This document shows, in pieces, positions 1 to 64,000 of a stretch of DNA of 64,000 nt. Every line of letters starts with the position of its first letter. The stretch's first letter is position 1. Origin of the DNA: Paenibacillus swuensis (GTDB lineage: Bacteria > Bacillota > Bacilli > Paenibacillales > DY6); the NCBI RefSeq assembly GCF_001644605.1, contig NZ_CP011388.1, forward strand, positions 4,817,501 through 4,881,500, given 5' to 3'. Made by a program: the position numbers and the translations under genes. Under the pieces are notes generated by a model that saw nothing but the letters and a program-made list of their open reading frames with translations, searched no databases and was not told the DNA's origin.

Positions 1-483
1 CAACCGCACCCACGATTTGCACCCCAGATATTCCGGCACAACCGGCAGAGTCACGGGATTCTCCAACATATACACGCGTAGAACAAGCAAGTGTAGAGGC
101 TGCTTACGTTTCCATTTCAACCGTTCTTCGGCAAAAGCGTCCGTACCGATATGAAAATCAGCAATGCGGATTAAATCTTCCGTGTCCGTTATTTCAATAC
201 TTTCCACAACCTTGGCGCATGCGGACACTGTAACAGTCTGCCCTGTCTGATCCCAATTCACAAGCGTTTCGTCAATTTCAAGACGGTGTGATTCTTTGAT
301 CCATTCTTTTTTCTGATGTTCGTAGGTTGGATAAAGATAGAAGGTATGGCTTCGCACCTCAAAATGCCGCGTCTCTTCCACAATTCCGCCTTTTCGCATC
401 ATGATGATCTGCGCGCCTTCCTGCAGCGCCTTTGTGGTGACCGCCCATTCCTTGAGCGCGATGGACTCCGGTATGAACATCAT
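1..483 (-). CDS. DUF1802 family protein (3' end beyond the window)
   Basis: The reading frame is open from an ATG at 483 to the left edge, so the C-terminus is missing. The N-terminus contains ALKEWAVTTKAL, then MRKGGI and YPTYEHQ, which I recognise as the pattern of the DUF1802 family. Its function is unknown. A second ATG follows directly at 480. The ribosome binding site GAGGAGG lies just upstream, 5 bases from the first ATG and 8 from the second, so either may be used. A good sigma-A promoter sits at 515-543. The gene is divergent from mtnK. The family call rests on the visible 160 residues only. Confidence 0.75.
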   Translation of the reverse strand, partial: MMFIPESIALKEWAVTTKALQEGAQIIMMRKGGIVEETRHFEVRSHTFYLYPTYEHQKKEWIKESHRLEIDETLVNWDQTGQTVTVSACAKVVESIEITDTEDLIRIADFHIGTDAFAEERLKWKRKQPLHLLVLRVYMLENPVTLPVVPEYLGCKSWVRL

Positions 484-514
484 TATTTCCTCCTCTGCCA
501 ACATGAATACCAAA

Positions 515-543
515 ATTATAATGAAGCTTCCTGCTGAAAACAA
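515..543 (-). promoter_or_regulatory. sigma-A promoter of the DUF1802 gene
   Basis: On the minus strand a TTGTTT box (543-538) and a perfect TATAAT box (520-515) are separated by 17 bases. The -10 box lies about 30 bases upstream of the start codon. This is a direct match to the sigma-A consensus at correct spacing. Confidence 0.65.
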
Positions 544-651
544 CTGCAAACTATGGTCTGAGGATTAGGTATGTTCATCATGTGGGTTCTATTTTATAAT
601 AGGTTCAAATGCGCTCGCGTTTATCATGTATTCTGGGGAGGTTTTTACGCA

Positions 652-1872
652 ATGTCCGCTTACCATCCGCTGAACGAAGCAGAAGCGATCGAAATAGCAC
701 GTACTTTACCCGGCTTGTTTAGTCCCGGAGCCGAATTGACCAGCCGTGAAATCGGCGACGGCAATTTAAACCTGGTGTTTCATATCAAGGATGCTTCCGC
801 ATCCCGCAGTATCATTATGAAACAAGCTCTGCCCTACGCCAAAGTCGTGGGGGAATCCTGGCCGCTGACGCTGGACCGGGCCCGTATTGAAAGCGAAGCT
901 TTGCTGCTTGAGGGTACTTTATGTCCTGGTTTGGTTCCTCATGTCCACTTGTACGATCCGGAGATGTCATTAATTGTCATGGAAGATCTAAGCGACCATG
1001 TCATCATGCGTAAAGGGCTGATTGAGGGCAACCGTTATCCGCTGTTTGCCGATCACATCTCCACTTTCCTCGCGAACACGCTCTTTTTCACTTCCGATCT
1101 CGGCATGAATCAGCAAGAGAAGAAAGAGCAGGTCAAGCGATTTATTAATCCGGAGTTGTGCAAAATTACCGAGGATCTGATCTTCGACGATCCTTACCGG
1201 GATGCGGACACCAACAATTTCGCCGAATCGATTCGCGACGAGGCCGAAATGCTGTGGCACGACGGAGAACTTCACCTGGAAATCGCGTTGCTTCGTCATA
1301 AGTTTCTCACGCATGCGCAAGCGCTCTTACACGGGGACTTGCACACAGGCAGCGTGTTCATTCGCGAGGATTCAACGAAAGTAATTGACCCTGAATTTGC
1401 CTATTATGGCCCTATGGGATTTGATATCGGCGCCGTTATCGCAAATCTGCTGTTGAATTACGCGGGTCAGGAAGGTTGGACCCGGGATGAAGCGGAGAGA
1501 GTTGCTTACAGAGCCTATTTGCTTGAAACCGTGAGAGAGGTCTGGAATGGATTTGAGACGAAATTCCGCAAGTTGTGGGATGATCAGATCCAGGACCGAA
1601 TGTCTGAAGCGTCAACAGCGTTTCAGGATGTCTATGTGAAATCCGTCCTGCAGGACGCCATCGGATTCGCGGGCGCCAAAATGATTCGCCGCATCGTTGG
1701 TCTGGCTCACGTTGCTGATATTGATACCCTGACCGATGACGCGACGCGCGAAAGGGCTCAGCGACTTGCGCTGGCTGTAGGTAAAGCCCTTGTGAAACTG
1801 AATCGCCGGGCCGTTACGATTGATGAAGTCATTGAAATTGCCGAGCAACAAAGCTCGTTTGTTAAAGCATAA
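652..1872 (+). CDS. mtnK: S-methyl-5-thioribose kinase
   Basis: Phosphorylates methylthioribose to methylthioribose-1-phosphate, the entry step of the methionine salvage pathway, in the cytoplasm. The protein has the aminoglycoside phosphotransferase-like fold: HGDLHTGS carries the catalytic Asp (D229) and DPEF (D246, E248) is the metal-binding motif. I chose the ATG at 652, giving 406 residues as is usual for MtnK, because GGGGAGG precedes it at good spacing; the frame is open further upstream to 571 but without such a site. A TATAAT at 595-600 may be its -10 box, with only a weak -35 box. mtnA follows after 44 bases, so the two are probably one operon. No S-box (SAM) riboswitch is recognisable in the short leader. 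Confidence 0.93.
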   Translation: MSAYHPLNEAEAIEIARTLPGLFSPGAELTSREIGDGNLNLVFHIKDASASRSIIMKQALPYAKVVGESWPLTLDRARIESEALLLEGTLCPGLVPHVHLYDPEMSLIVMEDLSDHVIMRKGLIEGNRYPLFADHISTFLANTLFFTSDLGMNQQEKKEQVKRFINPELCKITEDLIFDDPYRDADTNNFAESIRDEAEMLWHDGELHLEIALLRHKFLTHAQALLHGDLHTGSVFIREDSTKVIDPEFAYYGPMGFDIGAVIANLLLNYAGQEGWTRDEAERVAYRAYLLETVREVWNGFETKFRKLWDDQIQDRMSEASTAFQDVYVKSVLQDAIGFAGAKMIRRIVGLAHVADIDTLTDDATRERAQRLALAVGKALVKLNRRAVTIDEVIEIAEQQSSFVKA

Positions 1873-1916
1873 CCTAGCATACTACAAGACTTATTTGTAA
1901 AGAGAGGAGTACCATC

Positions 1917-3023
1917 ATGACCCCCGAAGAATTTATTCATACAGAGACACAACCTACTGACGGACAAGCCGGTTGGATCCAATCCGTCCGCTGGAACGCT
2001 TCGGAGCACAGGCTGGATCTGCTTGATCAGCGGCTGTTGCCGGAAGAAATCCGGTACTTGCCGCTTCACACCTCCCGGGACGTATGGGAGGCAATCCGTC
2101 ACTTGGCGGTGCGCGGCGCCCCCGCCATCGGCATCAGCGCCGCGTTCGGCGTCTACCTCGGCATCCGGGATGCCGGGGGCGATGCGGCCGCGGTGCTTGA
2201 AGAAACGCGGAAGCAGGCCGAGTATCTGGCCACTTCGCGCCCTACCGCGGTCAACCTGTTCTGGGCGCTTGACCGCATGAAAGCCCGGGCGGACGAGCTC
2301 GCTTCGCGGCAGGATCTCACCCCGGCCGGGATGAAACAGGCGCTTCTGGAGGAAGCGCTGGGCATCCAGGCCGAGGACGAGGAAACCTGCCGCCTCATCG
2401 GCGAGCACGCCCTGGAGCTGTTCCAAGACGGCATGGGCGTGCTCACGCACTGCAATGCCGGAGGCTTGGCGACGGCGCGGTACGGCACCGCGCTCGCGCC
2501 GATCTATCTCGCGCAGGAGCGCGGGATCTCGCTCCGCGTGTTCGCGGACGAGACACGCCCTGTGCTGCAGGGCGCCAGGCTGACCGCCTTTGAACTGCAG
2601 CAGGCCGGCGTCGACGTGACGCTGATCTGCGATAACATGGCCGGCATGGTCATGTCCAAAGGCTGGGTGCAGGCGGTCATTGTCGGCACGGACCGCGTTG
2701 CCGCCAACGGCGATGTGGCCAACAAGATCGGAACTTACAGTGTCGCCGTGCTGGCCAAAGCGCATGGCATTCCCGTATACGTGGCATGCCCTTTATCCAC
2801 CATCGATCTGACCACCCCAACGGGCGATGAAATCCCGATCGAGGAACGCCCGGACAGCGAAATCACCGAAGGCTTTGGTAAACGCACGGCCCCTGTAGGC
2901 GTGAAGGTGTTTAACCCGGCATTCGATGTAACGCCGAACGAATATGTATCCGCCATTATTACGGAAAAAGGAATTGTCTACCCGCCATATAACGTGAATT
3001 TGGCCAAGTTGTTCGACATTTAG
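1917..3023 (+). CDS. mtnA: S-methyl-5-thioribose-1-phosphate isomerase
   Basis: Converts methylthioribose-1-phosphate to methylthioribulose-1-phosphate, the second step of methionine salvage. It belongs to the eIF2B-alpha/MtnA family. Both active-site motifs are present: HCNAGGLAT with the catalytic Cys (C179) and [14 protein letters not shown] with the catalytic Asp (D259). The length of 368 residues is normal. The start has an AGAGAGGAG ribosome binding site 6 bases upstream. The middle of the gene (about 2050-2700) is clearly richer in G and C than its flanks, which opens long false frames on the other strand. A two-way terminator follows at 3034-3073. Later pathway genes are not in this window. 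Confidence 0.95.
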
Positions 3024-3033
3024 GTCAGCCGTG

Positions 3034-3073
3034 AAGAAACCCGCCGTTCCTGTTGGAACATGGCGGGTTTCTT
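3034..3073. terminator. two-way terminator between mtnA and yunC
   Basis: A 12-base stem (AAGAAACCCGCC with GGCGGGTTTCTT) is extended inside by GTTCC/GGAAC around a four-base loop. The arms themselves give T-rich 3' ends on both strands, so the hairpin serves the convergent mtnA and yunC genes. Confidence 0.85.
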
Positions 3074-3078
3074 GTATT

Positions 3079-3381
3079 CTACATCATTCGAAGGATAGCT
3101 TCTCTTCCCTGCATCCCTTTAACAATTCCGTGCGCTTCCGCGGTATGCGTGACGGATTCCAATGGAGCTTCGAGCAAATCCTCCAGTGTTTTCACCCCTA
3201 AGGCGCGTCCCGCGATAATTTCCCGATCCCGCAATCGTTCGTTCAGCAAAGCGACATCCAGCGCACCGCACATGATGTACCCTTTGTCCGTCGTGACCAC
3301 AACCAGCGTCGTCTTTGGCAACTTAACCTCGATGCCGATCGCTGTTTTATCCCCTATCGCGATTGGTTCAACTCTTACCAT
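3079..3381 (-). CDS. yunC: YunC-like DUF1805 protein
   Basis: A small cytoplasmic protein of 100 residues that I recognise as the DUF1805/YunC family from MCGALDVALLNER and the following ARALGVKT-type segment. Its biochemical role is not established. The frame extends upstream to 3411, but the ATG at 3381 is preceded by GGGGGAG at normal spacing and gives the usual family length. It is transcribed alone, convergent to mtnA, and shares that gene's terminator. Confidence 0.8.
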   Translation of the reverse strand: MVRVEPIAIGDKTAIGIEVKLPKTTLVVVTTDKGYIMCGALDVALLNERLRDREIIAGRALGVKTLEDLLEAPLESVTHTAEAHGIVKGMQGREAILRMM

Positions 3382-3518
3382 AGTCTCTCCCCCATCCGAT
3401 ATGAAGTTCATACTTCTTTATGTATATGCACAAGGCGGATTGTTGTGACGATGGTTAAATAAATCATGCGGAGGCGCCCCAAAGATTAGTTTCCGCTCTT
3501 GCACACAGGGCACGTGAA

Positions 3519-3546
3519 AAAGACCATTTCCGACGAAATGGTCTTT
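3519..3546 (-). terminator. terminator of ywdK
   Basis: A perfect 12-base stem (AAAGACCATTTC with GAAATGGTCTTT) encloses a four-base loop. On the minus strand it ends in a run of five T, just downstream of the ywdK stop codon. Confidence 0.85.
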
Positions 3547-3558
3547 AAGTAAATTTCA

Positions 3559-3948
3559 TTATGGTTTATTCCGTTGTACGGCAGTCATAGCAACTAATGT
3601 CCACCCCGTTAAGAATGCAACGCCTCCAAGCGGTGTTATCGCTCCAAGCACTTTAATGCCCGTGACACTTAGAATATACAAGCTGCCGGAGAATAAGATC
3701 ATCCCTGTCAGGAACATCGTTCCTGCCCAAGTCCAACGCTTGCTCCCTGTGAACTTATCCGATAGTGAAGCCAGGAATAACAGCGCCAGAGCATGCGCGA
3801 TATGGTACTGCACACCTGTCTCGAACGTTGCTTTCGTGCCGTGTTCCTCCAAAACCGGTTCAAGACCATGCGCTCCAAACGCGCCGATGGCGACCGCCAG
3901 GAAGGCGGATACCGCTCCCCAAAGGATGAATTTATTAGTCGTTTGCAT
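3559..3948 (-). CDS. ywdK: DUF423 membrane protein, YwdK-like
   Basis: A 129-residue inner-membrane protein with four hydrophobic segments. The start carries the DUF423 pattern (AFGAHGLEPVLEEHG after the first segment), and the later segments include FSGSLYIL and TPLGGVAFLTGW. Members are common in Bacillota; transport activity is suspected but not shown. The start codon has GGAGGT upstream. A sigma-A promoter at 3986-4014 and a terminator at 3519-3546 make it a single-gene unit. The upstream gene fdhA points the same way and has no terminator that I can see, so some read-through is possible. Confidence 0.85.
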   Translation of the reverse strand: MQTTNKFILWGAVSAFLAVAIGAFGAHGLEPVLEEHGTKATFETGVQYHIAHALALLFLASLSDKFTGSKRWTWAGTMFLTGMILFSGSLYILSVTGIKVLGAITPLGGVAFLTGWTLVAMTAVQRNKP

Positions 3949-3985
3949 AAGCTGTTACCTCCGGATTTCATCTTTCATCATTTCT

Positions 3986-4014
3986 ATCTTAGGAGATTCC
4001 GACGGCGGAAGCAA
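3986..4014 (-). promoter_or_regulatory. sigma-A promoter of ywdK
   Basis: TTGCTT (4014-4009) and TAAGAT (3991-3986) are separated by 17 bases on the minus strand, about 38 bases before the start codon. Confidence 0.5.
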
Positions 4015-4037
4015 CCGGAGGAAACATCGGCTATGTG

Positions 4038-5252
4038 CTACTTCACTAAACCATGCGGGTCAATGACGAATTTTCTGGAAGCCCCTCTATCGAATGCCTG
4101 GTAAGCTCCAGGAGCTTCCTCCAGTGAAATTCGGGTAGCGTTTACGGCTTTGGCAATCTGCGCGCGACCAGACATGATAGACATCATCAGATCCCTGTTA
4201 TACTGCATAACCGGCGTCTGTCCGGTCACGAACGTATGCGACTTCGCCCAGCCCAAGCCGAAGCGGATCTTCAGCGTACCGATCTTCGCGTCTTCATCCA
4301 CGGCGCCCGGATCCCCCGTTACATACAGTCCCGGAATACCCAGTCTGCCGCCGGCCCGCGTCACTTCCATGATGGAGTTCAGCACCGTTGCAGGCGCCTC
4401 CTCATGCCCCTTGCCGTGTCCATGAGCTTCAAAACCTACGCAGTCAATCGCGCTGTCTACTTCGGGCACGCCCAACAGTTGGTCGATCTGCTCGCCAAGG
4501 TTGCTGTGCACACTCAGGTCAACCGTCTCGCATCCGAAGCTGCGGGCTTGCGCCAACCGCTCCGCATTCAGGTCGCCGACGATAACAACCGCCGCCCCGA
4601 GCAGCTGTGCGGAATGGGCCGCCGCCAAGCCGACAGGACCCGCACCGGCCACATAGACGGTTGATCCAGGTTTTACGCCTGCGCTGACCGCTCCGTGATA
4701 GCCTGTTGGGAAGATGTCTGACAGCATCGTTAAATCCATAATTTTCTCCATTGCTTTATCTTTATCTGGAAATTTCAACAGCTGAAAGTCGGCATAAGGT
4801 ACCATGACATATTCGGATTGACCTCCGACCCAGCCGCCCATGTCGACATAACCGTAAGCAGATCCGGGACGATCCGGATTGACATTCAGACATACGTTCG
4901 TGTTGCGTTCCTTACAGCTGCGGCAACGTCCGCAGGCAATGTTGAACGGGACCGAGACGAGATCCCCCTTCTTGATGAACTCTACGTCCCGTCCGACTTC
5001 AATGACCTCGCCTGTAATCTCATGTCCCAACACAAGGCCGCTTGGCGCCGTCGTTCTTCCCCGCACCATATGCTGGTCGCTGCCGCATATATTCGTAGTT
5101 ATAACTTTAAGAATAACGCCGTGCTCGCATTTACGCCCGATATTCCTAGGGTTGACCCCTGGACCGTCTTTCAGGACCAGATCTGGATACTCCGTATTTC
5201 GAACTTCAACTTTTCCCGGTTCTGCGTAAACGACCGCGCGATTTCCCGCCAT
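4038..5252 (-). CDS. fdhA: Formaldehyde dehydrogenase, glutathione-independent
   Basis: A zinc-dependent medium-chain dehydrogenase of 404 residues, expected to oxidise formaldehyde to formate with NAD. The catalytic zinc site is visible as C56 (ICGSDQH) and H77-E78 (GHEITGE). The structural zinc site is C107, C110, C113 and C121. The nucleotide-binding stretch is VYVAGAGPVGLAAA. The N-terminus (MAGNRAVVYAEPGKVEV) and the insert around GYVDMGGWVGGQSEY are typical of this family rather than of ordinary alcohol dehydrogenases. It has its own promoter (5380-5408) inside the 3' end of moeA, with a cre-like site on the start of transcription. It lies just downstream of a formate dehydrogenase cluster, which suggests a joint one-carbon detoxification route. 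The exact substrate is inferred from the family. Confidence 0.9.
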   Translation of the reverse strand: MAGNRAVVYAEPGKVEVRNTEYPDLVLKDGPGVNPRNIGRKCEHGVILKVITTNICGSDQHMVRGRTTAPSGLVLGHEITGEVIEVGRDVEFIKKGDLVSVPFNIACGRCRSCKERNTNVCLNVNPDRPGSAYGYVDMGGWVGGQSEYVMVPYADFQLLKFPDKDKAMEKIMDLTMLSDIFPTGYHGAVSAGVKPGSTVYVAGAGPVGLAAAHSAQLLGAAVVIVGDLNAERLAQARSFGCETVDLSVHSNLGEQIDQLLGVPEVDSAIDCVGFEAHGHGKGHEEAPATVLNSIMEVTRAGGRLGIPGLYVTGDPGAVDEDAKIGTLKIRFGLGWAKSHTFVTGQTPVMQYNRDLMMSIMSGRAQIAKAVNATRISLEEAPGAYQAFDRGASRKFVIDPHGLVK

Positions 5253-5361
5253 ATGTAAGCATCTCCTCAGCTATATGATTTATTTAGTAAATTCCGATAG
5301 TCAACATTGCGCCAATTCTCCATCTCTCCGGTCTTCGGCCTGCCCTCCCTTCGAGAAATCC

Positions 5362-5376
5362 TTGTAAACGCTTTAA
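5362..5376 (-). promoter_or_regulatory. cre-like site (CcpA) at the fdhA transcription start
   Basis: TTGTAAACGCTTTAA matches the catabolite-responsive element consensus WTGNAANCGNWWNCA with one mismatch. It begins a few bases downstream of the -10 box, where CcpA binding normally represses. Regulation is inferred from this match only. Confidence 0.5.
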
Positions 5377-5379
5377 ATC

Positions 5380-5408
5380 ATTGTATTTCAACTGGCAAAA
5401 TCCGTCAA
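5380..5408 (-). promoter_or_regulatory. sigma-A promoter of fdhA
   Basis: TTGACG (5408-5403) and TACAAT (5385-5380) are separated by 17 bases on the minus strand. The -35 box overlaps the moeA stop codon, so fdhA can be expressed independently of the molybdenum operon. Confidence 0.75.
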
Positions 5409-6790
5409 CGAAATCCGCCGAGCGGAATAATCTCAACCAAAGCGCCTTTCAGCGCCGGTTTACCGCCGCCCGGAAGCACAATCAGACAAGTTGCTTCGGG
5501 CACCGAACGCATCATACTGGAGCGGGCATGAGGTAAGGGCTCGGCGAGGAGCATACCGGCATCGCCGCGCAGCTTTCCCTGAAGGTAGCGGGGATGAGGG
5601 CTTCCCTTGAGGACCGGCTCTGACAAGAAGGCGTGCAGCGCGTCTTTTTTCGTGAAAGGCGCTCCTTGCAGAGCGCCTATACAGAGGGACGCAAACAGTT
5701 CAAATCCGACAAAGCAAGCACCGGGATTGCCAGAAAGTCCGAGCACCAGACGATGCGTGGAATGTGGATTTAGCAGGAGCCCAGGGCGATGTTCCTCCCC
5801 CTCTTCCCCCGACTCTATATGCTTATCGCCGCAATCCCCCGGGGCCGTCAAAGGCAACAGCCCTGCCGATGTCGGACTGCCGGGCCGCATGAACACTTTA
5901 TTGAATAATAAGCAAGTATCGCGAACGAATACTTCCGCCATGACATCCCGTTCACCCACGGAGACAGCTCCTGTCGTAATAACCAAGTCCGTCTTCAAGG
6001 CTACTGAGCGAATGAAATCTCGCGCCTTGTAAGCATCGTCTTCGATAATGCCGTAATCGTAAGGTATACCGCCATATTGCCTGACGAGGGCGGCTAGCAT
6101 GGCGCCGTTACTGTTGTGGATCATGCCCGCCGGCATGGCTTCATCCATCTTGCCTCCCGCATCCGGTCTCGGGTGAAGGAGTTCGTTCCCGATACTGATG
6201 ATCCCTACGCGCGGCTTCCTGTACACACGAATCCGGCGATGGCCCGCCGCAACAAGCAGACCGATGTCGGACCCGCCGAGCCTGCGCCCTTGAGGGATCA
6301 ACACCTCGCCGCGCTCCCATTCTTCACCGATCCGCGCGATGTGCCTGCCCGGAATGACGTCATGCTTCAATTGAATATATAATCTGTTGCCTTTCGTATA
6401 TTCATCTGTTTCCTCCAGCATGACGATCGACGTCGCGCGCTCGGGAACTTCCGCGCCCGTCATGATGCGAGCCGCCGTCCCGGGATCAAGCGGCCGCGGA
6501 AAGTTACTCCCGGCCGAAATATCTTCTGTTACCACAAGACATGGCCGCGTCTTCCCCGCTGTAATTCCTTCTTCGACGCTTAAGTTAACCGCGTATCCGT
6601 CCACGCCTGAACGCTCAAAACGGGGCATCGGAAACATCGCCATCACGTCTTCCGCCGCGACCCTGTCCGCCGCTTCCACGAATGCTACGTATTCCGTCCC
6701 GAGCGGAAGACACGTCTCAATCAACCTCTGTTGCGCCTCCGCTACAGAAACTCCGCTCCTTACTCTGCGGGCTTTACGCCTGGTGATCAT
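5405..6790 (-). CDS. moeA: Molybdopterin molybdenumtransferase
   Basis: Inserts molybdate into adenylylated molybdopterin, the last step in making the molybdenum cofactor. Typical MoeA features are PMPRFERSGVDGYAV near the N-terminus, the DISAGSNFPRPLDPG and IMTGAEVP stretch, TTGAVSVGERDV in the molybdopterin-binding domain, and GLSGNPGACFVGFE. At 461 residues it is longer than most MoeA proteins. The extra length includes an acidic insert (ESGEEGEEHRP) just before the GLSGNP motif. Its ATG overlaps the fdhD stop codon (ATGA), so translation is coupled. It belongs to the formate dehydrogenase operon. Confidence 0.93.
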   Translation of the reverse strand: MITRRKARRVRSGVSVAEAQQRLIETCLPLGTEYVAFVEAADRVAAEDVMAMFPMPRFERSGVDGYAVNLSVEEGITAGKTRPCLVVTEDISAGSNFPRPLDPGTAARIMTGAEVPERATSIVMLEETDEYTKGNRLYIQLKHDVIPGRHIARIGEEWERGEVLIPQGRRLGGSDIGLLVAAGHRRIRVYRKPRVGIISIGNELLHPRPDAGGKMDEAMPAGMIHNSNGAMLAALVRQYGGIPYDYGIIEDDAYKARDFIRSVALKTDLVITTGAVSVGERDVMAEVFVRDTCLLFNKVFMRPGSPTSAGLLPLTAPGDCGDKHIESGEEGEEHRPGLLLNPHSTHRLVLGLSGNPGACFVGFELFASLCIGALQGAPFTKKDALHAFLSEPVLKGSPHPRYLQGKLRGDAGMLLAEPLPHARSSMMRSVPEATCLIVLPGGGKPALKGALVEIIPLGGFR

Positions 6791-7605
6791 AACGGTTCCT
6801 CTTTGGTCATGACAGCCGTATCCAAGATTCGTTCCGGATGAGTATATACGTTTAATCGGTTGCCCCGAATGAATCCAACCGTAGTGATGTTGAGATCATT
6901 GGCCAGCTTTAAAGCGAGATCGGTAGGCGCGGACTTGGAGAGGAGAATTCCCGCCCCCATTTTCGCCGCCTTGAGGACCACCTCGGAGGACATCCGCCCG
7001 CTGAACGCGATGACCTTATCGCGCATGGAAATGCGGTGGAGCAGGCAATATCCGTACAGTTTGTCCAGCGCGTTATGCCTGCCGATATCGGATCGGACCA
7101 GGAATAGTCCGTCGGACCCGCAGAGGGCGGCATTATGTACACCGCCGGTCTGTTCGAAATCCGCCGATTCCCGCTGAAGCGCATTCATCAATTGGAAGCA
7201 GGTTTCTACCGTAATCGGAACACTTGTCATGATCGTTCTGGCTGTTTGGACATCACTTCGAAGGTAGAACTGCCTGCTTTTGCCACAACACGAACCAATC
7301 CAACGCTTGCTGTGATCCCCTGACCGCATGTGATTCTTCCGATGCAACTCGACATGCGCGAAGCCTGTGCCTTCATCCACATCCACCCGGCTCACATCGT
7401 TCGATGTCCGAATCCATCCTTCCGACGCCAGAAAGCCATACGTCAACTCCAGCAGATCGGATGGTGTGCATACGAGCGTAGCAAACTCCTCCCCGTTCAC
7501 CTTGATCGTCAACGGCCATTCCGTGGCAATCCGATCTTGGCTTCTGAATAACATGCCCGCATCATATCGAATGACTTCCCAATCCGCATTGCTTTGAAGT
7601 TCCAC
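6787..7605 (-). CDS. fdhD: Sulfurtransferase FdhD for formate dehydrogenase
   Basis: FdhD transfers sulfur from a cysteine desulfurase to the molybdenum cofactor of formate dehydrogenase and is needed for its activity. Key motifs are SCCGKS with the adjacent cysteines, DIGRHNALDKLYG, and SGRMSSEVVLKAAKMG. The length of 272 residues is normal. The start codon is GTG; the ribosome binding site is probably the GAGGAG formed by the last codons of the upstream fdhF gene, somewhat distant. It sits between its target enzyme gene (9 bases upstream) and moeA (4-base overlap). Confidence 0.93.
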   Translation of the reverse strand: MELQSNADWEVIRYDAGMLFRSQDRIATEWPLTIKVNGEEFATLVCTPSDLLELTYGFLASEGWIRTSNDVSRVDVDEGTGFAHVELHRKNHMRSGDHSKRWIGSCCGKSRQFYLRSDVQTARTIMTSVPITVETCFQLMNALQRESADFEQTGGVHNAALCGSDGLFLVRSDIGRHNALDKLYGYCLLHRISMRDKVIAFSGRMSSEVVLKAAKMGAGILLSKSAPTDLALKLANDLNITTVGFIRGNRLNVYTHPERILDTAVMTKEEPL

Positions 7606-7614
7606 CCTGCGATC

Positions 7615-9966
7615 TCACTCCTCTTCGTTGTCCGATTCTTCCTCAGGCTTTCGCGCCAACTTCCGATCCTTTCGGCTATAGAACGAATCCGCCTTCTCTA
7701 TCATGACACCTGTATTATATTCGGGAATGCCGGCATGGGGCTCGTATACGCCCTTGGGGAGCAGCGGATTCGCTTCCGGCCAGAACATGGCTGCATTCCC
7801 CGCCCTGATATCGGCTAAGCGTATACGGCCTTGAAATCTGCCATGCTCGTTGTAAACAACAATCGATTCGCCGCTTGCCAACCCGAGCTTCGCCGCATCG
7901 TCCGCGCATAGGAGCACATCGCCGCGATCCGCGCCGTTGAAGGGATCCTGATCTCCGAAGATGAGAGAATTGAACTGCTTTCCCCTTCGAGTAGTCAGAT
8001 AAAAGCGTCCTTCGGCTTTTCTTAACTCGGGCAATTCAATCGGGATCAGCCTGCCTCGACTGTCAGGCGTCGGACAAGTGCCGCCCTCGCAAAGCCACGC
8101 GCCTCCCCACTGAAAGAAATCGCCCTGTCGGGACAGTTCTTGAATGCCGTCGTAATAAGGCACCGCGCGGGCAATTTCCTCTCGAATCGCAGCAGCATGG
8201 TCAAACCAAATCTGCTCTCTGCGCTCAGGGTGCACCTGAACCGCCAAATCCCTGTAGATTTGCCATTCAGCACGGGCTTCGCCAATCCGCGGACCTTCAA
8301 TTTCCGGCGAGAAGTAAACCATTCGCTCCGTTGAAGTGGACGTACCGCCTCCCGGTTGCTCATACCGTGTCATCGCCGGCAGCACGATTACCGCTTCCCG
8401 GGCGTCCACCAGTGTGGACGTGTTGAAGACGATATCCTGATGCACCCGAATCTCTACGCTTTCAAGCGCTCTGCGCATTTCATCCGGATCAGGCATCGTC
8501 TCGAGGAAATTACCTCCGGAAGTGTAAAAGAGCTTCAGTTTTCGCTCATCGCTGTCTGGCAGCAACGCATTCTCCAACGATACACCGACAATGTCTCCAT
8601 GCCATCGCGGAATGGAAAAGCCCCAGAGACCTTCAATTCGCTCTATATCCACATCGTTGAATTCGCCGCCGGGCAAGGAGAAAGGGTCCGCTCCCATTTC
8701 GCCGGAACCCTGCACGCCGCTGTGTCCGCGAATCGGCATTAAGCCGCAATGCTCTCTGCCGAGAAATCCGCGCAGCAGGGCCAGATTCGCGACTTGCGAG
8801 ATGTTATCGGTACCGAACCGGTGCTGCGTTAATCCCATGCTCCACACAAAGACGCCGGTACGCGCCTTGGCCAGAAGCTCGGCGAATTCCGTCATCCGGG
8901 TTCTGGACAAGCCTGAAGAGGCTTCCAGCTGTGTCCAGCTTTGCTTCTCGATATGTGTCTGCAACGGCTCGATACCGGTCGTATGGTCCCCGATAAAATT
9001 CCAATCCACAGCGGAACCCCGAGTTGTCGCTTCCATTTCAAACCAAGCCTTCATCACGCCGTTCATAAATGCGATATCACCGCCGATGTTCACCTTGTAG
9101 TAATCATCCGCAAGCTTCGTACCGAACAAGGCCGATTCCGGCACCGAGGGAATCCAATAAGCGTCCATTGCCGGCTCGTGATAAGGGTTGATGACAATGA
9201 TTTTTGTGCCTTTTCGTTTCGCTGCATACATATATTTTGTGGACACCGGCTGATTGGTCGCCGCGACGCTGCCCCAGAACACCAGCACATCCGTACCGAT
9301 CCAGTCCTTATAGTTACAGGTGGAAGCGCCGACGCCGACCGAACGCTTCAATGCCGTCTTCGAAGGCGAGTGGCAGATCCGCGAAGCGTTGTCGATATGA
9401 TTCGTGCCCAGGAATCGCGCGGTCTTGGCGCCGACATAATACGATTCGTTCGTAATGCCTCTTGCCGTCATATAGAAGGCGATCTGCTTAGGAGGAAGGC
9501 TGCGAATCTTGTTCGCGATCCGCTCCAGCGCTTGGTCCCAGGTTATGCGGCGAAACCGGTTCTCGCCTTTCTCCCGCAGCAGCGGGTATGGTATACGGCC
9601 AAGCTTGCGAAGCTCCGCGCTGTTCAACTTGCGCAGCGCGTCCATGTCGGCGTACAGATGCGCATCCTTCATGGCCGGCATCGTGTTCAGGCGCAACAGG
9701 TTCAAGCGCGTAGTGCACAGATGCGGACCTTCGAGCGTTCTGTCGTAAAGCCCGGATACCCCTAGCGCGCACCCGTCGCATACGCCCTGAGTGAGCATCC
9801 GGTATGCGTAGGGCAAAGCGTCCCGATTGTCCCAAGCGACCTTGAGCGTATCTCGAATATGATGGGGCTTTACTTTCCCGAGTCCGAACGGAATGCGGCT
9901 GACCCACAGCTTTGAATCCGGTTTGGCGGGGAGCTTGATCGGCCCGCTATGCTTCGTTGTGCTCAT
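7615..9966 (-). CDS. FdhF/YdeP-family molybdopterin oxidoreductase (formate dehydrogenase alpha subunit)
   Basis: A 783-residue molybdenum oxidoreductase. The order is an N-terminal cysteine region, the large molybdopterin domains, and a C-terminal dinucleotide-binding domain starting near FYLTTRRGKQFNS. The N-terminal iron-sulfur region is reduced: CDGC (C63, C66) and C84 (LCTTR), instead of the four-cysteine cluster of classical formate dehydrogenases, as is typical of the YdeP-like branch. No separate electron-transfer subunit is encoded beside it. The neighbours fdhD, moeA and mobAB support a formate dehydrogenase role; the true substrate is unproven, since several YdeP-like proteins have none known. 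The start has AGGAGG upstream. A structured leader (10004-10079) precedes the gene. Confidence 0.85.
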   Translation of the reverse strand: MSTTKHSGPIKLPAKPDSKLWVSRIPFGLGKVKPHHIRDTLKVAWDNRDALPYAYRMLTQGVCDGCALGVSGLYDRTLEGPHLCTTRLNLLRLNTMPAMKDAHLYADMDALRKLNSAELRKLGRIPYPLLREKGENRFRRITWDQALERIANKIRSLPPKQIAFYMTARGITNESYYVGAKTARFLGTNHIDNASRICHSPSKTALKRSVGVGASTCNYKDWIGTDVLVFWGSVAATNQPVSTKYMYAAKRKGTKIIVINPYHEPAMDAYWIPSVPESALFGTKLADDYYKVNIGGDIAFMNGVMKAWFEMEATTRGSAVDWNFIGDHTTGIEPLQTHIEKQSWTQLEASSGLSRTRMTEFAELLAKARTGVFVWSMGLTQHRFGTDNISQVANLALLRGFLGREHCGLMPIRGHSGVQGSGEMGADPFSLPGGEFNDVDIERIEGLWGFSIPRWHGDIVGVSLENALLPDSDERKLKLFYTSGGNFLETMPDPDEMRRALESVEIRVHQDIVFNTSTLVDAREAVIVLPAMTRYEQPGGGTSTSTERMVYFSPEIEGPRIGEARAEWQIYRDLAVQVHPERREQIWFDHAAAIREEIARAVPYYDGIQELSRQGDFFQWGGAWLCEGGTCPTPDSRGRLIPIELPELRKAEGRFYLTTRRGKQFNSLIFGDQDPFNGADRGDVLLCADDAAKLGLASGESIVVYNEHGRFQGRIRLADIRAGNAAMFWPEANPLLPKGVYEPHAGIPEYNTGVMIEKADSFYSRKDRKLARKPEEESDNEEE

Positions 9967-10003
9967 GGGCAGAATCCTCCTTGGTGTGAATTAATTTTGG
10001 TCA

Positions 10004-10079
10004 TAAAAAAACCATCGCAAAAGTCCACTCCGAAGAGGTCCTTCTCACAATGGTTAGTCTTGGGCAGGATCGCTGCCAA
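10004..10079 (-). promoter_or_regulatory. structured leader / attenuator-like RNA before fdhF
   Basis: On the minus strand two hairpins follow each other between the DUF2294 gene and fdhF. The first (10079-10058) pairs CTTGGCAG with CTGCCCAAG. The second (10052-10011) has an 11-base outer stem with G-U pairs, an internal loop with GGAC on both sides, and CTC-TTCG-GAG at the tip. It ends in seven T (10010-10004), like an intrinsic terminator. It lies about 40 bases before the fdhF start. It may simply end the DUF2294 transcript or may be a regulated attenuator. Confidence 0.5.
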
Positions 10080-10094
10080 GTGCCAACAGGCGTA

Positions 10095-10457
10095 TTATTC
10101 AATTGTAAATTTAGCTTCAATGTTCCGGTCGAACACGAACACCGAAATGCCGAAGTCCTGATCAATATCGATGTCTACAAACAAATCGACAAACACGGCG
10201 CCTAGCAGCTCTTCCATCTCGACCGGACGGTGCTTGCGGTACATGTCCTTCACCATCTGCGTTCGCGCATCCCGGAGCAGCTGCTTCCCGTCGTCCTTGG
10301 TTGCGATAAACTTCTCCACAGGTGACAAATTTCCGCTCATCTCGCAGATCGCCCAATGCTTGCAGAACGTAGTGGATACTTCCCTCGGGCCTTTGCCCAT
10401 ATGCCGCTTGCGAAAAGCCTTGACCAAATTGCTGAACTCAGCTTCATATTTATTCAT
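10095..10457 (-). CDS. DUF2294 family protein
   Basis: A 120-residue soluble protein. I recognise DUF2294 from GKGPREVSTTF near the N-terminus, LSPVEKFIA and the terminal VFVFDRN segment. Its function is unknown. In bacilli such genes are often seen next to formate dehydrogenase genes, and here it is the first gene of that operon. A role with the enzyme or its metal cofactor is therefore an inference from context. A sigma-A promoter lies at 10585-10613 with a palindrome over its -10 box. Confidence 0.75.
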   Translation of the reverse strand: MNKYEAEFSNLVKAFRKRHMGKGPREVSTTFCKHWAICEMSGNLSPVEKFIATKDDGKQLLRDARTQMVKDMYRKHRPVEMEELLGAVFVDLFVDIDIDQDFGISVFVFDRNIEAKFTIE

Positions 10458-10575
10458 CAGGCGCTCCGTTCATGTACCGACCAGATGGCTCGATAGTTAA
10501 TCTCGTGCATCGGGAGAATCGGTGACAGGTTCACTGTTCCGTGTCAGTCCCGTCTTCCATTATTTACGCTGGTTA

Positions 10576-10592
10576 GGTAAGATTATCTTACC
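10576..10592. promoter_or_regulatory. palindromic operator between the fdh and mob units
   Basis: GGTAAGAT-T-ATCTTACC is a perfect 8-base inverted repeat around one base. It overlaps the -10 box of the minus-strand promoter and lies 64 bases before mobB, so one bound regulator could control both directions. No regulator gene is adjacent. The match is visible directly; its function is inferred. Confidence 0.6.
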
Positions 10593-10613
10593 AAGAAAGC
10601 GCACTCATGACAA
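10585..10613 (-). promoter_or_regulatory. sigma-A promoter of the DUF2294-fdhF-fdhD-moeA operon
   Basis: TTGTCA (10613-10608) and TAAGAT (10590-10585) are 17 bases apart on the minus strand. The -10 box is part of the palindrome at 10576-10592. The leader to the DUF2294 start is about 120 bases. Confidence 0.6.
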
Positions 10614-10655
10614 CAACTTCTATGGAATAGATTACCTGAGGGGAGTTTAAGCGGG

Positions 10656-11195
10656 ATGGAACAGCAGAAACCGGTCATTCAATTCGTAGGGTACAAAAAT
10701 CGGGGCAAAACCACGCTCATCTGCCGCCTCATCCCCAAACTGGCTCAACTGGGGTTGAGCGTCGGCGTGATTAAACGGGACGCGCACAACGCCGAGTTGG
10801 ACAAGCAAGGCTCAGATACTTGGCAGCACCGGGAAGCCGGAGCGGCGGTCACGGCTATTACTTCAGATTGCCAAACAGCGTTGATTACAACCGCACCCAC
10901 GACATTGGACGCGTTGATTGCACAGATGCAAAGCGTGGATTTCATCTTCGTGGAAGGCTTTAAGCAAGCGGGTTATCCCAAAATTATATGTGTGCAGGCG
11001 CCGGAGGATATCGCATTGGTGTATGAGCTTGAAGATCCGGTTGCCGTAGCTGCTTGGCGGACTGAGGGCTTGCCTGCGGATGTTGGTGTGCCGGTGTTGT
11101 CGATTGACGATGTGGACGGAATTCTATTGCATCTGCAAACCTGGAGAGGAAAAGGCGGTAAACCCATGTTGCCATTCGGGGGAGAACACTTATGA
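10656..11195 (+). CDS. mobB: Molybdopterin-guanine dinucleotide biosynthesis adapter MobB
   Basis: A GTP-binding adapter protein that helps attach GMP to the molybdenum cofactor. The P-loop is GYKNRGKTTL at residues 12-21. FIFVEGFKQAGYPKI and the DVGVPVLSIDD segment are typical of MobB. The length of 179 residues is normal. The ribosome binding site is GAGGGGAG. The stop codon overlaps the mobA start (ATGA), so the pair is translationally coupled. It is divergent from the formate dehydrogenase operon, across the palindrome at 10576-10592. Confidence 0.93.
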   Translation: MEQQKPVIQFVGYKNRGKTTLICRLIPKLAQLGLSVGVIKRDAHNAELDKQGSDTWQHREAGAAVTAITSDCQTALITTAPTTLDALIAQMQSVDFIFVEGFKQAGYPKIICVQAPEDIALVYELEDPVAVAAWRTEGLPADVGVPVLSIDDVDGILLHLQTWRGKGGKPMLPFGGEHL

Positions 11196-11833
11196 ACAAT
11201 AGCATGATGAATCCTGATCCCATCCATAACTCACGGCCTTATGTGCAAGGCATTCTGCTGTGCGGAGGACGCAGCTCCCGGATGGGAACAGATAAGGCGC
11301 TGCTGGAGGTTTCGGGACAGCCATTGCTTGTACGGTCTTGCAGACAATTGGCACAGCTTTGCGATGGTGTTACCGTTGTCTGCCTCGCCGAGAAGCTGGA
11401 ACATTATCGCAGTCTGCTGACGGCAGAGCCGTTTTCAGTGTCCTTTACCCTGGATCAATATCCCGGCAAAGGGCCGCTTGCGGGCATCCACGCCGGACTG
11501 GATTCATTACGCCAAACGGGGTACGGATTCGTTGTCGCTTGCGATATGCCGTGGATCGACTCGGTACTCTATGAAAGATTGGTCCAGGAAACAAGCGACG
11601 ATCCGGATTGGGTGGGCTGCGACAGACAGCCGCTGCATGCTCTCTATCATAGCCGGCTCACTTCGAACGCCGAAGCATTCCTGCAGCTAGACAAGCTGCG
11701 TCTCTGGTCTTTCGTGGACCAACTTCAATCCCGGATCGTGGATTATGATCAGCAAGATTGTTTCAGAAATCTCAATTCGCCTGAAGAATACCAAGCTTAC
11801 CTTCAACGTATCTCATCAAGATCGCAGGAATGA
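11192..11833 (+). CDS. mobA: Molybdenum cofactor guanylyltransferase
   Basis: Transfers GMP from GTP to the molybdenum cofactor, giving the bis-guanylyl form used by FdhF-type enzymes. The nucleotide-binding signature LCGGRSSRMGTDKALLEV is near residue 27, followed by YPGKGPLAGIHAGL and VACDMPWID (metal-binding Asp). The length is 213 residues. It begins with ATGA overlapping mobB, and its last 18 bases overlap the convergent YjbR-like gene. No separate terminator is visible. Confidence 0.94.
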   Translation: MNNSMMNPDPIHNSRPYVQGILLCGGRSSRMGTDKALLEVSGQPLLVRSCRQLAQLCDGVTVVCLAEKLEHYRSLLTAEPFSVSFTLDQYPGKGPLAGIHAGLDSLRQTGYGFVVACDMPWIDSVLYERLVQETSDDPDWVGCDRQPLHALYHSRLTSNAEAFLQLDKLRLWSFVDQLQSRIVDYDQQDCFRNLNSPEEYQAYLQRISSRSQE

Positions 11834-12214
11834 GTTTCGTAACCGCTTGGGAGCGGTTCGAAGGTAAGCTTCTGTAATAAGTTCCGTAAGCTCGTACCAG
11901 ACGGCGGCGTCGGCATCGGGATCTGCGTGCACGGCGGTCACCCAGCCATGACGGCCAATATACGGCGTCATTCGATAGGCGTCATCCTCCCGAGCAAGCA
12001 ACAGCGATTGGGTTTCTTTATCCGTCTTCAAATGCAGGTTCGCCACGTCGCCGGTTTGCCCCATCATGACATAAGGTTTATCCTGAACCCGAAACGAAGT
12101 ATGCCCAAAGCCGTCGATCTTCTCTTCCGTTTCCGGTAATGCCATGCAGATTGTCCGAATACGAGCCAGCAAACGCAAGCCTTTATCGGTTGTGATCAAC
12201 CGCTCTGTCTCCAT
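11816..12214 (-). CDS. YjbR/MmcQ-like protein
   Basis: A 132-residue protein of the YjbR/MmcQ family, with a CyaY-like fold and predicted DNA binding of unclear meaning. Family signs are ALPETEEKIDGFGHTSFRV near the start, then MTPYIGRHGWVTA and the C-terminal ELITEAYLRTAPKRL. It has its own sigma-A promoter (12267-12295) and GGGGGAGAT before the ATG. It overlaps the end of mobA by 18 bases in convergent orientation. Nothing links it to the molybdenum genes beyond position. Confidence 0.85.
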   Translation of the reverse strand: METERLITTDKGLRLLARIRTICMALPETEEKIDGFGHTSFRVQDKPYVMMGQTGDVANLHLKTDKETQSLLLAREDDAYRMTPYIGRHGWVTAVHADPDADAAVWYELTELITEAYLRTAPKRLRNSFLRS

Positions 12215-12266
12215 GCTTGATCTCCCCCTGAAATGTTCAGCTTAGTTGCATTTGGATTTTGCCAAT

Positions 12267-12295
12267 ACCATAACATGTTGCACATTCAATTTCAA
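12267..12295 (-). promoter_or_regulatory. sigma-A promoter of the YjbR-like gene
   Basis: TTGAAA (12295-12290) and TATGGT (12272-12267) are separated by 17 bases on the minus strand, about 50 bases before the start codon. Confidence 0.5.
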
Positions 12296-12354
12296 AAATA
12301 AAATGACCCCTCCCTTTGCAGCGTGGAAGAGGCCGTACTTAACCTGTCAGTTGT

Positions 12355-13830
12355 TTAGAAATATCTTGAAGTCATCATTTTCTTCTTCGTATAAAATTCT
12401 ACCCCGTCTTTACCGTTCGCGTGCAGGTCGCCATAGAAGGAATTCTTCCATCCGGAAAACGGGAAGAACGCCATGGGCGCAGGTACACCGACGTTTACCC
12501 CGAGCATCCCCGCCTCCGCCTCCTCGCGAAATTGACGGACCGCTTTGGCATTCTCCGTATAAATTACCGCGGAGTTACCATATCGGGAGGAGTTAACAAT
12601 CTCAAGAGCTTGATCCAATTGTTCAGCCCGAAACACAGACAGCACGGGTCCGAAGATTTCTTCCCGGGCAATGGCCATCTCCGGCTTCACCCGATCAAAG
12701 ATGGTAGCGCCAAGGTAGTAGCCTTCGTTCTCACACTGACGGTGCAACCGCCCATCCAGCAGAAGCTGAGCTCCCTCTTCCACACCCCGCTCAATATAAT
12801 GTTCAATGCGTTGCTTATGCTCAAGCCGGATCACCGGTGTCAACGCCGCTTCCTCTATACCGGGTCCGACTTCCATCCCTTCTGCCGACTTGAGGAGGGC
12901 CTCCATGAAAGTCTCTCCGTCGCCGACAACCACCACAGCGGAGCAGGCCATACAGCGTTCGCCTGCGCTTCCGAAGGATGATGCGATGATATTTTCCACC
13001 GTTTTCTCTACATTCGCGTCCGGCATGACGATATGAAAGTTTTTGGCGCCGGCCAATGCCTGAACGCGCTTAGCATGCGCCGACGACCGTTCATGCACAT
13101 ACTTGGCTACAGGCTGTGAGCCGACGAAGGAAATCGCCGCAACCCCCTCATGGCTTGTCAGTTCATTCACGACATCCTCGCCGCCGTGCACCACGTTCAG
13201 CACACCGTTCGGCAACCCGGCTTCATGCATAAGCTCCGCTAACTTCATGGCGGTCAGCGGCGTTCGCTCTGAAGGCTTCAGTACAAATGTATTTCCGCAC
13301 GCAATGGCCAAAGGAAACATCCAGCAAGGCACCATCATGGGGAAATTAAACGGGGTGATCCCGCCAATGACACCGAGTGGCACCCGAAACATCTCCGAAT
13401 CCAGATCAGTCGCGATATTCGCCAGTACAGAGCCCATCAAGAGCGTGGGAGCTCCTGCCGCGAATTCCACACATTCGATCCCGCGAAGCACTTCGCCTTG
13501 AGCTTCCTTGAAGCTCTTTCCATTCTCGGCCGTAATCGTTCTCGCAAGCTCATCCGCATGCTTCTGCAGAAGTTGCCAATAGCGAAATAATACACGCGCT
13601 CTGCGGGGGACTGGTGTTCGGCTCCATTCCGGAAAAGCACCCCTGGCGGCCATGATCGCACGATCCGTATCCTCACTGGTCGATAAGGGAACTTGGGCAA
13701 GCACCTTCCCGTCGGCCGGGTTCAAGACGTTGTCGAATCGCTTGCTTGCCGAAGGAACGCTTACCCCTGCGATCCAGTTGTTAAGCGGGTCAGCCTCGTT
13801 TCCGGACCGTGTCGTGACCTCATTGTTCAT
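12355..13830 (-). CDS. mmsA: CoA-acylating methylmalonate/malonate semialdehyde dehydrogenase
   Basis: An aldehyde dehydrogenase-fold enzyme of 491 residues that oxidises malonate semialdehyde (or its methyl derivative) to acetyl- or propionyl-CoA with NAD and CoA. The catalytic Cys is in GERCMACSA; GVIGGITPFNFPMMVPCWM and the end of the GVEFYTKKKM segment are typical of the MmsA/IolA branch. In this operon it would finish pyrimidine breakdown by using the malonate semialdehyde released by the transaminase. Its start overlaps the end of the small 73-residue gene by 11 bases. It is the last gene of the operon; I see no clear terminator in the 140 bases that follow. Confidence 0.9.
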   Translation of the reverse strand: MNNEVTTRSGNEADPLNNWIAGVSVPSASKRFDNVLNPADGKVLAQVPLSTSEDTDRAIMAARGAFPEWSRTPVPRRARVLFRYWQLLQKHADELARTITAENGKSFKEAQGEVLRGIECVEFAAGAPTLLMGSVLANIATDLDSEMFRVPLGVIGGITPFNFPMMVPCWMFPLAIACGNTFVLKPSERTPLTAMKLAELMHEAGLPNGVLNVVHGGEDVVNELTSHEGVAAISFVGSQPVAKYVHERSSAHAKRVQALAGAKNFHIVMPDANVEKTVENIIASSFGSAGERCMACSAVVVVGDGETFMEALLKSAEGMEVGPGIEEAALTPVIRLEHKQRIEHYIERGVEEGAQLLLDGRLHRQCENEGYYLGATIFDRVKPEMAIAREEIFGPVLSVFRAEQLDQALEIVNSSRYGNSAVIYTENAKAVRQFREEAEAGMLGVNVGVPAPMAFFPFSGWKNSFYGDLHANGKDGVEFYTKKKMMTSRYF

Positions 13831-14041
13831 CTTGTGTCCTCCGCTCCGCGATGATTCGATTTGCGATATACTTTCGGCTGTCGGCCGACCCGAGTCTAAT
13901 CGATACAGGTTTTCCCTCCGGTGACAGGAGCCTCACCTCCGCCCCCTGAAGATCCTCTTGGATTCCAATAATTCTGTACTCCTGCTCTAGATAACCGTCC
14001 AACCGGGATCTCTCTTCTAGAAATTCTTCATATGCACCCAT
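13820..14041 (-). CDS. Small protein of unknown function in the pyrimidine operon
   Basis: A 73-residue charged protein with no signal peptide or membrane segment. The first half is rich in Glu, Tyr and Leu (EEFLEERSRLDGYLEQEYR); the second looks like a small beta structure (GAEVRLLSPEGKPVSIRL) and ends in a basic helix. I do not recognise the family. It looks real: GAGAGGTG precedes the ATG, the gap to the dihydropyrimidinase gene is 16 bases, and it overlaps the mmsA start by 11 bases. Alternatives are a regulator or a stabilising partner of a neighbouring enzyme. Confidence 0.7.
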   Translation of the reverse strand: MGAYEEFLEERSRLDGYLEQEYRIIGIQEDLQGAEVRLLSPEGKPVSIRLGSADSRKYIANRIIAERRTQDEQ

Positions 14042-14057
14042 AGTGTTACACCTCTCT

Positions 14058-15443
14058 TCATCCTCCGGAATAGCCCACCCGCCGCAAGTATTGCCCTGTG
14101 CCGCTGTTCCCTACGAACACCTTGTCGCGAATAACAAACTCCCCCCGGACCAAAACCGAAACCGGCTCACCTGTTACTTTCAGTCCTTCGAAGGGGTTAT
14201 AATCCACATTCATATGATGGGTTTCCGCAGATAAGGTTCGTTCAACAACCGGATCAAACAGCACAAGATCGGCGTCGGAGCCGACGGCGATCGTACCCTT
14301 GCGGGGAAACAGTCCGAACAGCTTGGCGGACCGAGTGGACACGATATCCACGAACTGGTTCAACCCGATCCGCCCTTTGGCCACGCCTTCGGAGTACAGA
14401 ATGGAAAACCGATCTTCAATCGTTGGACCCCCGTTCGGAATAAGGCTGAAATTATGACGACCCAGATCCTTTTGCCCCTTAAAATTAAATGAACAGTGAT
14501 CCGACCCCAACGTCTGCAGTTCCCCGCATCGCAACGCGTTCCACAAGGCCTCTTGATGCTCTGCTTCCCTTAGCGGCGGGGACCACACGTACTTGGCTCC
14601 CTCAAAGTCTGGACCTTCCAAGGCGGAACGATCCAGCACGAGGTATTGCGGGCAGGTTTCACCCCATACCTCCACACCGCTCGCGCGCGCTTCCGCAATT
14701 TGCTTCACAGCCTCCGCACAAGTTACGTGTACGACGTACAACTGTGACTGCGCCAAACCCGTTAATTTCGCCGCTCTGCCCGTGGCCTCTCCTTCGAGCA
14801 CCGGCGGTCGCGTTAACGCGTGATAGATGGGCTCTGTGTTCCCCGCCTGCAAAGCTTCACGAATCAGATAGTCGATGACATCCCCGTTTTCCGCATGAAC
14901 CATGACCAACGCACCGAGCTTTCTGGCAGCCAATAAGGTTTGAAAAAGGGTCCCGTCATCGGCCTGAAATACGTTCTTGTACGCCATGAACACTTTAAAC
15001 GAGGTAATCCCCTCTTCGCGAATTACCTCCGGCAGCTCCGCCAATACCTCCGCATTCATCTCCCCGATCATCAGATGAAAACTGTAATCAATGGCAGCTT
15101 GGCCCCGCGATTTATCATGCCATGTGCGGATGCTGTCCGAGAGCGGTTTACCTTTATCCGTCAGACAAAAATCAATGATGGTCGTTGTCCCACCGAAAGC
15201 TGCGGCGCGAGTGCCGGTCTCGAAATTATCCGCCGTGACCGTACCGCCGAAAGGCATATCCAAATGGGTATGCGGATCAATACCTCCTGGAAACACATAG
15301 TAACCGGAAGCGTCTACAATCTCATGTGTTTCGCGGTTTAGGCCTTTTCCGATAGAGGCAATTTTTCCGTCCTCGATCAGAAGATCCGCCTGATACGTAT
15401 CCGCGGCCGTTACGATGGTTCCGTTGATCATGATTTTGCCCAT
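14058..15443 (-). CDS. hydA: Dihydropyrimidinase (D-hydantoinase)
   Basis: Opens the ring of dihydrouracil or dihydrothymine to N-carbamoyl-beta-amino acids, the second step of reductive pyrimidine breakdown. It is a cytoplasmic amidohydrolase of 461 residues with a two-metal centre: H58 and H60 in DPHTHLDMPFGG, and the lysine that becomes carboxylated, K150, in SFKVFMAYKN. Later ligand motifs include MVHAENGDV and GSDHCSFNF. It is 3 bases downstream of preA. The operon context argues for pyrimidines rather than hydantoins as natural substrate. Confidence 0.93.
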   Translation of the reverse strand: MGKIMINGTIVTAADTYQADLLIEDGKIASIGKGLNRETHEIVDASGYYVFPGGIDPHTHLDMPFGGTVTADNFETGTRAAAFGGTTTIIDFCLTDKGKPLSDSIRTWHDKSRGQAAIDYSFHLMIGEMNAEVLAELPEVIREEGITSFKVFMAYKNVFQADDGTLFQTLLAARKLGALVMVHAENGDVIDYLIREALQAGNTEPIYHALTRPPVLEGEATGRAAKLTGLAQSQLYVVHVTCAEAVKQIAEARASGVEVWGETCPQYLVLDRSALEGPDFEGAKYVWSPPLREAEHQEALWNALRCGELQTLGSDHCSFNFKGQKDLGRHNFSLIPNGGPTIEDRFSILYSEGVAKGRIGLNQFVDIVSTRSAKLFGLFPRKGTIAVGSDADLVLFDPVVERTLSAETHHMNVDYNPFEGLKVTGEPVSVLVRGEFVIRDKVFVGNSGTGQYLRRVGYSGG

Positions 15444-15446
15444 AGT

Positions 15447-16748
15447 TTACAGTCCCTCCTTATCCTGATCTCCCAATTCGCTGACAGCCCCAAGCTCCGC
15501 CAGCGCCGCCTGGCGTTGATTCCAGCTCATGGGCACTTCCCTTGAAGGCAGCTCCACCATTTCAATCGCCCCTTCCACAGGGCAGACAATCGCGCACAGA
15601 TTGCAACCCACACAATCTTCTTCCCGAACTTGGAGATAAGTGGCGCCGGCGGCGTCCGTTAAGCGCTCAATGCATTGATGGGATGTGTCTTCACAGGCAA
15701 TATGACATTTATTGCATTCAATGCAGGTGTCGGTATCGATTCGCGCTACGACCGCATAATTCAAATCCAGGTCGCCCCAATCCGAAAATTTGGAGATCGA
15801 TTTTCCAATTAGATCATGTACGGATTCGAGTTCTTTCTCTTCCAGGTAAAGGGTCAGGCCGTCAATCAGGTCTTCGACAATCCGGAAGCCGTGATGCATC
15901 GCTGCCGTGCATATTTGTACGTTTGAAGCCCCCATCAGGAGGAATTCAACAGCGTCCTTCCACGTGGCAATGCCGCCGATGCCGGATATGGGAACGTACA
16001 CGAAATTGTTCCGCGCGCATTCCGCCACCATATTCAGCGCGATCGGCTTAACCGCCGGTCCGCAATATCCTCCGTGCGCGCCCTTGCCGCCGACATGCGG
16101 AATCGTGTTCCATGTGTCCAAATCAACCCCGGCTAAAGAGTTGATGGTGTTGATCAGCGAGATGGCATCCGCTCCGCCCCGTACAGCCGCTTTAGCTGTA
16201 GCTGTAATGTCGGTAATGTTAGGCGTAAGCTTAACGATTACCGGCGTTTGAGCGGCTTCTTTGGCCCAAGCGGTCTGAGCCTCGACAAGGTCCGGCTGTT
16301 GTCCTGAGGCGGACCCCATCCCGCGTTCAGCCATGCCGTGCGGACAGCCAAAATTCAGCTCCAGACCGTCCACGCCCGCCGCCTCGACCCGCTTTACAAT
16401 CTCGTGCCATTTGTCCCGTTTCGGTTCGACCATGAGCGATGCGACAAGGGTATGGTTAGGAAACCGTTTTTTGGTTTCATATATTTCCTGTAAATTGACC
16501 TCCAGCGGTCTGTCGGTAATCAGCTCAATATTGTTAAAACCAGCTACCCGTTGACCGTTAAAATGAATAGCTGCAAAGCGAGAGGAGGTATTGATAATCG
16601 GGTCCCCCAGCGTCTTCCACACAGCCCCTCCCCATCCCGCCTCAAATGCCCTCTGCACCTGATAACCCGTGTTGGTCGGCGGCGCGGATGCGAGCCAGAA
16701 CGGATTGGGGGATCGAATTCCTGCCAGATTCGTTGTTAAGTCTGCCAT
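15447..16748 (-). CDS. preA: NAD-dependent dihydropyrimidine dehydrogenase subunit PreA
   Basis: Catalytic subunit that, with PreT, reduces uracil and thymine to the dihydro forms. The first 310 residues form a dihydroorotate dehydrogenase-like FMN barrel (LELNFGCPHGM, the PVIVKLTPNITD segment, GIGGIATWKDA). The C-terminal part has two 4Fe-4S motifs, CIECNKCHIAC and CVGCNLCAIVCP. The length of 433 residues is usual. It follows preT by 18 bases in the operon. Confidence 0.94.
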   Translation of the reverse strand: MADLTTNLAGIRSPNPFWLASAPPTNTGYQVQRAFEAGWGGAVWKTLGDPIINTSSRFAAIHFNGQRVAGFNNIELITDRPLEVNLQEIYETKKRFPNHTLVASLMVEPKRDKWHEIVKRVEAAGVDGLELNFGCPHGMAERGMGSASGQQPDLVEAQTAWAKEAAQTPVIVKLTPNITDITATAKAAVRGGADAISLINTINSLAGVDLDTWNTIPHVGGKGAHGGYCGPAVKPIALNMVAECARNNFVYVPISGIGGIATWKDAVEFLLMGASNVQICTAAMHHGFRIVEDLIDGLTLYLEEKELESVHDLIGKSISKFSDWGDLDLNYAVVARIDTDTCIECNKCHIACEDTSHQCIERLTDAAGATYLQVREEDCVGCNLCAIVCPVEGAIEMVELPSREVPMSWNQRQAALAELGAVSELGDQDKEGL

Positions 16749-16766
16749 GGACGAGCCCTCCTCAAA

Positions 16767-18128
16767 CTATGGTTTAGCTGATGCAAGCAATTGGTGTATT
16801 GCCCTTGCAGCCTTCTTGCCTTGCTGAGCGGCGGATACAACCATGGCTTCTCCTTGCCCCTCGCCGAAGATGACATCGCCCGCCGCGTAAATACGAGGAT
16901 CTGAGGTTTGCATCGTGTCCGGATTGACGGTAACGGTTCCCCTCCTATGCTCGATCCCCCAGCTCTCAACGAACGCGGTATGTCGTGTTTGGCCGATAGC
17001 CAATATGACCGCGTCCGCTCGCAAAAGAAAAGCGGAATGTTCAACAGGGACGAGGCTTGGTTTGTCATCAGCAAGTGGGTGGCCGACCTGCGCTTGCATT
17101 TTTACGCATTCAACCCCAGCCAATGTACCGTCCGGCCTCGTCACCAAGCGGGAGGGGGCGGTCAGCCATTCGAACTCCACGCCGTCCGCTTTCGCAAATT
17201 CGAATTCGAAATCATAGGCCGTCATTTCCTGCCGGGTACGCCTGTATACAATCTTTACTTTCGCTGCGCCAAGCCTTACAGCGCAGGTGGCCGCATCGAT
17301 GGCTGTATTGCCCGCGCCGATGACGGCCACTTCTTTCCCCGTGAAGTCTGTGCGCAAAAAGGGACCTTTGGTCGACTCGATAAATTCGACAGCATCATAT
17401 ACATCGGGCGAAGCTTCCCCTTCAATCCCTAACCTGGGCACAGCGGACAAGCCAACAGCCAGCACAACTGCATCATATGCGGATAACAATTCGGAAGGGG
17501 AGATATCGCGGCCGACTTGGACCTGAGTGCGGATATTCACGCCTAACGCCTTTACTTGTTCAACCTCCCACAAGGAAATTTCCTGAGGCAGCCGGAACGA
17601 CACGATGCCGTAGGTATCCAAACCGCCTGCTTGCTCCTTGCTCTCAAACAAGGTGACGGCAAACCCAAACCGGGCCAATTCGCGCGCAGCCGACAATCCT
17701 GCCGGACCGCCGCCTACAACCGCGACGGATTTACCGTTGGGCTCACCCGCTTTGAACAGTGCCTGCTCGCTCTGGATTGCCCAGTCGGTAGCATACCTTT
17801 GGAGATCGCCGATGCGAATCGGGTTTGATGATTCATTCAATACACACGCTCCCTCACACAGCTCCTCGGTCGGACAAACCCGTGCGCATGTGGCTCCTAC
17901 GGGGTTCGCGTCCATAATGGTTCTTGCCGAACCTTTGAGGTTACCTGTAGCTATTTTCTTTATAAAGGAGGGGATATCGATTCCTGTCGGACATGCCTTA
18001 ATACATGGAGCGTCATAACAATAGAGGCAGCGGTTGGATTCTTCCTGCGCTTCCTTCGGCCGCATCACCCGCTTCACCTCCCGGAAATTCCGCTCCAGAT
18101 CCTGAACCGAGATGAATGTAGAAGCCAT
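16767..18128 (-). CDS. preT: NAD-dependent dihydropyrimidine dehydrogenase subunit PreT
   Basis: Electron-input subunit that oxidises NADH and passes electrons through FAD and iron-sulfur clusters to PreA. It resembles the small subunit of glutamate synthase. Cysteine motifs CLYCYDAPCIKACPTGID and CARVCPTEELCEGACV lie in the first 120 residues. The FAD site is VAVVGGGPAGLSAARELA and the NAD site is VAVIGAGNTAIDAA. The end has YAAGDVIFGEGQGEAMVV. The length is 453 residues. It lies between the carbamoylase and preA genes. Confidence 0.92.
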   Translation of the reverse strand: MASTFISVQDLERNFREVKRVMRPKEAQEESNRCLYCYDAPCIKACPTGIDIPSFIKKIATGNLKGSARTIMDANPVGATCARVCPTEELCEGACVLNESSNPIRIGDLQRYATDWAIQSEQALFKAGEPNGKSVAVVGGGPAGLSAARELARFGFAVTLFESKEQAGGLDTYGIVSFRLPQEISLWEVEQVKALGVNIRTQVQVGRDISPSELLSAYDAVVLAVGLSAVPRLGIEGEASPDVYDAVEFIESTKGPFLRTDFTGKEVAVIGAGNTAIDAATCAVRLGAAKVKIVYRRTRQEMTAYDFEFEFAKADGVEFEWLTAPSRLVTRPDGTLAGVECVKMQAQVGHPLADDKPSLVPVEHSAFLLRADAVILAIGQTRHTAFVESWGIEHRRGTVTVNPDTMQTSDPRIYAAGDVIFGEGQGEAMVVSAAQQGKKAARAIHQLLASAKP

Positions 18129-18170
18129 CTTTTCATTCCTCCTTATAACAGGCTGACAGTCGTTTGCACA

Positions 18171-19436
18171 TCACGCCTCTGGATTCGAAACGGCCATAAA
18201 CTTGGCGGTACGGTACAGCAACTCCACGCCCAGCGAAATATCTTCCGGGGAAGCGTACTCTGCCGGATTATGCGAAATCCCTTGTTTACATCGGACAAAA
18301 ATCATGCCGTAATCGCACACATAAGACATCGTCAACGCATCATGAAAAGGGCCGCTCATCAGTTCAGGCGGGGTAAGTTGCATATCTTCCGCTTGGCTTC
18401 TTATCACGCTGCGGATCGCTTCCGCACAATATCGCGGTTCGCTGTTGGTATCTTCGCGGATCTCATAAGTTAGACCGTGAAGAGCGGTAATTGCCTCCAA
18501 TGCGGCTCGTAATTGCGCCTCATACAGGTTACGGCGTTCCAAATCCATATCCCGTAAATCCACGGTGAAAGACACCTTCTCCGGGATAATATTGCGCGAG
18601 TCCGGGAAGACGGTCAGCTGACCGACCGTTCCTACCGTCGGGGCGCCGGGAACAGCCGTAACCAGTTCATTCAGAGCGACAATGACCTTGGCAGCCCCGA
18701 GTAAAGCGTCCTGACGCATATGCATGGGTACGGAACCCGCGTGACCCGCAAAGCCCGTCATCTCAACGGTCCACCACAACGGCCCGGATATGCCGCTAAC
18801 GATCCCGACCGGTTCCCCCATGGAATCTAGAATAGGCCCTTGTTCAATATGAAGCTCCAGGTAAGCGCCGATCCGCCCCTCTTCATATTGGTAGACCTCG
18901 ATTTCTTCCAGTTGGCATCCAAATGCCACCAGCGCCTCCCGCCGCGATATGCTGTTTCGGTCCGTGCGCGCAAGTTCGCCCTCTTCCAGCCTGCCTACCA
19001 TGCCCCGAGCGCCGAACAACCCTTTATTGAACCTACTCCCTTCTTCATCGCAAAAGGCGACCACCTCCATGTCCCGCTCGGGCGTAAACCTTTCTTCCTT
19101 CAGCGTCTGCACCGCTTCTATCGCTCCGAGTACGCCGATCACGCCGTCATAGCGTCCCCCGTAAGGCTGCGAGTCGATATGCGAGCCTAGCATGAGAACG
19201 GGTTGCTGGGGTTGTTCGCACTTCCAGGTCCCGATCAGATTGGCAAAAGGATCGATTCTCGTCTCCAGTCCCGCTTCTTCCATCCATTGCCGAACCCGTT
19301 CCACCCCTTGCTTGTCCTCGGGCGTCAGAGCCAAACGGCAGACACCGGTATCCCCGATCTTGCCGATCTCGGCAAGCTCCATTATTCTTCGTTGCAACCG
19401 TTCCGCTTGAATCGTTAGGACCCCCGCTTTACTCAT
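18171..19436 (-). CDS. M20-family amidase, N-carbamoyl-beta-alanine amidohydrolase (beta-ureidopropionase) type
   Basis: Cleaves N-carbamoyl-beta-alanine to beta-alanine, CO2 and ammonia, the third pathway step. It is a 421-residue zinc-dependent hydrolase of the hydantoinase/carbamoylase group. Metal-binding motifs are GSHIDSQPYGGRYDGV, AFCDEEGSRF and ELHIEQGPILD; GHAGSVPMHMRQDAL belongs to the dimerisation domain. A strict L-carbamoylase for amino acids is possible from sequence alone, but the operon favours ureidopropionase. Its start overlaps the end of the upstream aminotransferase gene by 4 bases (ATGA). Confidence 0.88.
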   Translation of the reverse strand: MSKAGVLTIQAERLQRRIMELAEIGKIGDTGVCRLALTPEDKQGVERVRQWMEEAGLETRIDPFANLIGTWKCEQPQQPVLMLGSHIDSQPYGGRYDGVIGVLGAIEAVQTLKEERFTPERDMEVVAFCDEEGSRFNKGLFGARGMVGRLEEGELARTDRNSISRREALVAFGCQLEEIEVYQYEEGRIGAYLELHIEQGPILDSMGEPVGIVSGISGPLWWTVEMTGFAGHAGSVPMHMRQDALLGAAKVIVALNELVTAVPGAPTVGTVGQLTVFPDSRNIIPEKVSFTVDLRDMDLERRNLYEAQLRAALEAITALHGLTYEIREDTNSEPRYCAEAIRSVIRSQAEDMQLTPPELMSGPFHDALTMSYVCDYGMIFVRCKQGISHNPAEYASPEDISLGVELLYRTAKFMAVSNPEA

Positions 19437-20803
19437 GACGCATCCTCCTCTGAGATTCCGAAGAATACTTCAGAAAGCACGCTCGCAATATAGTCAAGCT
19501 CATCATCTGTCGTTATGAACGGCGGGCATAATGTAAGGATATTCATGAATCCTGGCACCGTATCTCCGTTCTTACCGATGAGCAACCCCTTGCTGAAGCA
19601 TGCGGCAATGATACCGGCAACCCGATCTGACCGTGCAGGCGTCTTGCTGATTGGGTCATCCACCAGCTCGATCCCCACTGCAGACCCAAAAAAACGGATA
19701 TCCCCTACATTCGGGTGCTCCCTAAGCGGCGAGAGCAGAGTCTGCAATTGGGTCCCGATCTGCGCTGAGCGGCTCACAAGTTCTTCCCGCTCCAATATAT
19801 TAATGTTTTCAAGCGCCACCGCACAGGAAACCGGATTGCCGCCGAACGTATTAACATGGCGGAAGTGATTGTCGCCGCCGGGGATCTTGAAACATGCATA
19901 AAGCTCCGCGGAGACGGCTGTAGCCGACAAAGGCGAATAGGCGCTTGTCATGCCTTTGGCCATCGTGACGATATCAGGACGAACCCCATAATTCAGATGC
20001 CCGAATCGTTGTCCGGATCTGCCGAATCCGCAGATAACCTCATCCATGATGAGCAGCACATCGTATTTGTCGCATATGCTGCGAATTCTCGGCAAATAGC
20101 TGTCCGGCGGGACAATCATTCCTCCGCCTGTGATGACAGGCTCCATGATCACGGCGGCCACGGAGTCGGCTCCTTCCCCAATGATCGCATCCTCAAACGC
20201 TTGGGCGCATTCTAACCGGCAAGAGTCCGCTTGTTGTCCGAACGGACACCGGTAACAATAAGGCGGCGGCACATGGCTGAACCCGATTCCCAGCGGCTCA
20301 TACTTCAGTTTTCGCTGAGCTTGACCTGTCGCGCCTAAGGCTCCCATGGAGTTACCGTGATAGGCGCGATACCTCGAGATAAACTTATGTTTGCCGAGCT
20401 TGCCGTTCTGGCGGTGATATTGCCGCGCAATCTTAAAGGCCACTTCATTCGCATCGGAGCCGGAATTCGAGAAGAAGATCCGGTACTCTCCGTCCAACCA
20501 ATCATTGATCTTCGCCGCAAGTTCGATCGCCGGAACATGAGACTGGGTCAGCGGAGTATAAGCCAACGTCGTCATCTGCTTGGCGGCCGCTTGGGCAATC
20601 TCCTCCCGGCCGTGTCCCACATTCACGCACCACAATCCGGACATGCCGTCGAAATACCTGTTCCCGTCGGCATCCGTCAACCAGGCGCCTTCACCGGAGA
20701 CAAAGATGATCGGGTTATCGTTATGGGGTGAAATATGATGCCAGAGATATGTACGGTCTTTTTTGAGCCATTCGGCTTTAGGATCAGCATTTAAATCATT
20801 CAT
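19433..20803 (-). CDS. Class III omega-aminotransferase (likely beta-alanine:pyruvate)
   Basis: A PLP-dependent class III aminotransferase of 456 residues. In this operon it should convert beta-alanine to malonate semialdehyde. Motifs are the phosphate site FSNSGSDANEVAFK, LLIMDEVICGFGRSG with the Asp that binds the PLP nitrogen, and the PLP lysine in MAKGMTSAYSPLS. It is the first gene of the pyrimidine operon, with GAAGGGG before the ATG and a likely promoter at 20865-20894. The amino acceptor cannot be read from the sequence. Confidence 0.9.
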   Translation of the reverse strand: MNDLNADPKAEWLKKDRTYLWHHISPHNDNPIIFVSGEGAWLTDADGNRYFDGMSGLWCVNVGHGREEIAQAAAKQMTTLAYTPLTQSHVPAIELAAKINDWLDGEYRIFFSNSGSDANEVAFKIARQYHRQNGKLGKHKFISRYRAYHGNSMGALGATGQAQRKLKYEPLGIGFSHVPPPYCYRCPFGQQADSCRLECAQAFEDAIIGEGADSVAAVIMEPVITGGGMIVPPDSYLPRIRSICDKYDVLLIMDEVICGFGRSGQRFGHLNYGVRPDIVTMAKGMTSAYSPLSATAVSAELYACFKIPGGDNHFRHVNTFGGNPVSCAVALENINILEREELVSRSAQIGTQLQTLLSPLREHPNVGDIRFFGSAVGIELVDDPISKTPARSDRVAGIIAACFSKGLLIGKNGDTVPGFMNILTLCPPFITTDDELDYIASVLSEVFFGISEEDAS

Positions 20804-20864
20804 TGTTCACAGCCCCTTCCCGGTTGGAAGAGAGGTGCCCGGATTAGCCCAGCCATCCCCATTA

Positions 20865-20894
20865 TTCATAGATATGGCTAAGTACCTGTTTCAA
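20865..20894 (-). promoter_or_regulatory. candidate promoter of the pyrimidine operon
   Basis: TTGAAA (20894-20889) and TATGAA (20870-20865) are separated by 18 bases on the minus strand, about 62 bases before the aminotransferase start. The -10 box is imperfect. The remaining bases of this 194-base gap hold a terminator and nothing else I recognise. Confidence 0.4.
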
Positions 20895-20945
20895 GAATCG
20901 TTGTGTGAAAGATCTACCCGGAGAAGATATGGCGGAAGAGGAAAT

Positions 20946-20971
20946 AGCATGGAGAAATTACACTCCATGCT
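20946..20971 (-). terminator. terminator of the 20998-22974 glycosidase gene
   Basis: A perfect 9-base stem (AGCATGGAG with CTCCATGCT) around an eight-base loop lies 27 bases past the glycosidase stop codon. The following T run is short (ATTTCC), so it may be a weak terminator. Confidence 0.55.
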
Positions 20972-20997
20972 GTTTGAAAGAGGATATAAAGTTAACT

Positions 20998-22974
20998 TTA
21001 ATATTCCAGAACAACCATTTGGTGACATTCAAGCTGCGGCAAACTGTAGGTTACAACTCCGTCCATCTGCTCGAACGTGATCTCAGACAGGTTCGGAGCC
21101 GTATATATTCGCTTGATTGGTTCATTCACACGAATATGGGATTGAATATTGTACAACGGTACAATATCCTCGATAACCTCAATGTCAGTTCCCCTTCTAA
21201 CAGGGGAAGCGTAGAGCAAGTGGTGAATGTAGCGGTTCTTAGCGCCCTGTCGTTGCAGCGTTGTAATCCCCTGAGCCGGAAGCGAGGTGCGGAGCGTCTT
21301 CTTGTCCTGAAGTAGACGGTTGAGCGCATCCATCACCATCTCCCTGAGGATCAAGCTCCCCTTGATGGCGTAATCTTCGAACACATCCCAAGCCATATAA
21401 ATGCCGCTAACGCTTTCTACAACGGCAGGACCTCCGTCATTCAAACGGCTCGGTGTGTGAAGATGCGAACAGAACGTGAATATTTCTCGGTTAAAATAGG
21501 GATCTTCCCGGTGTCCCAGCTCGGATCCGCTCTCTGTCAGTTGAATCCGTTGTCCTATGCCATACATAACATAAGAGGCATCCCGTATATAACCTTGATC
21601 GGTACTTGGCCGATAATAATCCGGTTGATACGAATTCTCGGCTAGCCAGCGGACACCAAGATCGATCGCGAACTGATTGCCTTCACCGTTCAGCCCGGAA
21701 CGCCCGGTTGCCAGTACCTTGCCGCCGCCTGAAAGGAAATCTTCCACTTTTACCAGAAGATCTCCTTCAAGTGCCACACCATCCGGTAAGATAAGTACCT
21801 TGTACATATTAAAGTTAGAGTACTTGTCCACAACATCGAACAGAACCTTTCCTTCCAGCAGAATGCGAACGGCTCCCGCGTCCGCGTTAAATGTACGTTG
21901 CTCATGATCAGAACCACTTGGGGGAACCGTTGCTTCAAGTGACAGCAGCGCAACGTCGGCTACGTTCGTAACATCCGCGCACCATGCTTCCTTCGCTTGC
22001 ACCTCCGCATATGCCATCCCGATCAGTTCGTACGTAGCCGGATCCATATAGCCGTTCGGGTGCAGTTGATCACCTATGGAACAACGGGAACCGTTCGCAA
22101 GACAGAGCGCTGTTTCGTACCTGAGCGCGTTCGGGTGTTTATACCCGCCGAACTCGCCCCAGGTCGTATGAAACTTGCCTGTCATGCCGAGGAGGTCCAA
22201 GCCGAGCTGCTGCGCATACCTAGCGGATAATGGGAAGTGATCATAGCCCCATCCCCCTGTAGGCAATGACTCCAGTTCAAGATGCGTATTCATGTCTGCA
22301 AGGTCTCTGCGGCCTCGGCGGATATGTCCGCCGTTATGGAATACGTTCAGCCCTGGCTTGTGCTTGTCTACCGCACGGCGCACCCGATCCGTATAATTCG
22401 CATAAGTGCGTTCCCAGACGCGTACCATCGCTTCAGAATCCCGAGGATCGCTGCCTTCCTGTCGAACGGAAGCGACACAATACTGACAGTAACAGTTCCT
22501 TATGCCTACTATATCCAGGAAAACCCCGTTAGCGTCGTAACGGCTAACTACTTCCTCAATCTGACTAATCAGAATATCCAGATATGGCGTATTGAAGCAG
22601 AATTGATGATACCCCGGTGTCATAAACCCGCTCACCCAATTTGTCCGATCGTCCATATCCCGAATTAGCCAATCCGGTTGCCGGCGAGCCAGCTTTTCAT
22701 CAAGACCTGCCGATATATAAACGGGTGTCTTCACATCGATCTCATGGGCTGCCTCGATCATGGCGCCGAGAAGATCAAAGGAAAGCCCGGGGTGCATTTC
22801 ATTGTTCTCGGTCGGGTGGTACGCCCATCCATGATGGCATTTGGCAAAAACGGTGATCGAGTCAACATGACCAGCTTGGAGCATGGCCTGGAAATGATCC
22901 TTATTGAACTGCTCTCCGATGTTCGCAATGGCTTCGGAAGTGTGAAAATCTAGATGAATTTGCCTGAATCTCAT
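20998..22974 (-). CDS. Glycoside hydrolase, TIM-barrel plus beta-galactosidase-like trimerisation domain (possible alpha-L-fucosidase)
   Basis: A 658-residue protein without signal peptide, so probably cytoplasmic. The N-terminal half is an HGH6-like TIM barrel (FAKCHHGWAYHP, PVYISAGLD, and GVFLDIVGIRNCYCQYC with D154 as candidate nucleophile). The middle has a trimerisation-like Rossmann domain (VLILPDGVALEGD, LSGGGKVLATGRSG), and the end is a beta domain. This arrangement is like GH42 relatives and the GH151 alpha-L-fucosidases. Beside two xyloglucanases, a fucosidase trimming imported xyloglucan oligosaccharides is attractive but inferred; a beta-galactosidase is the alternative. I chose the ATG at 22974, with GGGAGAGGA upstream. 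It is divergent from an AraC regulator. Confidence 0.65.
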   Translation of the reverse strand: MRFRQIHLDFHTSEAIANIGEQFNKDHFQAMLQAGHVDSITVFAKCHHGWAYHPTENNEMHPGLSFDLLGAMIEAAHEIDVKTPVYISAGLDEKLARRQPDWLIRDMDDRTNWVSGFMTPGYHQFCFNTPYLDILISQIEEVVSRYDANGVFLDIVGIRNCYCQYCVASVRQEGSDPRDSEAMVRVWERTYANYTDRVRRAVDKHKPGLNVFHNGGHIRRGRRDLADMNTHLELESLPTGGWGYDHFPLSARYAQQLGLDLLGMTGKFHTTWGEFGGYKHPNALRYETALCLANGSRCSIGDQLHPNGYMDPATYELIGMAYAEVQAKEAWCADVTNVADVALLSLEATVPPSGSDHEQRTFNADAGAVRILLEGKVLFDVVDKYSNFNMYKVLILPDGVALEGDLLVKVEDFLSGGGKVLATGRSGLNGEGNQFAIDLGVRWLAENSYQPDYYRPSTDQGYIRDASYVMYGIGQRIQLTESGSELGHREDPYFNREIFTFCSHLHTPSRLNDGGPAVVESVSGIYMAWDVFEDYAIKGSLILREMVMDALNRLLQDKKTLRTSLPAQGITTLQRQGAKNRYIHHLLYASPVRRGTDIEVIEDIVPLYNIQSHIRVNEPIKRIYTAPNLSEITFEQMDGVVTYSLPQLECHQMVVLEY

Positions 22975-23033
22975 ATACAAGAATCCTCTCCCTTTTTCAA
23001 TGAATACCTCCATCATACTCGGACATCTTGACC

Positions 23034-23093
23034 ATGAGTAGAAACAATTCCGTACAGAAATCGCACATTATCGACTTGATGCTAGAAACTCAT
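23034..23093. promoter_or_regulatory. paired repeats between the glycosidase and araC genes
   Basis: TAGAAAC occurs at 23039-23045 and again at 23083-23089. The same two places also form an inverted pair (ATGAGT at 23034, ACTCAT at 23088). They flank the middle of the divergent promoter region and could be binding half-sites for the AraC protein. The evidence is only the repetition. Confidence 0.35.
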
Positions 23094-23114
23094 GTACAAT
23101 AGAGAGGAAAGGAG

Positions 23115-23999
23115 ATGAGAGCGATTCTGATCGATTGCCTTGAACTTCCCATCCACCCGTTGCCCCAACTGATAACCGTAGGCCATTCCTTTTGGAGCGC
23201 GGATATGCAGCATTTTGAACGAAATTTCGACGTTTACGACGTACTACTCATTAAACAAGGTCGCTTCTTCATGACAGAAAACGATAAGCCCTATGAACTC
23301 GAGGCCGGGGACATACTCGTGCTAGAACCGGGAAAAACTCATTGGGGACAACGTCCTTGCGGCGAAAGTACAGAGCTGTACTGGTTCCATTTCCTCCATG
23401 ACAAACCGCTCCGAACCGTCCCCGCCGAGGACATTTCATGGAAGTATATTTTTAAACAGGGCACAGACCATGACTTGCGTCCGACGGAACAGCTGATGTA
23501 CGTGCCTAAGTACGGGCGTATTGATCTGGGGCCAATTCTTCCAATTTTGGATGATATGTACCGGTTGCACAACGTAATGTCTGTGGATAGCGCGCTAGAA
23601 TTGCAGAGTCTGTTCACTATTCTGTTGTCCCGTCTACAAGCTGCCGCAATGCCGCGCACACCGGTCAGATCCCGCGCAATAGCTGATTTAACGACCGACT
23701 ACATCCGCCGCCACAGATATGAACCGTTTAAAGCCGACCAGATGGAGAAGGAACTTAGCTTTCGTTTCGACTATCTGGCACGCTGTATGAAGCAGCATAC
23801 AGGCATGAGTCCGCTTCAATTCGCCCATCATCTCCGTATCAATGAAGGGAAGGAACTGCTCGTGAATTCAACGGCCAACGTTCAGCAGATCGCAGAGCAA
23901 CTCGGTTTTGAGAATGCCAATTACTTTATCCGGCTGTTCCGCCAGACGACCGGCACCACACCTCTGCAGTATCGTAAATCCCGGACGGGGTTTGTCTAA
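23115..23999 (+). CDS. AraC-family transcription regulator
   Basis: A 294-residue one-component regulator. The first 170 residues are a sugar-sensing cupin (YELEAGDILVLEPGKTHWG), and the C-terminal 100 residues are the double helix-turn-helix DNA-binding domain (FDYLARCMKQHTGMSP, then QQIAEQLGFENANYFIRLFR). It probably controls the divergent glycosidase gene and perhaps the GH74 genes. Its last 74 bases overlap, on the opposite strand, the end of the short GH74 gene, an unusual overlap that seems to come from truncation of that gene. Confidence 0.9.
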   Translation: MRAILIDCLELPIHPLPQLITVGHSFWSADMQHFERNFDVYDVLLIKQGRFFMTENDKPYELEAGDILVLEPGKTHWGQRPCGESTELYWFHFLHDKPLRTVPAEDISWKYIFKQGTDHDLRPTEQLMYVPKYGRIDLGPILPILDDMYRLHNVMSVDSALELQSLFTILLSRLQAAAMPRTPVRSRAIADLTTDYIRRHRYEPFKADQMEKELSFRFDYLARCMKQHTGMSPLQFAHHLRINEGKELLVNSTANVQQIAEQLGFENANYFIRLFRQTTGTTPLQYRKSRTGFV

Positions 24000-26900
24000 A
24001 TCTATTTTTCATACCATAGGAGACTTTGAGAATGTGCAGATCCAAACCGTTATCCAATTGCTGTGCATTCACACGTTTTGGATACACAATTTTTATATAA
24101 TGCATGCCTGCGGGCAGGTCTGACATTGTATACTCGGCAAGTTCCTGGTTTCCCGGGTATCCAAGCACCTTGATCGTTGGCGTTACCTCTGTATATTGCG
24201 TATTATTTGCAGACACATATATCCGGTAGGGCCCATTCGTAACGGCTGCTCCTCGTGTTGCAAGCATACTGAAATGCGTCAAAGGATGTCCGTTCGTTGC
24301 ATATACGACGGCGTATTCCTCTGCCGTGTTCGCATGTAATGGGCTAAACCGTCTCGGATCGCCAAAGACATCCGCATTCCAATCAGAGATATATAAATTG
24401 CCGGTTGTGCTAAACGTCTTACTGAAATCGTCCGCATCATCGTTCACAGACACGTTGCCGTCCAGGTACAAGGTTCCGAATTTCGACGTGTCTTGCCAAT
24501 TGCTGTCGGTTCCGTTCCACATCCGAACACCTTCCCGGGCAACCCCCGTATCATCATCGTTGTTCCCGATATCCAGCCCGATACGCATGCCGTCTTCCGG
24601 TTGTATCCCCAAATTTATCCAGGGCACAGTCAATTCGATTGTATATCCACCGGAAACTTGGGACGCACCTCCAGTGATACCTGCCGAAGGATGTGATGTC
24701 ACGATGCCGCTTCCTAGCGCGCCAATGGTTATTTGTCGATCAAATGCATCGTATGCACCGTTCTTGCTGTAATTCCCGTCGATATAGATTTCGATCGAAT
24801 CATCCATATAAACCTCAGTTGAATCCTTGATTACTGCGTGGTCCATGACACTGGCTGCGACGTACAGGTTCTGGTCGTCCCATACCGCGTCGAAAGTTAC
24901 TGCATTATCATTCAAACCGCTTGTCACCTTACCGATGCTGCCGGCTAGATTCCATACCGGCTCCGTTAACAGACCGTTCGAGACCGGTGCCCCTCCTGAA
25001 ATATAATGGGACAAATATTCTCCCTTGTTGCCGATACGCTCAGAAGTAAGTGTCAATTCTCCAAAGTTCGCATTACTTTGCCAGTTGTTCCCATCGCCGT
25101 TCCATAACAGCACGCCATCTCGATTTGCGCCGTTAGCATCCTCATTGTTCGCGACATCGAACCCGATCTTGTGACCGGATTGGGGAGTGATGCCCAGATT
25201 CGACCAAGGCACGGCCATTTCGAACGTGTATCCGCCTTGTACCGCACTTACAGCAGTGATGATGCCGTTACTATTTTGAGCTGTATGTGGTGCGCTTTGA
25301 TCGAACGTGACGGAAATCTGCCGGCTGTCCGTGCCGTATGCCCCTTCCTTACTGTTATCCGCATCGATGTAGATTTCTACGGAATCGTCATGGTAATAAT
25401 CGGACGAATCTCTAACGAGATGCTTGTCGTATACCTTGACTGCCGCATACAGGTACTCATCGTCCCACAGTGTGTCGAACTTAACGACATTCGTGTTCAC
25501 ACCTTCACTTAGCTTAGTTAAGGTGTGTTGAAGCTGCCACATCCCTTCATTAACGACACCGTCAACGATAACGGGACTGACCGTCTGCTTGATCGTATTC
25601 TCGGGTGAGTCGTTCGTGCCAATGATCTGTCCATACATGATTCCTGTATTGCTTGTAGCCAAATACACTTTCCCATATACATTCGGATCCCCGACGATCG
25701 TGTGCATATCAATACCGAGCTTGTTGCTGTCATTATTAATTCGAATCCAGCTCGTACCCCCGTTATCGGAGCGGAAGAACCCCTCGACGCCATTGATTAC
25801 ACCTCTTACGTACAGTGCAGGTACGGTTGTCCCCGGTGCGTGCTTACCGTAGGTAAAGTTGCGAACCCGATCAATATTGGGTACCTTCGTGAACGTGTTG
25901 CCATAATTCGTGGATAAATAAGCACCGCCGCCGGCTACGTCTGCGCTTACCCATACATAACCGGGTTTGCCCTTAATCGTTGATACCAACACCCAATTCC
26001 ATTGACCGATTACCGGCAGGCTGGCATTTACTTCGGACCACTGTGCTCCGGAATTATCCGAGCGGAACAATTTACCGGAGAATTTATCGTATAAATAGAA
26101 TTTATCGCCTACATTGCGATCGGAAACCAATTGATCCCCGCGATTCTCCCAGACGCTTCGCATAGCTTGACTCGCTGGCGCTGTCGTTTTCACCCAAGTC
26201 TTTCCCATATCGGTCGAACGATAGGGAATATCATTGACCGGGAGGTATACAAGGACAGGCATTCCATTCGCCTTTACGTCGGCAGAAACCGCAATTCTCC
26301 CCCCGTCCGCGAACGGCCAGCTTTCGAACTTTTGCCACGCACGGCCTCCGTCCGTTGAATATCCGCCGTTACATGCGACGAAATCCGGATTCGCTTCACT
26401 AAAATCAATGGTGTTACAATGCGGCATGCCAGGTACATCGGCATTAAATGGCTTAACCGGAAATTCCGTAAGATTTTCATAAGCGAATCCATTCACATCC
26501 GCTACTGCGGCTATCAACTTCGTCTTCGATGTCGCAATGAGATCCACGGCTACCGTTTCCTCAATACCGTTAACACGCGTGTACCAGTTCACCGTATCGG
26601 CGTGGATTTCTTTCGTTTCCCATACGCCAAAACCGCCGGTGAACCATACCGAACCGTTGTGGGGATCGAATTCGATTTGATTCGTCAACATATTAAAGGC
26701 CCAATCTTGCCACCAAGGTACCGTTCTGTTCTGAATGTGCTTGTTCGTGACATCACTCCACGACGCCCCGCCGTTCTTAGAAACGTAAAATGTTCTCTCT
26801 TCGGTTTTGAATTCGGTTACAATAAGAAAATTCGGATCATCCGGGTCTACGCCGATGGCCCCGTACTTCTCTCCCGGCATCGGTGAAATGTTGGACCAGT

Positions 26901-27798
26901 TGCCGTTCCGGAACACAAAGATGCCGTCACTAGCGTCAACGACTTGGTTCCCGAATCCCCATTCCGTGCCGCCGGCAGCAACGTATATGCTCCCGTCCGA
27001 CGCCAATTGTATTCGCTTTGGCTTAATCGGACTGCCCGCCATGAGCTGCCATGACGCACCTGCATTTACCGTCTTGTATATTCCTTGTCCTTGAACACCT
27101 ATATACATGACCGTCGTCTGACCATTTACGACGGGGCTGTTGGGGTCAAATACAATGTTACGAATGCCGCGGTTCGGGCTTCCTGCGGGTACGCTTGACG
27201 TAGGAATTTGCGTCCAGTTCACAGCTCCATTCTTGCTGACCCATAATCCGTCAAGTCGCGTACCTGCGTAAATGATTTGATCATTATTGGGGTCGACCGC
27301 CAGACTTTCACCGTTAACGCGTTCATTGCCGTTGGGGATTACCTGGTCGCCGCCGTAATTAATTTTATTTAAATTCGTTTTTTGCCACGTTTCTCCCCGG
27401 TCCGTTGATTTGTAAACATCGCTTCCGGGTTGCCCCTGATATCCGCCAAGCGCTACGTACACAACATTGGGATTAGTCTTCGAGAGCGCGATGCCGTCTA
27501 CTGAATATAAGTTAACCTGGTCAGGACCGAGAAATGACAGCATCTGATGCCACTGTTGCTCATCCGCATCCCAACGGAAAGCACCGCCAACGTCCGTACG
27601 GGCATACATCAAATCCGGTTCCACGGGATGAATCACGATTCCTGTCACGTATCCGCCGCCGCCCACCGGAACGTTGCCCCACTCGTATTGATCTGCACCG
27701 TTGACAGCTGCGGACGACACTTGGGGAGCTGCCAAGAGTCCGCCGATCAACGTTAACAACATGGAAACAACCAAACAAATACTTGAAAGCTTCTTCAT
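23926..27798 (-). CDS. Secreted GH74 xyloglucanase with two CBM9-like domains
   Basis: An extracellular 1290-residue enzyme expected to cut the glucan backbone of xyloglucan. A signal peptide covers about 1-30. The GH74 double beta-propeller spans about 36-730, with candidate catalytic Asp residues D69 (ARTDVGGAFRW) and D434 (AVADVNGFAY), and repeated STDRGETW-type turns. Two CBM9-like domains follow (about 735-920 and 920-1120; DDSVEIYIDADNS, DDSIEIYIDGNYS), then a discoidin-like domain to about 1260. It is a close paralogue of the next gene but lacks the Ig-like, cadherin-like, Gly-Asn and SLH parts. Residues from about 1267 onwards are read from the antisense strand of araC and match nothing in the paralogue. 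AGGAGG precedes the ATG. Confidence 0.9.
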   Translation of the reverse strand: MKKLSSICLVVSMLLTLIGGLLAAPQVSSAAVNGADQYEWGNVPVGGGGYVTGIVIHPVEPDLMYARTDVGGAFRWDADEQQWHQMLSFLGPDQVNLYSVDGIALSKTNPNVVYVALGGYQGQPGSDVYKSTDRGETWQKTNLNKINYGGDQVIPNGNERVNGESLAVDPNNDQIIYAGTRLDGLWVSKNGAVNWTQIPTSSVPAGSPNRGIRNIVFDPNSPVVNGQTTVMYIGVQGQGIYKTVNAGASWQLMAGSPIKPKRIQLASDGSIYVAAGGTEWGFGNQVVDASDGIFVFRNGNWSNISPMPGEKYGAIGVDPDDPNFLIVTEFKTEERTFYVSKNGGASWSDVTNKHIQNRTVPWWQDWAFNMLTNQIEFDPHNGSVWFTGGFGVWETKEIHADTVNWYTRVNGIEETVAVDLIATSKTKLIAAVADVNGFAYENLTEFPVKPFNADVPGMPHCNTIDFSEANPDFVACNGGYSTDGGRAWQKFESWPFADGGRIAVSADVKANGMPVLVYLPVNDIPYRSTDMGKTWVKTTAPASQAMRSVWENRGDQLVSDRNVGDKFYLYDKFSGKLFRSDNSGAQWSEVNASLPVIGQWNWVLVSTIKGKPGYVWVSADVAGGGAYLSTNYGNTFTKVPNIDRVRNFTYGKHAPGTTVPALYVRGVINGVEGFFRSDNGGTSWIRINNDSNKLGIDMHTIVGDPNVYGKVYLATSNTGIMYGQIIGTNDSPENTIKQTVSPVIVDGVVNEGMWQLQHTLTKLSEGVNTNVVKFDTLWDDEYLYAAVKVYDKHLVRDSSDYYHDDSVEIYIDADNSKEGAYGTDSRQISVTFDQSAPHTAQNSNGIITAVSAVQGGYTFEMAVPWSNLGITPQSGHKIGFDVANNEDANGANRDGVLLWNGDGNNWQSNANFGELTLTSERIGNKGEYLSHYISGGAPVSNGLLTEPVWNLAGSIGKVTSGLNDNAVTFDAVWDDQNLYVAASVMDHAVIKDSTEVYMDDSIEIYIDGNYSKNGAYDAFDRQITIGALGSGIVTSHPSAGITGGASQVSGGYTIELTVPWINLGIQPEDGMRIGLDIGNNDDDTGVAREGVRMWNGTDSNWQDTSKFGTLYLDGNVSVNDDADDFSKTFSTTGNLYISDWNADVFGDPRRFSPLHANTAEEYAVVYATNGHPLTHFSMLATRGAAVTNGPYRIYVSANNTQYTEVTPTIKVLGYPGNQELAEYTMSDLPAGMHYIKIVYPKRVNAQQLDNGLDLHILKVSYGMKNRFRQTPSGIYDTAEVWCRSSGGTAG

Positions 27799-27928
27799 TT
27801 TATTACCTCCTCTAGATTTAGATGTTATTGGAACCTCCGTGCTTTTACCTTCCCCTCACCTCCTTCGTAGATTAAAAATGCAGAGAAACTGTAAGTCGAC
27901 TGACAACCATTGTTCCGTTGAAGAATGA

Positions 27929-27962
27929 CGCTGGCCGGCAATATACCTTGAACCGGCCAGCG
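27929..27962 (-). terminator. terminator of the long GH74 gene
   Basis: A perfect 10-base GC-rich stem (CGCTGGCCGG with CCGGCCAGCG) around a 14-base loop lies 15 bases after the stop codon. The T run behind it is poor (TCATTCTTC). It separates the two GH74 genes, which therefore need not be co-transcribed. Confidence 0.65.
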
Positions 27963-27976
27963 GATTCTGTAACCCT

Positions 27977-30900
27977 CTACTCTAGTACGGCATAGATCAC
28001 TGATGCGGCTTGCGCCCTAGTCGTCTGCTCCTTCGGCTTAAAATTGCCGTCTGGATAACCCCTGATCATTCCAGCGTTACCCAATGCACGGACAGCATCG
28101 GCCGCATAGCCAGCAACGGATTGCTGGTCGTCGAATGCTGTTACCCCGGCGTTTGATGTCAATTTCTGTTCAGAGGCTTGCATCGCGCGATGTAACATGA
28201 CTGCCATATCTTCCCTTGTAATCATTTCGTTGACTCCAAAATTTCCATACTTGCCTTTGGCGATTCCGAGCTTCTCGGCTGATGCGACTGCTTGCTTGAA
28301 CCAGGCGTTTGCCGGAACATCGCCAAAAGTAGTCGTTGCTTGTTCGTCAATGAGATCTAGAGCGCTCAGTAACAGTTGAAGAAATTCCACCCTTGTGATA
28401 CCCCGATTCGGCTGGAAGTCACCGTTTCCGGTGCCGCTGATGATTGATCTTGCCTCCAGCGCCTCAATCCCTGTCCGCGCCCATTCCGAACGATTCAGGT
28501 CTGAGAAAGAAGTAACGCCTTTAGCAACGGCATACATGCCGGAATGCTCTGGGCTGTAACGAATCTTTTCCGTTTGTCTGTCGTATTTCGCATTCTTGAC
28601 GACCTCTAGTTTCCCTTCTTCAGAGATATAGTAAATGACGATCAGATGAGGTTTTTCTCCAGTTTCCAATTTGTATGCGATCTCAACGGCGACCGCTTTC
28701 CGGGAGAAGTTGCTCAGCCGCTCCCCGTCTACCGACAAATTAACATCGTACACGGGCTTTCCTTGTACCTGATTCTTCACGTTTCCTGGCAATGCGCTTG
28801 CATCGATTCGGGAAATCGTGATTTCTGCTTGCTTCGAATCGGGTTTCAGGATATCTGCTTTCGTTTGCGTGGAAAATGTTACAGTTACATCTCCCGAACG
28901 GACAGCGACGTCCTGAACGCTGCTTCCTGCCTTAATAAGAGCCTGGAGCGGTAACGCAATAACAGCTCTTCCATTTCCCGAGGATGCAACTGGTAGTTGT
29001 ACATCGATTATTAGTGTCTTGTCGCTAATGGATCCCAGCGCCCGGCTGATCTCTTCTTCGCCGATTTCCGCCTTCATCGAACCGTCGGGCAACGATTTAG
29101 GGGTAACCTTAATCGTGCCGTTCGTGACGATAGATTCTCCACCATTACCAGTGCCATTGCTATTACCGTTTCCAGTGCCAGTGCCAGTACCAGTACCTGT
29201 ACCTGTACCTGTACCTGTACCTGTACCTGTACCTGTACCTGTACCTGTACCTGTACCAGTGCCATTACCATTACCATTACCATTACCATTACCATTACCA
29301 TTACCAGTGCCAGTACCAGTACCTGTACCAGTGCCATTGCCATTGCCATTGCCATTGCCATTGCCATTACCGTTACCGTTACCGTTACCGTTACCGTTAC
29401 CATTACCGTTTCCATTACCGTTTCCATTGCCATTACCATTACCATTACCATTACCATTACCGTTGCCACCGTCATCAAGGTCTTCCACGGTGACCGTAAC
29501 GGTAGCGATCGCACTACCGCCGGCCCCGTCTGCTACCTTGACTTTGAACACGTCTGGGCCCGTGTAATTAGAGTTCGGCGTGTATGTCCATTCGCCAAGC
29601 GCATGAAATTCCACAGTTCCGTTGACAGCCGCTTGTTCCACGGAATAAGTAAGCTGGTTATCATCTTCGTCCGTTGCCTGTACTTGACCTTGCACCGGCA
29701 GGTTTTTCTTTGTTATTACAGAAAGATCGTTAGCGACAGGTGCCCGATTTAGCTGACCAGGCGGTATAACAGTTAAAGCGATCGTCGCTTCAGCGGTAGC
29801 GCCCAGCGAGTCCGAAACCTCAACCACGAATGAGTCTTCTCCCCGATAATCCAATACAGGTGTATATGTCCACTGACCGTTATCCGTCAATTGAATATCA
29901 CCGTGCAGCGGCATCTGCTTCAACTTGTATGTCAGAGCATCGCCATCCGCATCCGTTGCATACACAGATCCTGTAACGGTTCGGTCTCTAACTTCAACCG
30001 TGGTGTTACTCATGACCGGGGCCGCATTATACCGTTCGTACGCGTAAGAAACCTCCAAGATATGCATATCCCATGCACCGTCTACTTGTGTTTCATCTAC
30101 GCGCTTTGGAAAGGCAATCTTCAAGAAGTTCATCCCTTCAGGCATTTCTGAAACTTTATATTCAGCTAACTCCTGATTGTCCGGATAACCGAGCACCGTG
30201 ATGGACGGTGACAGCATATGATATTGCTTGCCGTCCGGAGAAACGGAAATTTTGTACGGACCCTCCGTAGAACCTGATGAACGTGTTGCCTGCATGCTGA
30301 ACTTGCTCAATGGATAGCCGTAAGTGGAATAGACGACGCTATACTCTTCTTCCGGATGTGCATGAAGCGGACTGAATCGTTCCGCATCACCGAATACATC
30401 GGCATTCCAGTCGGCAATATACAGATTGCCTGTGCTGCTGTAAATCTTGTTAAATTCCTCTGCCTCGTCTATCACGGTCACCGTATGTTTAACTGGCACC
30501 GGTACATCCGTGATGTCGCCATCCAGAAACAAGGTCCCGAAGTTCGTTGTATCCTGCCAGTTGTTATCTGTGCCGTGCCACATGTTCACACCTTCCCTTT
30601 GACCTCCGTTATCATCATCGTTGTTCCCTACATCGAATCCAATCTTCAAGCCGGGCTCGGGCTTGATTCCCAGGTTAGACCATGGGATGGTCAGTTCAAT
30701 CGAATACCCGCTCGGGATTTCCACTGCGGCGCCTGTCATGCCAACCGGATTCTGAGACGAGATCCCGTCCCTCTGAATACCGACGGTCACTTGCCGGTCG
30801 AACGCATCGTAAGCCCCGTTCTTGCTGTTATTGCCATCGATATAGACTTCAATCGAATCGTCCATATAGATTTCATTGGAATCCTTCATAATGTGATTAT

Positions 30901-33900
30901 CCAAGACGCTGGCAGCCACATACAGATTTTCATCGTCCCATACTGCATCGAACTTCACGGCATTATCGTTTACACCGCTTGTGCCCTTAAAGAGGCTTCC
31001 AGTTGGATTCCAAACTGCCTCAGATAAATGACCATCCGACACAGGTGCTTCTTCCGAAATGTAGCGGGTCACGTACATACCGTTGCCGCCGATTCTTTCG
31101 GATGAAAGCGTCAATTCCCCGAAGTTTGTATTATCTTGCCAGTTGTTCCCGTTCCCATCCCAGAACAGAACGCCGTCCCTTGAAGCGTCGTTATCGTCGT
31201 CATTGTTTGCAACATCGAAACCGATCTTCATATCCGATGCCGGCGTAATGCCCAAGTTAGACCAGGGTACGGCCAGTTCAACGGAATAACCGCCTTCGAT
31301 GGACTGAATGGCGCTGACTAGCCCGTCTCTCTTCTGCGATGTGCTAAGCTCGGCGCGGTTGTAACCGATCGTGATTTGACGGCTATCCGTGCCGTACGGC
31401 CCGTCCTTGCTATTATTAGCATCGAGATAGATTTCGACGGAATCGTCCTCATAATAATTGGTCGAATCCTGAACAAGTTCGTTGTCATATACTCTAACGG
31501 CTACGTAGAGATTCTCCTTGTCCCATAATGTGCCGAACTTTACGGCATTATTGTCCACACCTTCATCCTGCTTCGTCAGCGTATGGCTCAGTTTCCACAT
31601 TCCTTCATCGATCTTACCGTCAATCATGACGGGACTGACTGTCTGTCTCACAGTGCCGAGACCGACTTCTTCCGGTTCCGTATTCTCGACATACGTTACC
31701 GTTACATTCTTACTGCTAACATTGCCAGCCAGGTCCGTTGCTTCAATCGTAAAGACGTTATCCCCCTCAGCCAACTTTTGAAATGAAGAGAAGGAAAGCG
31801 CTTCGCTCAATTGCGCCAATTGGCCGTTTACTTTAACGTTAGCGGCTTCACTCACGGTACCCCTCAATACATAGATCGTATCGGTTGCAGTCTCGCTCTC
31901 CTGTACTGTGATGATGGGCGGATCCGTATCATACACGGCATTGACCGTATAAACTTTGGAAGTATGTCCTTCTGAATCTGTCGCTTGCACATTAACTGCA
32001 TTGTCACCCGGGACCAATGTTACAGGATGGGAAAAGGTAAGATCATCCTTTAAAGTTGCAGTTTCCCCATTCACCGTAAGGGTTCCCGCCACGTTCACCT
32101 TTCCTGAAATCACAATATCAGGTGTATTTACATATAATTCCTTTTGATCGAGAGTAACGCCCACGTAATCTGGGTCATGAAGAACGTTTAGAATAATAGG
32201 TTTTGACGTATTCGGGATTGGCGCGCCTGTCAGATCGACAGCGTTATCCTGACCGCTTACCTTAATCTCGTTCATGCCTGCTTGCAGGGTAACCTCGTCT
32301 TGAAATGCAAGATCATCTGCGTTGACGATCTTTTCTCCATCGTTCACAAACACGGTCCCAGGCTCATTCATTCGGCCTGTAATGGCGAACTGTTCATCCC
32401 GAACCGCATAAGTCGCGTCCATAACCGTACTTGTGCTGCTCTGGTCTAACTCGATCACCGGCGGAGCGTCGTCCGTGCCCTTGATTTGGCCAAACAAGAT
32501 GCCTGTGTTGTTCGTGCCCATGTAGATTTTCCCGAACACATTCGGGTCTCCAACCATCATGCTCATCTCAACACCGAAACGTTGACTGTCATCATTAATC
32601 CGTATCCAGCTGGTTCCAAAATCATCGGAGCGAAAAAATCCTTCAACACCATCGATGATTCCTCTTAGGTACAATGCCGGATCGGCCTTCCCCGGTGCAT
32701 GCTTGCCGAATGTGAAATTACGCACTCTGTCGATATTCGGCATTTTCGTGAAGGTTTGACCATAGTCGGTTGAAACGTAGGCCCCGGAATTTTCACTGTC
32801 AGCGCTTACCCATACAAATCCGGGCTTGCCTTTCACCGTAGCGGTTAACACCCATTGCCATTGGCCGATGACCGGCAGGTCAGCGTTAACTTCCGACCAC
32901 GCTGCTCCTGCATTATCCGAGCGAAACAGTTTACCGGTAAATTTATCATAGAGGTAAAATTTGTTCCCTTCATTCCGATCTGACACGATAAGATCTCCGC
33001 GATTTTCCCAGACACTGCGCATCGCTTTGCTGTCAGGCGCGCTCGCTTTCACCCAAGTTTTGCCCATATCGGTGGAACGGTACGGGATATCATTAATAGG
33101 AAGAAACACAAGAACAGGCAGGCCGTTCTCCTGGATCTCCGCCGAAACCGTCATCCGTCCGCCGGATTCAAACGGCCAACTGGTGAATGTCTTCCAGTTA
33201 TGTCCGCCGTCGGTTGAATAACCGCCATTACAAGCGACAAACTCCGGGTGTTGTTCGCTGAAATCAATGGTGGAGCATCCGGGCATTCCCGGTGCGGTAG
33301 CATTGAAAGGTTGTTCGGGATATTCATAAATATTCTCATAAGCAAATCCGTTAACATCCGCTACCGCAGCAATCAACTTCATCTTCGGTGTAGAAATAAC
33401 ATCCATGGCGACGGTTTCTTCTATACCGTCAACGCGTGTATACCAGTCTACCTTGTCATCATGAATGTTCTTCGACTCCCAGACGCCGAAGCCGCCGGTA
33501 AACCACACGGAACCGTTATGCGGATCGAATTCAATCTGATTCGTCAACGTATTAAATTGATAGTCCTGCCACCAGGGGATCGTCTTGTGTTGAATAAAAT
33601 CGCGTGTGGCGTTCTCCCATGACTCCCCGCCATCCTTTGATATGTAGAACGTTCTGGTATGGAACTCATTCGTTACCAGGAAATTGGAGTCTTCAGGATC
33701 TACACCGATGCCCCCATAAGCTTTGCCGGCCATTGGCGAGATGTTCGTCCAGCTTCCATTACGATAAACAAATATTCCGTCATTAGCGTCCACGACCGGA
33801 TTTCCGCCCCATTGCGTGCCGCCTGCAACAACATACATTTCACCTGCTGCCGTAAGATTCATTCTCTTGGGTTTAACGGGACTACCGGTCATTAAATTCC

Positions 33901-34648
33901 ATGTTGCGCCTGCATCTTCTGTTTTGTATATACCTGCACCTTGAACCCCAACATAGATGACCGCAGTCTTGCTGTCTCCTGCCGAACTGTTCGGATCAAA
34001 TACAATGTTGCGTATACCCCGATTTTCGGGTCCAGTTGGTACACTCTCGATCGGAACTTGCTTCCAGGTTGCCGCGCCGTCGTGGCTTACCCACAGACCG
34101 TCGTTTCGTGTGCCCGCATAAACGATATCCTCATTGTTAGGATCAACCGCCAAGCTTTCCCCGATGACACGCTCGTTGCCGTCGAAGTTCGCCTGATCGC
34201 CGCCGAGGTTAAACTTGTTCAGATTTGTCTTGTGCCAGGTCTCGCCGCGGTCCATCGACTTGTAGACATCGCTGCCTGTCCCCCCCAGATAACCCCCCAG
34301 TGCGACATATACAATATCAGGGTTAGTCTTAGAAAGCGCAATGCCGTCTACTGAATACAGATTCTGGTCGGCCGGACCAAGAAACGACAGCATCTGATCC
34401 CAACGTTGCTTAGCTGCGTCCCAACGGAAGGCGCCGCCGACATCCGTTCGAGCATACATCAAATTTTCCTCAACCGGATGAATCACCATCCCGGTAACGT
34501 ATCCTCCGCCGCCGATCGGAACGTTGCCCCATTCATATTGATCCGCTCCATATTCGGCAGCATGTGTTACAGCAGGGGATGAGATGAGGCCGGAAACAAA
34601 CGTAAAGACCATTGCAAATGACAGGAAAACACTCATAAACTTTCTCAT
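27977..34648 (-). CDS. Giant SLH-anchored GH74 xyloglucanase
   Basis: A 2223-residue cell-surface xyloglucanase. Order: signal peptide (1-31); GH74 propellers (36-730, with D69 and D431); about three Ig-like domains (735-1000) absent from the paralogue; two CBM9-like domains (1000-1390); discoidin-like domain (1396-1535); two cadherin-like domains (1539-1722, SVYATDADGDALTY and QVQATDEDDNQLTY); a Gly-Asn/Gly-Thr linker (about 1727-1836); a pre-SLH beta module (1840-2040); three SLH domains (2046-2223) for binding the cell wall polymer. The ATG at 34648 follows GGTGGAGGG; the frame has an earlier GTG at 34663 with no good site. A perfect cre site lies upstream. The enzyme would release oligosaccharides at the cell surface next to its importer. 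Confidence 0.92.
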   Translation of the reverse strand: MRKFMSVFLSFAMVFTFVSGLISSPAVTHAAEYGADQYEWGNVPIGGGGYVTGMVIHPVEENLMYARTDVGGAFRWDAAKQRWDQMLSFLGPADQNLYSVDGIALSKTNPDIVYVALGGYLGGTGSDVYKSMDRGETWHKTNLNKFNLGGDQANFDGNERVIGESLAVDPNNEDIVYAGTRNDGLWVSHDGAATWKQVPIESVPTGPENRGIRNIVFDPNSSAGDSKTAVIYVGVQGAGIYKTEDAGATWNLMTGSPVKPKRMNLTAAGEMYVVAGGTQWGGNPVVDANDGIFVYRNGSWTNISPMAGKAYGGIGVDPEDSNFLVTNEFHTRTFYISKDGGESWENATRDFIQHKTIPWWQDYQFNTLTNQIEFDPHNGSVWFTGGFGVWESKNIHDDKVDWYTRVDGIEETVAMDVISTPKMKLIAAVADVNGFAYENIYEYPEQPFNATAPGMPGCSTIDFSEQHPEFVACNGGYSTDGGHNWKTFTSWPFESGGRMTVSAEIQENGLPVLVFLPINDIPYRSTDMGKTWVKASAPDSKAMRSVWENRGDLIVSDRNEGNKFYLYDKFTGKLFRSDNAGAAWSEVNADLPVIGQWQWVLTATVKGKPGFVWVSADSENSGAYVSTDYGQTFTKMPNIDRVRNFTFGKHAPGKADPALYLRGIIDGVEGFFRSDDFGTSWIRINDDSQRFGVEMSMMVGDPNVFGKIYMGTNNTGILFGQIKGTDDAPPVIELDQSSTSTVMDATYAVRDEQFAITGRMNEPGTVFVNDGEKIVNADDLAFQDEVTLQAGMNEIKVSGQDNAVDLTGAPIPNTSKPIILNVLHDPDYVGVTLDQKELYVNTPDIVISGKVNVAGTLTVNGETATLKDDLTFSHPVTLVPGDNAVNVQATDSEGHTSKVYTVNAVYDTDPPIITVQESETATDTIYVLRGTVSEAANVKVNGQLAQLSEALSFSSFQKLAEGDNVFTIEATDLAGNVSSKNVTVTYVENTEPEEVGLGTVRQTVSPVMIDGKIDEGMWKLSHTLTKQDEGVDNNAVKFGTLWDKENLYVAVRVYDNELVQDSTNYYEDDSVEIYLDANNSKDGPYGTDSRQITIGYNRAELSTSQKRDGLVSAIQSIEGGYSVELAVPWSNLGITPASDMKIGFDVANNDDDNDASRDGVLFWDGNGNNWQDNTNFGELTLSSERIGGNGMYVTRYISEEAPVSDGHLSEAVWNPTGSLFKGTSGVNDNAVKFDAVWDDENLYVAASVLDNHIMKDSNEIYMDDSIEVYIDGNNSKNGAYDAFDRQVTVGIQRDGISSQNPVGMTGAAVEIPSGYSIELTIPWSNLGIKPEPGLKIGFDVGNNDDDNGGQREGVNMWHGTDNNWQDTTNFGTLFLDGDITDVPVPVKHTVTVIDEAEEFNKIYSSTGNLYIADWNADVFGDAERFSPLHAHPEEEYSVVYSTYGYPLSKFSMQATRSSGSTEGPYKISVSPDGKQYHMLSPSITVLGYPDNQELAEYKVSEMPEGMNFLKIAFPKRVDETQVDGAWDMHILEVSYAYERYNAAPVMSNTTVEVRDRTVTGSVYATDADGDALTYKLKQMPLHGDIQLTDNGQWTYTPVLDYRGEDSFVVEVSDSLGATAEATIALTVIPPGQLNRAPVANDLSVITKKNLPVQGQVQATDEDDNQLTYSVEQAAVNGTVEFHALGEWTYTPNSNYTGPDVFKVKVADGAGGSAIATVTVTVEDLDDGGNGNGNGNGNGNGNGNGNGNGNGNGNGNGNGNGNGNGNGNGNGNGTGTGTGTGTGNGNGNGNGNGNGNGTGTGTGTGTGTGTGTGTGTGTGTGTGTGTGNGNSNGTGNGGESIVTNGTIKVTPKSLPDGSMKAEIGEEEISRALGSISDKTLIIDVQLPVASSGNGRAVIALPLQALIKAGSSVQDVAVRSGDVTVTFSTQTKADILKPDSKQAEITISRIDASALPGNVKNQVQGKPVYDVNLSVDGERLSNFSRKAVAVEIAYKLETGEKPHLIVIYYISEEGKLEVVKNAKYDRQTEKIRYSPEHSGMYAVAKGVTSFSDLNRSEWARTGIEALEARSIISGTGNGDFQPNRGITRVEFLQLLLSALDLIDEQATTTFGDVPANAWFKQAVASAEKLGIAKGKYGNFGVNEMITREDMAVMLHRAMQASEQKLTSNAGVTAFDDQQSVAGYAADAVRALGNAGMIRGYPDGNFKPKEQTTRAQAASVIYAVLE
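29150..29467. repeat. six-base tandem repeats coding a Gly-Asn/Gly-Thr linker
   Basis: About 318 bases consist of variants of one hexamer. On the plus strand they read as runs of GTACCT, then ACCATT, GCCATT and ACCGTT. They encode a flexible linker of alternating Gly-Asn or Gly-Thr in the long GH74 protein. Runs of one variant lie in blocks, which points to repeated duplication by slippage. Every change by whole repeats keeps the frame. Confidence 0.95.
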
Positions 34649-34677
34649 GATCGAACCCTCCACCTAAATTTCTTTAA

Positions 34678-34692
34678 TTGTAAACGCATACA
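34678..34692 (-). promoter_or_regulatory. cre site (CcpA) before the long GH74 gene
   Basis: TTGTAAACGCATACA fits the degenerate CcpA consensus WTGNAANCGNWWNCA at every position. It lies 30 bases upstream of the start codon and overlaps a TACAAT that could be a -10 box. Repression of the enzyme by preferred sugars is the likely meaning; binding is not shown. Confidence 0.6.
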
Positions 34693-34706
34693 CACAGGTT
34701 TATATA

Positions 34707-34743
34707 AGAAGCCGACAACACATCAACTGCGATGTCGGCTTCT
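34707..34743 (-). terminator. terminator of the permease/binding-protein operon
   Basis: An 11-base perfect stem (AGAAGCCGACA with TGTCGGCTTCT) with a 15-base loop follows the binding-protein gene stop codon by 11 bases on the minus strand. It isolates the importer operon from the long GH74 gene. Confidence 0.75.
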
Positions 34744-34754
34744 GTGGTGACAAA

Positions 34755-36233
34755 TTAGTTAGATTGGAACGCTTTCAATTGCTTCTCGCGCTCTTCGATA
34801 ACCTTAAGGTAACCTGTCGCGTGCAGTTTCTCACGGTATTTAACAATCGTTTTTTCGGGATCGATAATGCCGGTAAAGATGGCCGTCTCGAATTCCGCTT
34901 TGGCATTGTCCCATGCTGCTTTTTCTGCTTTAACCGGCTCATCGTTCGGCGTAAAGCCTAGATTTTCGGACACTAATGCGGCATCGTTATACTCCTTGAA
35001 TTTGTCCCACTTTTTGGGATCTTCATTCGGGAAGAGGTAACTTAAGAATTGGTTACCGAACATCCAGCTTGCGCCGTGGTTATACGTCGAAGTTTGTGCA
35101 GTAACCCCTTCTGGAAAGTCGATTACATTCTCGGATACCTTCACATAATGCTTGCCTTCTATACCATAGTCCAACAGATTGACGACATACGGATCGGAGT
35201 GTAATAGATTCAGGAACATCATCGCACGTTCCGGATCTCCAGAGGTTCTGGATATAGCAAGCATCGCCCCCGTCGTATCATCCGTTCTGGTTATCGGTTG
35301 TGTAATATCCACTTGCACGTATTCTACACCCGTCGACGCAGTCAATTCAGCATCCTTGCCTGGTTTCAACCCCTCCACACGGGCAAATACTTTGCCGGTT
35401 TTGAGTGTTGCGTTAGCGTCTTTGTTCGTCGCTGCATCTTTATTGATGTATCCAGCGTTCCACCACTTGTGCTGAAGTTTCAAGTAGGGCATTGCTTCTT
35501 CCGTAATGTACGGATCGCCAAACCCTTCATAGAGTTTGCTGGCGAACGAAGCCAATCCATGACCCTCCGCACTGAAGAAAGGAATTGCATCCGGCTCCTT
35601 ATCCTTGATCACCTTCAGCATAGGCTCAAGATCCTCCGGCCGTTTAATGGTTGTGATGTCAAATTTGTATTTATCTACATATTTCTTGTTTAGAACAAAG
35701 CCCAGATGCGAAGCTGTCTCTTTATTTGTCGGAATCGCATACAATTGTCCGTCCACCTTCGCGCCTTGGAGCAGCGTTGGCGTAATGTTCGCGGAAATGT
35801 CTTTGCCTTGGTTCGCAAGCAGTTCGTCAAGCGCCAGAATCTGTTTCTTAGCGACGGAAGATGAATACCCCATCCAACCAGCCGTCATCAGAATATCGAA
35901 TTGCTGATTAGAAGACGCCATCAAATTCAGCCGTTGGCCGTAATTATTCCAATCAATCGCTTTAATCTCGATGGTGGCATTGATCTTTTCCTTTAGATAT
36001 TTGCTCATTTCATCCGAGATCAACTGCTCGTCCTTCGTTGGCGTACCAGGATAGTACATGACTAACTGATAAGGCTTTAGTTTAGAATCCGATTGCTCTG
36101 TTTCTTTCCCCTCGGTTTTCGAATTCGTCTCAGCCTCATTGGATGCCGAATTATTCGCGCACCCTGCTAATAAGCTTGAGATCAGCAGTAAAACCCCCAA
36201 TAATACTGAAAACAATTTCTTCTTACTTTTCAT
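34755..36233 (-). CDS. ABC importer solute-binding lipoprotein (xyloglucan oligosaccharide candidate)
   Basis: A 492-residue extracellular binding protein of the LplA-like group. The signal peptide ends in LLAGC, with the lipid-carrying Cys at residue 25, then a Ser/Asn/Glu-rich tether. TVYVVNLLDYGIEG-like segments near residue 360 are typical of this group. The ATG at 36233 has GGGAGGT 7 bases upstream; the frame continues further upstream without support. It follows two permease genes and lies directly before the GH74 genes, which suggests xyloglucan fragments as ligand. No ATPase gene is nearby; a shared MsmX-type ATPase elsewhere would be needed. Confidence 0.88.
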   Translation of the reverse strand: MKSKKKLFSVLLGVLLLISSLLAGCANNSASNEAETNSKTEGKETEQSDSKLKPYQLVMYYPGTPTKDEQLISDEMSKYLKEKINATIEIKAIDWNNYGQRLNLMASSNQQFDILMTAGWMGYSSSVAKKQILALDELLANQGKDISANITPTLLQGAKVDGQLYAIPTNKETASHLGFVLNKKYVDKYKFDITTIKRPEDLEPMLKVIKDKEPDAIPFFSAEGHGLASFASKLYEGFGDPYITEEAMPYLKLQHKWWNAGYINKDAATNKDANATLKTGKVFARVEGLKPGKDAELTASTGVEYVQVDITQPITRTDDTTGAMLAISRTSGDPERAMMFLNLLHSDPYVVNLLDYGIEGKHYVKVSENVIDFPEGVTAQTSTYNHGASWMFGNQFLSYLFPNEDPKKWDKFKEYNDAALVSENLGFTPNDEPVKAEKAAWDNAKAEFETAIFTGIIDPEKTIVKYREKLHATGYLKVIEEREKQLKAFQSN

Positions 36234-36293
36234 ACCGCTTACCTCCCTGTAATGTTGTTCTATATCAACCATAAGGCTTGGTTGTAAAGGAAG

Positions 36294-37199
36294 CTACCCT
36301 TTAATCGCACCTACCGTGAGCCCCTTCACAAAGTACTTCTGGAAGAATGGATAGGCAACTAGGATCGGTCCCATACCCAGGATGACCATTGCCATCCGAA
36401 TGCTCTCGTTAGGCATATCCCGCAAGATTGTGCCGGCTTGTCCGCTTGCCGTAAGCTCGGAGTTCGACTGCAAGTACTGAATGTTCGCCATGACCTTATA
36501 CATCAGATATTGAAGACTCACTAAGCGTTCATCCGTAATGAAGACCATGCTCAAGAACCAGTCGTTCCAATACAAGAGCGTATTAAACAATCCGATGGTG
36601 GCGAATACAGGCAATGAAATGGGGATAATCATCGCAAAAAACGTCCTAAATTCGCCGGCACCGTCTATTTTGGCAGACTCAATAATCGCATCAGGCACAG
36701 ACAGGGTGAAGAAGGTTCGCATAAGAATGACATGGAACGGAACGATTAGCAACGGGATAATAAGGATCCAAATCGTATCCGTCAGATTCAATACGCTCGA
36801 ATATAAGATATACCAAGGAACCAGTCCGCCGTTAAATAGCATCGTAAACAGCAGGACGAAAGCGAAGAAACCCCGATACTGGAATGATTTGCGCGATAAA
36901 CCGTATGCGAACATAGACGTAAACCATAAGCTGACAATGGTTCCGACGACAGTTACAAACACCGTTACGCCGTACGCTCTCACTACGCCGTCGAAATCCG
37001 CGAACAGATAGCTGTATGCATCAAAGCTCAATTGGCTCGGAAATAAGCTGTACCCATTAGCAATTAGTGTTTTCTCCTCCGTTAGGGATACCATGAAGAC
37101 CAGAATAAGCGGAATAATGCATGCCGCAACATACAGGATAAAGAAGACATGTACAAGGAACCGGACAGCGGGATGGAGACCCCTATCAAGCTTGTTCAA
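36294..37199 (-). CDS. ABC sugar permease, LplC/YtcP type
   Basis: A 301-residue inner-membrane permease with about six membrane segments. The EAA loop that contacts the ATPase is visible (ESAKIDGAGEFRTF). It ends with FFQKYFVKGLTVGAIKG, the usual end of this subfamily. The start codon appears to be TTG, with AAAGGGGG seven bases upstream. It is the second gene of the importer operon, 17 bases behind the other permease gene. Confidence 0.9.
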   Translation of the reverse strand: MNKLDRGLHPAVRFLVHVFFILYVAACIIPLILVFMVSLTEEKTLIANGYSLFPSQLSFDAYSYLFADFDGVVRAYGVTVFVTVVGTIVSLWFTSMFAYGLSRKSFQYRGFFAFVLLFTMLFNGGLVPWYILYSSVLNLTDTIWILIIPLLIVPFHVILMRTFFTLSVPDAIIESAKIDGAGEFRTFFAMIIPISLPVFATIGLFNTLLYWNDWFLSMVFITDERLVSLQYLMYKVMANIQYLQSNSELTASGQAGTILRDMPNESIRMAMVILGMGPILVAYPFFQKYFVKGLTVGAIKG

Positions 37200-37216
37200 A
37201 GCTTTTCCCCCTTTCT

Positions 37217-38134
37217 CTAGAATAGCGAGCTATCTTTGTCATATTTACGGACGATCTGATTGGCAATAAGGATAAGTACGAATCCAACGACTGATTGATA
37301 TAAACCCGCAGCTGACGCCATGCCGATGTCTCCAAGATTCATTAATGCTCGATAAACATAGGTATCAATTACGTTCGTCGTTGAGTAGATCATCCCGACA
37401 TCACGCGGTGTCTGATAGAACAACCCAAATTCCGAGTAGAAAATCTTCCCGATCTGTAACAATGTCATTATGACCATGACCGGCATGAGCAGCGGAACTG
37501 TAATTTTAACGATTTGCTGCCATTTGTTTGCACCGTCCATCTTGGCCGCTTCATAATATTCCGTATCTAACCCGATAATGGCCGCCAAGTAAATGATGCT
37601 GAAGTACCCGATGCCCTTCCAAGTGTTAACAAGTACCAAGATATACGGCCAATACTCCGCTTCCGTATACCAGGCACGCGGTTCAAGGCCTAACCAGGGG
37701 AGAATGAACTTATTTAAAACCCCGAGCTCTGGACTTAGGAACGAATAGGCTAGATATGCAACTACGACAAAGGATAGAAAATACGGTAGAAACATCGCGC
37801 TCTGATATAGTTTTGATAAAAACTTGCTTCGAATCTCATTCAACAAAATAGCGAATGTGACGCCGAGCACCAGATTAATAATGATAAAGGCCACATTATA
37901 CAAGACTGTATTCCTCGTAATTATCCAGGCATCTGTTGATGAGAACAAAAACTTGAAATTACTAAAGCCTGCCCATGGGCTGCCCAAGATCCCTCCAGCG
38001 TAATCATAGTTTTTAAACGCCAGGATGACACCGAACATCGGAATGTAATTGTTGACAAGTAAGATCAGCAGTGCCGGCGCCATCATTGCCAGTAACACCT
38101 TGTTTCTCCATAAATCTCTTAATATCATTCTCAT
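37217..38134 (-). CDS. ABC sugar permease, LplB type
   Basis: A 305-residue inner-membrane permease, partner of the preceding LplC-type protein in one importer. The EAA loop reads YEAAKMDGANKWQQI. Six membrane segments are visible, with IPMFGVILAFKNYDY in the first outer loop as in other LplB proteins. It is the first gene of the operon; GGGAGGGAG precedes the ATG. The 104 bases upstream contain a small palindrome, GAATG-AAG-CATTC, that might bind the response regulator, and an imperfect sigma-A promoter. Confidence 0.9.
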   Translation of the reverse strand: MRMILRDLWRNKVLLAMMAPALLILLVNNYIPMFGVILAFKNYDYAGGILGSPWAGFSNFKFLFSSTDAWIITRNTVLYNVAFIIINLVLGVTFAILLNEIRSKFLSKLYQSAMFLPYFLSFVVVAYLAYSFLSPELGVLNKFILPWLGLEPRAWYTEAEYWPYILVLVNTWKGIGYFSIIYLAAIIGLDTEYYEAAKMDGANKWQQIVKITVPLLMPVMVIMTLLQIGKIFYSEFGLFYQTPRDVGMIYSTTNVIDTYVYRALMNLGDIGMASAAGLYQSVVGFVLILIANQIVRKYDKDSSLF

Positions 38135-38238
38135 TGTATCTCCCTCCCGCTAGATCATTGTATAGGGAGTTGAACATTATGAGAATGAAGCATTCTACAC
38201 GAATCTCTAAAATTCAACACTCTCTCCCAAAAACAACA

Positions 38239-38282
38239 AAAACGCGCATACGGCAGATTTTCGTCCGCCATACACGCGTTTT
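38239..38282 (-). terminator. terminator of the kinase/regulator pair
   Basis: An 8-base outer stem (AAAACGCG with CGCGTTTT) encloses a further imperfect stem (ATACGGC region). On the minus strand the right arm is followed by TTGTTGTTTTTGG. The hairpin begins at the regulator stop codon and separates the sensor genes from the importer operon. Confidence 0.65.
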
Positions 38283-39900
38283 ATACATTGTCCTGTTCCT
38301 TTACCATCTGTCTGTATTTCCCGGGATGCATCCCGGTATATTTCTTAAATACGGTGCTGAAATAGTTCGTGTTCTCGTAGCCGACCATTTCCGCGATATC
38401 CAATATTTTTAAATCCATGGATTTAAGTAATTGTTTGGCATTCTCCATTTTTACAGTAACCGTATAATCGGTGATCGTCTCTCCCGTACCTTTCTTGAAG
38501 ATTAGGCTGATGTAGTTGGGGCTAAGCGACAAGATTTCCGATAAGGTGTGGATCGTAATCTCATTCATATAATTTTTTTGAATATAGTCCTTTATCGTCT
38601 GAATGACTCTATAGTGCTTCTGATTATTCTTCCCCGCAAAGCTTTCGGCAAGCTTCACCAGCACATGAATCATATATGACTTTAAACTGTCCAGGGTCAC
38701 CTGTTTATGAATGGTCTGAATGAGGTTCGGTAAATGCTCATTGATGATGGCAAAATCATCGCCGAACTCCATCAGCGTTCTTTGGCAAGCGTACAATAAA
38801 TCAATACATAGGCTCTGCACATATTCGGGCGTAGTCCCTTGGTACCGGCGGACATGGTCGAAGATTTCTTCAACTGTCAGCTTCGTCTCTTCCGCAAGCC
38901 CCGACTTTATATTAGAAATGACACGGTGATGAAGCTTGAGCACATTGGCCAATTCCACCCCCATTCCGTTCGGCTGCTGAATATCCTCATAGAGCACAAT
39001 GGAGTTGCTTCCCGTATAGTATGTGTGCTGCAGAGCTTCCACCGCCTGATGATATGACAAATCGACGTCAAGAATAGTAGATTTCGATCCGATCCCGATC
39101 GAGACAGACAGCTTTAGAAACCTTTTCAATGCAGCAATAACTTCCCGGGACAACGCGTGATGCTCTTCCGGCCTTCCCCATAAGACGAACCCGAATTCAT
39201 TCTCGCCGATGGAACAGACGGCTCCTAATGCCGATTGGGAAACAATTTCCTCTGCAACGTTAAGCAGCGCGAACCGAATTAGTTGAATATGCTCTTCCGT
39301 ATACATCGCGATCGCCTGGTCATAATCATCGATGCGAAGTGAGGCAGCGTACAACGGGCGGTCCTCGTCCTGTAAAAGTTGAACATAGGCCAGCTTCTCG
39401 CGAATCGTCCGTTCGGATTTATAATAGCCGGTCAGCCAATTAGCCAAAAACTTGTCCCGAATAACGGGCATATGATCGATAAGTTGTTTTTGCAGGCTTT
39501 CTACAGTAATCGATGTATTAAGCTCTCGCTCGATCCTTCTCGTAATTTTATGAATCGTTTCCATTAATTCTTCCATTTTGATCGGCTTCAGGATGTAGGC
39601 ATCGACGCTCATCGACAGTGCCGTCTGTGCGTAACGAAAATCCTGAAAGCCGCTGATGATGACGATGTAGGTATGCTCCTCTCTTTCTCGAAGCCTGGCA
39701 GCCACCTCCAACCCGTCCATAAACGGCATGCGAATATCCGTAAGCAAGATGTCAGGTTTCAGCTGACCGCAGAGTTCCAGCGCCTCTTCCCCGTCGGACG
39801 CCTCACCTACGATTTCAATATGCAAGTCGTGCCAAGGCACAATCGTTCTCAAGCCTTCACGCACGTGGGCTTCATCATCGGCTATAACCATCTTATACAT
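38281..39900 (-). CDS. Response regulator, YesN type (receiver plus AraC output)
   Basis: A 539-residue DNA-binding response regulator. The receiver domain (1-120) has the acidic pocket DDE and the phosphorylated Asp in LLTDIRMPFMDG. The middle region of about 270 residues is the variable YesN linker. The C-terminal 100 residues carry the AraC helix-turn-helix pair (LSEILSLSPNYISLIFKK and DIAEMVGYENTNYFSTVFKK). It should activate the neighbouring importer and perhaps the GH74 genes when phosphorylated by the adjacent kinase. I chose the ATG at 39900 with AAGGTGAG upstream, 7 bases after the kinase stop. Confidence 0.92.
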   Translation of the reverse strand: MYKMVIADDEAHVREGLRTIVPWHDLHIEIVGEASDGEEALELCGQLKPDILLTDIRMPFMDGLEVAARLREREEHTYIVIISGFQDFRYAQTALSMSVDAYILKPIKMEELMETIHKITRRIERELNTSITVESLQKQLIDHMPVIRDKFLANWLTGYYKSERTIREKLAYVQLLQDEDRPLYAASLRIDDYDQAIAMYTEEHIQLIRFALLNVAEEIVSQSALGAVCSIGENEFGFVLWGRPEEHHALSREVIAALKRFLKLSVSIGIGSKSTILDVDLSYHQAVEALQHTYYTGSNSIVLYEDIQQPNGMGVELANVLKLHHRVISNIKSGLAEETKLTVEEIFDHVRRYQGTTPEYVQSLCIDLLYACQRTLMEFGDDFAIINEHLPNLIQTIHKQVTLDSLKSYMIHVLVKLAESFAGKNNQKHYRVIQTIKDYIQKNYMNEITIHTLSEILSLSPNYISLIFKKGTGETITDYTVTVKMENAKQLLKSMDLKILDIAEMVGYENTNYFSTVFKKYTGMHPGKYRQMVKEQDNV

Positions 39901-39907
39901 GGTGCAC

Positions 39908-41725
39908 TCACCTTCCGCTAGGTTCAAAATAACGTTTGTCCCGTATTGACGGCAAGGTCAGAAGCACCGTCAACCCAGGTTGATCTTCATTCTCGCAAGC
40001 TTCCACGCCGTAACAGTCGCCATAAAACTGTTTGATTCGTTGATTAACGTTACGTAATCCGAAGCTTTGTTTAGAGGTCTGCTCACTATCCAGAATCTCC
40101 TTCATCATATCCATGTCGGCGCCGGCTCCGTTATCTTTGACCCGAATAACCAGAGAGTCACCCTCTTGGCAGGCACTTACTTCAATGTACCCTTTGTCCC
40201 TTACCTGGCTGATTCCGTGTTCAATCGCATTCTCGACAATCGGCTGCACGATTAGTTTCGGCAGGAAGATCCCTCGCAAGCTTTCATCCAATCGAATTTC
40301 ATAATTCAGTTTATCTTGGAACCGAAGTTGCTGTATCGCAAGATAGCTTTGTATTTGTTTCATCTCGTCTTCCAGAAGAACGATACTGTCTCCGTCATGA
40401 AGGCTTAAGCGAAAAAAGTCGGATAAATAGGTGACCATCATACTAACGTCCTTAGCACCGTGGCGAAGGGCCATCCAATTGACGGAATCGAGGGTATTGT
40501 ACAAAAAGTGAGGGTTGATTTGCGCTTGTAAAGCCTTAAGCTCAGCCTCTTTCTTCTTGATTTCCGACACATACAGCTTCTCAATCAATCCGTTAATTTT
40601 CTGAAGCAGCTGGTTGTACTGATTGAACATGGTCGCAAACTCATCTTTACGCCGATATTCAACAGAGATATTGAAGTTACCTTCCTTCGCATAGGACATG
40701 AAATTGATAAATTTTTTGATGGGCCGGGCGATGTGGCTGGACAATAACCATGCGAGTAAGAAGGCTATGACCATACATAACAGCAGTGTGATCGTCATGG
40801 AATTCTTGAAACTTGTCAGTTCACTATCAAGTTCGCTTACTGGAGAAGTCATAATCATTTTCCATGGCAATTGTCCGATCGACTTATACGAGATTAGCGT
40901 ATTCATTCCGTTGACGTTCGCTTGAAACATCCCTTTATCCGAAGCGTATGGATTCAGCCCCAACACATCAGACATATCCTTGCCCGCTCCCAATCCCCCA
41001 GCTTGAAACACAATGTTGGCATTATCATTGATGATCATATACTGCGTATGCGGTGTAAGCATCAGCTCATTGAGTCTTGCTTTAAATTCGTCGACTTTCA
41101 CCTCTAATGTTAAGAGACCGACGTAATCGATATGTAATTTCTCCAGTGCGTATAATCTCTTCGCCAGCAGGATGGAATCTACAGGATGACTGCCGGTCTT
41201 GTCCATCTCGACAACATTATACGTATGTTGGTGAGGCAATTCCATATACCACGGTTCCGTTTCGATATCGGTAATGCTGCCGACACGACTTGAAGAGTTG
41301 ATCTGACTGTATTCTGGACGGTCGTATAAATATACTTTCGGAACGAAACTGATCTGTGATCCATAGTTGAATTCATAGTTATCCAATAAACGGTCCATCG
41401 CGGTTATTTCCCTGACGAACGAGTTGGAGTCGGTTGGTCTTTTCGATGAGATGATTTGTTGGAACTCAGGACTTAAATATAAATAGGTGGCAATTTCGTG
41501 CGCTACTTCCAATCTCTGAAGTAAGTTAGTGCTAGCCGCGTTAATATTCGTATCAACCGCCCGTACAATGTTACGGTTAATCGAATCTACGCTCCGGTTG
41601 TAAATCGTTATTGTGATTACTGATGTTGGCAGTATAATAAACAATAAGAAATACACCAATAGACGGTACTTGATACTCATCTGAAATAATAGATTCTTCG
41701 GTAGTTCAGACAACAACCACTTCAC
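39908..41725 (-). CDS. Sensor histidine kinase, YesM type
   Basis: A membrane sensor kinase of about 605 residues. One membrane segment lies near residues 20-40, then an extracellular Cache-like sensing domain to about 290, a second segment (LLCMVIAFLLAWLL), a HAMP domain, the His-kinase box INPHFLYNTLDSVNW, and a C-terminal ATPase domain (VENAIEHGISQV, DNGAG). The GTG at 41725 has GAGAGGGGG upstream and is my choice; an ATG at 41746 in the same frame lacks a site. A TATAAT at 41765-41760 would start transcription too close for the ATG. It is divergent from a solute-binding lipoprotein gene only some 50 bases away, which may be a sensing partner. Confidence 0.9.
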   Translation of the reverse strand: MKWLLSELPKNLLFQMSIKYRLLVYFLLFIILPTSVITITIYNRSVDSINRNIVRAVDTNINAASTNLLQRLEVAHEIATYLYLSPEFQQIISSKRPTDSNSFVREITAMDRLLDNYEFNYGSQISFVPKVYLYDRPEYSQINSSSRVGSITDIETEPWYMELPHQHTYNVVEMDKTGSHPVDSILLAKRLYALEKLHIDYVGLLTLEVKVDEFKARLNELMLTPHTQYMIINDNANIVFQAGGLGAGKDMSDVLGLNPYASDKGMFQANVNGMNTLISYKSIGQLPWKMIMTSPVSELDSELTSFKNSMTITLLLCMVIAFLLAWLLSSHIARPIKKFINFMSYAKEGNFNISVEYRRKDEFATMFNQYNQLLQKINGLIEKLYVSEIKKKEAELKALQAQINPHFLYNTLDSVNWMALRHGAKDVSMMVTYLSDFFRLSLHDGDSIVLLEDEMKQIQSYLAIQQLRFQDKLNYEIRLDESLRGIFLPKLIVQPIVENAIEHGISQVRDKGYIEVSACQEGDSLVIRVKDNGAGADMDMMKEILDSEQTSKQSFGLRNVNQRIKQFYGDCYGVEACENEDQPGLTVLLTLPSIRDKRYFEPSGR

Positions 41726-41778
41726 ATCCCAGCCCCCTCTCGACATGCGTCATACTAGTATTATAGGAGAACACTACC

Positions 41779-43119
41779 ATGAGGAAAAGCATGAACAGTA
41801 AGATTGTATGGATCGTGATCGCGATTGCCTCTGTCACAATGCTTGTTGCCTGCTCCGGCCAGATCGTAACGCGATACGAACAGAACGCGGTTACGACTCC
41901 CGATTCAGCTCCAGCCAAAGACGGTGAAATCATCAGCTTCGCATTCCCTACCGAATTAAACACCCAGCTGCAAAAGGAGTTAATCGGTGTATTTAACGAA
42001 AGTGCAGGAGACATGAAAGCTAAGGCAATGCCTATTCCAAGCGATCGATATAACCAAACCTTGAATATGTTAATGACGTCGGGTTCCGGCCCGGACATCT
42101 TCTATCTGCATCCGGAATGGCTTACGTCCTATATCGACAAAAACTGGCTGCACCCCATTGACAGCGATTCGACCTTTCGCAGATATCCCGATTGGGCCGT
42201 GGATTACGGAACATTAGGCGAAACTACTTATACCGTATTCTCACGGGGGTTCATATTGCGATTATTGTATAATCAGGATCTGTTTGAGTGGGCGGGTTTA
42301 CGCTCGGATGAACCTCCAGCAACGAGTACTGAATTCGTCCAGGCAGCAGAGCAGATTAGTGCTAAAGGCCTCGGCTTTAAAAAATACGGATATGCTTTAC
42401 CGGCCGGCGACGAATGGGAAGGATACATACGCAATGTGGAGATGCTAAGCAGCTACAGCGGACATCATATCACGAATCCCTCTTCAGGAACATTCGAATT
42501 CAGCAAGCTTTACCCTTGGTTAGAAGCATGGCTGGAACTCAAAAAAGAGAGGGGACTGTTTCCTGGTGAAGCATCCCTCAAGACAAACACAGCCATCTCT
42601 TTGTTCAAAGAAGGCAGCGTAGCTATGGTGCTGGCATCAAACCGCGAAATCCATTCATTATTTGAGGATACGGATGTTCCATTCAGGTGGTCGATTGCAC
42701 CCCCGATGAAGGGAAGTAACGATGACCAACTGAATGAGTATATCATTCCCGATGGCCTTTACGTCATTAATCGGAAGACGGCAAACCCGACTCTTTCCCT
42801 GAAGCTCTGGGAATATTTACACTCTTATGAGGTCGAACATCGTCTTCTTGAGGAAAGCCATATGATTCCGACCGCTATGGACGTCATCGCCAAAGAGACA
42901 GAACAGGGGCGCCCTGTCTTTGATCTATACAACTTTCCATTAACTGACACGATAAGTCATTACACATATCCGTTTTTCAATCACCGTAAATACGCGAGCG
43001 ACTATATTTCCTCCAAAGGGCGCGCACAGGCATACAGGTCCGTATTGGAAGACAATCAGCCCCTGGACTCCGTTCTTCGAGAGATGGATGAATCCTTGGA
43101 TGAAAAGTTTATTCAATAG
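41779..43119 (+). CDS. Orphan solute-binding lipoprotein, possible co-sensor
   Basis: A 446-residue family-1-like extracellular binding protein. The signal peptide ends in LVACS, with the lipid-carrying Cys at 25. Typical segments include PIPSDRYNQTLNMLM and SGPDIFYLHPEW. AGGAGA precedes the ATG. Unlike the other binding proteins here it is not followed by permeases: it stands alone, divergent from the YesM-type kinase, and ends at a two-way terminator. In some Gram-positive sugar systems a binding protein of this kind hands its ligand to the kinase. Serving the importer at 34755-38134 is the alternative. Confidence 0.87.
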   Translation: MRKSMNSKIVWIVIAIASVTMLVACSGQIVTRYEQNAVTTPDSAPAKDGEIISFAFPTELNTQLQKELIGVFNESAGDMKAKAMPIPSDRYNQTLNMLMTSGSGPDIFYLHPEWLTSYIDKNWLHPIDSDSTFRRYPDWAVDYGTLGETTYTVFSRGFILRLLYNQDLFEWAGLRSDEPPATSTEFVQAAEQISAKGLGFKKYGYALPAGDEWEGYIRNVEMLSSYSGHHITNPSSGTFEFSKLYPWLEAWLELKKERGLFPGEASLKTNTAISLFKEGSVAMVLASNREIHSLFEDTDVPFRWSIAPPMKGSNDDQLNEYIIPDGLYVINRKTANPTLSLKLWEYLHSYEVEHRLLEESHMIPTAMDVIAKETEQGRPVFDLYNFPLTDTISHYTYPFFNHRKYASDYISSKGRAQAYRSVLEDNQPLDSVLREMDESLDEKFIQ

Positions 43120-43174
43120 GATGCTCCATCAACAAGTCTCGTTATGGGCGGGTTTGTGCCCTAAACAGAGAAGA

Positions 43175-43210
43175 AGCCGGTCAGCAAGTGTTAACACCTT
43201 GCGACCGGCT
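43175..43210. terminator. two-way terminator between the orphan lipoprotein and DUF4832 genes
   Basis: AGCCGGTC pairs with GACCGGCT, and inside it GCAAG pairs with CTTGC after one bulged A. It sits between two convergent genes and marks the border between the GH74 and DUF4832 regions. Confidence 0.75.
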
Positions 43211-43214
43211 ATCA

Positions 43215-44609
43215 CTAATTAATCGTTATGTTGCCTAAAGTAAGCCATCCTCCCCAGTTCCAGTCCATCTTCTCATTTGCGAATTTGAGAGGTTTGCCGT
43301 TCGTAAGCGGGTTGGTGAACCGAAGCAAATACGTATAGGTACCCTTTGCCAAACCGTGATTGTTCTTCGTATATGATTTGGTATAGTTGGTTCCGCCTGG
43401 CTGGATACTCTTCAGATTCCAATCCATATAACCCCACGGTGAAGCGACATATTGGTTCGAACTGTTAACCAACACCACTTCGACTTGCCAGTTATAAGGA
43501 AACGGTGCCACACCGCGGTTTTGGATATTGACATCCAAACTTAACGTTCCCGACGCCGTTGTATCCGGAATTTTCACTTGGGACACATGGAATTGATAAC
43601 CCATCATCTTATGTGCGCGCATCGCATTATTATACTCTGTGCTGCCAAGTGTACCTACATTATCAAACAACCAGTAATTCGCGAGCCAAGAAATATGCGT
43701 GGTATTCACCGAAGTTGTGAAATCTTGCCCAACGGTGTTAGGCCAGGAATTGAACAGATCCGGCATAATTTCCGGGCGTACCTCGCCCCCGATGGATCGC
43801 GTCTTCCAAATCTCTGTTAGTCCGTTAGAAGTCATCTTCGGCCAGAAGTGCCAACTGGTAGGAGCCAGCGTCTCATATGCGAATGAATCGTCGTGATAAC
43901 CGACACTGTTCTTTAATGTGGTGTCCGAAGTCCCCAATGGATCGCGCAATACTACCTGTGTTTTCGTAAACGCATTCTTGTACGAAGTAAGCAGGCGATT
44001 GCGGTTAGGCTCAGACATTCTCCAATCATCCCCGAGACCATCTGGCTGATGAGGATAAGTATGCCATTCCCCCCAAAAACCATATAATCCTGCCTGAACG
44101 AATCCAAGACGATTGTCCCCGTCATATCTTGCGCCTGCCGCAGCAATGAATCTTTCTAACGCTGAAACCAAGTTATTATCGTTCCAATTGGGTGCTTTAC
44201 TGGTAGTATTCCCTAAATCCGTATAGCTTCGCATTTGAAGCCCGCCGTCAATGAGAAACTGCGGTGTACCGATCGGACGTTGCGGATAATCGAGATACAC
44301 CCGGAAAATCGCATGATTCCCCCTGCCCGAGATCGCATTCAATTCATTATCGATGGCCGCCCAATTGTAGGTGTTGTAGCCTGTCATTACATCTCTTAAT
44401 GATACATAAAACCACTCCATACTGTGGGGAAAGGCACTTGTTCCTTGCCAAGAGAACGGCATAAGTCCTTTATACGGATTGGTCTCGATGCCCGGCGCAT
44501 TCGAATTGTAATTCTGATTAACCCATGCATTCGGGCCCGCGAGCGCACTGGATGTAATAGATAAGAACATGACGATAGCTAACACTGTAATTCCCAACTT
44601 TTTTAACAT
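43215..44609 (-). CDS. Short secreted DUF4832 protein, candidate glycosidase
   Basis: A 464-residue secreted protein of unknown function. A signal peptide covers about 1-26 (ending SALAG). The rest is one DUF4874/DUF4832 unit: NPYKGLMPFSWQG, HSMEWFYVSLRDVM, IFRVYLDYPQRPIGTP, GLYGFWGEWHTYP with E181, and a C-terminal beta domain (PLKFANEKMDWNWGGW). The barrel-like first part with GEWH after a strand resembles TIM-barrel glycosidases, so E181 may be an acid/base; this is inference. It is a paralogue of the core of the 51899-55999 protein. AAGGAG precedes the ATG at 44609. It follows two permease genes after 112 bases. Confidence 0.82.
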   Translation of the reverse strand: MLKKLGITVLAIVMFLSITSSALAGPNAWVNQNYNSNAPGIETNPYKGLMPFSWQGTSAFPHSMEWFYVSLRDVMTGYNTYNWAAIDNELNAISGRGNHAIFRVYLDYPQRPIGTPQFLIDGGLQMRSYTDLGNTTSKAPNWNDNNLVSALERFIAAAGARYDGDNRLGFVQAGLYGFWGEWHTYPHQPDGLGDDWRMSEPNRNRLLTSYKNAFTKTQVVLRDPLGTSDTTLKNSVGYHDDSFAYETLAPTSWHFWPKMTSNGLTEIWKTRSIGGEVRPEIMPDLFNSWPNTVGQDFTTSVNTTHISWLANYWLFDNVGTLGSTEYNNAMRAHKMMGYQFHVSQVKIPDTTASGTLSLDVNIQNRGVAPFPYNWQVEVVLVNSSNQYVASPWGYMDWNLKSIQPGGTNYTKSYTKNNHGLAKGTYTYLLRFTNPLTNGKPLKFANEKMDWNWGGWLTLGNITIN

Positions 44610-44721
44610 AATCCAACTCCTTAAGTAGTTTTTTTTGAACAAAATTCTGTCTGAGGTTAAATAAAAAGATTTCTAACCCTGAAGAACCGGTAACACCACC
44701 CCCCTTCTTCTACCGTACTGC

Positions 44722-45597
44722 TTATTCCTTTACAGCGCCCAACACCATTCCCTTGACAAAGAAACGCTGCAGGAACGGGTATAGCACAATAACCGGCAGA
44801 GCCGCAATAAAAATTTGGGCCGCTTTAAAGGATCGTTGCGTAATTTTGTCCATATCGCTTGCAGAGTTGATTAAATTCACAAGGTTCGTCTCCACAATGA
44901 TCGTTTGTAAATAGGTGGCCAATGGATAGTTATCCTGCCGCATATAAATAAGTCCGTCAAACCAAGAGTTCCAATGACCGACCAAAGTGAATAATGACAG
45001 TGTTACAAGTGCGGGCAGTGAAATCGGCAGAAATATTCTAAATAAAGTAACCATATGATTCGCCCCGTCCATCAACGCCGCTTCTTCCAGTTCTTTGGGA
45101 ACGTTACGGAAGAAATTCATCAGCAGAATCATATTCCACACGTTAACCGCGCCAGGCAGTATTAATGCTCCCATATGATTAATTAAATGCAGTTTGGACA
45201 TGAGGATATAGGACGGAATCATCCCGCCGCTAAACAGCATAGTGAATACAAAATACCATGCTATAGCATTACGCCCTTTCAGAACACCGCTGTCCTTCGA
45301 CAGCGGATAAGCCGCCAATATTACCAACAACATACTTACCGCAGTACCTAACACCACACGCATTACCGAGTTCCAAAGCGAACTCGAAAAATCTCGGTTT
45401 GAGATCACCTTGTGATAGGCGTCCATAGTGAAATCCACAGGCCAGAAATTGACCAAGTTGGCGCTTACGGCCGCTTTATCACTCAAAGATACCGCCAGAA
45501 TATGAAATAATGGAAGAATACACATTAATGAAATGATTCCTAACAGGATGTGATTTCCAACAGAAAACCATTTGTAACCTGATGTTTTATAATACAT
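44722..45597 (-). CDS. ABC sugar permease, LplC/YtcP type (second importer)
   Basis: A 291-residue inner-membrane permease with six segments. The EAA loop is EEAALMDGANHMVTLF, and the end is FLQRFFVKGMVLGAVKE as in LplC relatives. GAGGT lies some distance before the ATG. It pairs with the LplB-type permease 20 bases upstream. With the binding protein at 50094-51794 and the DUF4832 proteins it forms a second import system, whose ligand is unknown. Confidence 0.9.
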   Translation of the reverse strand: MYYKTSGYKWFSVGNHILLGIISLMCILPLFHILAVSLSDKAAVSANLVNFWPVDFTMDAYHKVISNRDFSSSLWNSVMRVVLGTAVSMLLVILAAYPLSKDSGVLKGRNAIAWYFVFTMLFSGGMIPSYILMSKLHLINHMGALILPGAVNVWNMILLMNFFRNVPKELEEAALMDGANHMVTLFRIFLPISLPALVTLSLFTLVGHWNSWFDGLIYMRQDNYPLATYLQTIIVETNLVNLINSASDMDKITQRSFKAAQIFIAALPVIVLYPFLQRFFVKGMVLGAVKE

Positions 45598-45617
45598 AGA
45601 TTTGGTAACCTCTTTTC

Positions 45618-46553
45618 TTAAAAAACTCTGTAATTGGCATATCTGTAAGCAAGTCTATAAGCTGCTATGATAAACAGGCAGGACACAATCGATTTCAGCA
45701 AACCAAAAGCCGTTCCAAAACTGTATTGTCCGGAAACCAATCCCATCCGATACACATAGGTATCAATGATGTCGCCCTTCTCGTAAACCAAGGGACTGTA
45801 AAGTGTAAGAATTTGTTCAAATCCCGCGTTGAGTACGTTACCCAAGGAAAGTGTTCCCAGAACAATCATGATGGGCATGAGCATCGGTATGGTGATATAT
45901 ACGGTCTGTTTCCAGCGGTTGGCGCCGTCAGCTTCAGCAGCTTCATACAATGAAGGATTAATTCCTGCCAGCGCGGCTAAATATACAATCGTGGAGAAAC
46001 CGAATTCTTTCCACACATCACTGGCGATCATCGTAAATCTAAACCATCCTCCCTCTCCTAAGAAGAAAACAGGTTCCACACCCAGCATACTCATGCCCCG
46101 GTTAATCAACCCTCCGGATGGAGAGAGTACATCCATCAGAATCCCGCCGATGATGACCCAATTCATAAAATGAGGTAAGTAAACCAAGGTTTGCACCGTT
46201 CTCTTATATCCGACATGGCGAACTTCGTTAAGCAATAGAGCAAAAATGAAGGGTACCACCATATTCGCCGCAATTTTCCCTACTGCGATGACTAACGTAT
46301 TAAACGTCACTTGAATCGTGTCCGGCAGGGTGAATATGAGTTTGAAATGTTCCAAACCTACCCATTCCGAACGGGTAAACCCCGTCCAGGGTTGATAATC
46401 CTGAAAAGCCATAACGAGCCCTGCCATCGGCAGGTAGGAGAAGATGAAGGCAAAGAGGATGGGCGGCAGGAGCATCGCATATAGGATGGTATGTTTACGG
46501 AAATAAGATTTCCGCCGGCTTACGGTCGGCCGTGCAGTAGCGGTTTGAGGCAC
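45618..46553 (-). CDS. ABC sugar permease, LplB type (second importer)
   Basis: A 311-residue inner-membrane permease. The EAA loop is YEAAEADGANRWKQT; the first outer loop has LPMAGLVMAFQDYQPW. The N-terminus is basic (SRRKSYFRKH). The start is uncertain: the frame has GTG at 46562 and at 46553. Only the second has a site at normal distance (GGAG, 8 bases), so I use it. It is the first gene of the permease pair and divergent from the second kinase. The gap of about 145 bases between them is AT-rich with several TATAAT-like words but no clear -35 box. Confidence 0.88.
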   Translation of the reverse strand: MPQTATARPTVSRRKSYFRKHTILYAMLLPPILFAFIFSYLPMAGLVMAFQDYQPWTGFTRSEWVGLEHFKLIFTLPDTIQVTFNTLVIAVGKIAANMVVPFIFALLLNEVRHVGYKRTVQTLVYLPHFMNWVIIGGILMDVLSPSGGLINRGMSMLGVEPVFFLGEGGWFRFTMIASDVWKEFGFSTIVYLAALAGINPSLYEAAEADGANRWKQTVYITIPMLMPIMIVLGTLSLGNVLNAGFEQILTLYSPLVYEKGDIIDTYVYRMGLVSGQYSFGTAFGLLKSIVSCLFIIAAYRLAYRYANYRVF

Positions 46554-46698
46554 TTGAATCACTCCAGACTGTTGTTTTTTGTCGATGATCGTGATGAATA
46601 TGTTGTATAATTAGTATAAAATCAGGAACTTGATTCCGATACGGTATAATTTCTTGATCCATCACCTTTTGTTCACTTCTTTAGTCAGGGGGCACCAT

Positions 46699-48411
46699 AT
46701 GTTTCGACTTAATACATTCTCGCGGACACTGATTCTGTTGCTCTTTATATTTATGACCTTTGCCATGATGTTCTGGTACTCCAATGCCATCAGCATGAAA
46801 GTGACCCGTCAACAAATCCAGGAGCTCAATCTGAACAGGCTCAGTAATTTCCTTAGAGAGATCGATGAAGAAGCTAATCGATTAGTTTCCATGGCCATAA
46901 CCATTGCGCGGGATCCCTATATCCAATCCTTGCAAGTGCCTATGGACCTGACAATATACAACGAAATCACTTCCGTGAATGCAGTGGAACAGAAATTAAC
47001 GCTCCAGCCTATTTCCAGCAAGTGGAAAAGCCAGTTATCGGTCTTCTATCCGCAGACGAATCGATTTGTCAGTAATGATCCGACACTCCGTAGTTTCCCT
47101 TTCGAATTAACCAATCCCGCATGGAGCTATCAGGAACAAACCTGGAACGGGATTCCCTCTACCCCGGTGTTTGCCTATTCACTGATAGAACCTTATTTTG
47201 CCGTCCATGACGAAAGTCAGATCCAGCAAGTTACCCAGATTGCGATTCCCAGCAAAACCCTCTCTTCCATGTTGCGTAAATTGAACAGCAGCCATGACGG
47301 AGGATCATTCTTCTTCTTGCCGGAAACGAATAAAGTGATTGCCGATGTTGTAGATGAGCGAGTAGAATCATTCCAAACCTATTTAAGTCGTACGAATCCG
47401 CAACAGTTACATAACACCACATTGAAGGTTCAAGGCGAAACTTATCTGGTTAACGCTTTATACTCTTCGAAGCTCAAGCTGTTTCTTATTGACTATGTGC
47501 CAATCAAGAGGATTTTGGCTCCGATTACAGACAGTCGGAACACATCATACCTGATTGCGGCGATCCTGCTTGGTGTCAGTATCGCGGCCGCATTATTGTT
47601 ATACCGGTACATCCAGATCCCGGTTAGAGATTTGCTGCTGGGTGCGAAGAGAATGAGGCAGGGAGATTATTCTGTCAGGCTCAGCTCTCCTTCCGGGAAT
47701 GAATTCGGATACGTCCTGGAAAGCTTCAATCTGATGGCAGAAGAAGTACAGCAATTAGTAGAGAAGGTTCATACGGAACAGATTTATTCAAGAGAAGCCA
47801 AGTTAAAGCAATTACAATCCCAAATTAACCCGCACTTTTTATACAATTGTCTATACTACATAACGAATATGGCTTCTATGGGCAATAACAAAGCGGTAAC
47901 GGCCATGTCCCTTAATCTGGGGGATTATTACCGGTATACCACTAGGAATGAAAATCAAAGCGTAAGGCTCACCGATGAGCTGAAGCTGGTTACGAACTAC
48001 CTGAAGATTCAGCAGCTGCGAACAGAGCGGTTGATCTTTTCTGTGGAAGTTCCGGATGTGATGCAGGAGCAGTTGATTCCCCGCCTGTTACTTCAGCCTG
48101 TGGTGGAGAATGCCGTGATTCATGGCATAGAACCCGTGCCGGGCGAGGGAACAATTCAAATCCGGGGATATCGGGAGGGCGGCAGCTATTTCTTAACCGT
48201 CATGGATGATGGGGCCGGCTTATCCGAAGAGGAAGCAGCGTTGCTGAACAAGCAAATCAGAAACACGGACATTTCCGATGCAGGATGCGGTTTATCGAAT
48301 GTACACCAACGGTTGGTATTGAAATATGGCGAGGAAGCAGGTATAACCGTCACATCATTAACGGACGGAGGTTGTTTATTCATACTTCAATGGCCCGCGG
48401 TGGAACTTTAA
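46699..48411 (+). CDS. Sensor histidine kinase, YesM type (second system)
   Basis: A 570-residue membrane kinase. It has a membrane segment at about 12-30, an extracellular sensing domain to about 295, a second segment (LIAAILLGVSIAAALLL), a HAMP domain (RMRQGDYSVRLSSPSGNEFG), the box INPHFLYNCLYYITN and the ATPase motifs VENAVIHGIEPV and DDGAGLSEE. The ATG at 46699 follows AGGGGG; the frame is open further upstream but unsupported. The regulator gene follows after 31 bases. It should sense the sugar handled by the DUF4832 system. Confidence 0.92.
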   Translation: MFRLNTFSRTLILLLFIFMTFAMMFWYSNAISMKVTRQQIQELNLNRLSNFLREIDEEANRLVSMAITIARDPYIQSLQVPMDLTIYNEITSVNAVEQKLTLQPISSKWKSQLSVFYPQTNRFVSNDPTLRSFPFELTNPAWSYQEQTWNGIPSTPVFAYSLIEPYFAVHDESQIQQVTQIAIPSKTLSSMLRKLNSSHDGGSFFFLPETNKVIADVVDERVESFQTYLSRTNPQQLHNTTLKVQGETYLVNALYSSKLKLFLIDYVPIKRILAPITDSRNTSYLIAAILLGVSIAAALLLYRYIQIPVRDLLLGAKRMRQGDYSVRLSSPSGNEFGYVLESFNLMAEEVQQLVEKVHTEQIYSREAKLKQLQSQINPHFLYNCLYYITNMASMGNNKAVTAMSLNLGDYYRYTTRNENQSVRLTDELKLVTNYLKIQQLRTERLIFSVEVPDVMQEQLIPRLLLQPVVENAVIHGIEPVPGEGTIQIRGYREGGSYFLTVMDDGAGLSEEEAALLNKQIRNTDISDAGCGLSNVHQRLVLKYGEEAGITVTSLTDGGCLFILQWPAVEL

Positions 48412-48442
48412 TAACTTCTTTACAGACAAAGGATGATTACAG

Positions 48443-50050
48443 ATGTACAAAATTATGATTGTAGATGATGAGCCGTCCGTTCTGGATGCCATTACGTCCC
48501 AAATCCCTTGGGAATCGCTTCAAATCACTTCCGTCATGACCGCTTCGTCCGGTAAAGAAGCGCTTGAATTGTTTCAAGAGGAGAATATTGATATCGTCAT
48601 CAGCGATATTCAGATGCCCGTTATGGACGGGTTGGCATTGGTGGAACAGATTAAGGAAAAGAAACCTCATACGCGCTGCATTCTGCTGACAGGATACGCA
48701 GACTTCCATTATGCCCAAACCGCTCTCAAGCATCAGGTTTCCGATTATTTACTTAAACCCATTGCAGTTGAAACCATTATAGAAGCGGTCCAAAAAATCA
48801 CCGATGAACTTGCTTCCGAATGGTCCCATGTAAGTTCCTATCAACACGCTCTATATACTTTAAAAGAAAACCTTCCTTTCCTGCGCAGCCGCCTGCTGGC
48901 CGACTTGCTGAGCGGACGTCGTATGGAACACTCCGTATTGGAAGAGAAGCTAACTATGCTGGAAATTTCCATTCATTGCAAAGACGTGTTCTGGATGCTG
49001 TTGATTCGTCTGGAGGAGGATTTTCTTCATTATGACCGTAATAGCAGGGAATTGCTTGAGTACGCTATATTGAATATCGCGGGAGAAGTGCTTGGGCATG
49101 AAGTTCATTTATGGTACGGCAAGGATGATCATGATTATCTGGTTCTCCTTATAGGCGATGCCCAAGCATCCGAAAGGTCCTCCTTTCGCAAAGAGCTTGA
49201 ACGTAAAGCGGAGGAGTTGTTGCATCAGGTTCAACTTTATCTCAAAGGCGCCTTAACCATGATCATCAGTGAAGCCGGCGAATTCCCCAACCAAGTTTCG
49301 CAGTTTTATGATTCCTTACTCTATGAAATGCGTCGTACTTTGCCGCATCAGCAAGGTTGGCTAAAAACGGTGAATTCTTTGGATGTCAGTCAATCTGCCA
49401 GATCCTTGAAGCGACTTTATGAGCCTCCGGTGTTAATGCATCTGCTGGAAGCCGGGAGATGGGAGGAAGCGGAGAAAACCATCTTGCGCATCATGGAAGA
49501 ACTAACCACCGTATCGGAGCATTCGGCTGAGACTGTTAATGAAGTCTATCATGCGTTTCTCGCAGCGTTTCACTACAATGCTCATAAAAGCGGAGTAAGT
49601 CTAGTAGAAATTGTAGGAATAGAACCGTTGGAATTACGTCACGGTGACCGGCGGTCCATCCCGATCATGACCCAGTGGGCAATCGGGATCGTAGACAAGC
49701 TCCGAAAGAATGTGGATCAGGATCATCGTGAGTCAACAACCGCATTAATTGGACAGATCAGGGAATTTCTGGAACAGAGGTTGTCGGATGATGTCTCTCT
49801 GCAAGCCATTGCTGAACATCTTTATATGAATCCCAAATATATTTCAAGACTGTACAAGCTGGAAACCGGAGAGAATATCAGCGACTATTTGTTCAGGCTG
49901 CGCATGGAACGGTCTGCTTATTATTTAAAAAATACCAATATGAAAATACAGCAAATATGCGAAAAGCTAGGATATCAGAGTACCTCATACTATATTCGTT
50001 TATTCAAAAAGCATTACAGTGTCACACCTCAAGAATTTAGGAACTCATAA
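48443..50050 (+). CDS. Response regulator, YesN type (second system)
   Basis: A 535-residue regulator with an N-terminal receiver (DDEPSVLD pocket, phosphorylated Asp in VISDIQMPVMDG), a long middle linker and a C-terminal AraC DNA-binding domain (LQAIAEHLYMNPKYISRLYK and QICEKLGYQSTSYYIRLFKK). AAAGGA precedes the ATG. It is in one unit with the kinase and ends at a strong two-way terminator. Likely targets are the divergent permeases, the binding protein and the two DUF4832 genes. Confidence 0.93.
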   Translation: MYKIMIVDDEPSVLDAITSQIPWESLQITSVMTASSGKEALELFQEENIDIVISDIQMPVMDGLALVEQIKEKKPHTRCILLTGYADFHYAQTALKHQVSDYLLKPIAVETIIEAVQKITDELASEWSHVSSYQHALYTLKENLPFLRSRLLADLLSGRRMEHSVLEEKLTMLEISIHCKDVFWMLLIRLEEDFLHYDRNSRELLEYAILNIAGEVLGHEVHLWYGKDDHDYLVLLIGDAQASERSSFRKELERKAEELLHQVQLYLKGALTMIISEAGEFPNQVSQFYDSLLYEMRRTLPHQQGWLKTVNSLDVSQSARSLKRLYEPPVLMHLLEAGRWEEAEKTILRIMEELTTVSEHSAETVNEVYHAFLAAFHYNAHKSGVSLVEIVGIEPLELRHGDRRSIPIMTQWAIGIVDKLRKNVDQDHRESTTALIGQIREFLEQRLSDDVSLQAIAEHLYMNPKYISRLYKLETGENISDYLFRLRMERSAYYLKNTNMKIQQICEKLGYQSTSYYIRLFKKHYSVTPQEFRNS

Positions 50051-50054
50051 AATG

Positions 50055-50086
50055 ACAAGGCCTGAGGATAGCTCCTCAGGCCTTGT
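50055..50086. terminator. two-way terminator between regulator and binding-protein genes
   Basis: A perfect 14-base stem (ACAAGGCCTGAGGA with TCCTCAGGCCTTGT) around a four-base loop lies between two convergent genes, which end 5 and 8 bases away. Confidence 0.92.
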
Positions 50087-50093
50087 TAATTCT

Positions 50094-51794
50094 TTACTTA
50101 GATAGGTCGGAATACCACTGGTTCATCTCTTCGACATATTTGCTGTACCCTGCTTTATTGTAATCCTCCAGAAATTGGTCGTAGAATTCTACCGGGGACT
50201 CTCCGAAGATAATCTTGCTCTGCGCTTCTCTTCTCATCTTCTCCAGCAAGGCGCCTTTGGATACCATCGTACGGGTTGACGGTGCACCTTCGGCCAAGTT
50301 ATTTACTTCTTGGTTCGAATCCAGGTACTGAAGAATGATTTTGGCGGCCTCGAGTGTAACTTCGTTTTCTCCGCCCATTTGCTTAATCTCCATAGCGGAT
50401 TCCGGCTTTCCGCCGCTTGTAAATTTACGCATCATCTCAACCCACTGATCCGGAATAAACCATTCACTGTTCACACTGTAACGAACAACATCTGTATAAT
50501 CAGGCACTTTTAATTTATCATTCGTCGGAACCCCGTCAACTACAGCCCAATCGTAGTTTTCCGCTAGTCCAAATTCATATTTGGAGCCTTTCTCCGGATA
50601 AATATAATTCTGGATAAACCAGTTGATATACGACATAACCGCTTCAGGATTCTTCATATCCTTGTTGATCATTACGTATTTACCCAAAGTCAAACTCTGG
50701 CCTGATACGGCAAGTTCGCCTGATGGGCCTGTCGGGAGCGGGTATGGCTTGAATTGCGCGGCAGGCACATTCTTAACCAAGTCCGGAAACGGCCATAGCG
50801 GCAGCCAGTAGGATCCTACCGTAATGCCGGCTTTCCCGCTGTTCCATAACTCTGCAGCTTTCATTTCATCATAAACGCCAACATCTTTAGGCATATATCC
50901 TTTCGATAACCATTCATGCAGCTTGGCCAAGCCCTTCTTCATGTTGGGTGTCGCGTAAGGCTGATAAAGTTTCCCTGCTTCATCTTTAATCCAGAAGCCT
51001 TCGCTTGGCGCAATGCCGTAAGGTGCGAATGCAATCTCGGGAGATCCCATCCATCGGGTATAATAATTGTCCTTAAGCGCCATGGATATTCCGTATGAAT
51101 CAGCTTTACCGTTCCCGTCAGGATCTTGCTTCGTAAATGCTTCCAGGACAGCATCTAATTCATCCATCGTCTTCGGTGCTTTCAGCTTCAGCTTAGTCAG
51201 CCAATCTTCCCGGATCCACATCACACTGTCCCGGCCGGTCCAGTTAAACAACGGAATTGCGTATTTTTTTCCGTCTACGGTCACGGCATCCCATGCTTGA
51301 GGATATTTCGCAAATGCCGCTTTAAATCGCTCATCAGCATGCTTCTCAAAGAGCTCATCCACTGTCATGAATTTGCCTGAGTCAATGAGCTGCTTCATTA
51401 ATACTTTATCCGGAACTACCATCATATCCGGTAATTCTTCATTGGCCGCCAGGGATAGACGAATCTTCTCTTTCATCTCGTCATCTTTGGAAGCCGTCCA
51501 TAAATATTTCATTTCAATGCCCAGATCTTCTTTGAGTGTTTTATCGAGCACATTATTCTCCAGGTTCTCGCCATCGCGAAACATGATGTCCTGATTCATG
51601 ACCTTGACTGTGGACATCGTAATAGGCGGATCAAATTTACCGGAATCTCCGCTCGTATTAACTTGATTTTCCGCTTTGTTGTTGGAAGAAGCCGGCTCCT
51701 TGTTCTGATTTCCTTTCCCCGTTTGGTTAGAACATGCTGTTCCTAGTAATACAGTAATCATCGTAACCATGACCAAACCCTTTTTTAATCTCAT
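50094..51794 (-). CDS. ABC importer solute-binding lipoprotein (second importer)
   Basis: A 566-residue LplA/YtcQ-like binding protein. The lipobox LLGTAC places the lipid-carrying Cys at 21, followed by an Asn/Lys/Ser-rich tether. Typical parts are MWIREDWLTKLKLKAPKT and KQDPDGNGKADSYGIS, a segment common in these proteins. GGGAGG lies 8 bases before the ATG. It is separated from its presumed permeases by the kinase and regulator genes and is transcribed on its own, 105 bases downstream of the large DUF4832 gene. The ligand is unknown. Confidence 0.9.
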   Translation of the reverse strand: MRLKKGLVMVTMITVLLGTACSNQTGKGNQNKEPASSNNKAENQVNTSGDSGKFDPPITMSTVKVMNQDIMFRDGENLENNVLDKTLKEDLGIEMKYLWTASKDDEMKEKIRLSLAANEELPDMMVVPDKVLMKQLIDSGKFMTVDELFEKHADERFKAAFAKYPQAWDAVTVDGKKYAIPLFNWTGRDSVMWIREDWLTKLKLKAPKTMDELDAVLEAFTKQDPDGNGKADSYGISMALKDNYYTRWMGSPEIAFAPYGIAPSEGFWIKDEAGKLYQPYATPNMKKGLAKLHEWLSKGYMPKDVGVYDEMKAAELWNSGKAGITVGSYWLPLWPFPDLVKNVPAAQFKPYPLPTGPSGELAVSGQSLTLGKYVMINKDMKNPEAVMSYINWFIQNYIYPEKGSKYEFGLAENYDWAVVDGVPTNDKLKVPDYTDVVRYSVNSEWFIPDQWVEMMRKFTSGGKPESAMEIKQMGGENEVTLEAAKIILQYLDSNQEVNNLAEGAPSTRTMVSKGALLEKMRREAQSKIIFGESPVEFYDQFLEDYNKAGYSKYVEEMNQWYSDLSK

Positions 51795-51898
51795 GCGTTA
51801 ACCCTCCCAATGAAATAAATCCTCTGTACAATTCCATTCTAATAGAACGTCCACAACGCTTATATGCTAATATTTCTTGTTTTATAGTCTCCTGTATA

Positions 51899-54800
51899 TC
51901 ATTCATTCATGGATAAAAGTTGTGTCAGGATGACAGCGGCATGAGTTCTTGTGACGGAAGTCAACGGCATGAGTTCTCCCTTCCCGGATCCTCTCAATAT
52001 GCCTGAGTCAACAAGCCCGCGCACACTTTCCTTGGCATAATCGCTAATGAGATGCCCATCGGAAAATTCTTCAACTTTAGTTCCTTTCATCGATTTTCCG
52101 TAGTTTGCCGCTTGCATCGCCCTGAACATGAATACCGCCATATCTTGTCTGGATAAAGGAGTGCCGATGCCAAATTTATTGTTACCCGCGCCTTGAGTAA
52201 TGCCTAATTTGGCTGCAGAGGCAATATGAGGATAAGCAACGGCTGCCTGGTCCAGATCCTGATAGGAAACGGATGCTTTATTATCTACGAGATGCAGCGC
52301 CTCCATTAACATCACCAGGAAATCCTCTCGCGTAACGGATTTCTCCGGTTGGAACAAGCTTTCCTGCTGCAGATCCATCAGCTCCCGGGCTGTAATAAAC
52401 TCGACAGCATTCTTGGCCCATGGCACATTCTTCAAGTCCGCTAACGCCTTCATATTATAAGCTGTGACGAACGTACCGAAATGAGTCGTTGTTAAAATCA
52501 TGGATTCCCGAGAGGCATCGTATCTGCCATGATGTATAATTCTCATCCCGTTCGTGTTACTCACATTGTAGATAACAAGTCCATTGGCCCTCTCAATGGG
52601 GAGAAGCTCATACGGAATAACCATTGTTATGGACTTGCCGTGATGTTCAATTAAATTGATCGCTGTATTATTCACAAAACCTTGAATACTGACAATGGGA
52701 TGTCCCTCGGTCCAATGCTTTATTTTCTCTTGGATGCCGGCCAGAACGGTAGTATCTATATCCAAACGAAGGATATCGGATGCCTTCAGTTCCTGTTCGT
52801 CAAGCAAAGTTGCGGATAGATATACATCCGCTGGTTTCGCAGACAGACACAGTTGTTGAATTCCAGCTTTCTTCAGAAGGGTGAATGTATCGGATGGAAT
52901 TGTAAAGCCGACTTTCTTAACAACATCGCTATTGATCACTTTCAGTTGTACATGCTTTTCTTTCCGAAGAGCTGCGTTGGCAATCGCGATCTCCAATACA
53001 GGCTTAGGAACAGTAAGTTGCATCGTTGTTCCGTCAAGCCTGCCCGTCAGTTTCACCGTTCCTCCCTCCGCAACCGGCTGGTTATCGGAGATCGTAGTTG
53101 ACGGGTCTGCTGGAGTAGTCACGTCACTAGGCGGTGTTACCTCACCTGATGGTGGAACCGTTCCCGGGGGAGTAACTTCTCCCGGTGGTGTAACCTCTCC
53201 TGGGGGTGTAACTTCTCCCGGTGGTGTAACCTCTCCTGGGGGTGTAACTTCTCCCGGTGGTGTAACCTCAACAGGAGTCCGGTTTGAGAATCGAAGCCAA
53301 TCTAAGTCGCATACCCCGTTCTGGAGTTCGTTCAAGAAAATAACATAAATCTTATGTTTACCCTGGAGGGGCGTCATCGCAGCAGTCACTTTTCCCCATC
53401 CGGTCGGAGAAGCCCACGAGCCTGTATTCGGAATAGCCAGGCTTGCCACGACAGGACCTTCCGGCGAACCGCTCCGCAACTCTATGCCGCCGCCGTCCAA
53501 GGCCGTTGCAACGCGGGCGGAGACCTCATTATAACCACTACCGAAATCAATTTCGTTATATACAATATAATCCTCATGCTTAGTCCAACCCGCTAATCCT
53601 TGCCCTCCGGCTCCGCTTGCGGCTTGATTATGAAAAGCTCTGACGTTGCCCTCCGATGTATCGAAAGACTCCGCTTCAATTCGAAGTGTACCCGCAGGAT
53701 CCGGTTCTGGTTCTGTAATCGGACCCGGTCCGCCAGTATCTTCCGTAAGCGTTTTAACCGAAATTTTTTCACTTTCTTCTGAAATGTAACCCGCCGCGTC
53801 CCATGCCTTAACACTAAATGTATAATCCGTATTAGGCAACAAATGTTCTACAGTATACTGCGTGTTCAATAAAGCTTCAGCATTCACCGGGCTTTCATTT
53901 ACATATACGTTATATCCAACGGTAGCAATATCATCCTCTGACGGAGACCATGACAATGTTACCGAATCGGCTTTCACGTCTGTAACAGTTAGATTGTCGG
54001 GCTTCGCAGGAGCTGCGGTGTCCAGTGCAGCCTGTTCCGACACCCTGAATTCGCCAAGCGTTAACCAACCATCATGGTCTGAATCTTGCTTAGCATTCGC
54101 GAATTTCAACGGATGACCGCCTGTCATGGGATTACGCACCTGCATTAACAGCTTGTATTGACCCTCTGCCAGACCATGCTGAGGAAGAACATATGCCCTG
54201 CCGTCGTGATCGCCCGGCAATACTCGGTTCAAGTCAAGATCCGCCGAACCCAGCTCGCGAATCACACCATCTTGAGATACCGCAGCAAAAGATACTGGCC
54301 AGTCATAAGCAAATGGAGCAATTCCCTTGTTTTCCAATTTAATTAAAGCCTGCAGCGCAGCATCGGGATGAATCGTACGTAAATTCACTTTCGATACGAA
54401 CAGCTCATACCCAATCATGCGGTGTGCTTTCAGCGCATTTTCCCGCTGAGCAGCCGACAACGTGTTTTCTTTCGCTTTATTAAAGAACACATAGTTGGCA
54501 ATCCAGGATGCATGGGTTGTCATAATACTTTCTTCTAATGTCGCATTTTGCGCGAAATCTTCCAAGGACTTTGAAAGTCCCGGTTGCGACCATGCATCGA
54601 ATATCCGATCCATAATGATGGGATTCAGCTCTCCGCCCATAGGATGCGACTTCCAGTTATTCGTCAGACCGTTATCAACCATTCTGGGCCAGAAATACCA
54701 TCCTTCACCCAGCGTGTAGTGAGCGAACGAGTCATCAAAATACCCGAATTCATGTTTCAAATCCTCATCTTCTGTCCCTGATGGATCCCGTGTAATGACA

Positions 54801-55999
54801 ACGGATTGTTGAAACGCATCCTTGAATGCCGTTAATACTCGGTCTTTATTCTCTTGTGACATTCTCCAATCATCTGTCGGGTGTCCGCCAGGTTCGTGAG
54901 GATAAGTATGCCATTCTCCCCAGAAACCATAAAGTCCCGTTTGTACAAGCGCTATACGCGGGTCACCGTCGTACGCAGCGCCATAAGCCGATATGAACTG
55001 CTCCAACGCGTAGATTAAATCGGGATCGTTCCAATCGGGCGCTTGGCTTTGTCCGGGCTGATTATCAAGCGTGGTGTAGTCCCTCATTTCCAAACCGCCG
55101 TCAATCAGATATTGCGGTACCCCAGTCGGCCGCTTCGGAAAATCCACATAGAACCGCACAATTGATTGGTTTCCTCGATTACTGACTTCGTTGAGGTTCT
55201 CTTCGAGCTTCGTCCAATCAAAGCTGTTATTTCCAAACATGACGTCACTTAAGGGTATATAAAACCATTCCATGCTGTGGGGGAAGGGAGAATCGCCTTG
55301 CCAGGAGAAGGGGACTAACCCTTTAATCGGGTTTAGCTCCAGTCCTTCAACATCCCCCTTGTATACTTGCTCTACCCATTGTCCGTTCCCGGAGGGTTCG
55401 CCTGAGGAAAGCTCCTGTTTGATTAAAACAACATCATCCCAGTATCCATAGGTGGTCACGTTGTTCGCGGCCCATTTATAATAGGATACTTCCAGCATCT
55501 GTGTGTGTTCAGGCACGGTGAAGTTATTCACAAATCGCTTATAAATACTTGTCTTATCGATTAAGATTTCTTCGTTCAGAAGTACACTGGAATCCGCGCC
55601 AAGCGCCTTAATATAAACCTTTGCGTCAGCCCAGCCGCTTGAGGCCTCATCAAGTTTGGACCAGAAAGAAAGCGTTAAATTCTCACCTGCGGCAAAGCCT
55701 GCAGTAACAAGTTGAGTTAACGAACCCTGCACAGACCCTCCTAATTCCGCTGCTGCCTCTCCGGTATGTACATGTGTGATATCCTGAGTCTGCTTGGCAC
55801 CCACAACCGTTGTTGAATCTGACCAAAGGCTCCATTCATTCATACCTGACTCGAATGAACCATTCTGAATTAAGTTTACTGCAGAAGGTTCTTCGGCGGC
55901 GACAACACCTGTGCCCGGAGCAACACCTGCAAAAACCATTGCGTGTGTAAGCGTTATCAACAACATCCAACCTATAAATCGTTTCAACCAACTTCCCAT
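51899..55999 (-). CDS. Large SLH-anchored DUF4832 protein with carbohydrate-binding domains
   Basis: A 1366-residue surface protein. Order: signal peptide (1-37); CBM4/9/22-like jelly roll (43-190, NLIQNGSFESGMNEW); DUF4874/DUF4832 unit (215-655) with GLYGFWGEWHTYP and E362; fibronectin type III (663-755); CBM6/35-like domain (770-907, RIEAESFDTSEGN); a Pro-Gly-Glu-Val-Thr repeat linker (910-957); a pre-SLH beta module (975-1175); three SLH domains (1187-1366). The core matches the short protein at 43215-44609 block by block. The ATG at 55999 follows AGGAGG; the frame continues upstream without support. The carbohydrate-binding domains suggest that DUF4832 acts on a polysaccharide at the cell surface; its activity is not known. 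Confidence 0.87.
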   Translation of the reverse strand: MGSWLKRFIGWMLLITLTHAMVFAGVAPGTGVVAAEEPSAVNLIQNGSFESGMNEWSLWSDSTTVVGAKQTQDITHVHTGEAAAELGGSVQGSLTQLVTAGFAAGENLTLSFWSKLDEASSGWADAKVYIKALGADSSVLLNEEILIDKTSIYKRFVNNFTVPEHTQMLEVSYYKWAANNVTTYGYWDDVVLIKQELSSGEPSGNGQWVEQVYKGDVEGLELNPIKGLVPFSWQGDSPFPHSMEWFYIPLSDVMFGNNSFDWTKLEENLNEVSNRGNQSIVRFYVDFPKRPTGVPQYLIDGGLEMRDYTTLDNQPGQSQAPDWNDPDLIYALEQFISAYGAAYDGDPRIALVQTGLYGFWGEWHTYPHEPGGHPTDDWRMSQENKDRVLTAFKDAFQQSVVITRDPSGTEDEDLKHEFGYFDDSFAHYTLGEGWYFWPRMVDNGLTNNWKSHPMGGELNPIIMDRIFDAWSQPGLSKSLEDFAQNATLEESIMTTHASWIANYVFFNKAKENTLSAAQRENALKAHRMIGYELFVSKVNLRTIHPDAALQALIKLENKGIAPFAYDWPVSFAAVSQDGVIRELGSADLDLNRVLPGDHDGRAYVLPQHGLAEGQYKLLMQVRNPMTGGHPLKFANAKQDSDHDGWLTLGEFRVSEQAALDTAAPAKPDNLTVTDVKADSVTLSWSPSEDDIATVGYNVYVNESPVNAEALLNTQYTVEHLLPNTDYTFSVKAWDAAGYISEESEKISVKTLTEDTGGPGPITEPEPDPAGTLRIEAESFDTSEGNVRAFHNQAASGAGGQGLAGWTKHEDYIVYNEIDFGSGYNEVSARVATALDGGGIELRSGSPEGPVVASLAIPNTGSWASPTGWGKVTAAMTPLQGKHKIYVIFLNELQNGVCDLDWLRFSNRTPVEVTPPGEVTPPGEVTPPGEVTPPGEVTPPGEVTPPGTVPPSGEVTPPSDVTTPADPSTTISDNQPVAEGGTVKLTGRLDGTTMQLTVPKPVLEIAIANAALRKEKHVQLKVINSDVVKKVGFTIPSDTFTLLKKAGIQQLCLSAKPADVYLSATLLDEQELKASDILRLDIDTTVLAGIQEKIKHWTEGHPIVSIQGFVNNTAINLIEHHGKSITMVIPYELLPIERANGLVIYNVSNTNGMRIIHHGRYDASRESMILTTTHFGTFVTAYNMKALADLKNVPWAKNAVEFITARELMDLQQESLFQPEKSVTREDFLVMLMEALHLVDNKASVSYQDLDQAAVAYPHIASAAKLGITQGAGNNKFGIGTPLSRQDMAVFMFRAMQAANYGKSMKGTKVEEFSDGHLISDYAKESVRGLVDSGILRGSGKGELMPLTSVTRTHAAVILTQLLSMNE
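53161..53270. repeat. 18-base repeats in a 36-base pattern coding a Pro-Gly-Glu-Val-Thr linker
   Basis: About six 18-base units alternate between two sequence versions (…CTCTCCTGGGGGT… and …CTTCTCCCGGTGGT… on the plus strand), so the real unit of duplication is 36 bases. They encode repeats of six residues in the linker between the CBM6-like domain and the pre-SLH module. The near identity points to recent expansion. Confidence 0.9.
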
Positions 56000-56196
56000 T
56001 CTTCTTCCTCCTAAGATGATGATGTCTACATTTCCATTATAGGAGTCCTTAGGGTGATGCTCTATAATCGTATCTCCTGATTTGTCGCCTTTTGTATACA
56101 CATATCTTCATTGACCTAGATCACATATCCTCTACCCTTGCGAATATACTAAATAACAATTGCTTACCTGAAGTATGATATTAGGAGGAAGCCCTC

Positions 56197-57348
56197 ATGA
56201 CAGAGCCGTTATTTATCGTTTCCCGGGAAGATTGGTCCCTTCATCGTAAAGGTTATCAGGATCAAGCACGCCATCAGCAAAAGGTACGGGAAGCCATTAA
56301 ACAAAACTTGCCCGATCTGGTAACGGAAGAAAGCATTATTATGTCCGACGGCAAACAAACCGTGAAGATTCCGATTCGCAGTCTCGATGAATATCGATTT
56401 GTCTATAACTACAACAAGAGTAAACATGTCGGGCAAGGGGACGGAGACAGCCAGGTCGGCGATGTGCTCGGCAAAGACCCAAGCGACGCGAAGGGGCCGG
56501 GCAAGGGCGAAGGAGCCGGCGATCAACCCGGGGAAGATTATGTGGAAGCGGAAATCAGCATTGAGGAATTGCAGGCCATGCTGTTCGAAGAACTGGAACT
56601 GCAGCATATGCAGGAAAAGGATAAGGACCAGCTGGAAACGAAGGAAATTCGCTTCAACGATATTCGCAAAAAAGGAATTCAATCCAATATCGATAAGAAA
56701 CGGACCATTCTTGAGAATTTGAGACGCAACGCCCGCGACGGCAACCCCGGCATTCACGGTATTTCACCGGATGATGTAAGGTACAAGACTTGGGAAGAAA
56801 TCGTAACACCTCATTCCAATGCGGTCATTATTGCGATGATGGACACTTCGGGTTCCATGGGCAGTTTTGAGAAGTATATGGCCCGCAGCTTCTTCTTCTG
56901 GATGACCCGCTTCCTGCGCTACAAGTATGAGAAAGTGGAAATTGTATTTATCGCGCATCATACGGAGGCCAAGGAAGTAACCGAGGAAGAATTCTTTACC
57001 AAAGGCGAGAGCGGCGGCACCATCTGCTCCTCAGCTTACCAGAAAGCATTGGAAATTATTGATGCGCGTTATCCGCCGGCCTCCTACAATATTTACCCTT
57101 TTCATTTCTCTGACGGCGATAACCTGACCTCGGATAATGAGCGGTGTGTCAAGCTGATTGAGCAGCTTCTGGATCGATGCAATATGTTCGGCTACGGTGA
57201 AGTCAACCAATATAATCGCAGCAGCACCTTGATGTCCGCCTACCGCCACATTCACAAACCTAACTTTCTCTACCATGTCATCCGGGAAAAAGGGGAAGTG
57301 TATAAGGCGCTGAAGACATTCTTTAAACCGAAGGTGGGTTCGGTTTAA
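56197..57348 (+). CDS. yhbH: YhbH-like sporulation protein (DUF444)
   Basis: A 383-residue cytoplasmic protein of the YhbH/DUF444 family, known in spore formers. The N-terminal half is charged with a Gly-rich stretch near residues 88-115. The C-terminal half is a von Willebrand A-like domain with the metal site [17 protein letters not shown] and [14 protein letters not shown] are typical. AGGAGG precedes the ATG. It is transcribed alone, divergent from the large DUF4832 gene, and ends at a terminator at 57363. I could not identify a sporulation sigma-factor promoter with certainty in the 197-base gap. Confidence 0.93.
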
Positions 57349-57362
57349 GGACAACATTGAAG

Positions 57363-57411
57363 AACCCCATACCTCGGTCTGAGTTTTAGCCTCAGAACAG
57401 GGTATGGGGTT
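57363..57411. terminator. terminator shared by yhbH and the YhcH-family gene
   Basis: AACCCCATACC pairs perfectly with GGTATGGGGTT; inside it CTGAG pairs with CTCAG. The plus side is followed by TTGTTTCGTT. It lies between two convergent genes. Confidence 0.8.
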
Positions 57412-57419
57412 TGTTTCGT

Positions 57420-57896
57420 TCACTTTATGTTTATTTTCAATATCGCTTTCCGCACGTTCCCTCCGCCATTCATCGAACAACAAGGCTTATGCGCCTCGCC
57501 CGGCATCAACACGATATACATACCGGGTTTAAGCGACACAATACGCTCTTCTTCCAGTCGGCTAAGAAACACATGATCATCTAGAGGAGGATCTACGGGT
57601 ACAAGCGCTAAATCGCTATCCGGTCGTTGCCCCGGTCGTTGCCCCAGCCCCATCCACTCTTCTCCCTCAAGGACATAATGAATATCCACATGATCTTCAT
57701 GAAATTCGCCAAGCACTTGGGTGGCCGGCACCGTTACTGCTTCTTTCACAATCAGTCGGACCCTATCCGTAATGTTGAATTCACCACATTGGAAAGGCTC
57801 AGAAATGATCTCCTTCAGGATTTCCAACCATCCACATAACATGGGAGAGAACAGGTTGCGGTCCCGCTCCCAATGTTCAAAATGTCCTATGATCAT
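57420..57896 (-). CDS. YhcH/YjgK/YiaL family protein
   Basis: A 158-residue cupin-like cytoplasmic protein. Family signs are EFHEDHVDIHYVLEGEEWMG, with the metal-binding His/Asp/His set, and the end MYIVLMPGEAHKPCC. Members take part in handling uncommon sugars such as sialic acid and may act as sugar isomerases or anomerases; the substrate here is unknown. A tandem GQRPGQRP insert after residue 85 looks like a small in-frame duplication of twelve bases. AAGGGG precedes the ATG. It follows the TSUP gene by 25 bases and is probably the last gene of that run. Confidence 0.85.
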   Translation of the reverse strand: MIIGHFEHWERDRNLFSPMLCGWLEILKEIISEPFQCGEFNITDRVRLIVKEAVTVPATQVLGEFHEDHVDIHYVLEGEEWMGLGQRPGQRPDSDLALVPVDPPLDDHVFLSRLEEERIVSLKPGMYIVLMPGEAHKPCCSMNGGGNVRKAILKINIK

Positions 57897-57921
57897 CGCA
57901 GTCCCCTTCGCATCATGATAA

Positions 57922-58674
57922 TCAGTTTCTTAACAAAAGGATAATCGCTCCGGAAATTGGGGTGAGCACCATCGCGGACCTCAACAACAACTTTGGTGCC
58001 TGCTGCGTAAATTTGGCTCCGATATAAGAACCGATGACCGTACCCGTCACCACTTCCAGAAATAAACCCCATTCCATAAACCCTGCTTGCAGAAATCCAA
58101 CAGAACCGGATATCGCGATCGGCAGAATAACGACCATCGTTGTGCCCACAGCCTGACGCAAAGAGAATCCGAACAGAATCAACAGGGCTAATTGAATAAA
58201 CGGCGTGGCCCCGATCCCAAATACGCCCGACAATCCTCCGGTCACAATACCTGTAATTATAGCTAAACTCCAGAATTTTCTAGAAGAGAAGTCGGCTTCC
58301 GTTGTGTCTTTCTGATTCACGCCTTTCATCCGCGTTCTAACCCAGATTAGCAATCCGCACAGGAGTAACATTCCGCTGGTCATCAAAATTAAGATGTCCG
58401 GTTCAATTCCTCTGGAAACGAATGTTCCCGCAAACGCCCCGAACGCACCGAAGCCGCCAATAATACAGCCGGTCTTCCATAAGGCGTTCCCTTCCCGGAC
58501 ATGACTAACCGAACCGGAAAGCGTCGTAAATATCATGGCCGCAATGGAAGTGCCAAGCGCGGTGTGAATCGGCACCCCAAAGACGGCCACAAGCAATCCA
58601 ATAATAAAACCGGAGCCGCCTGTGCCTGCAAACCCCAAAATCATACCCATGACTAACATCGTTGCAAATATCAT
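57922..58674 (-). CDS. TSUP family (TauE/SafE) membrane carrier
   Basis: A 250-residue inner-membrane protein with seven or eight hydrophobic segments in two similar halves. Each half has a Gly-rich motif (GFAGTGGSGFIIGLL near the start and GGLSGVFGIGATPFIQ in the second half), as in TSUP proteins that move sulfite, sulfoacetate or other organic anions. The substrate cannot be told from sequence. It follows the nitrilase-family gene by 29 bases, so it may export or import a substrate or product of that pathway. Confidence 0.88.
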   Translation of the reverse strand: MIFATMLVMGMILGFAGTGGSGFIIGLLVAVFGVPIHTALGTSIAAMIFTTLSGSVSHVREGNALWKTGCIIGGFGAFGAFAGTFVSRGIEPDILILMTSGMLLLCGLLIWVRTRMKGVNQKDTTEADFSSRKFWSLAIITGIVTGGLSGVFGIGATPFIQLALLILFGFSLRQAVGTTMVVILPIAISGSVGFLQAGFMEWGLFLEVVTGTVIGSYIGAKFTQQAPKLLLRSAMVLTPISGAIILLLRN

Positions 58675-58703
58675 AGAATCGCTTCTTTCCTGAACGTGCT
58701 CGT

Positions 58704-59606
58704 CTATACAGGTTGTTCCTCGAATTGTCTGTAAAATTCAGGACGGCGGTCCTGACGGTTGCTGTTATGGCCTTTGTTGCGGATCGAGTGCAGGTAATCC
58801 ACTTGGATATCGGCTGAAATGACCATCTCCACATTCGGCTCACCCTGTTTCACAATGCCGTCAGGGGTGCCGATTAAGGGTTGAATCGGAGAATAAATCC
58901 CGCTCTGCCCGGTAAAAGTGAAACCATATGGGATATTAGGCGGAAAGGGGACCGAACCGATCAGATGGCTGTTAACGACAAAGATTTGGTTCTCGCTCGC
59001 TCTTGCTTTGGAAAACAAAATATTTCGCGATCTTCCCCACTCATCCAAGCATGCGGTAGGTGCGAGAATAACATCCGCGCCTTGCTTGCACAGAATGCGG
59101 GCTACCTCAGGAAAGGAACTGTCATAGCAAACCGAAACGCCAATCGTTGTTTCTCCCGATGTAAACACACTCAATTCTTTCCCCGGTGTAGTTAAATGTT
59201 TGTTATAAACAAGTTCATAGGACGGGTGAATTTTGTTCTGCGTGTGAATGCGGCCGTCCGGCATAAATACGTATGCGGTGTTGTAAAACCGGTCTTCATT
59301 CTCATGGTAAGCAAAAGTGGATCCCGCGGCCAAAATAATACCGTATTCCTTGGCTAGCGCCGCGCAAGTTTCTTTCACAGGCAATGTGTATGTTCGTGCC
59401 CAGTGTTCAAATATACGATCAAAGTCCGCTTGGCAATCGGCTTTATAATGTTCTAGCGTCATGAGTTCAATCGTGAAAAATTCCGGCAAAAGCAGAAGCT
59501 CGGCGCCTTGTGCAACGGCCTGTTCCATATGTTGACGGATATGTTGCTCAAATTCCGCGTAGGACTTGAGAGCTTTCACTTTATACTGACTGGATGCGAC
59601 TTTCAT
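58704..59606 (-). CDS. Nitrilase-family carbon-nitrogen hydrolase
   Basis: A 300-residue cytoplasmic amidase of the nitrilase superfamily. The catalytic triad is visible: E42 (LLLPEFFT), K125 (QNKIHPSYE) and C160 ([11 protein letters not shown]). It most resembles aliphatic amidases or N-carbamoyl hydrolases rather than true nitrilases, but the substrate is unknown. AAGGAG lies 9 bases before the ATG; the start overlaps the ATPase gene by 26 bases, so translation is coupled. An amino-acid transport ATPase upstream suggests a nitrogen-containing substrate. Confidence 0.9.
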
Positions 59607-60387
59607 AGGGTAAATCTCCTTTCAGGTCTGTATGACCATGGATGCTTTTTAGAAAACTGCCCATTCTGGCATTCGAGTGGTTAAACATTTCATGAGGCGT
59701 ACCTTCTTTGACGATTCGGCCATTTTCTATAAACAAGACACGATCCGAGACATTACGGGCAAAATTCATCTCGTGGGTCACGACCACCATCGTCATTCCC
59801 TCTTGAGCCAGCTTTACCATAATCTCCAGCACTTCATGCACAAGCTCGGGGTCCAATGCGGAAGTCGGTTCATCAAACAGGATGACCTTAGGCTCCATAG
59901 CCAATGCCCGAGCAATCGCCACACGCTGCTGCTGACCGCCGGATAAATTCGCGGGGTACTCCAGCTTTTTGCCCAGCATACCTACTTTCTCCAGAAGAAT
60001 CTCCGCTTTGGCGACCGCCTCTTCCCTGGGGATCTTCTTCACCAGCACCGGTCCCTCAATAATATTCTGTAACACCGTCTTATTCGGCCATAGATGAAAC
60101 TGTTGAAACACCATGCTGACCGAGGTGCGCAGCCAACTGACTTTAAATTGGGAGAGCAAGGAGAGCTTGCCCTTCGCATTCGTCTTATATTGAACCGGTT
60201 GCCCGTCAACTGTAATTTCACCGGAAGTTGGGACTTCCAGCAAGTTGATGCAACGTAACAGCGTACTTTTGCCAGCGCCGCTTGGACCTATAATCGACAC
60301 CACCTCGCCTTCCCGAATGTCCAGATGGACATCACTCAGAACAGGACTGCCTTTGAACGCCTTATTTAATCCTCGGATTCGAATCAT
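59581..60387 (-). CDS. ABC transporter ATPase, polar amino acid type
   Basis: A 268-residue ATPase of the GlnQ/HisP type. Walker A is GPSGAGKST, the signature is [15 protein letters not shown], and Walker B is [12 protein letters not shown]; the switch His is in VVTHEMNFA. An insert of about 20 residues ([20 protein letters not shown]) before the Q-loop is somewhat longer than usual. It should drive import of an amino acid, but the adjacent permease is truncated and no binding protein gene is present, so its own transporter is probably dead unless partners exist elsewhere. Confidence 0.92.
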
Positions 60388-60398
60388 GGGGTTACCTC

Positions 60399-60698
60399 CT
60401 ACCTTTTGTTCATCCTCAACTTTTTCTCAATAAATGTCTGAAGCAGCATAATCGCGCTTGTCATCGTTAAATACACGGCACCGGCCACACCCAGCGTTTC
60501 GGCGACACTGTAAGTACTGTTATAGGCGCGTTGAGCGGCTAACATTAAGTCGGGAACGGTAATGATCGAAACTTGTGCTGATTCCTTAAGCATAATCACG
60601 CAGTTATTAATGTATGGAGGTGTAATCAGACGAACGGCTTGCGGAATGGTAATCCGAATCATCTTGGTAAAGGGGTTCATCCCCACGGATTCGGCGGC
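60399..60698 (-). pseudogene. C-terminal remnant of an amino acid ABC permease
   Basis: About 99 codons match the end of a His/Glu-type permease: the ATPase-contact loop AAESVGMNPFTKM, then IPQAVRLITPPYINNCVIML and the last membrane segment. The first half with its membrane segments is missing. In the permease frame a TAA stands directly before the homologous part (60701-60699), and the sequence upstream is the 3' end of the fumarylacetoacetase-family gene. A GTG at 60686 or ATG at 60680 could still start a 93-95 residue peptide, but it could not form a channel. This looks like the right border of a deletion. Confidence 0.8.
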
Positions 60699-61305
60699 TT
60701 ATATGCAGCATGTGTTTATATGTTCCCAATTCCGGGCTGGAAAGCTCGATGACGTCCCCCGGCTTGCAGGCCATCGGTCCCGCAGGTGTTCCCGTCAGGA
60801 TGATATCCCCTTCACGCAACGTCATCATACTCGAAATATGGGCAATCACCCACGGTACAGAGAACAGCATATCACTGGTGTTTCCGCGTTGGATCAGCTC
60901 CCCGTTCACCCGCATTTCCAGGGTTACATTCATCGGATCAATTCCGCTTACCATAGTTCCCACCGGTGTAGTCTCATCAAAAAACTTGAACCGTCCATCG
61001 TCAAAATGCTCATCCGCCGTCATATCGTTGGCCAGCGCGTATCCCGCAACGTAGGATAAAGCATCATTCACCGAAACATTCCGAGCGGTTTTCCCGATGA
61101 TCGCCGCCATTTCCACTTCGCACAAAAAAGACCGTAACGACGCGGGCACATACACATTTTCCCCCGTCACCAAACTCTCGGGCGACTTAATAAACAAGGT
61201 CAGCTTGCTATCGTCCGTGATTCCTTTTTCCTTGCGGAACGCTTTCAGGTTGGGTCCGACCCCGACAATTTTGCCCCGTTGCTGCTTAACTGTTTCCATG
61301 TTCAT
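60607..61305 (-). CDS. Fumarylacetoacetate hydrolase family enzyme with altered C-terminus
   Basis: A 232-residue cytoplasmic enzyme of the FAH family, which cleaves or decarboxylates beta-diketone-type acids with a metal ion. Metal ligands are in CEVEMAAIIG (two Glu) and ALANDMTADE (Asp), and the substrate loop is ILTGTPAGPM. The family part ends at about GTYKHMLHI (near 60700). The last 31 residues are the neighbouring permease remnant read in another frame and should not be part of the original protein. The core looks intact, so activity may remain. The start lies inside the end of the TatD-like gene (20-base overlap). Confidence 0.82.
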   Translation of the reverse strand: MNMETVKQQRGKIVGVGPNLKAFRKEKGITDDSKLTLFIKSPESLVTGENVYVPASLRSFLCEVEMAAIIGKTARNVSVNDALSYVAGYALANDMTADEHFDDGRFKFFDETTPVGTMVSGIDPMNVTLEMRVNGELIQRGNTSDMLFSVPWVIAHISSMMTLREGDIILTGTPAGPMACKPGDVIELSSPELGTYKHMLHISRRIRGDEPLYQDDSDYHSASRSSDYTSIH

Positions 61306-62107
61306 CCTCTGATCTCCCCAATCTATAAAATTGCCGGGTATTGTCCAGCATCATTCTTCCCGCTTCTTCCCGGGAGATTCCGTGCAGCATACTCCAAGTT
61401 GTCAGGGAGTCCATCATCATCTCGGGATGGGTGGATCGACCCGTGAACGGGCCTTCGAACGGCCAAGGCCCGTCCGTTTCCAGCATCACCTGCGCGGGCG
61501 GGTACAACCGCGCCAGCTCCTGGATCTCCGTCTCGTACACCAAGTCCGGCGTGAACGAGACGAAGTAGCCGTTAGCGACCATGCGCTCCGTCACTTCGCG
61601 CGGGCCTTTGAACCAGTGGAAGTGCGCCCGCGTACAGCCGCGGCGCTCCAACAGATCGCACGCGGCAGCGGCGTCTTCGTACACCGCGTGCAACACCACG
61701 GGTTTATCCAGCTCCACCGCAAGCTGGATAAACCCATCGAGCGCTTCGACATAGGGCTCCATGTCGAAGCGCTCGCCCCGCGCCTGGGCTTCCGCGCGCG
61801 TGTAGTACGGGAGGCCGACTTCGCCGATGGCGGCCATCCCGTCCGCGTGCGCGCGGATCCAGGCGCGGAGCCCGGCTAGCGCAGCTTCGCCGGGCAACGG
61901 CTGCTCCGGGTGAAAGCCGTAACACGGCTTCACCAGGCGCGGCAGCCGCAGCGCCAGCTCGCGGTTCAGCAGGCACGACTCGGCGTGCATGCTAACCGCG
62001 ATGAGCGCATCGACGCGCGAGCCGGGCCGCGCGCAGTCTTGCAGGATCTGTTCCCGCTCCGCGGGCGGGTACAGGTCCAGATGAATATGCGCATCGATTA
62101 GCCGCAT
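61286..62107 (-). CDS. TatD-family metal-dependent hydrolase
   Basis: A 273-residue amidohydrolase-fold protein. DAHIHLD gives the first metal ligands, IGEVGLPY the Glu ligand, VLHAVYEDA the next His, HWFKG another, and LETDGPWPF the final Asp. TatD relatives act as DNases or on small substrates; its place next to a fumarylacetoacetase-family gene may point to a metabolic role. I chose the ATG at 62107 with GGAGGGG seven bases upstream; a longer frame to 62344 has no such site. The stretch 61500-62100 is strikingly rich in G and C compared with its flanks. Confidence 0.87.
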   Translation of the reverse strand: MRLIDAHIHLDLYPPAEREQILQDCARPGSRVDALIAVSMHAESCLLNRELALRLPRLVKPCYGFHPEQPLPGEAALAGLRAWIRAHADGMAAIGEVGLPYYTRAEAQARGERFDMEPYVEALDGFIQLAVELDKPVVLHAVYEDAAAACDLLERRGCTRAHFHWFKGPREVTERMVANGYFVSFTPDLVYETEIQELARLYPPAQVMLETDGPWPFEGPFTGRSTHPEMMMDSLTTWSMLHGISREEAGRMMLDNTRQFYRLGRSEDEHGNS

Positions 62108-62174
62108 GTGATGTCCCCTCCATTTTGCACATAATAGTCGCAGTAACTCTTGCTCGCTTCGCTCTTTGATTTCG

Positions 62175-63035
62175 TCATAACAGTACGCCCCTTGTCCGAT
62201 ATTTGTGGGGAGAGATGCCTGTGACTTTTTTGAACGTCTGACAGAAATAGGATGTGTTTCCCAGACCGACCTCGCTACCGACCCACTCCACCGATTTGGA
62301 AGTTGTCTGCAATAACCGGCAGGCATGTCGGATTCGAGTGGCATTTACATATTCCGTAATACTGCTGCCCGTCTCTTGACGAAACACCCGCGAGCAATAG
62401 GATTTAGACAGATGCAAGGCTTCTGCCAACATATCCAGATCAAAGCCTTTCGCATAATGCTGTTCGATCCATTGCATGATCTGTTCCGAATACCGGGTGA
62501 CGCGAATGGCGGGGGGAAGCGGCGTGGCTTTCTCATCAATGCATGTCATGAGCTGCATTAGCAACAAAAGTGTTCTTTCCTCTTGTTCTTCATGCCGTTG
62601 CGCCTCTTTATGTAACCCGCTCATATCGAATATCCCTTCAACAAACGCAAACCGATCCGAGAGGTCAAACGCGCATTCCGCTAACGATTGAAACCAGAGC
62701 CGTTGAAATTTCCCGTGCATCCAATCCCAACTCTTCAGTTTGGCGGCAACCTGTACCGGATCAAAGCTGAATATCGTGCGTTCATAAGGCGTCTCCGGAC
62801 TGGTCTCCGCATGCACGAGGTGCAGTTCATAAGGTTGGAAATAGTAGAGCATGCCCGGTTTCATCGGATAATTTTCTTCATTCACGATGACATGTCCGGT
62901 GCCTCGATGGATATATAACAGCTCGCAGCTTTGGTGGAAATGGCAATAGCCTTCAAATTCTGTCTCCGTCCGTTGCCGATGCGCGATATCGAACAGTTTG
63001 GTGCCGAAGTCCACCTGCTTAAAAAATTGTTTCAT
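62175..63035 (-). CDS. AraC-family transcription regulator
   Basis: A 286-residue one-component regulator. The N-terminal cupin has CHFHQSCELLYIHRGTGHV and MLYYFQPYELHLVH; the C-terminal AraC domain has LDMLAEALHLSKSYCSRVFR and EWVGSEVGLGNTSYFCQTFK. I chose the ATG at 63035 with GGGGGA close upstream; the frame extends to 63122. It is divergent from the GH88 gene and is its likely regulator. The TatD-type gene follows 67 bases downstream in the same direction with no terminator that I can see. Confidence 0.9.
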   Translation of the reverse strand: MKQFFKQVDFGTKLFDIAHRQRTETEFEGYCHFHQSCELLYIHRGTGHVIVNEENYPMKPGMLYYFQPYELHLVHAETSPETPYERTIFSFDPVQVAAKLKSWDWMHGKFQRLWFQSLAECAFDLSDRFAFVEGIFDMSGLHKEAQRHEEQEERTLLLLMQLMTCIDEKATPLPPAIRVTRYSEQIMQWIEQHYAKGFDLDMLAEALHLSKSYCSRVFRQETGSSITEYVNATRIRHACRLLQTTSKSVEWVGSEVGLGNTSYFCQTFKKVTGISPHKYRTRGVLL

Positions 63036-63163
63036 TCCATCCCCCACCGCAGTTCGTAGAATATCAAATGACAATAGAGCAACATTTTTGGACAAAGCAA
63101 TGCAACCGATTTCAACAATCAACCCTTATACTGAACATACGAAATCATAAGGAGGCATATACA

Positions 63164-64000
63164 ATGACAGTAACATTGACAGGCACCCTGTTGCAACGTC
63201 TGGAAGAGAAAGTGCTGCGTATGGTACAGCAAATGGGAGATAAATCTCCGCATGTGGCGCGCGCGGACGGCAAGTATGATGATATGGCTACGGACTGGTG
63301 GACATCCGGATTTTGGCCGGGGATGCTTTGGATTATGTATGATATGACAGGAAATGAAAAGTTTAAAGAGGCGGCTTGGGGCTGGGACGCGAAGATTGAG
63401 CCTTGGTTAACGAAAACCTCACTGGATTTGCATCATGATGTAGGCTTTCAGTTTTTGGCCACGGCGGTAATTAAACATACGTTGACCGGCGATGCGGACG
63501 GATTGCGCAGAGGCTTGCAAGCGGCGAATTTCCTGGCTGGACGGTTCAACCCCGCAGGTAACTTCATTCGCGCATGGAACGGGGACGACAACGCGGGTTG
63601 GGCGATTATCGACTGCATGATGAACATCTCTCTGTTGTTCTGGGCTTCCGAAGTGACCGGCGATCCGCGTTACAGACATATTGCGGTTCGACATGCGGAT
63701 ACCGCCTTGGCGAACTTCATTCGGGAAGACGGCTCCGTTCGTCACATTGTGAGCTTCGATCCGGAAACAGGCGGGTTTATTGAGGCATTCGGCGGCCAGG
63801 GCTTCGCTCCGGATTCCGCCTGGAGCCGGGGCAACGCATGGGCGCTGCACGGATTCGCCAACGTGTACCGTTGGACGAAGGACGTGAAGTATCTGCATGC
63901 GGCCAAGCGCGTAGCGCATTATTTTATCGCGGCCTTGCCGGAGGACGGCGTGGCGCATTGGGATTTTCGCACCGGCGAAAACAACCCGCCGCGTGACAGC
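63164..64000 (+). CDS. GH88 unsaturated glucuronyl hydrolase (3' end beyond the window)
   Basis: The first 279 residues of a cytoplasmic glycosidase that removes unsaturated uronic acids left by polysaccharide lyases. The alpha/alpha-barrel motifs TDWWTSGFWPGMLW, LDLHHDVGFQF with D92, and WAIIDCMMNI with D150 correspond to the two catalytic Asp of GH88 enzymes such as the Bacillus sp. GL1 enzyme; SAWSRGNAWALHGF is also typical. AAGGAGG precedes the ATG by 9 bases. There is no signal peptide. The partner lyase and importer are probably beyond the right edge. GH105 is a less likely alternative. Confidence 0.9.
   Translation, partial: MTVTLTGTLLQRLEEKVLRMVQQMGDKSPHVARADGKYDDMATDWWTSGFWPGMLWIMYDMTGNEKFKEAAWGWDAKIEPWLTKTSLDLHHDVGFQFLATAVIKHTLTGDADGLRRGLQAANFLAGRFNPAGNFIRAWNGDDNAGWAIIDCMMNISLLFWASEVTGDPRYRHIAVRHADTALANFIREDGSVRHIVSFDPETGGFIEAFGGQGFAPDSAWSRGNAWALHGFANVYRWTKDVKYLHAAKRVAHYFIAALPEDGVAHWDFRTGENNPPRDS

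Follow-up and report, generated by a model that had tools for sequence, protein, structure and literature searches.

Within the window, a stretch of 64,000 nucleotides from Paenibacillus swuensis, the interval 43215-55999 carries the genes for a short DUF4832 protein (-), two sugar permeases (both -), a YesM-like kinase (+), a YesN-like regulator (+), a binding lipoprotein (-), and a long DUF4832 protein (-), in that order and with intergenic gaps of 20 to 104 bases (Table 1). Gene order and Pfam matches agree with the first-pass annotation, made from the sequence alone, which had described two DUF4832 proteins, one free and one SLH-anchored, enclosing two permeases, a YesM/YesN pair, and a lipoprotein. 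Both proteins match DUF4832 (PF16116) above the Pfam gathering cut-off of 29.2 bits, the short one with 51.3 bits (residues 281-456) and the long one with 31.8 bits (residues 524-668), and they are the only two matches in the genome at E 0.001. The long protein also matches fn3, CBM6, and two SLH stretches. Scores for DUF4874 (PF16173) are below the gathering cut-off of 30.1 bits (short protein, 15.3; long protein, 20.0), and no GH model of Pfam is matched by either protein. The starts taken in the first-pass annotation, Met12 of the short ORF (44609) and Met35 of the long one (55999), are plausible, each having an AGGAG-type ribosome site.

Table 1. Features of the DUF4832 locus (positions in the window).
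Feature	Position	Strand	Basis
Short DUF4832 protein, secreted: signal peptide, (β/α)8 barrel, C-terminal seven-strand β sandwich	43215..44609	-	Pfam and predicted model; signal peptide judged by eye
C-terminal seven-strand β sandwich of short protein, accessory	43218..43601	-	Model; resembles Wzt carbohydrate-binding and CARDB/fn3-type domains, best Z 9.3
Predicted catalytic barrel of short protein (mature residues 1-312)	43602..44537	-	Model and fold matches
Invariant Glu, mature E252 (287 of ORF)	43782..43784	-	Barrel strand 7; 159/159 domains
Invariant Asp, mature D217	43887..43889	-	Barrel strand 6; 159/159 domains
Invariant Glu of GEWH, mature E157 (192 of 475-aa ORF; E181 in first-pass annotation)	44067..44069	-	After barrel strand 4; 159/159 domains
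Sugar ABC permease, second subunit	44722..45597	-	BPD_transp_1 (Pfam)
Sugar ABC permease, first subunit	45618..46562	-	BPD_transp_1 (Pfam)
YesM-like sensor histidine kinase	46630..48411	+	HAMP, His_kinase, HATPase_c (Pfam)
YesN-like response regulator with AraC helix-turn-helix	48443..50050	+	Response_reg, HTH_18 (Pfam)
Extracellular solute-binding lipoprotein, AlgQ1/AlgQ2-related	50094..51794	-	SBP_bac_8 (Pfam); PDB sequence search
Long DUF4832 protein, SLH-anchored, with fn3 and CBM6	51899..55999	-	Pfam; start codon context
SLH cell-wall anchoring region of long protein	51926..52438	-	Pfam SLH; extent from sub-cut-off NCBIfam match
CBM6 of long protein	53285..53677	-	Pfam, 77.3 bits
Barrel and sandwich of long protein (ORF residues 238-692)	54026..55390	-	49% identity to short protein
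Glu 491 of long ORF, counterpart of E252	54629..54631	-	Domain alignment
Glu 396 of long ORF (E362 in first-pass annotation), counterpart of E157	54914..54916	-	Domain alignment

A secreted candidate enzyme, a permease pair, a lipoprotein, and a sensor stand together at this locus. The permease pair, the lipoprotein of the AlgQ1/AlgQ2 kind, the kinase, and the AraC-type regulator are shared with Gram-positive polysaccharide-utilisation loci; unlike in those loci, the place of a recognised hydrolase or lyase as degrading enzyme would be taken by DUF4832 proteins. The initial statement that no recognised glycosidase or lyase is present holds inside the interval but not outside it, as glycosidase-like proteins adjoin just upstream. 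These are a GHL6/GH42M protein at 20998-23016, a GH74 xyloglucanase-like protein at 27977-34663, so assigned from PDB sequence matches within its first 800 residues, and, at 23926-27798, another protein that shares its BNR/Sortilin and CBM9 domain types, judged by Pfam alone. After the GH74-like pair, up to 43119, transport and YesM/YesN genes occur for a second time.

The structure predicted for the short protein (pLDDT 93.3, pTM 0.91) consists of a (β/α)8 barrel and a seven-strand sandwich. The Pfam DUF4832 domain corresponds to the end of the barrel and the C-terminal β sandwich, most of the putative catalytic barrel preceding it. The top VIA fold match, the best of 1000 chains, is to the GH14 β-amylases (Z 17.4, rmsd 3.6, 259 aligned), and GH35 and GH10-type enzymes come next (Z 14-15), so that several barrels score 14 or more. 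With Foldseek, the top match is a β-galactosidase (E 2.6e-8) and several top rows are labelled GH35, with whole-model alignments that superpose poorly (TM about 0.2-0.4, rmsd 14-21). The comparison with TIM-barrel glycosidases proposed at the outset has yielded, by prediction and by fold matches, a TIM barrel with a Glu after strand 4. As far as fold, Glu position, and gene neighbourhood can show, none of the outcomes named at the outset as refuting was seen. A PDB sequence search with the short protein alone gave nothing (best E 1.9). The family profile matched 17 PDB sequences, all of them anthrax protective antigen chains, over part of the C-terminal β region (best whole-sequence E 0.0023, best single stretch only 0.12); these matches were judged spurious.

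In GH14 proteins and in the DUF4832 protein alike, barrel strand 4 is soon followed by a GE motif (GGPSGELRYP in the former, GFWGEWHTYP in the latter), the Glu of which is catalytic in GH14. The β-amylases differ in their C-terminal domain and their locus, and the window proteins have no Pfam GH14 match. Direct descent from GH14 was rejected, profile-profile comparison with 11 GH14 sequences giving 2.9% probability (E 0.015) and an alignment that ends before the strand-4 Glu, next to 0.2% (E 0.32) for a GH31 control; the resemblance appears to be one of fold only.

Conservation was assessed on family domain hits scoring more than 80 bits over at least 330 model columns (199 hits, 40 duplicates dropped). 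In all 159 distinct domains R79, W155, E157, H159, D217, and E252 (mature short-protein numbering) are identical. Invariant Glu residues at strands 4 and 7 of a (β/α)8 barrel, as found here from the model and the domain alignment, are also a property of clan GH-A enzymes (GH35, GH42, GH10). E157 is proposed to serve as the acid/base or general acid, and E252 as the nucleophile or base. The HSMEWFY segment and GLYGFWGEWHTYP occur in both proteins, as first reported, and the GEWH Glu, which is E181 or E362 with the starts used then, does lie in a putative catalytic position of the predicted barrel. The second invariant Glu (287 in the short ORF, 491 in the long one) does not figure in the first-pass annotation. 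The predicted barrel fold together with the two glutamates, kept in all 159 domains, supports well the view that the window DUF4832 proteins are, very probably, secreted glycoside hydrolases.

DUF4832 had been taken for a family of wholly unknown function, which no longer applies: the Streptococcus intermedius protein SIR_1591, which has a DUF4832 domain and is encoded in a Pel operon, was reported in 2025 as a glycoside hydrolase active on Pel (PMC12345266). In that report, purified SIR_1591 disrupted Pel-dependent aggregates, which consist of a GalNAc-rich polymer, comparably to the PelA hydrolase; aggregate disruption was shown there without product analysis, and the deletion mutant had no aggregation phenotype (PMC12345266). 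Hydrolase activity of DUF4832 proteins is therefore not wholly new. Of the new glycoside hydrolase family with its own importer and sensor that had been postulated, the glycosidase-like barrel, the conserved Glu, and the conserved neighbourhood stand, but the complete novelty does not. Among open-licence PMC papers, those found for DUF4832 include the reports on SIR_1591 and on a rumen consortium, and PMC6258164.

Like the short window protein as modelled, SIR_1591 is secreted and carries its seven-strand DUF4832 domain behind a TIM barrel (PMC12345266). Seven full-length homologues from a putative streptococcal-type genus are among the domains that keep the invariant residues. Proteins of the SIR_1591 kind, with which the comparison was made, are about 470 aa long and are found next to PelG. 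The window proteins, unlike that kind, belong to another branch, are accompanied by an importer and a sensor in place of Pel genes, and have relatives in their branch that often carry CBM or SLH modules. The window's genome has no PelG match, so the locus does not lie in or beside a Pel operon, and Pel was rejected as the bacterium's own polymer.

DUF4832 proteins are present in Firmicutes, Actinomycetes, Chloroflexota, and other phyla, and the family splits in two, a division new here: a Pel-linked side and an importer-linked side that includes the window, the cut being placed at the midpoint of a FastTree phylogeny in which some branches are known to be long. Proteins of the two sides are only about 23-27% identical, so that activity on Pel cannot be carried over to those of the window side. 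On the window side 43 of 61 loci have a sugar permease within 6 kb and 18 do not, as against 2 of 23 loci of the other side that have one; a random 2-kb gene of the window's genome would have one this near with a probability of 0.19. That DUF4832 does occur with sugar transport genes, as had been anticipated, is borne out by this survey, and a YesM-like kinase lies within 8 kb in 19/61. The link is not universal: the rumen Lachnospiraceae loci L048 and L054 have no importer gene among the ten neighbours scanned. PelG stands beside 11/23 loci of the other side, or 4/16 without the seven streptococcal-type loci, and in 1/61 on the window side, in a locus (L018) that also carries a Pel-branch DUF4832 protein; L018, L155, and L061 contain domains of both sides. 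With the window itself counted, the window side has 62 loci, of which 36 contain at least two DUF4832 domains of this side. Among 16 PelG-matching genomes of the phylum sample, 11 were searched with the family profile and none had a DUF4832 protein, which indicates that a PelG match does not imply one.

These counts describe a non-random sample assembled in several ways. Samples at genus and family level contained no genome but the window's own, and wider ones were used. Window-side loci were drawn from two protein searches, the second of which matched 72 genomes. Longer stretches were taken for 16 hand-chosen places from that second search and for 11 further places, also hand-chosen, from PF16116 searches of the class and of the streptococcal-type genus. 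On the other side, 8 + 5 of the 23 loci come from the protein searches, 3 from PF16116 in the class, and 7 from PF16116 in the putative streptococcal-type genus, which was searched because the 2025 SIR_1591 paper pointed there. L171 was dropped by score and L146 as a duplicate, and loci shorter than 12 kb were left uncounted. Near-copies remain (e.g. L012 and L145), and independence is lacking, since many loci represent a single actinomycete operon; Fisher tests on the locus counts assume independence and are descriptive only.

The neighbours also bear on the substrate. Two kinds of alpha-galactosidase-like gene recur on the window side, one or the other in 37/61 loci and neither in 24/61: 18 loci have a GH31-like gene, counted up to a distance of 10 kb, and 19 a melibiase-like gene (here labelled 'GH36-like'), counted anywhere in the locus, with no locus carrying both. 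The best PDB relative of one GH31-like partner is a 'GH31 alpha-galactosidase' (6.5e-138), and that of one melibiase-like partner an 'alpha-galactosidase' (1.2e-109). In two translated GH31 partner proteins no signal peptide was seen by eye. The window locus is devoid of an alpha-galactosidase; a GH31 homologue, 49% identical, is encoded at 386 kb in the same genome, away from the locus. Other glycosidases near relatives include a GH123 protein and an alpha-L-fucosidase downstream in L012, and GH32 and arabinofuranosidase in L007; GH123 is a family of β-N-acetylgalactosaminidases. The polymer might be alpha-galactose- or galactosaminogalactan-like, a guess to which we give somewhat less than an even chance.

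On the reading we favour, the locus would be a Gram-positive polysaccharide-utilisation locus with the two DUF4832 proteins as degrading enzymes, each built of a (β/α)8 barrel with two presumed catalytic glutamates (strands 4 and 7) and a β sandwich. The short protein would be secreted free, and the long one tethered to the wall by its SLH domains and to the polymer by CBM6. Both would cut the polymer outside the cell, presumably by endo action, and the oligosaccharides would be imported by the lipoprotein and the two permeases, presumably with a shared ATPase, the importer ATPase being absent from the locus. YesM/YesN may sense the oligosaccharides and turn the locus on. The likeliest polymer would contain alpha-linked galactose or galactosamine (an alpha-galactan, or a polymer like fungal galactosaminogalactan), with final breakdown in the cytoplasm by an alpha-galactosidase encoded elsewhere in the genome. 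The enzyme, import, and sensing parts of this reading, leaving the substrate aside, are likely to be correct.

A more far-reaching proposal, which we regard as doubtful, is that the window-side branch forms a new subfamily, or together with SIR_1591 even a new family of glycoside hydrolases, whose members would be endo-hydrolases acting on polymers of the alpha-linked galactose type, e.g. fungal galactosaminogalactan. They would often have paired barrels, and would be served by an importer and a sensor of their own and by an intracellular alpha-galactosidase, for which two families would have been drawn on independently; soil bacteria and actinomycetes would in this way feed on fungal or bacterial biofilm matrix. 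The present findings make of DUF4832, a domain to which Pfam still assigns no function, a set of candidate hydrolases open to testing at two specified residues, set a Pel-linked branch apart from an uptake-linked one, and offer a concrete substrate guess. Should this be right, it would explain how alpha-galactose-rich matrix polymers are consumed by common bacteria and provide a source of enzymes like those already tried against Pel biofilms.

Alternatively, the DUF4832 enzymes might hydrolyse a plant hemicellulose, e.g. xyloglucan, or another galactose-bearing glycan alongside the adjoining GH74-like enzymes. CBM6 and CBM35 modules are common on plant-polymer enzymes, and the GH74-like protein and its partner of the same domain types (23926-34663) precede transport and YesM/YesN genes; GH32, arabinofuranosidase, GH123, and fucosidase genes near some DUF4832 relatives point the same way, as does a DUF4874-DUF4832-dockerin protein listed for a rumen lignocellulose consortium (PMC7480376). 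However, the GH74-like set owns permease, binding-protein, and sensor genes and therefore has no need of the DUF4832 set, and the GH74-like protein is in none of the 45 listed neighbour clusters, among the larger of which are the GH31-like and melibiase-like ones. We consider this alternative unlikely.

Cleavage of Pel, or of another alpha-1,4-GalNAc/GalN biofilm polymer of neighbouring organisms, with the pieces being eaten, appears still less likely. It would agree with the two-domain layout and invariant residues common to both branches, with the GH123-type gene in L012, and with the action of SIR_1591 on aggregates of a GalNAc-rich polymer (PMC12345266), but the near absence of PelG from window-side loci and its absence from the window's genome, the resemblance of the recurrent partner enzymes to alpha-galactosidases, and the deep divergence of the branches argue against it. 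That the DUF4832 proteins merely bind or sense carbohydrate through a dead barrel and feed the kinase is highly improbable, for although a TIM-barrel fold by itself proves no activity and a maize β-amylase-fold protein has a noncatalytic role (title of 7upv), the two acidic residues, like several positions near them, do not vary among the 159 domains, and the relative SIR_1591 is reported to be active (PMC12345266).

Among the relatives of the window proteins, whose favoured role is that of secreted hydrolases, that of L168 passes the Pfam GH42 cut-off (23.2 vs 21 bits), and that of L166 misses it at 19.2.

All seven genes that the first-pass annotation had assigned to the DUF4832 locus (43215-55999) were found in the order described, with start codons and glutamate numbering correct. 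They lie in a genome of a single 5.01 Mb contig, and the gaps between them measure 20-104 bases. DUF4832 exceeds the Pfam cut-off in both end proteins, a short free one and a long one that also carries fn3, CBM6 and SLH domains. Pfam also places BPD_transp_1 in both permeases, HAMP/His_kinase/HATPase_c in one regulator and Response_reg/HTH_18 in the other, and SBP_bac_8 in the binding lipoprotein. NCBIfam returned no matches for the short DUF4832 protein or for the lipoprotein, for which a sequence search gave two binding proteins, AlgQ1 and AlgQ2, as the closest solved relatives.

The mature short protein was modelled confidently by AlphaFold2 (pLDDT 93.3, pTM 0.91) from 60 aligned sequences, made up of both domains of the window plus 58 relatives. 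The model predicts an eight-strand barrel (mature residues 24-26, 40-46, 75-81, 144-148, 194-197, 213-219, 249-253, and 284-286) followed by a β sandwich, and its nearest solved folds are glycosidases, as expected from the earlier proposal that DUF4832 is the degrading enzyme. Foldseek against the PDB ranked β-galactosidases first, several labelled GH35 (best E 2.6e-8), with a poor superposition (TM about 0.3, rmsd about 15 across a long alignment). VIA-align placed GH14 β-amylases on top (Z 17.4, rmsd 3.6, 259 aligned), followed by GH35 and GH10-type proteins (Z 14-15). Modelled alone, the C-terminal domain forms a seven-strand sandwich (pLDDT 85.9), with modest scores for its top matches, TapA in Foldseek (E 1.9e-4) and Wzt carbohydrate-binding domains in VIA (Z 9.3); CARDB and fn3-like domains of glycosidases score just below Wzt. 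From these comparisons, the Pfam label DUF4832 covers mostly the barrel end and an accessory domain, and the catalytic part, as modelled, is the entire barrel.

Among 159 distinct DUF4832-type domains, chosen on profile score and coverage alone, R79, G150, G153, W155, E157, H159, G213, D217, E252, Y314, N340, and G342 (mature short protein numbering) are identical in all. In the model, E157 falls just after barrel strand 4 and E252 within strand 7. In clan GH-A and the β-amylases, the two catalytic acids usually occupy the strand 4 and strand 7 positions. That DUF4832 proteins are hydrolases is very probable, and glycoside hydrolase activity of one family member is already published. In excerpts of that report, SIR_1591 of Streptococcus intermedius combines a TIM barrel with a DUF4832 domain of seven strands, its purified form broke up aggregates to a degree comparable with the PelA hydrolase, deletion of its gene gave no aggregation phenotype, and Pel is described as an α-1,4-linked, GalNAc-rich polymer (PMC12345266). 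The first-pass guess about the enzyme was right in kind and had been partly anticipated in print (PMC12345266). The second glutamate, the two branches, and the α-galactosidase-like partners are added here. Elsewhere, available extracts mention DUF4832 genes directly adjoining streptococcal and clostridial pel clusters (PMC7112168) and list a DUF4874-DUF4832-dockerin protein (PMC7480376); searches of open-licence PMC papers on DUF4832 found nothing for the window's branch.

In a sample of 296 genomes representing the window's order, 72 have a match to the short protein, and PF16116 matches occur in 24 of 398 genomes from the window's class and 9 of 147 from a streptococcal-type genus; PelG lies nearby in all seven streptococcal-type loci fetched (7 of the 9 matching places). 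A FastTree phylogeny of the 159 domains, cut at the midpoint, separates 106 on the window side from 53 on the other. Neighborhoods were counted in loci of at least 12 kb (61 window-side, 23 other-side). A sugar permease lies within 6 kb in 43/61 window-side versus 2/23 other-side loci, in keeping with the DUF4832-permease association that the first-pass annotation had anticipated; the chance expectation for a random 2-kb gene is 0.19 (window's genome, 68 matches). A YesM-like kinase is found within 8 kb in 19/61 versus 2/23. PelG, in contrast, occurs in 1/61 versus 11/23, the sole window-side case (L018) also holding an other-side protein. The locus is a real, conserved system. In locus L158 (1-16000), a Pel-side DUF4832 protein (8966-10363) has a PelG match on one flank and a permease/binding-protein/YesMN set on the other; the permeases of this set share 45-51% identity with those of the window. 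Loci L059, L061, L062, and L064-L067 (Calditrichota, KSB1, and similar MAGs) hold a group of non-window-side DUF4832 proteins of about 450 aa with no PelG or permease matches close by.

At least two window-side domains are present in 36/62 window-side loci, the window included, and some members of the order carry both within one SLH-anchored protein (L148, 2141 aa). The window's two copies form their own fork (support 91, short of the 95 at which the tool stars a node), the long copy on a long branch, and so may be a duplication inside one sub-branch.

Of the window-side loci, 18/61 (including Paenibacillaceae, Lachnospiraceae, an Anaerolineae MAG, a Bacteroidetes MAG, and Serinibacter) have a GH31-like gene no more than 10 kb away, versus 1/23 on the other side, that one (L155) carrying domains from both sides. 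A melibiase-like ('GH36-like') gene occurs in 19/61 versus 0/23, always in actinomycete families, and the two lists share no locus. The best solved relatives of the L012 GH31 protein are a 'GH31 alpha-galactosidase' (6.5e-138) and then MYORG (7.1e-57), itself an α-galactosidase (PMC9491548). For the L028 melibiase-like protein they are α-galactosidases (1.2e-109), and NCBIfam gave only a weak, sub-cut-off match to β-L-arabinopyranosidase. The scanned proteins also included a ROK-family regulator in loci of the actinomycete set (L028, L022) and, in loci of the GH31 set (L147, L053), a GFO/IDH/MocA oxidoreductase. The window lacks a GH31 gene; a 49% identical homologue lies at 386 kb of its genome.

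No signal peptide was seen by eye in two translated GH31 proteins, which would therefore act on imported oligosaccharides. The DUF4832 barrel would cut inside the polymer extracellularly, the importer would take up the released pieces, and a cytoplasmic α-galactosidase would act on them; together, these steps could suffice to degrade an α-galactose polymer. Galactosaminogalactan is an α-linked galactose/galactosamine polymer. Such a substrate is a tentative proposal, somewhat short of an even chance, and offers the simplest link between the α-galactosidase partners and the other-branch member acting on a GalNAc-rich polymer. L012 also encodes GH123 and α-L-fucosidase (18413-21422, downstream of the DUF4832 gene, beyond another permease set), possibly hinting at a galactosamine-containing glycan or belonging to an unrelated locus; L007 has GH32 and arabinofuranosidase. 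GNAT_C-domain proteins lie near DUF4832 and importer genes in L148 (890-1717, also NAT_N) and L051 (8338-9702). If they acetylate galactosamine intracellularly, a galactosamine-containing substrate would be favored.

Features of the window, with the basis of each assignment
Feature	Position	Basis
Putative glycosidase, 672 aa, GHL6 and GH42M matches	20998-23016	
Second protein with the BNR/Sortilin and CBM9 domain types of the GH74-like one	23926-27798	Pfam only
SLH-anchored protein resembling GH74 xyloglucanases	27977-34663	PDB sequence matches
Binding protein, second set	34755-36272	Cluster membership
Permeases, second set	36294-38134	Cluster membership
YesN, second set	38281-39927	Cluster membership
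YesM, second set	39908-41746	Pfam
Further binding protein, second set	41779-43119	Pfam
Short DUF4832 protein	43215-44609 (-)	
Long DUF4832 protein	51899-55999 (-)	

The second importer and sensor set (34755-43119) adjoins the GH74-like genes. A gene run at 12355-20803, which resembles a reductive pyrimidine breakdown pathway, encodes an aldehyde dehydrogenase, an amidohydrolase, a DHO_dh protein with an Fe-S domain, an Fe-S/pyridine-nucleotide oxidoreductase, an M20 peptidase-type amidase, and a class III aminotransferase.
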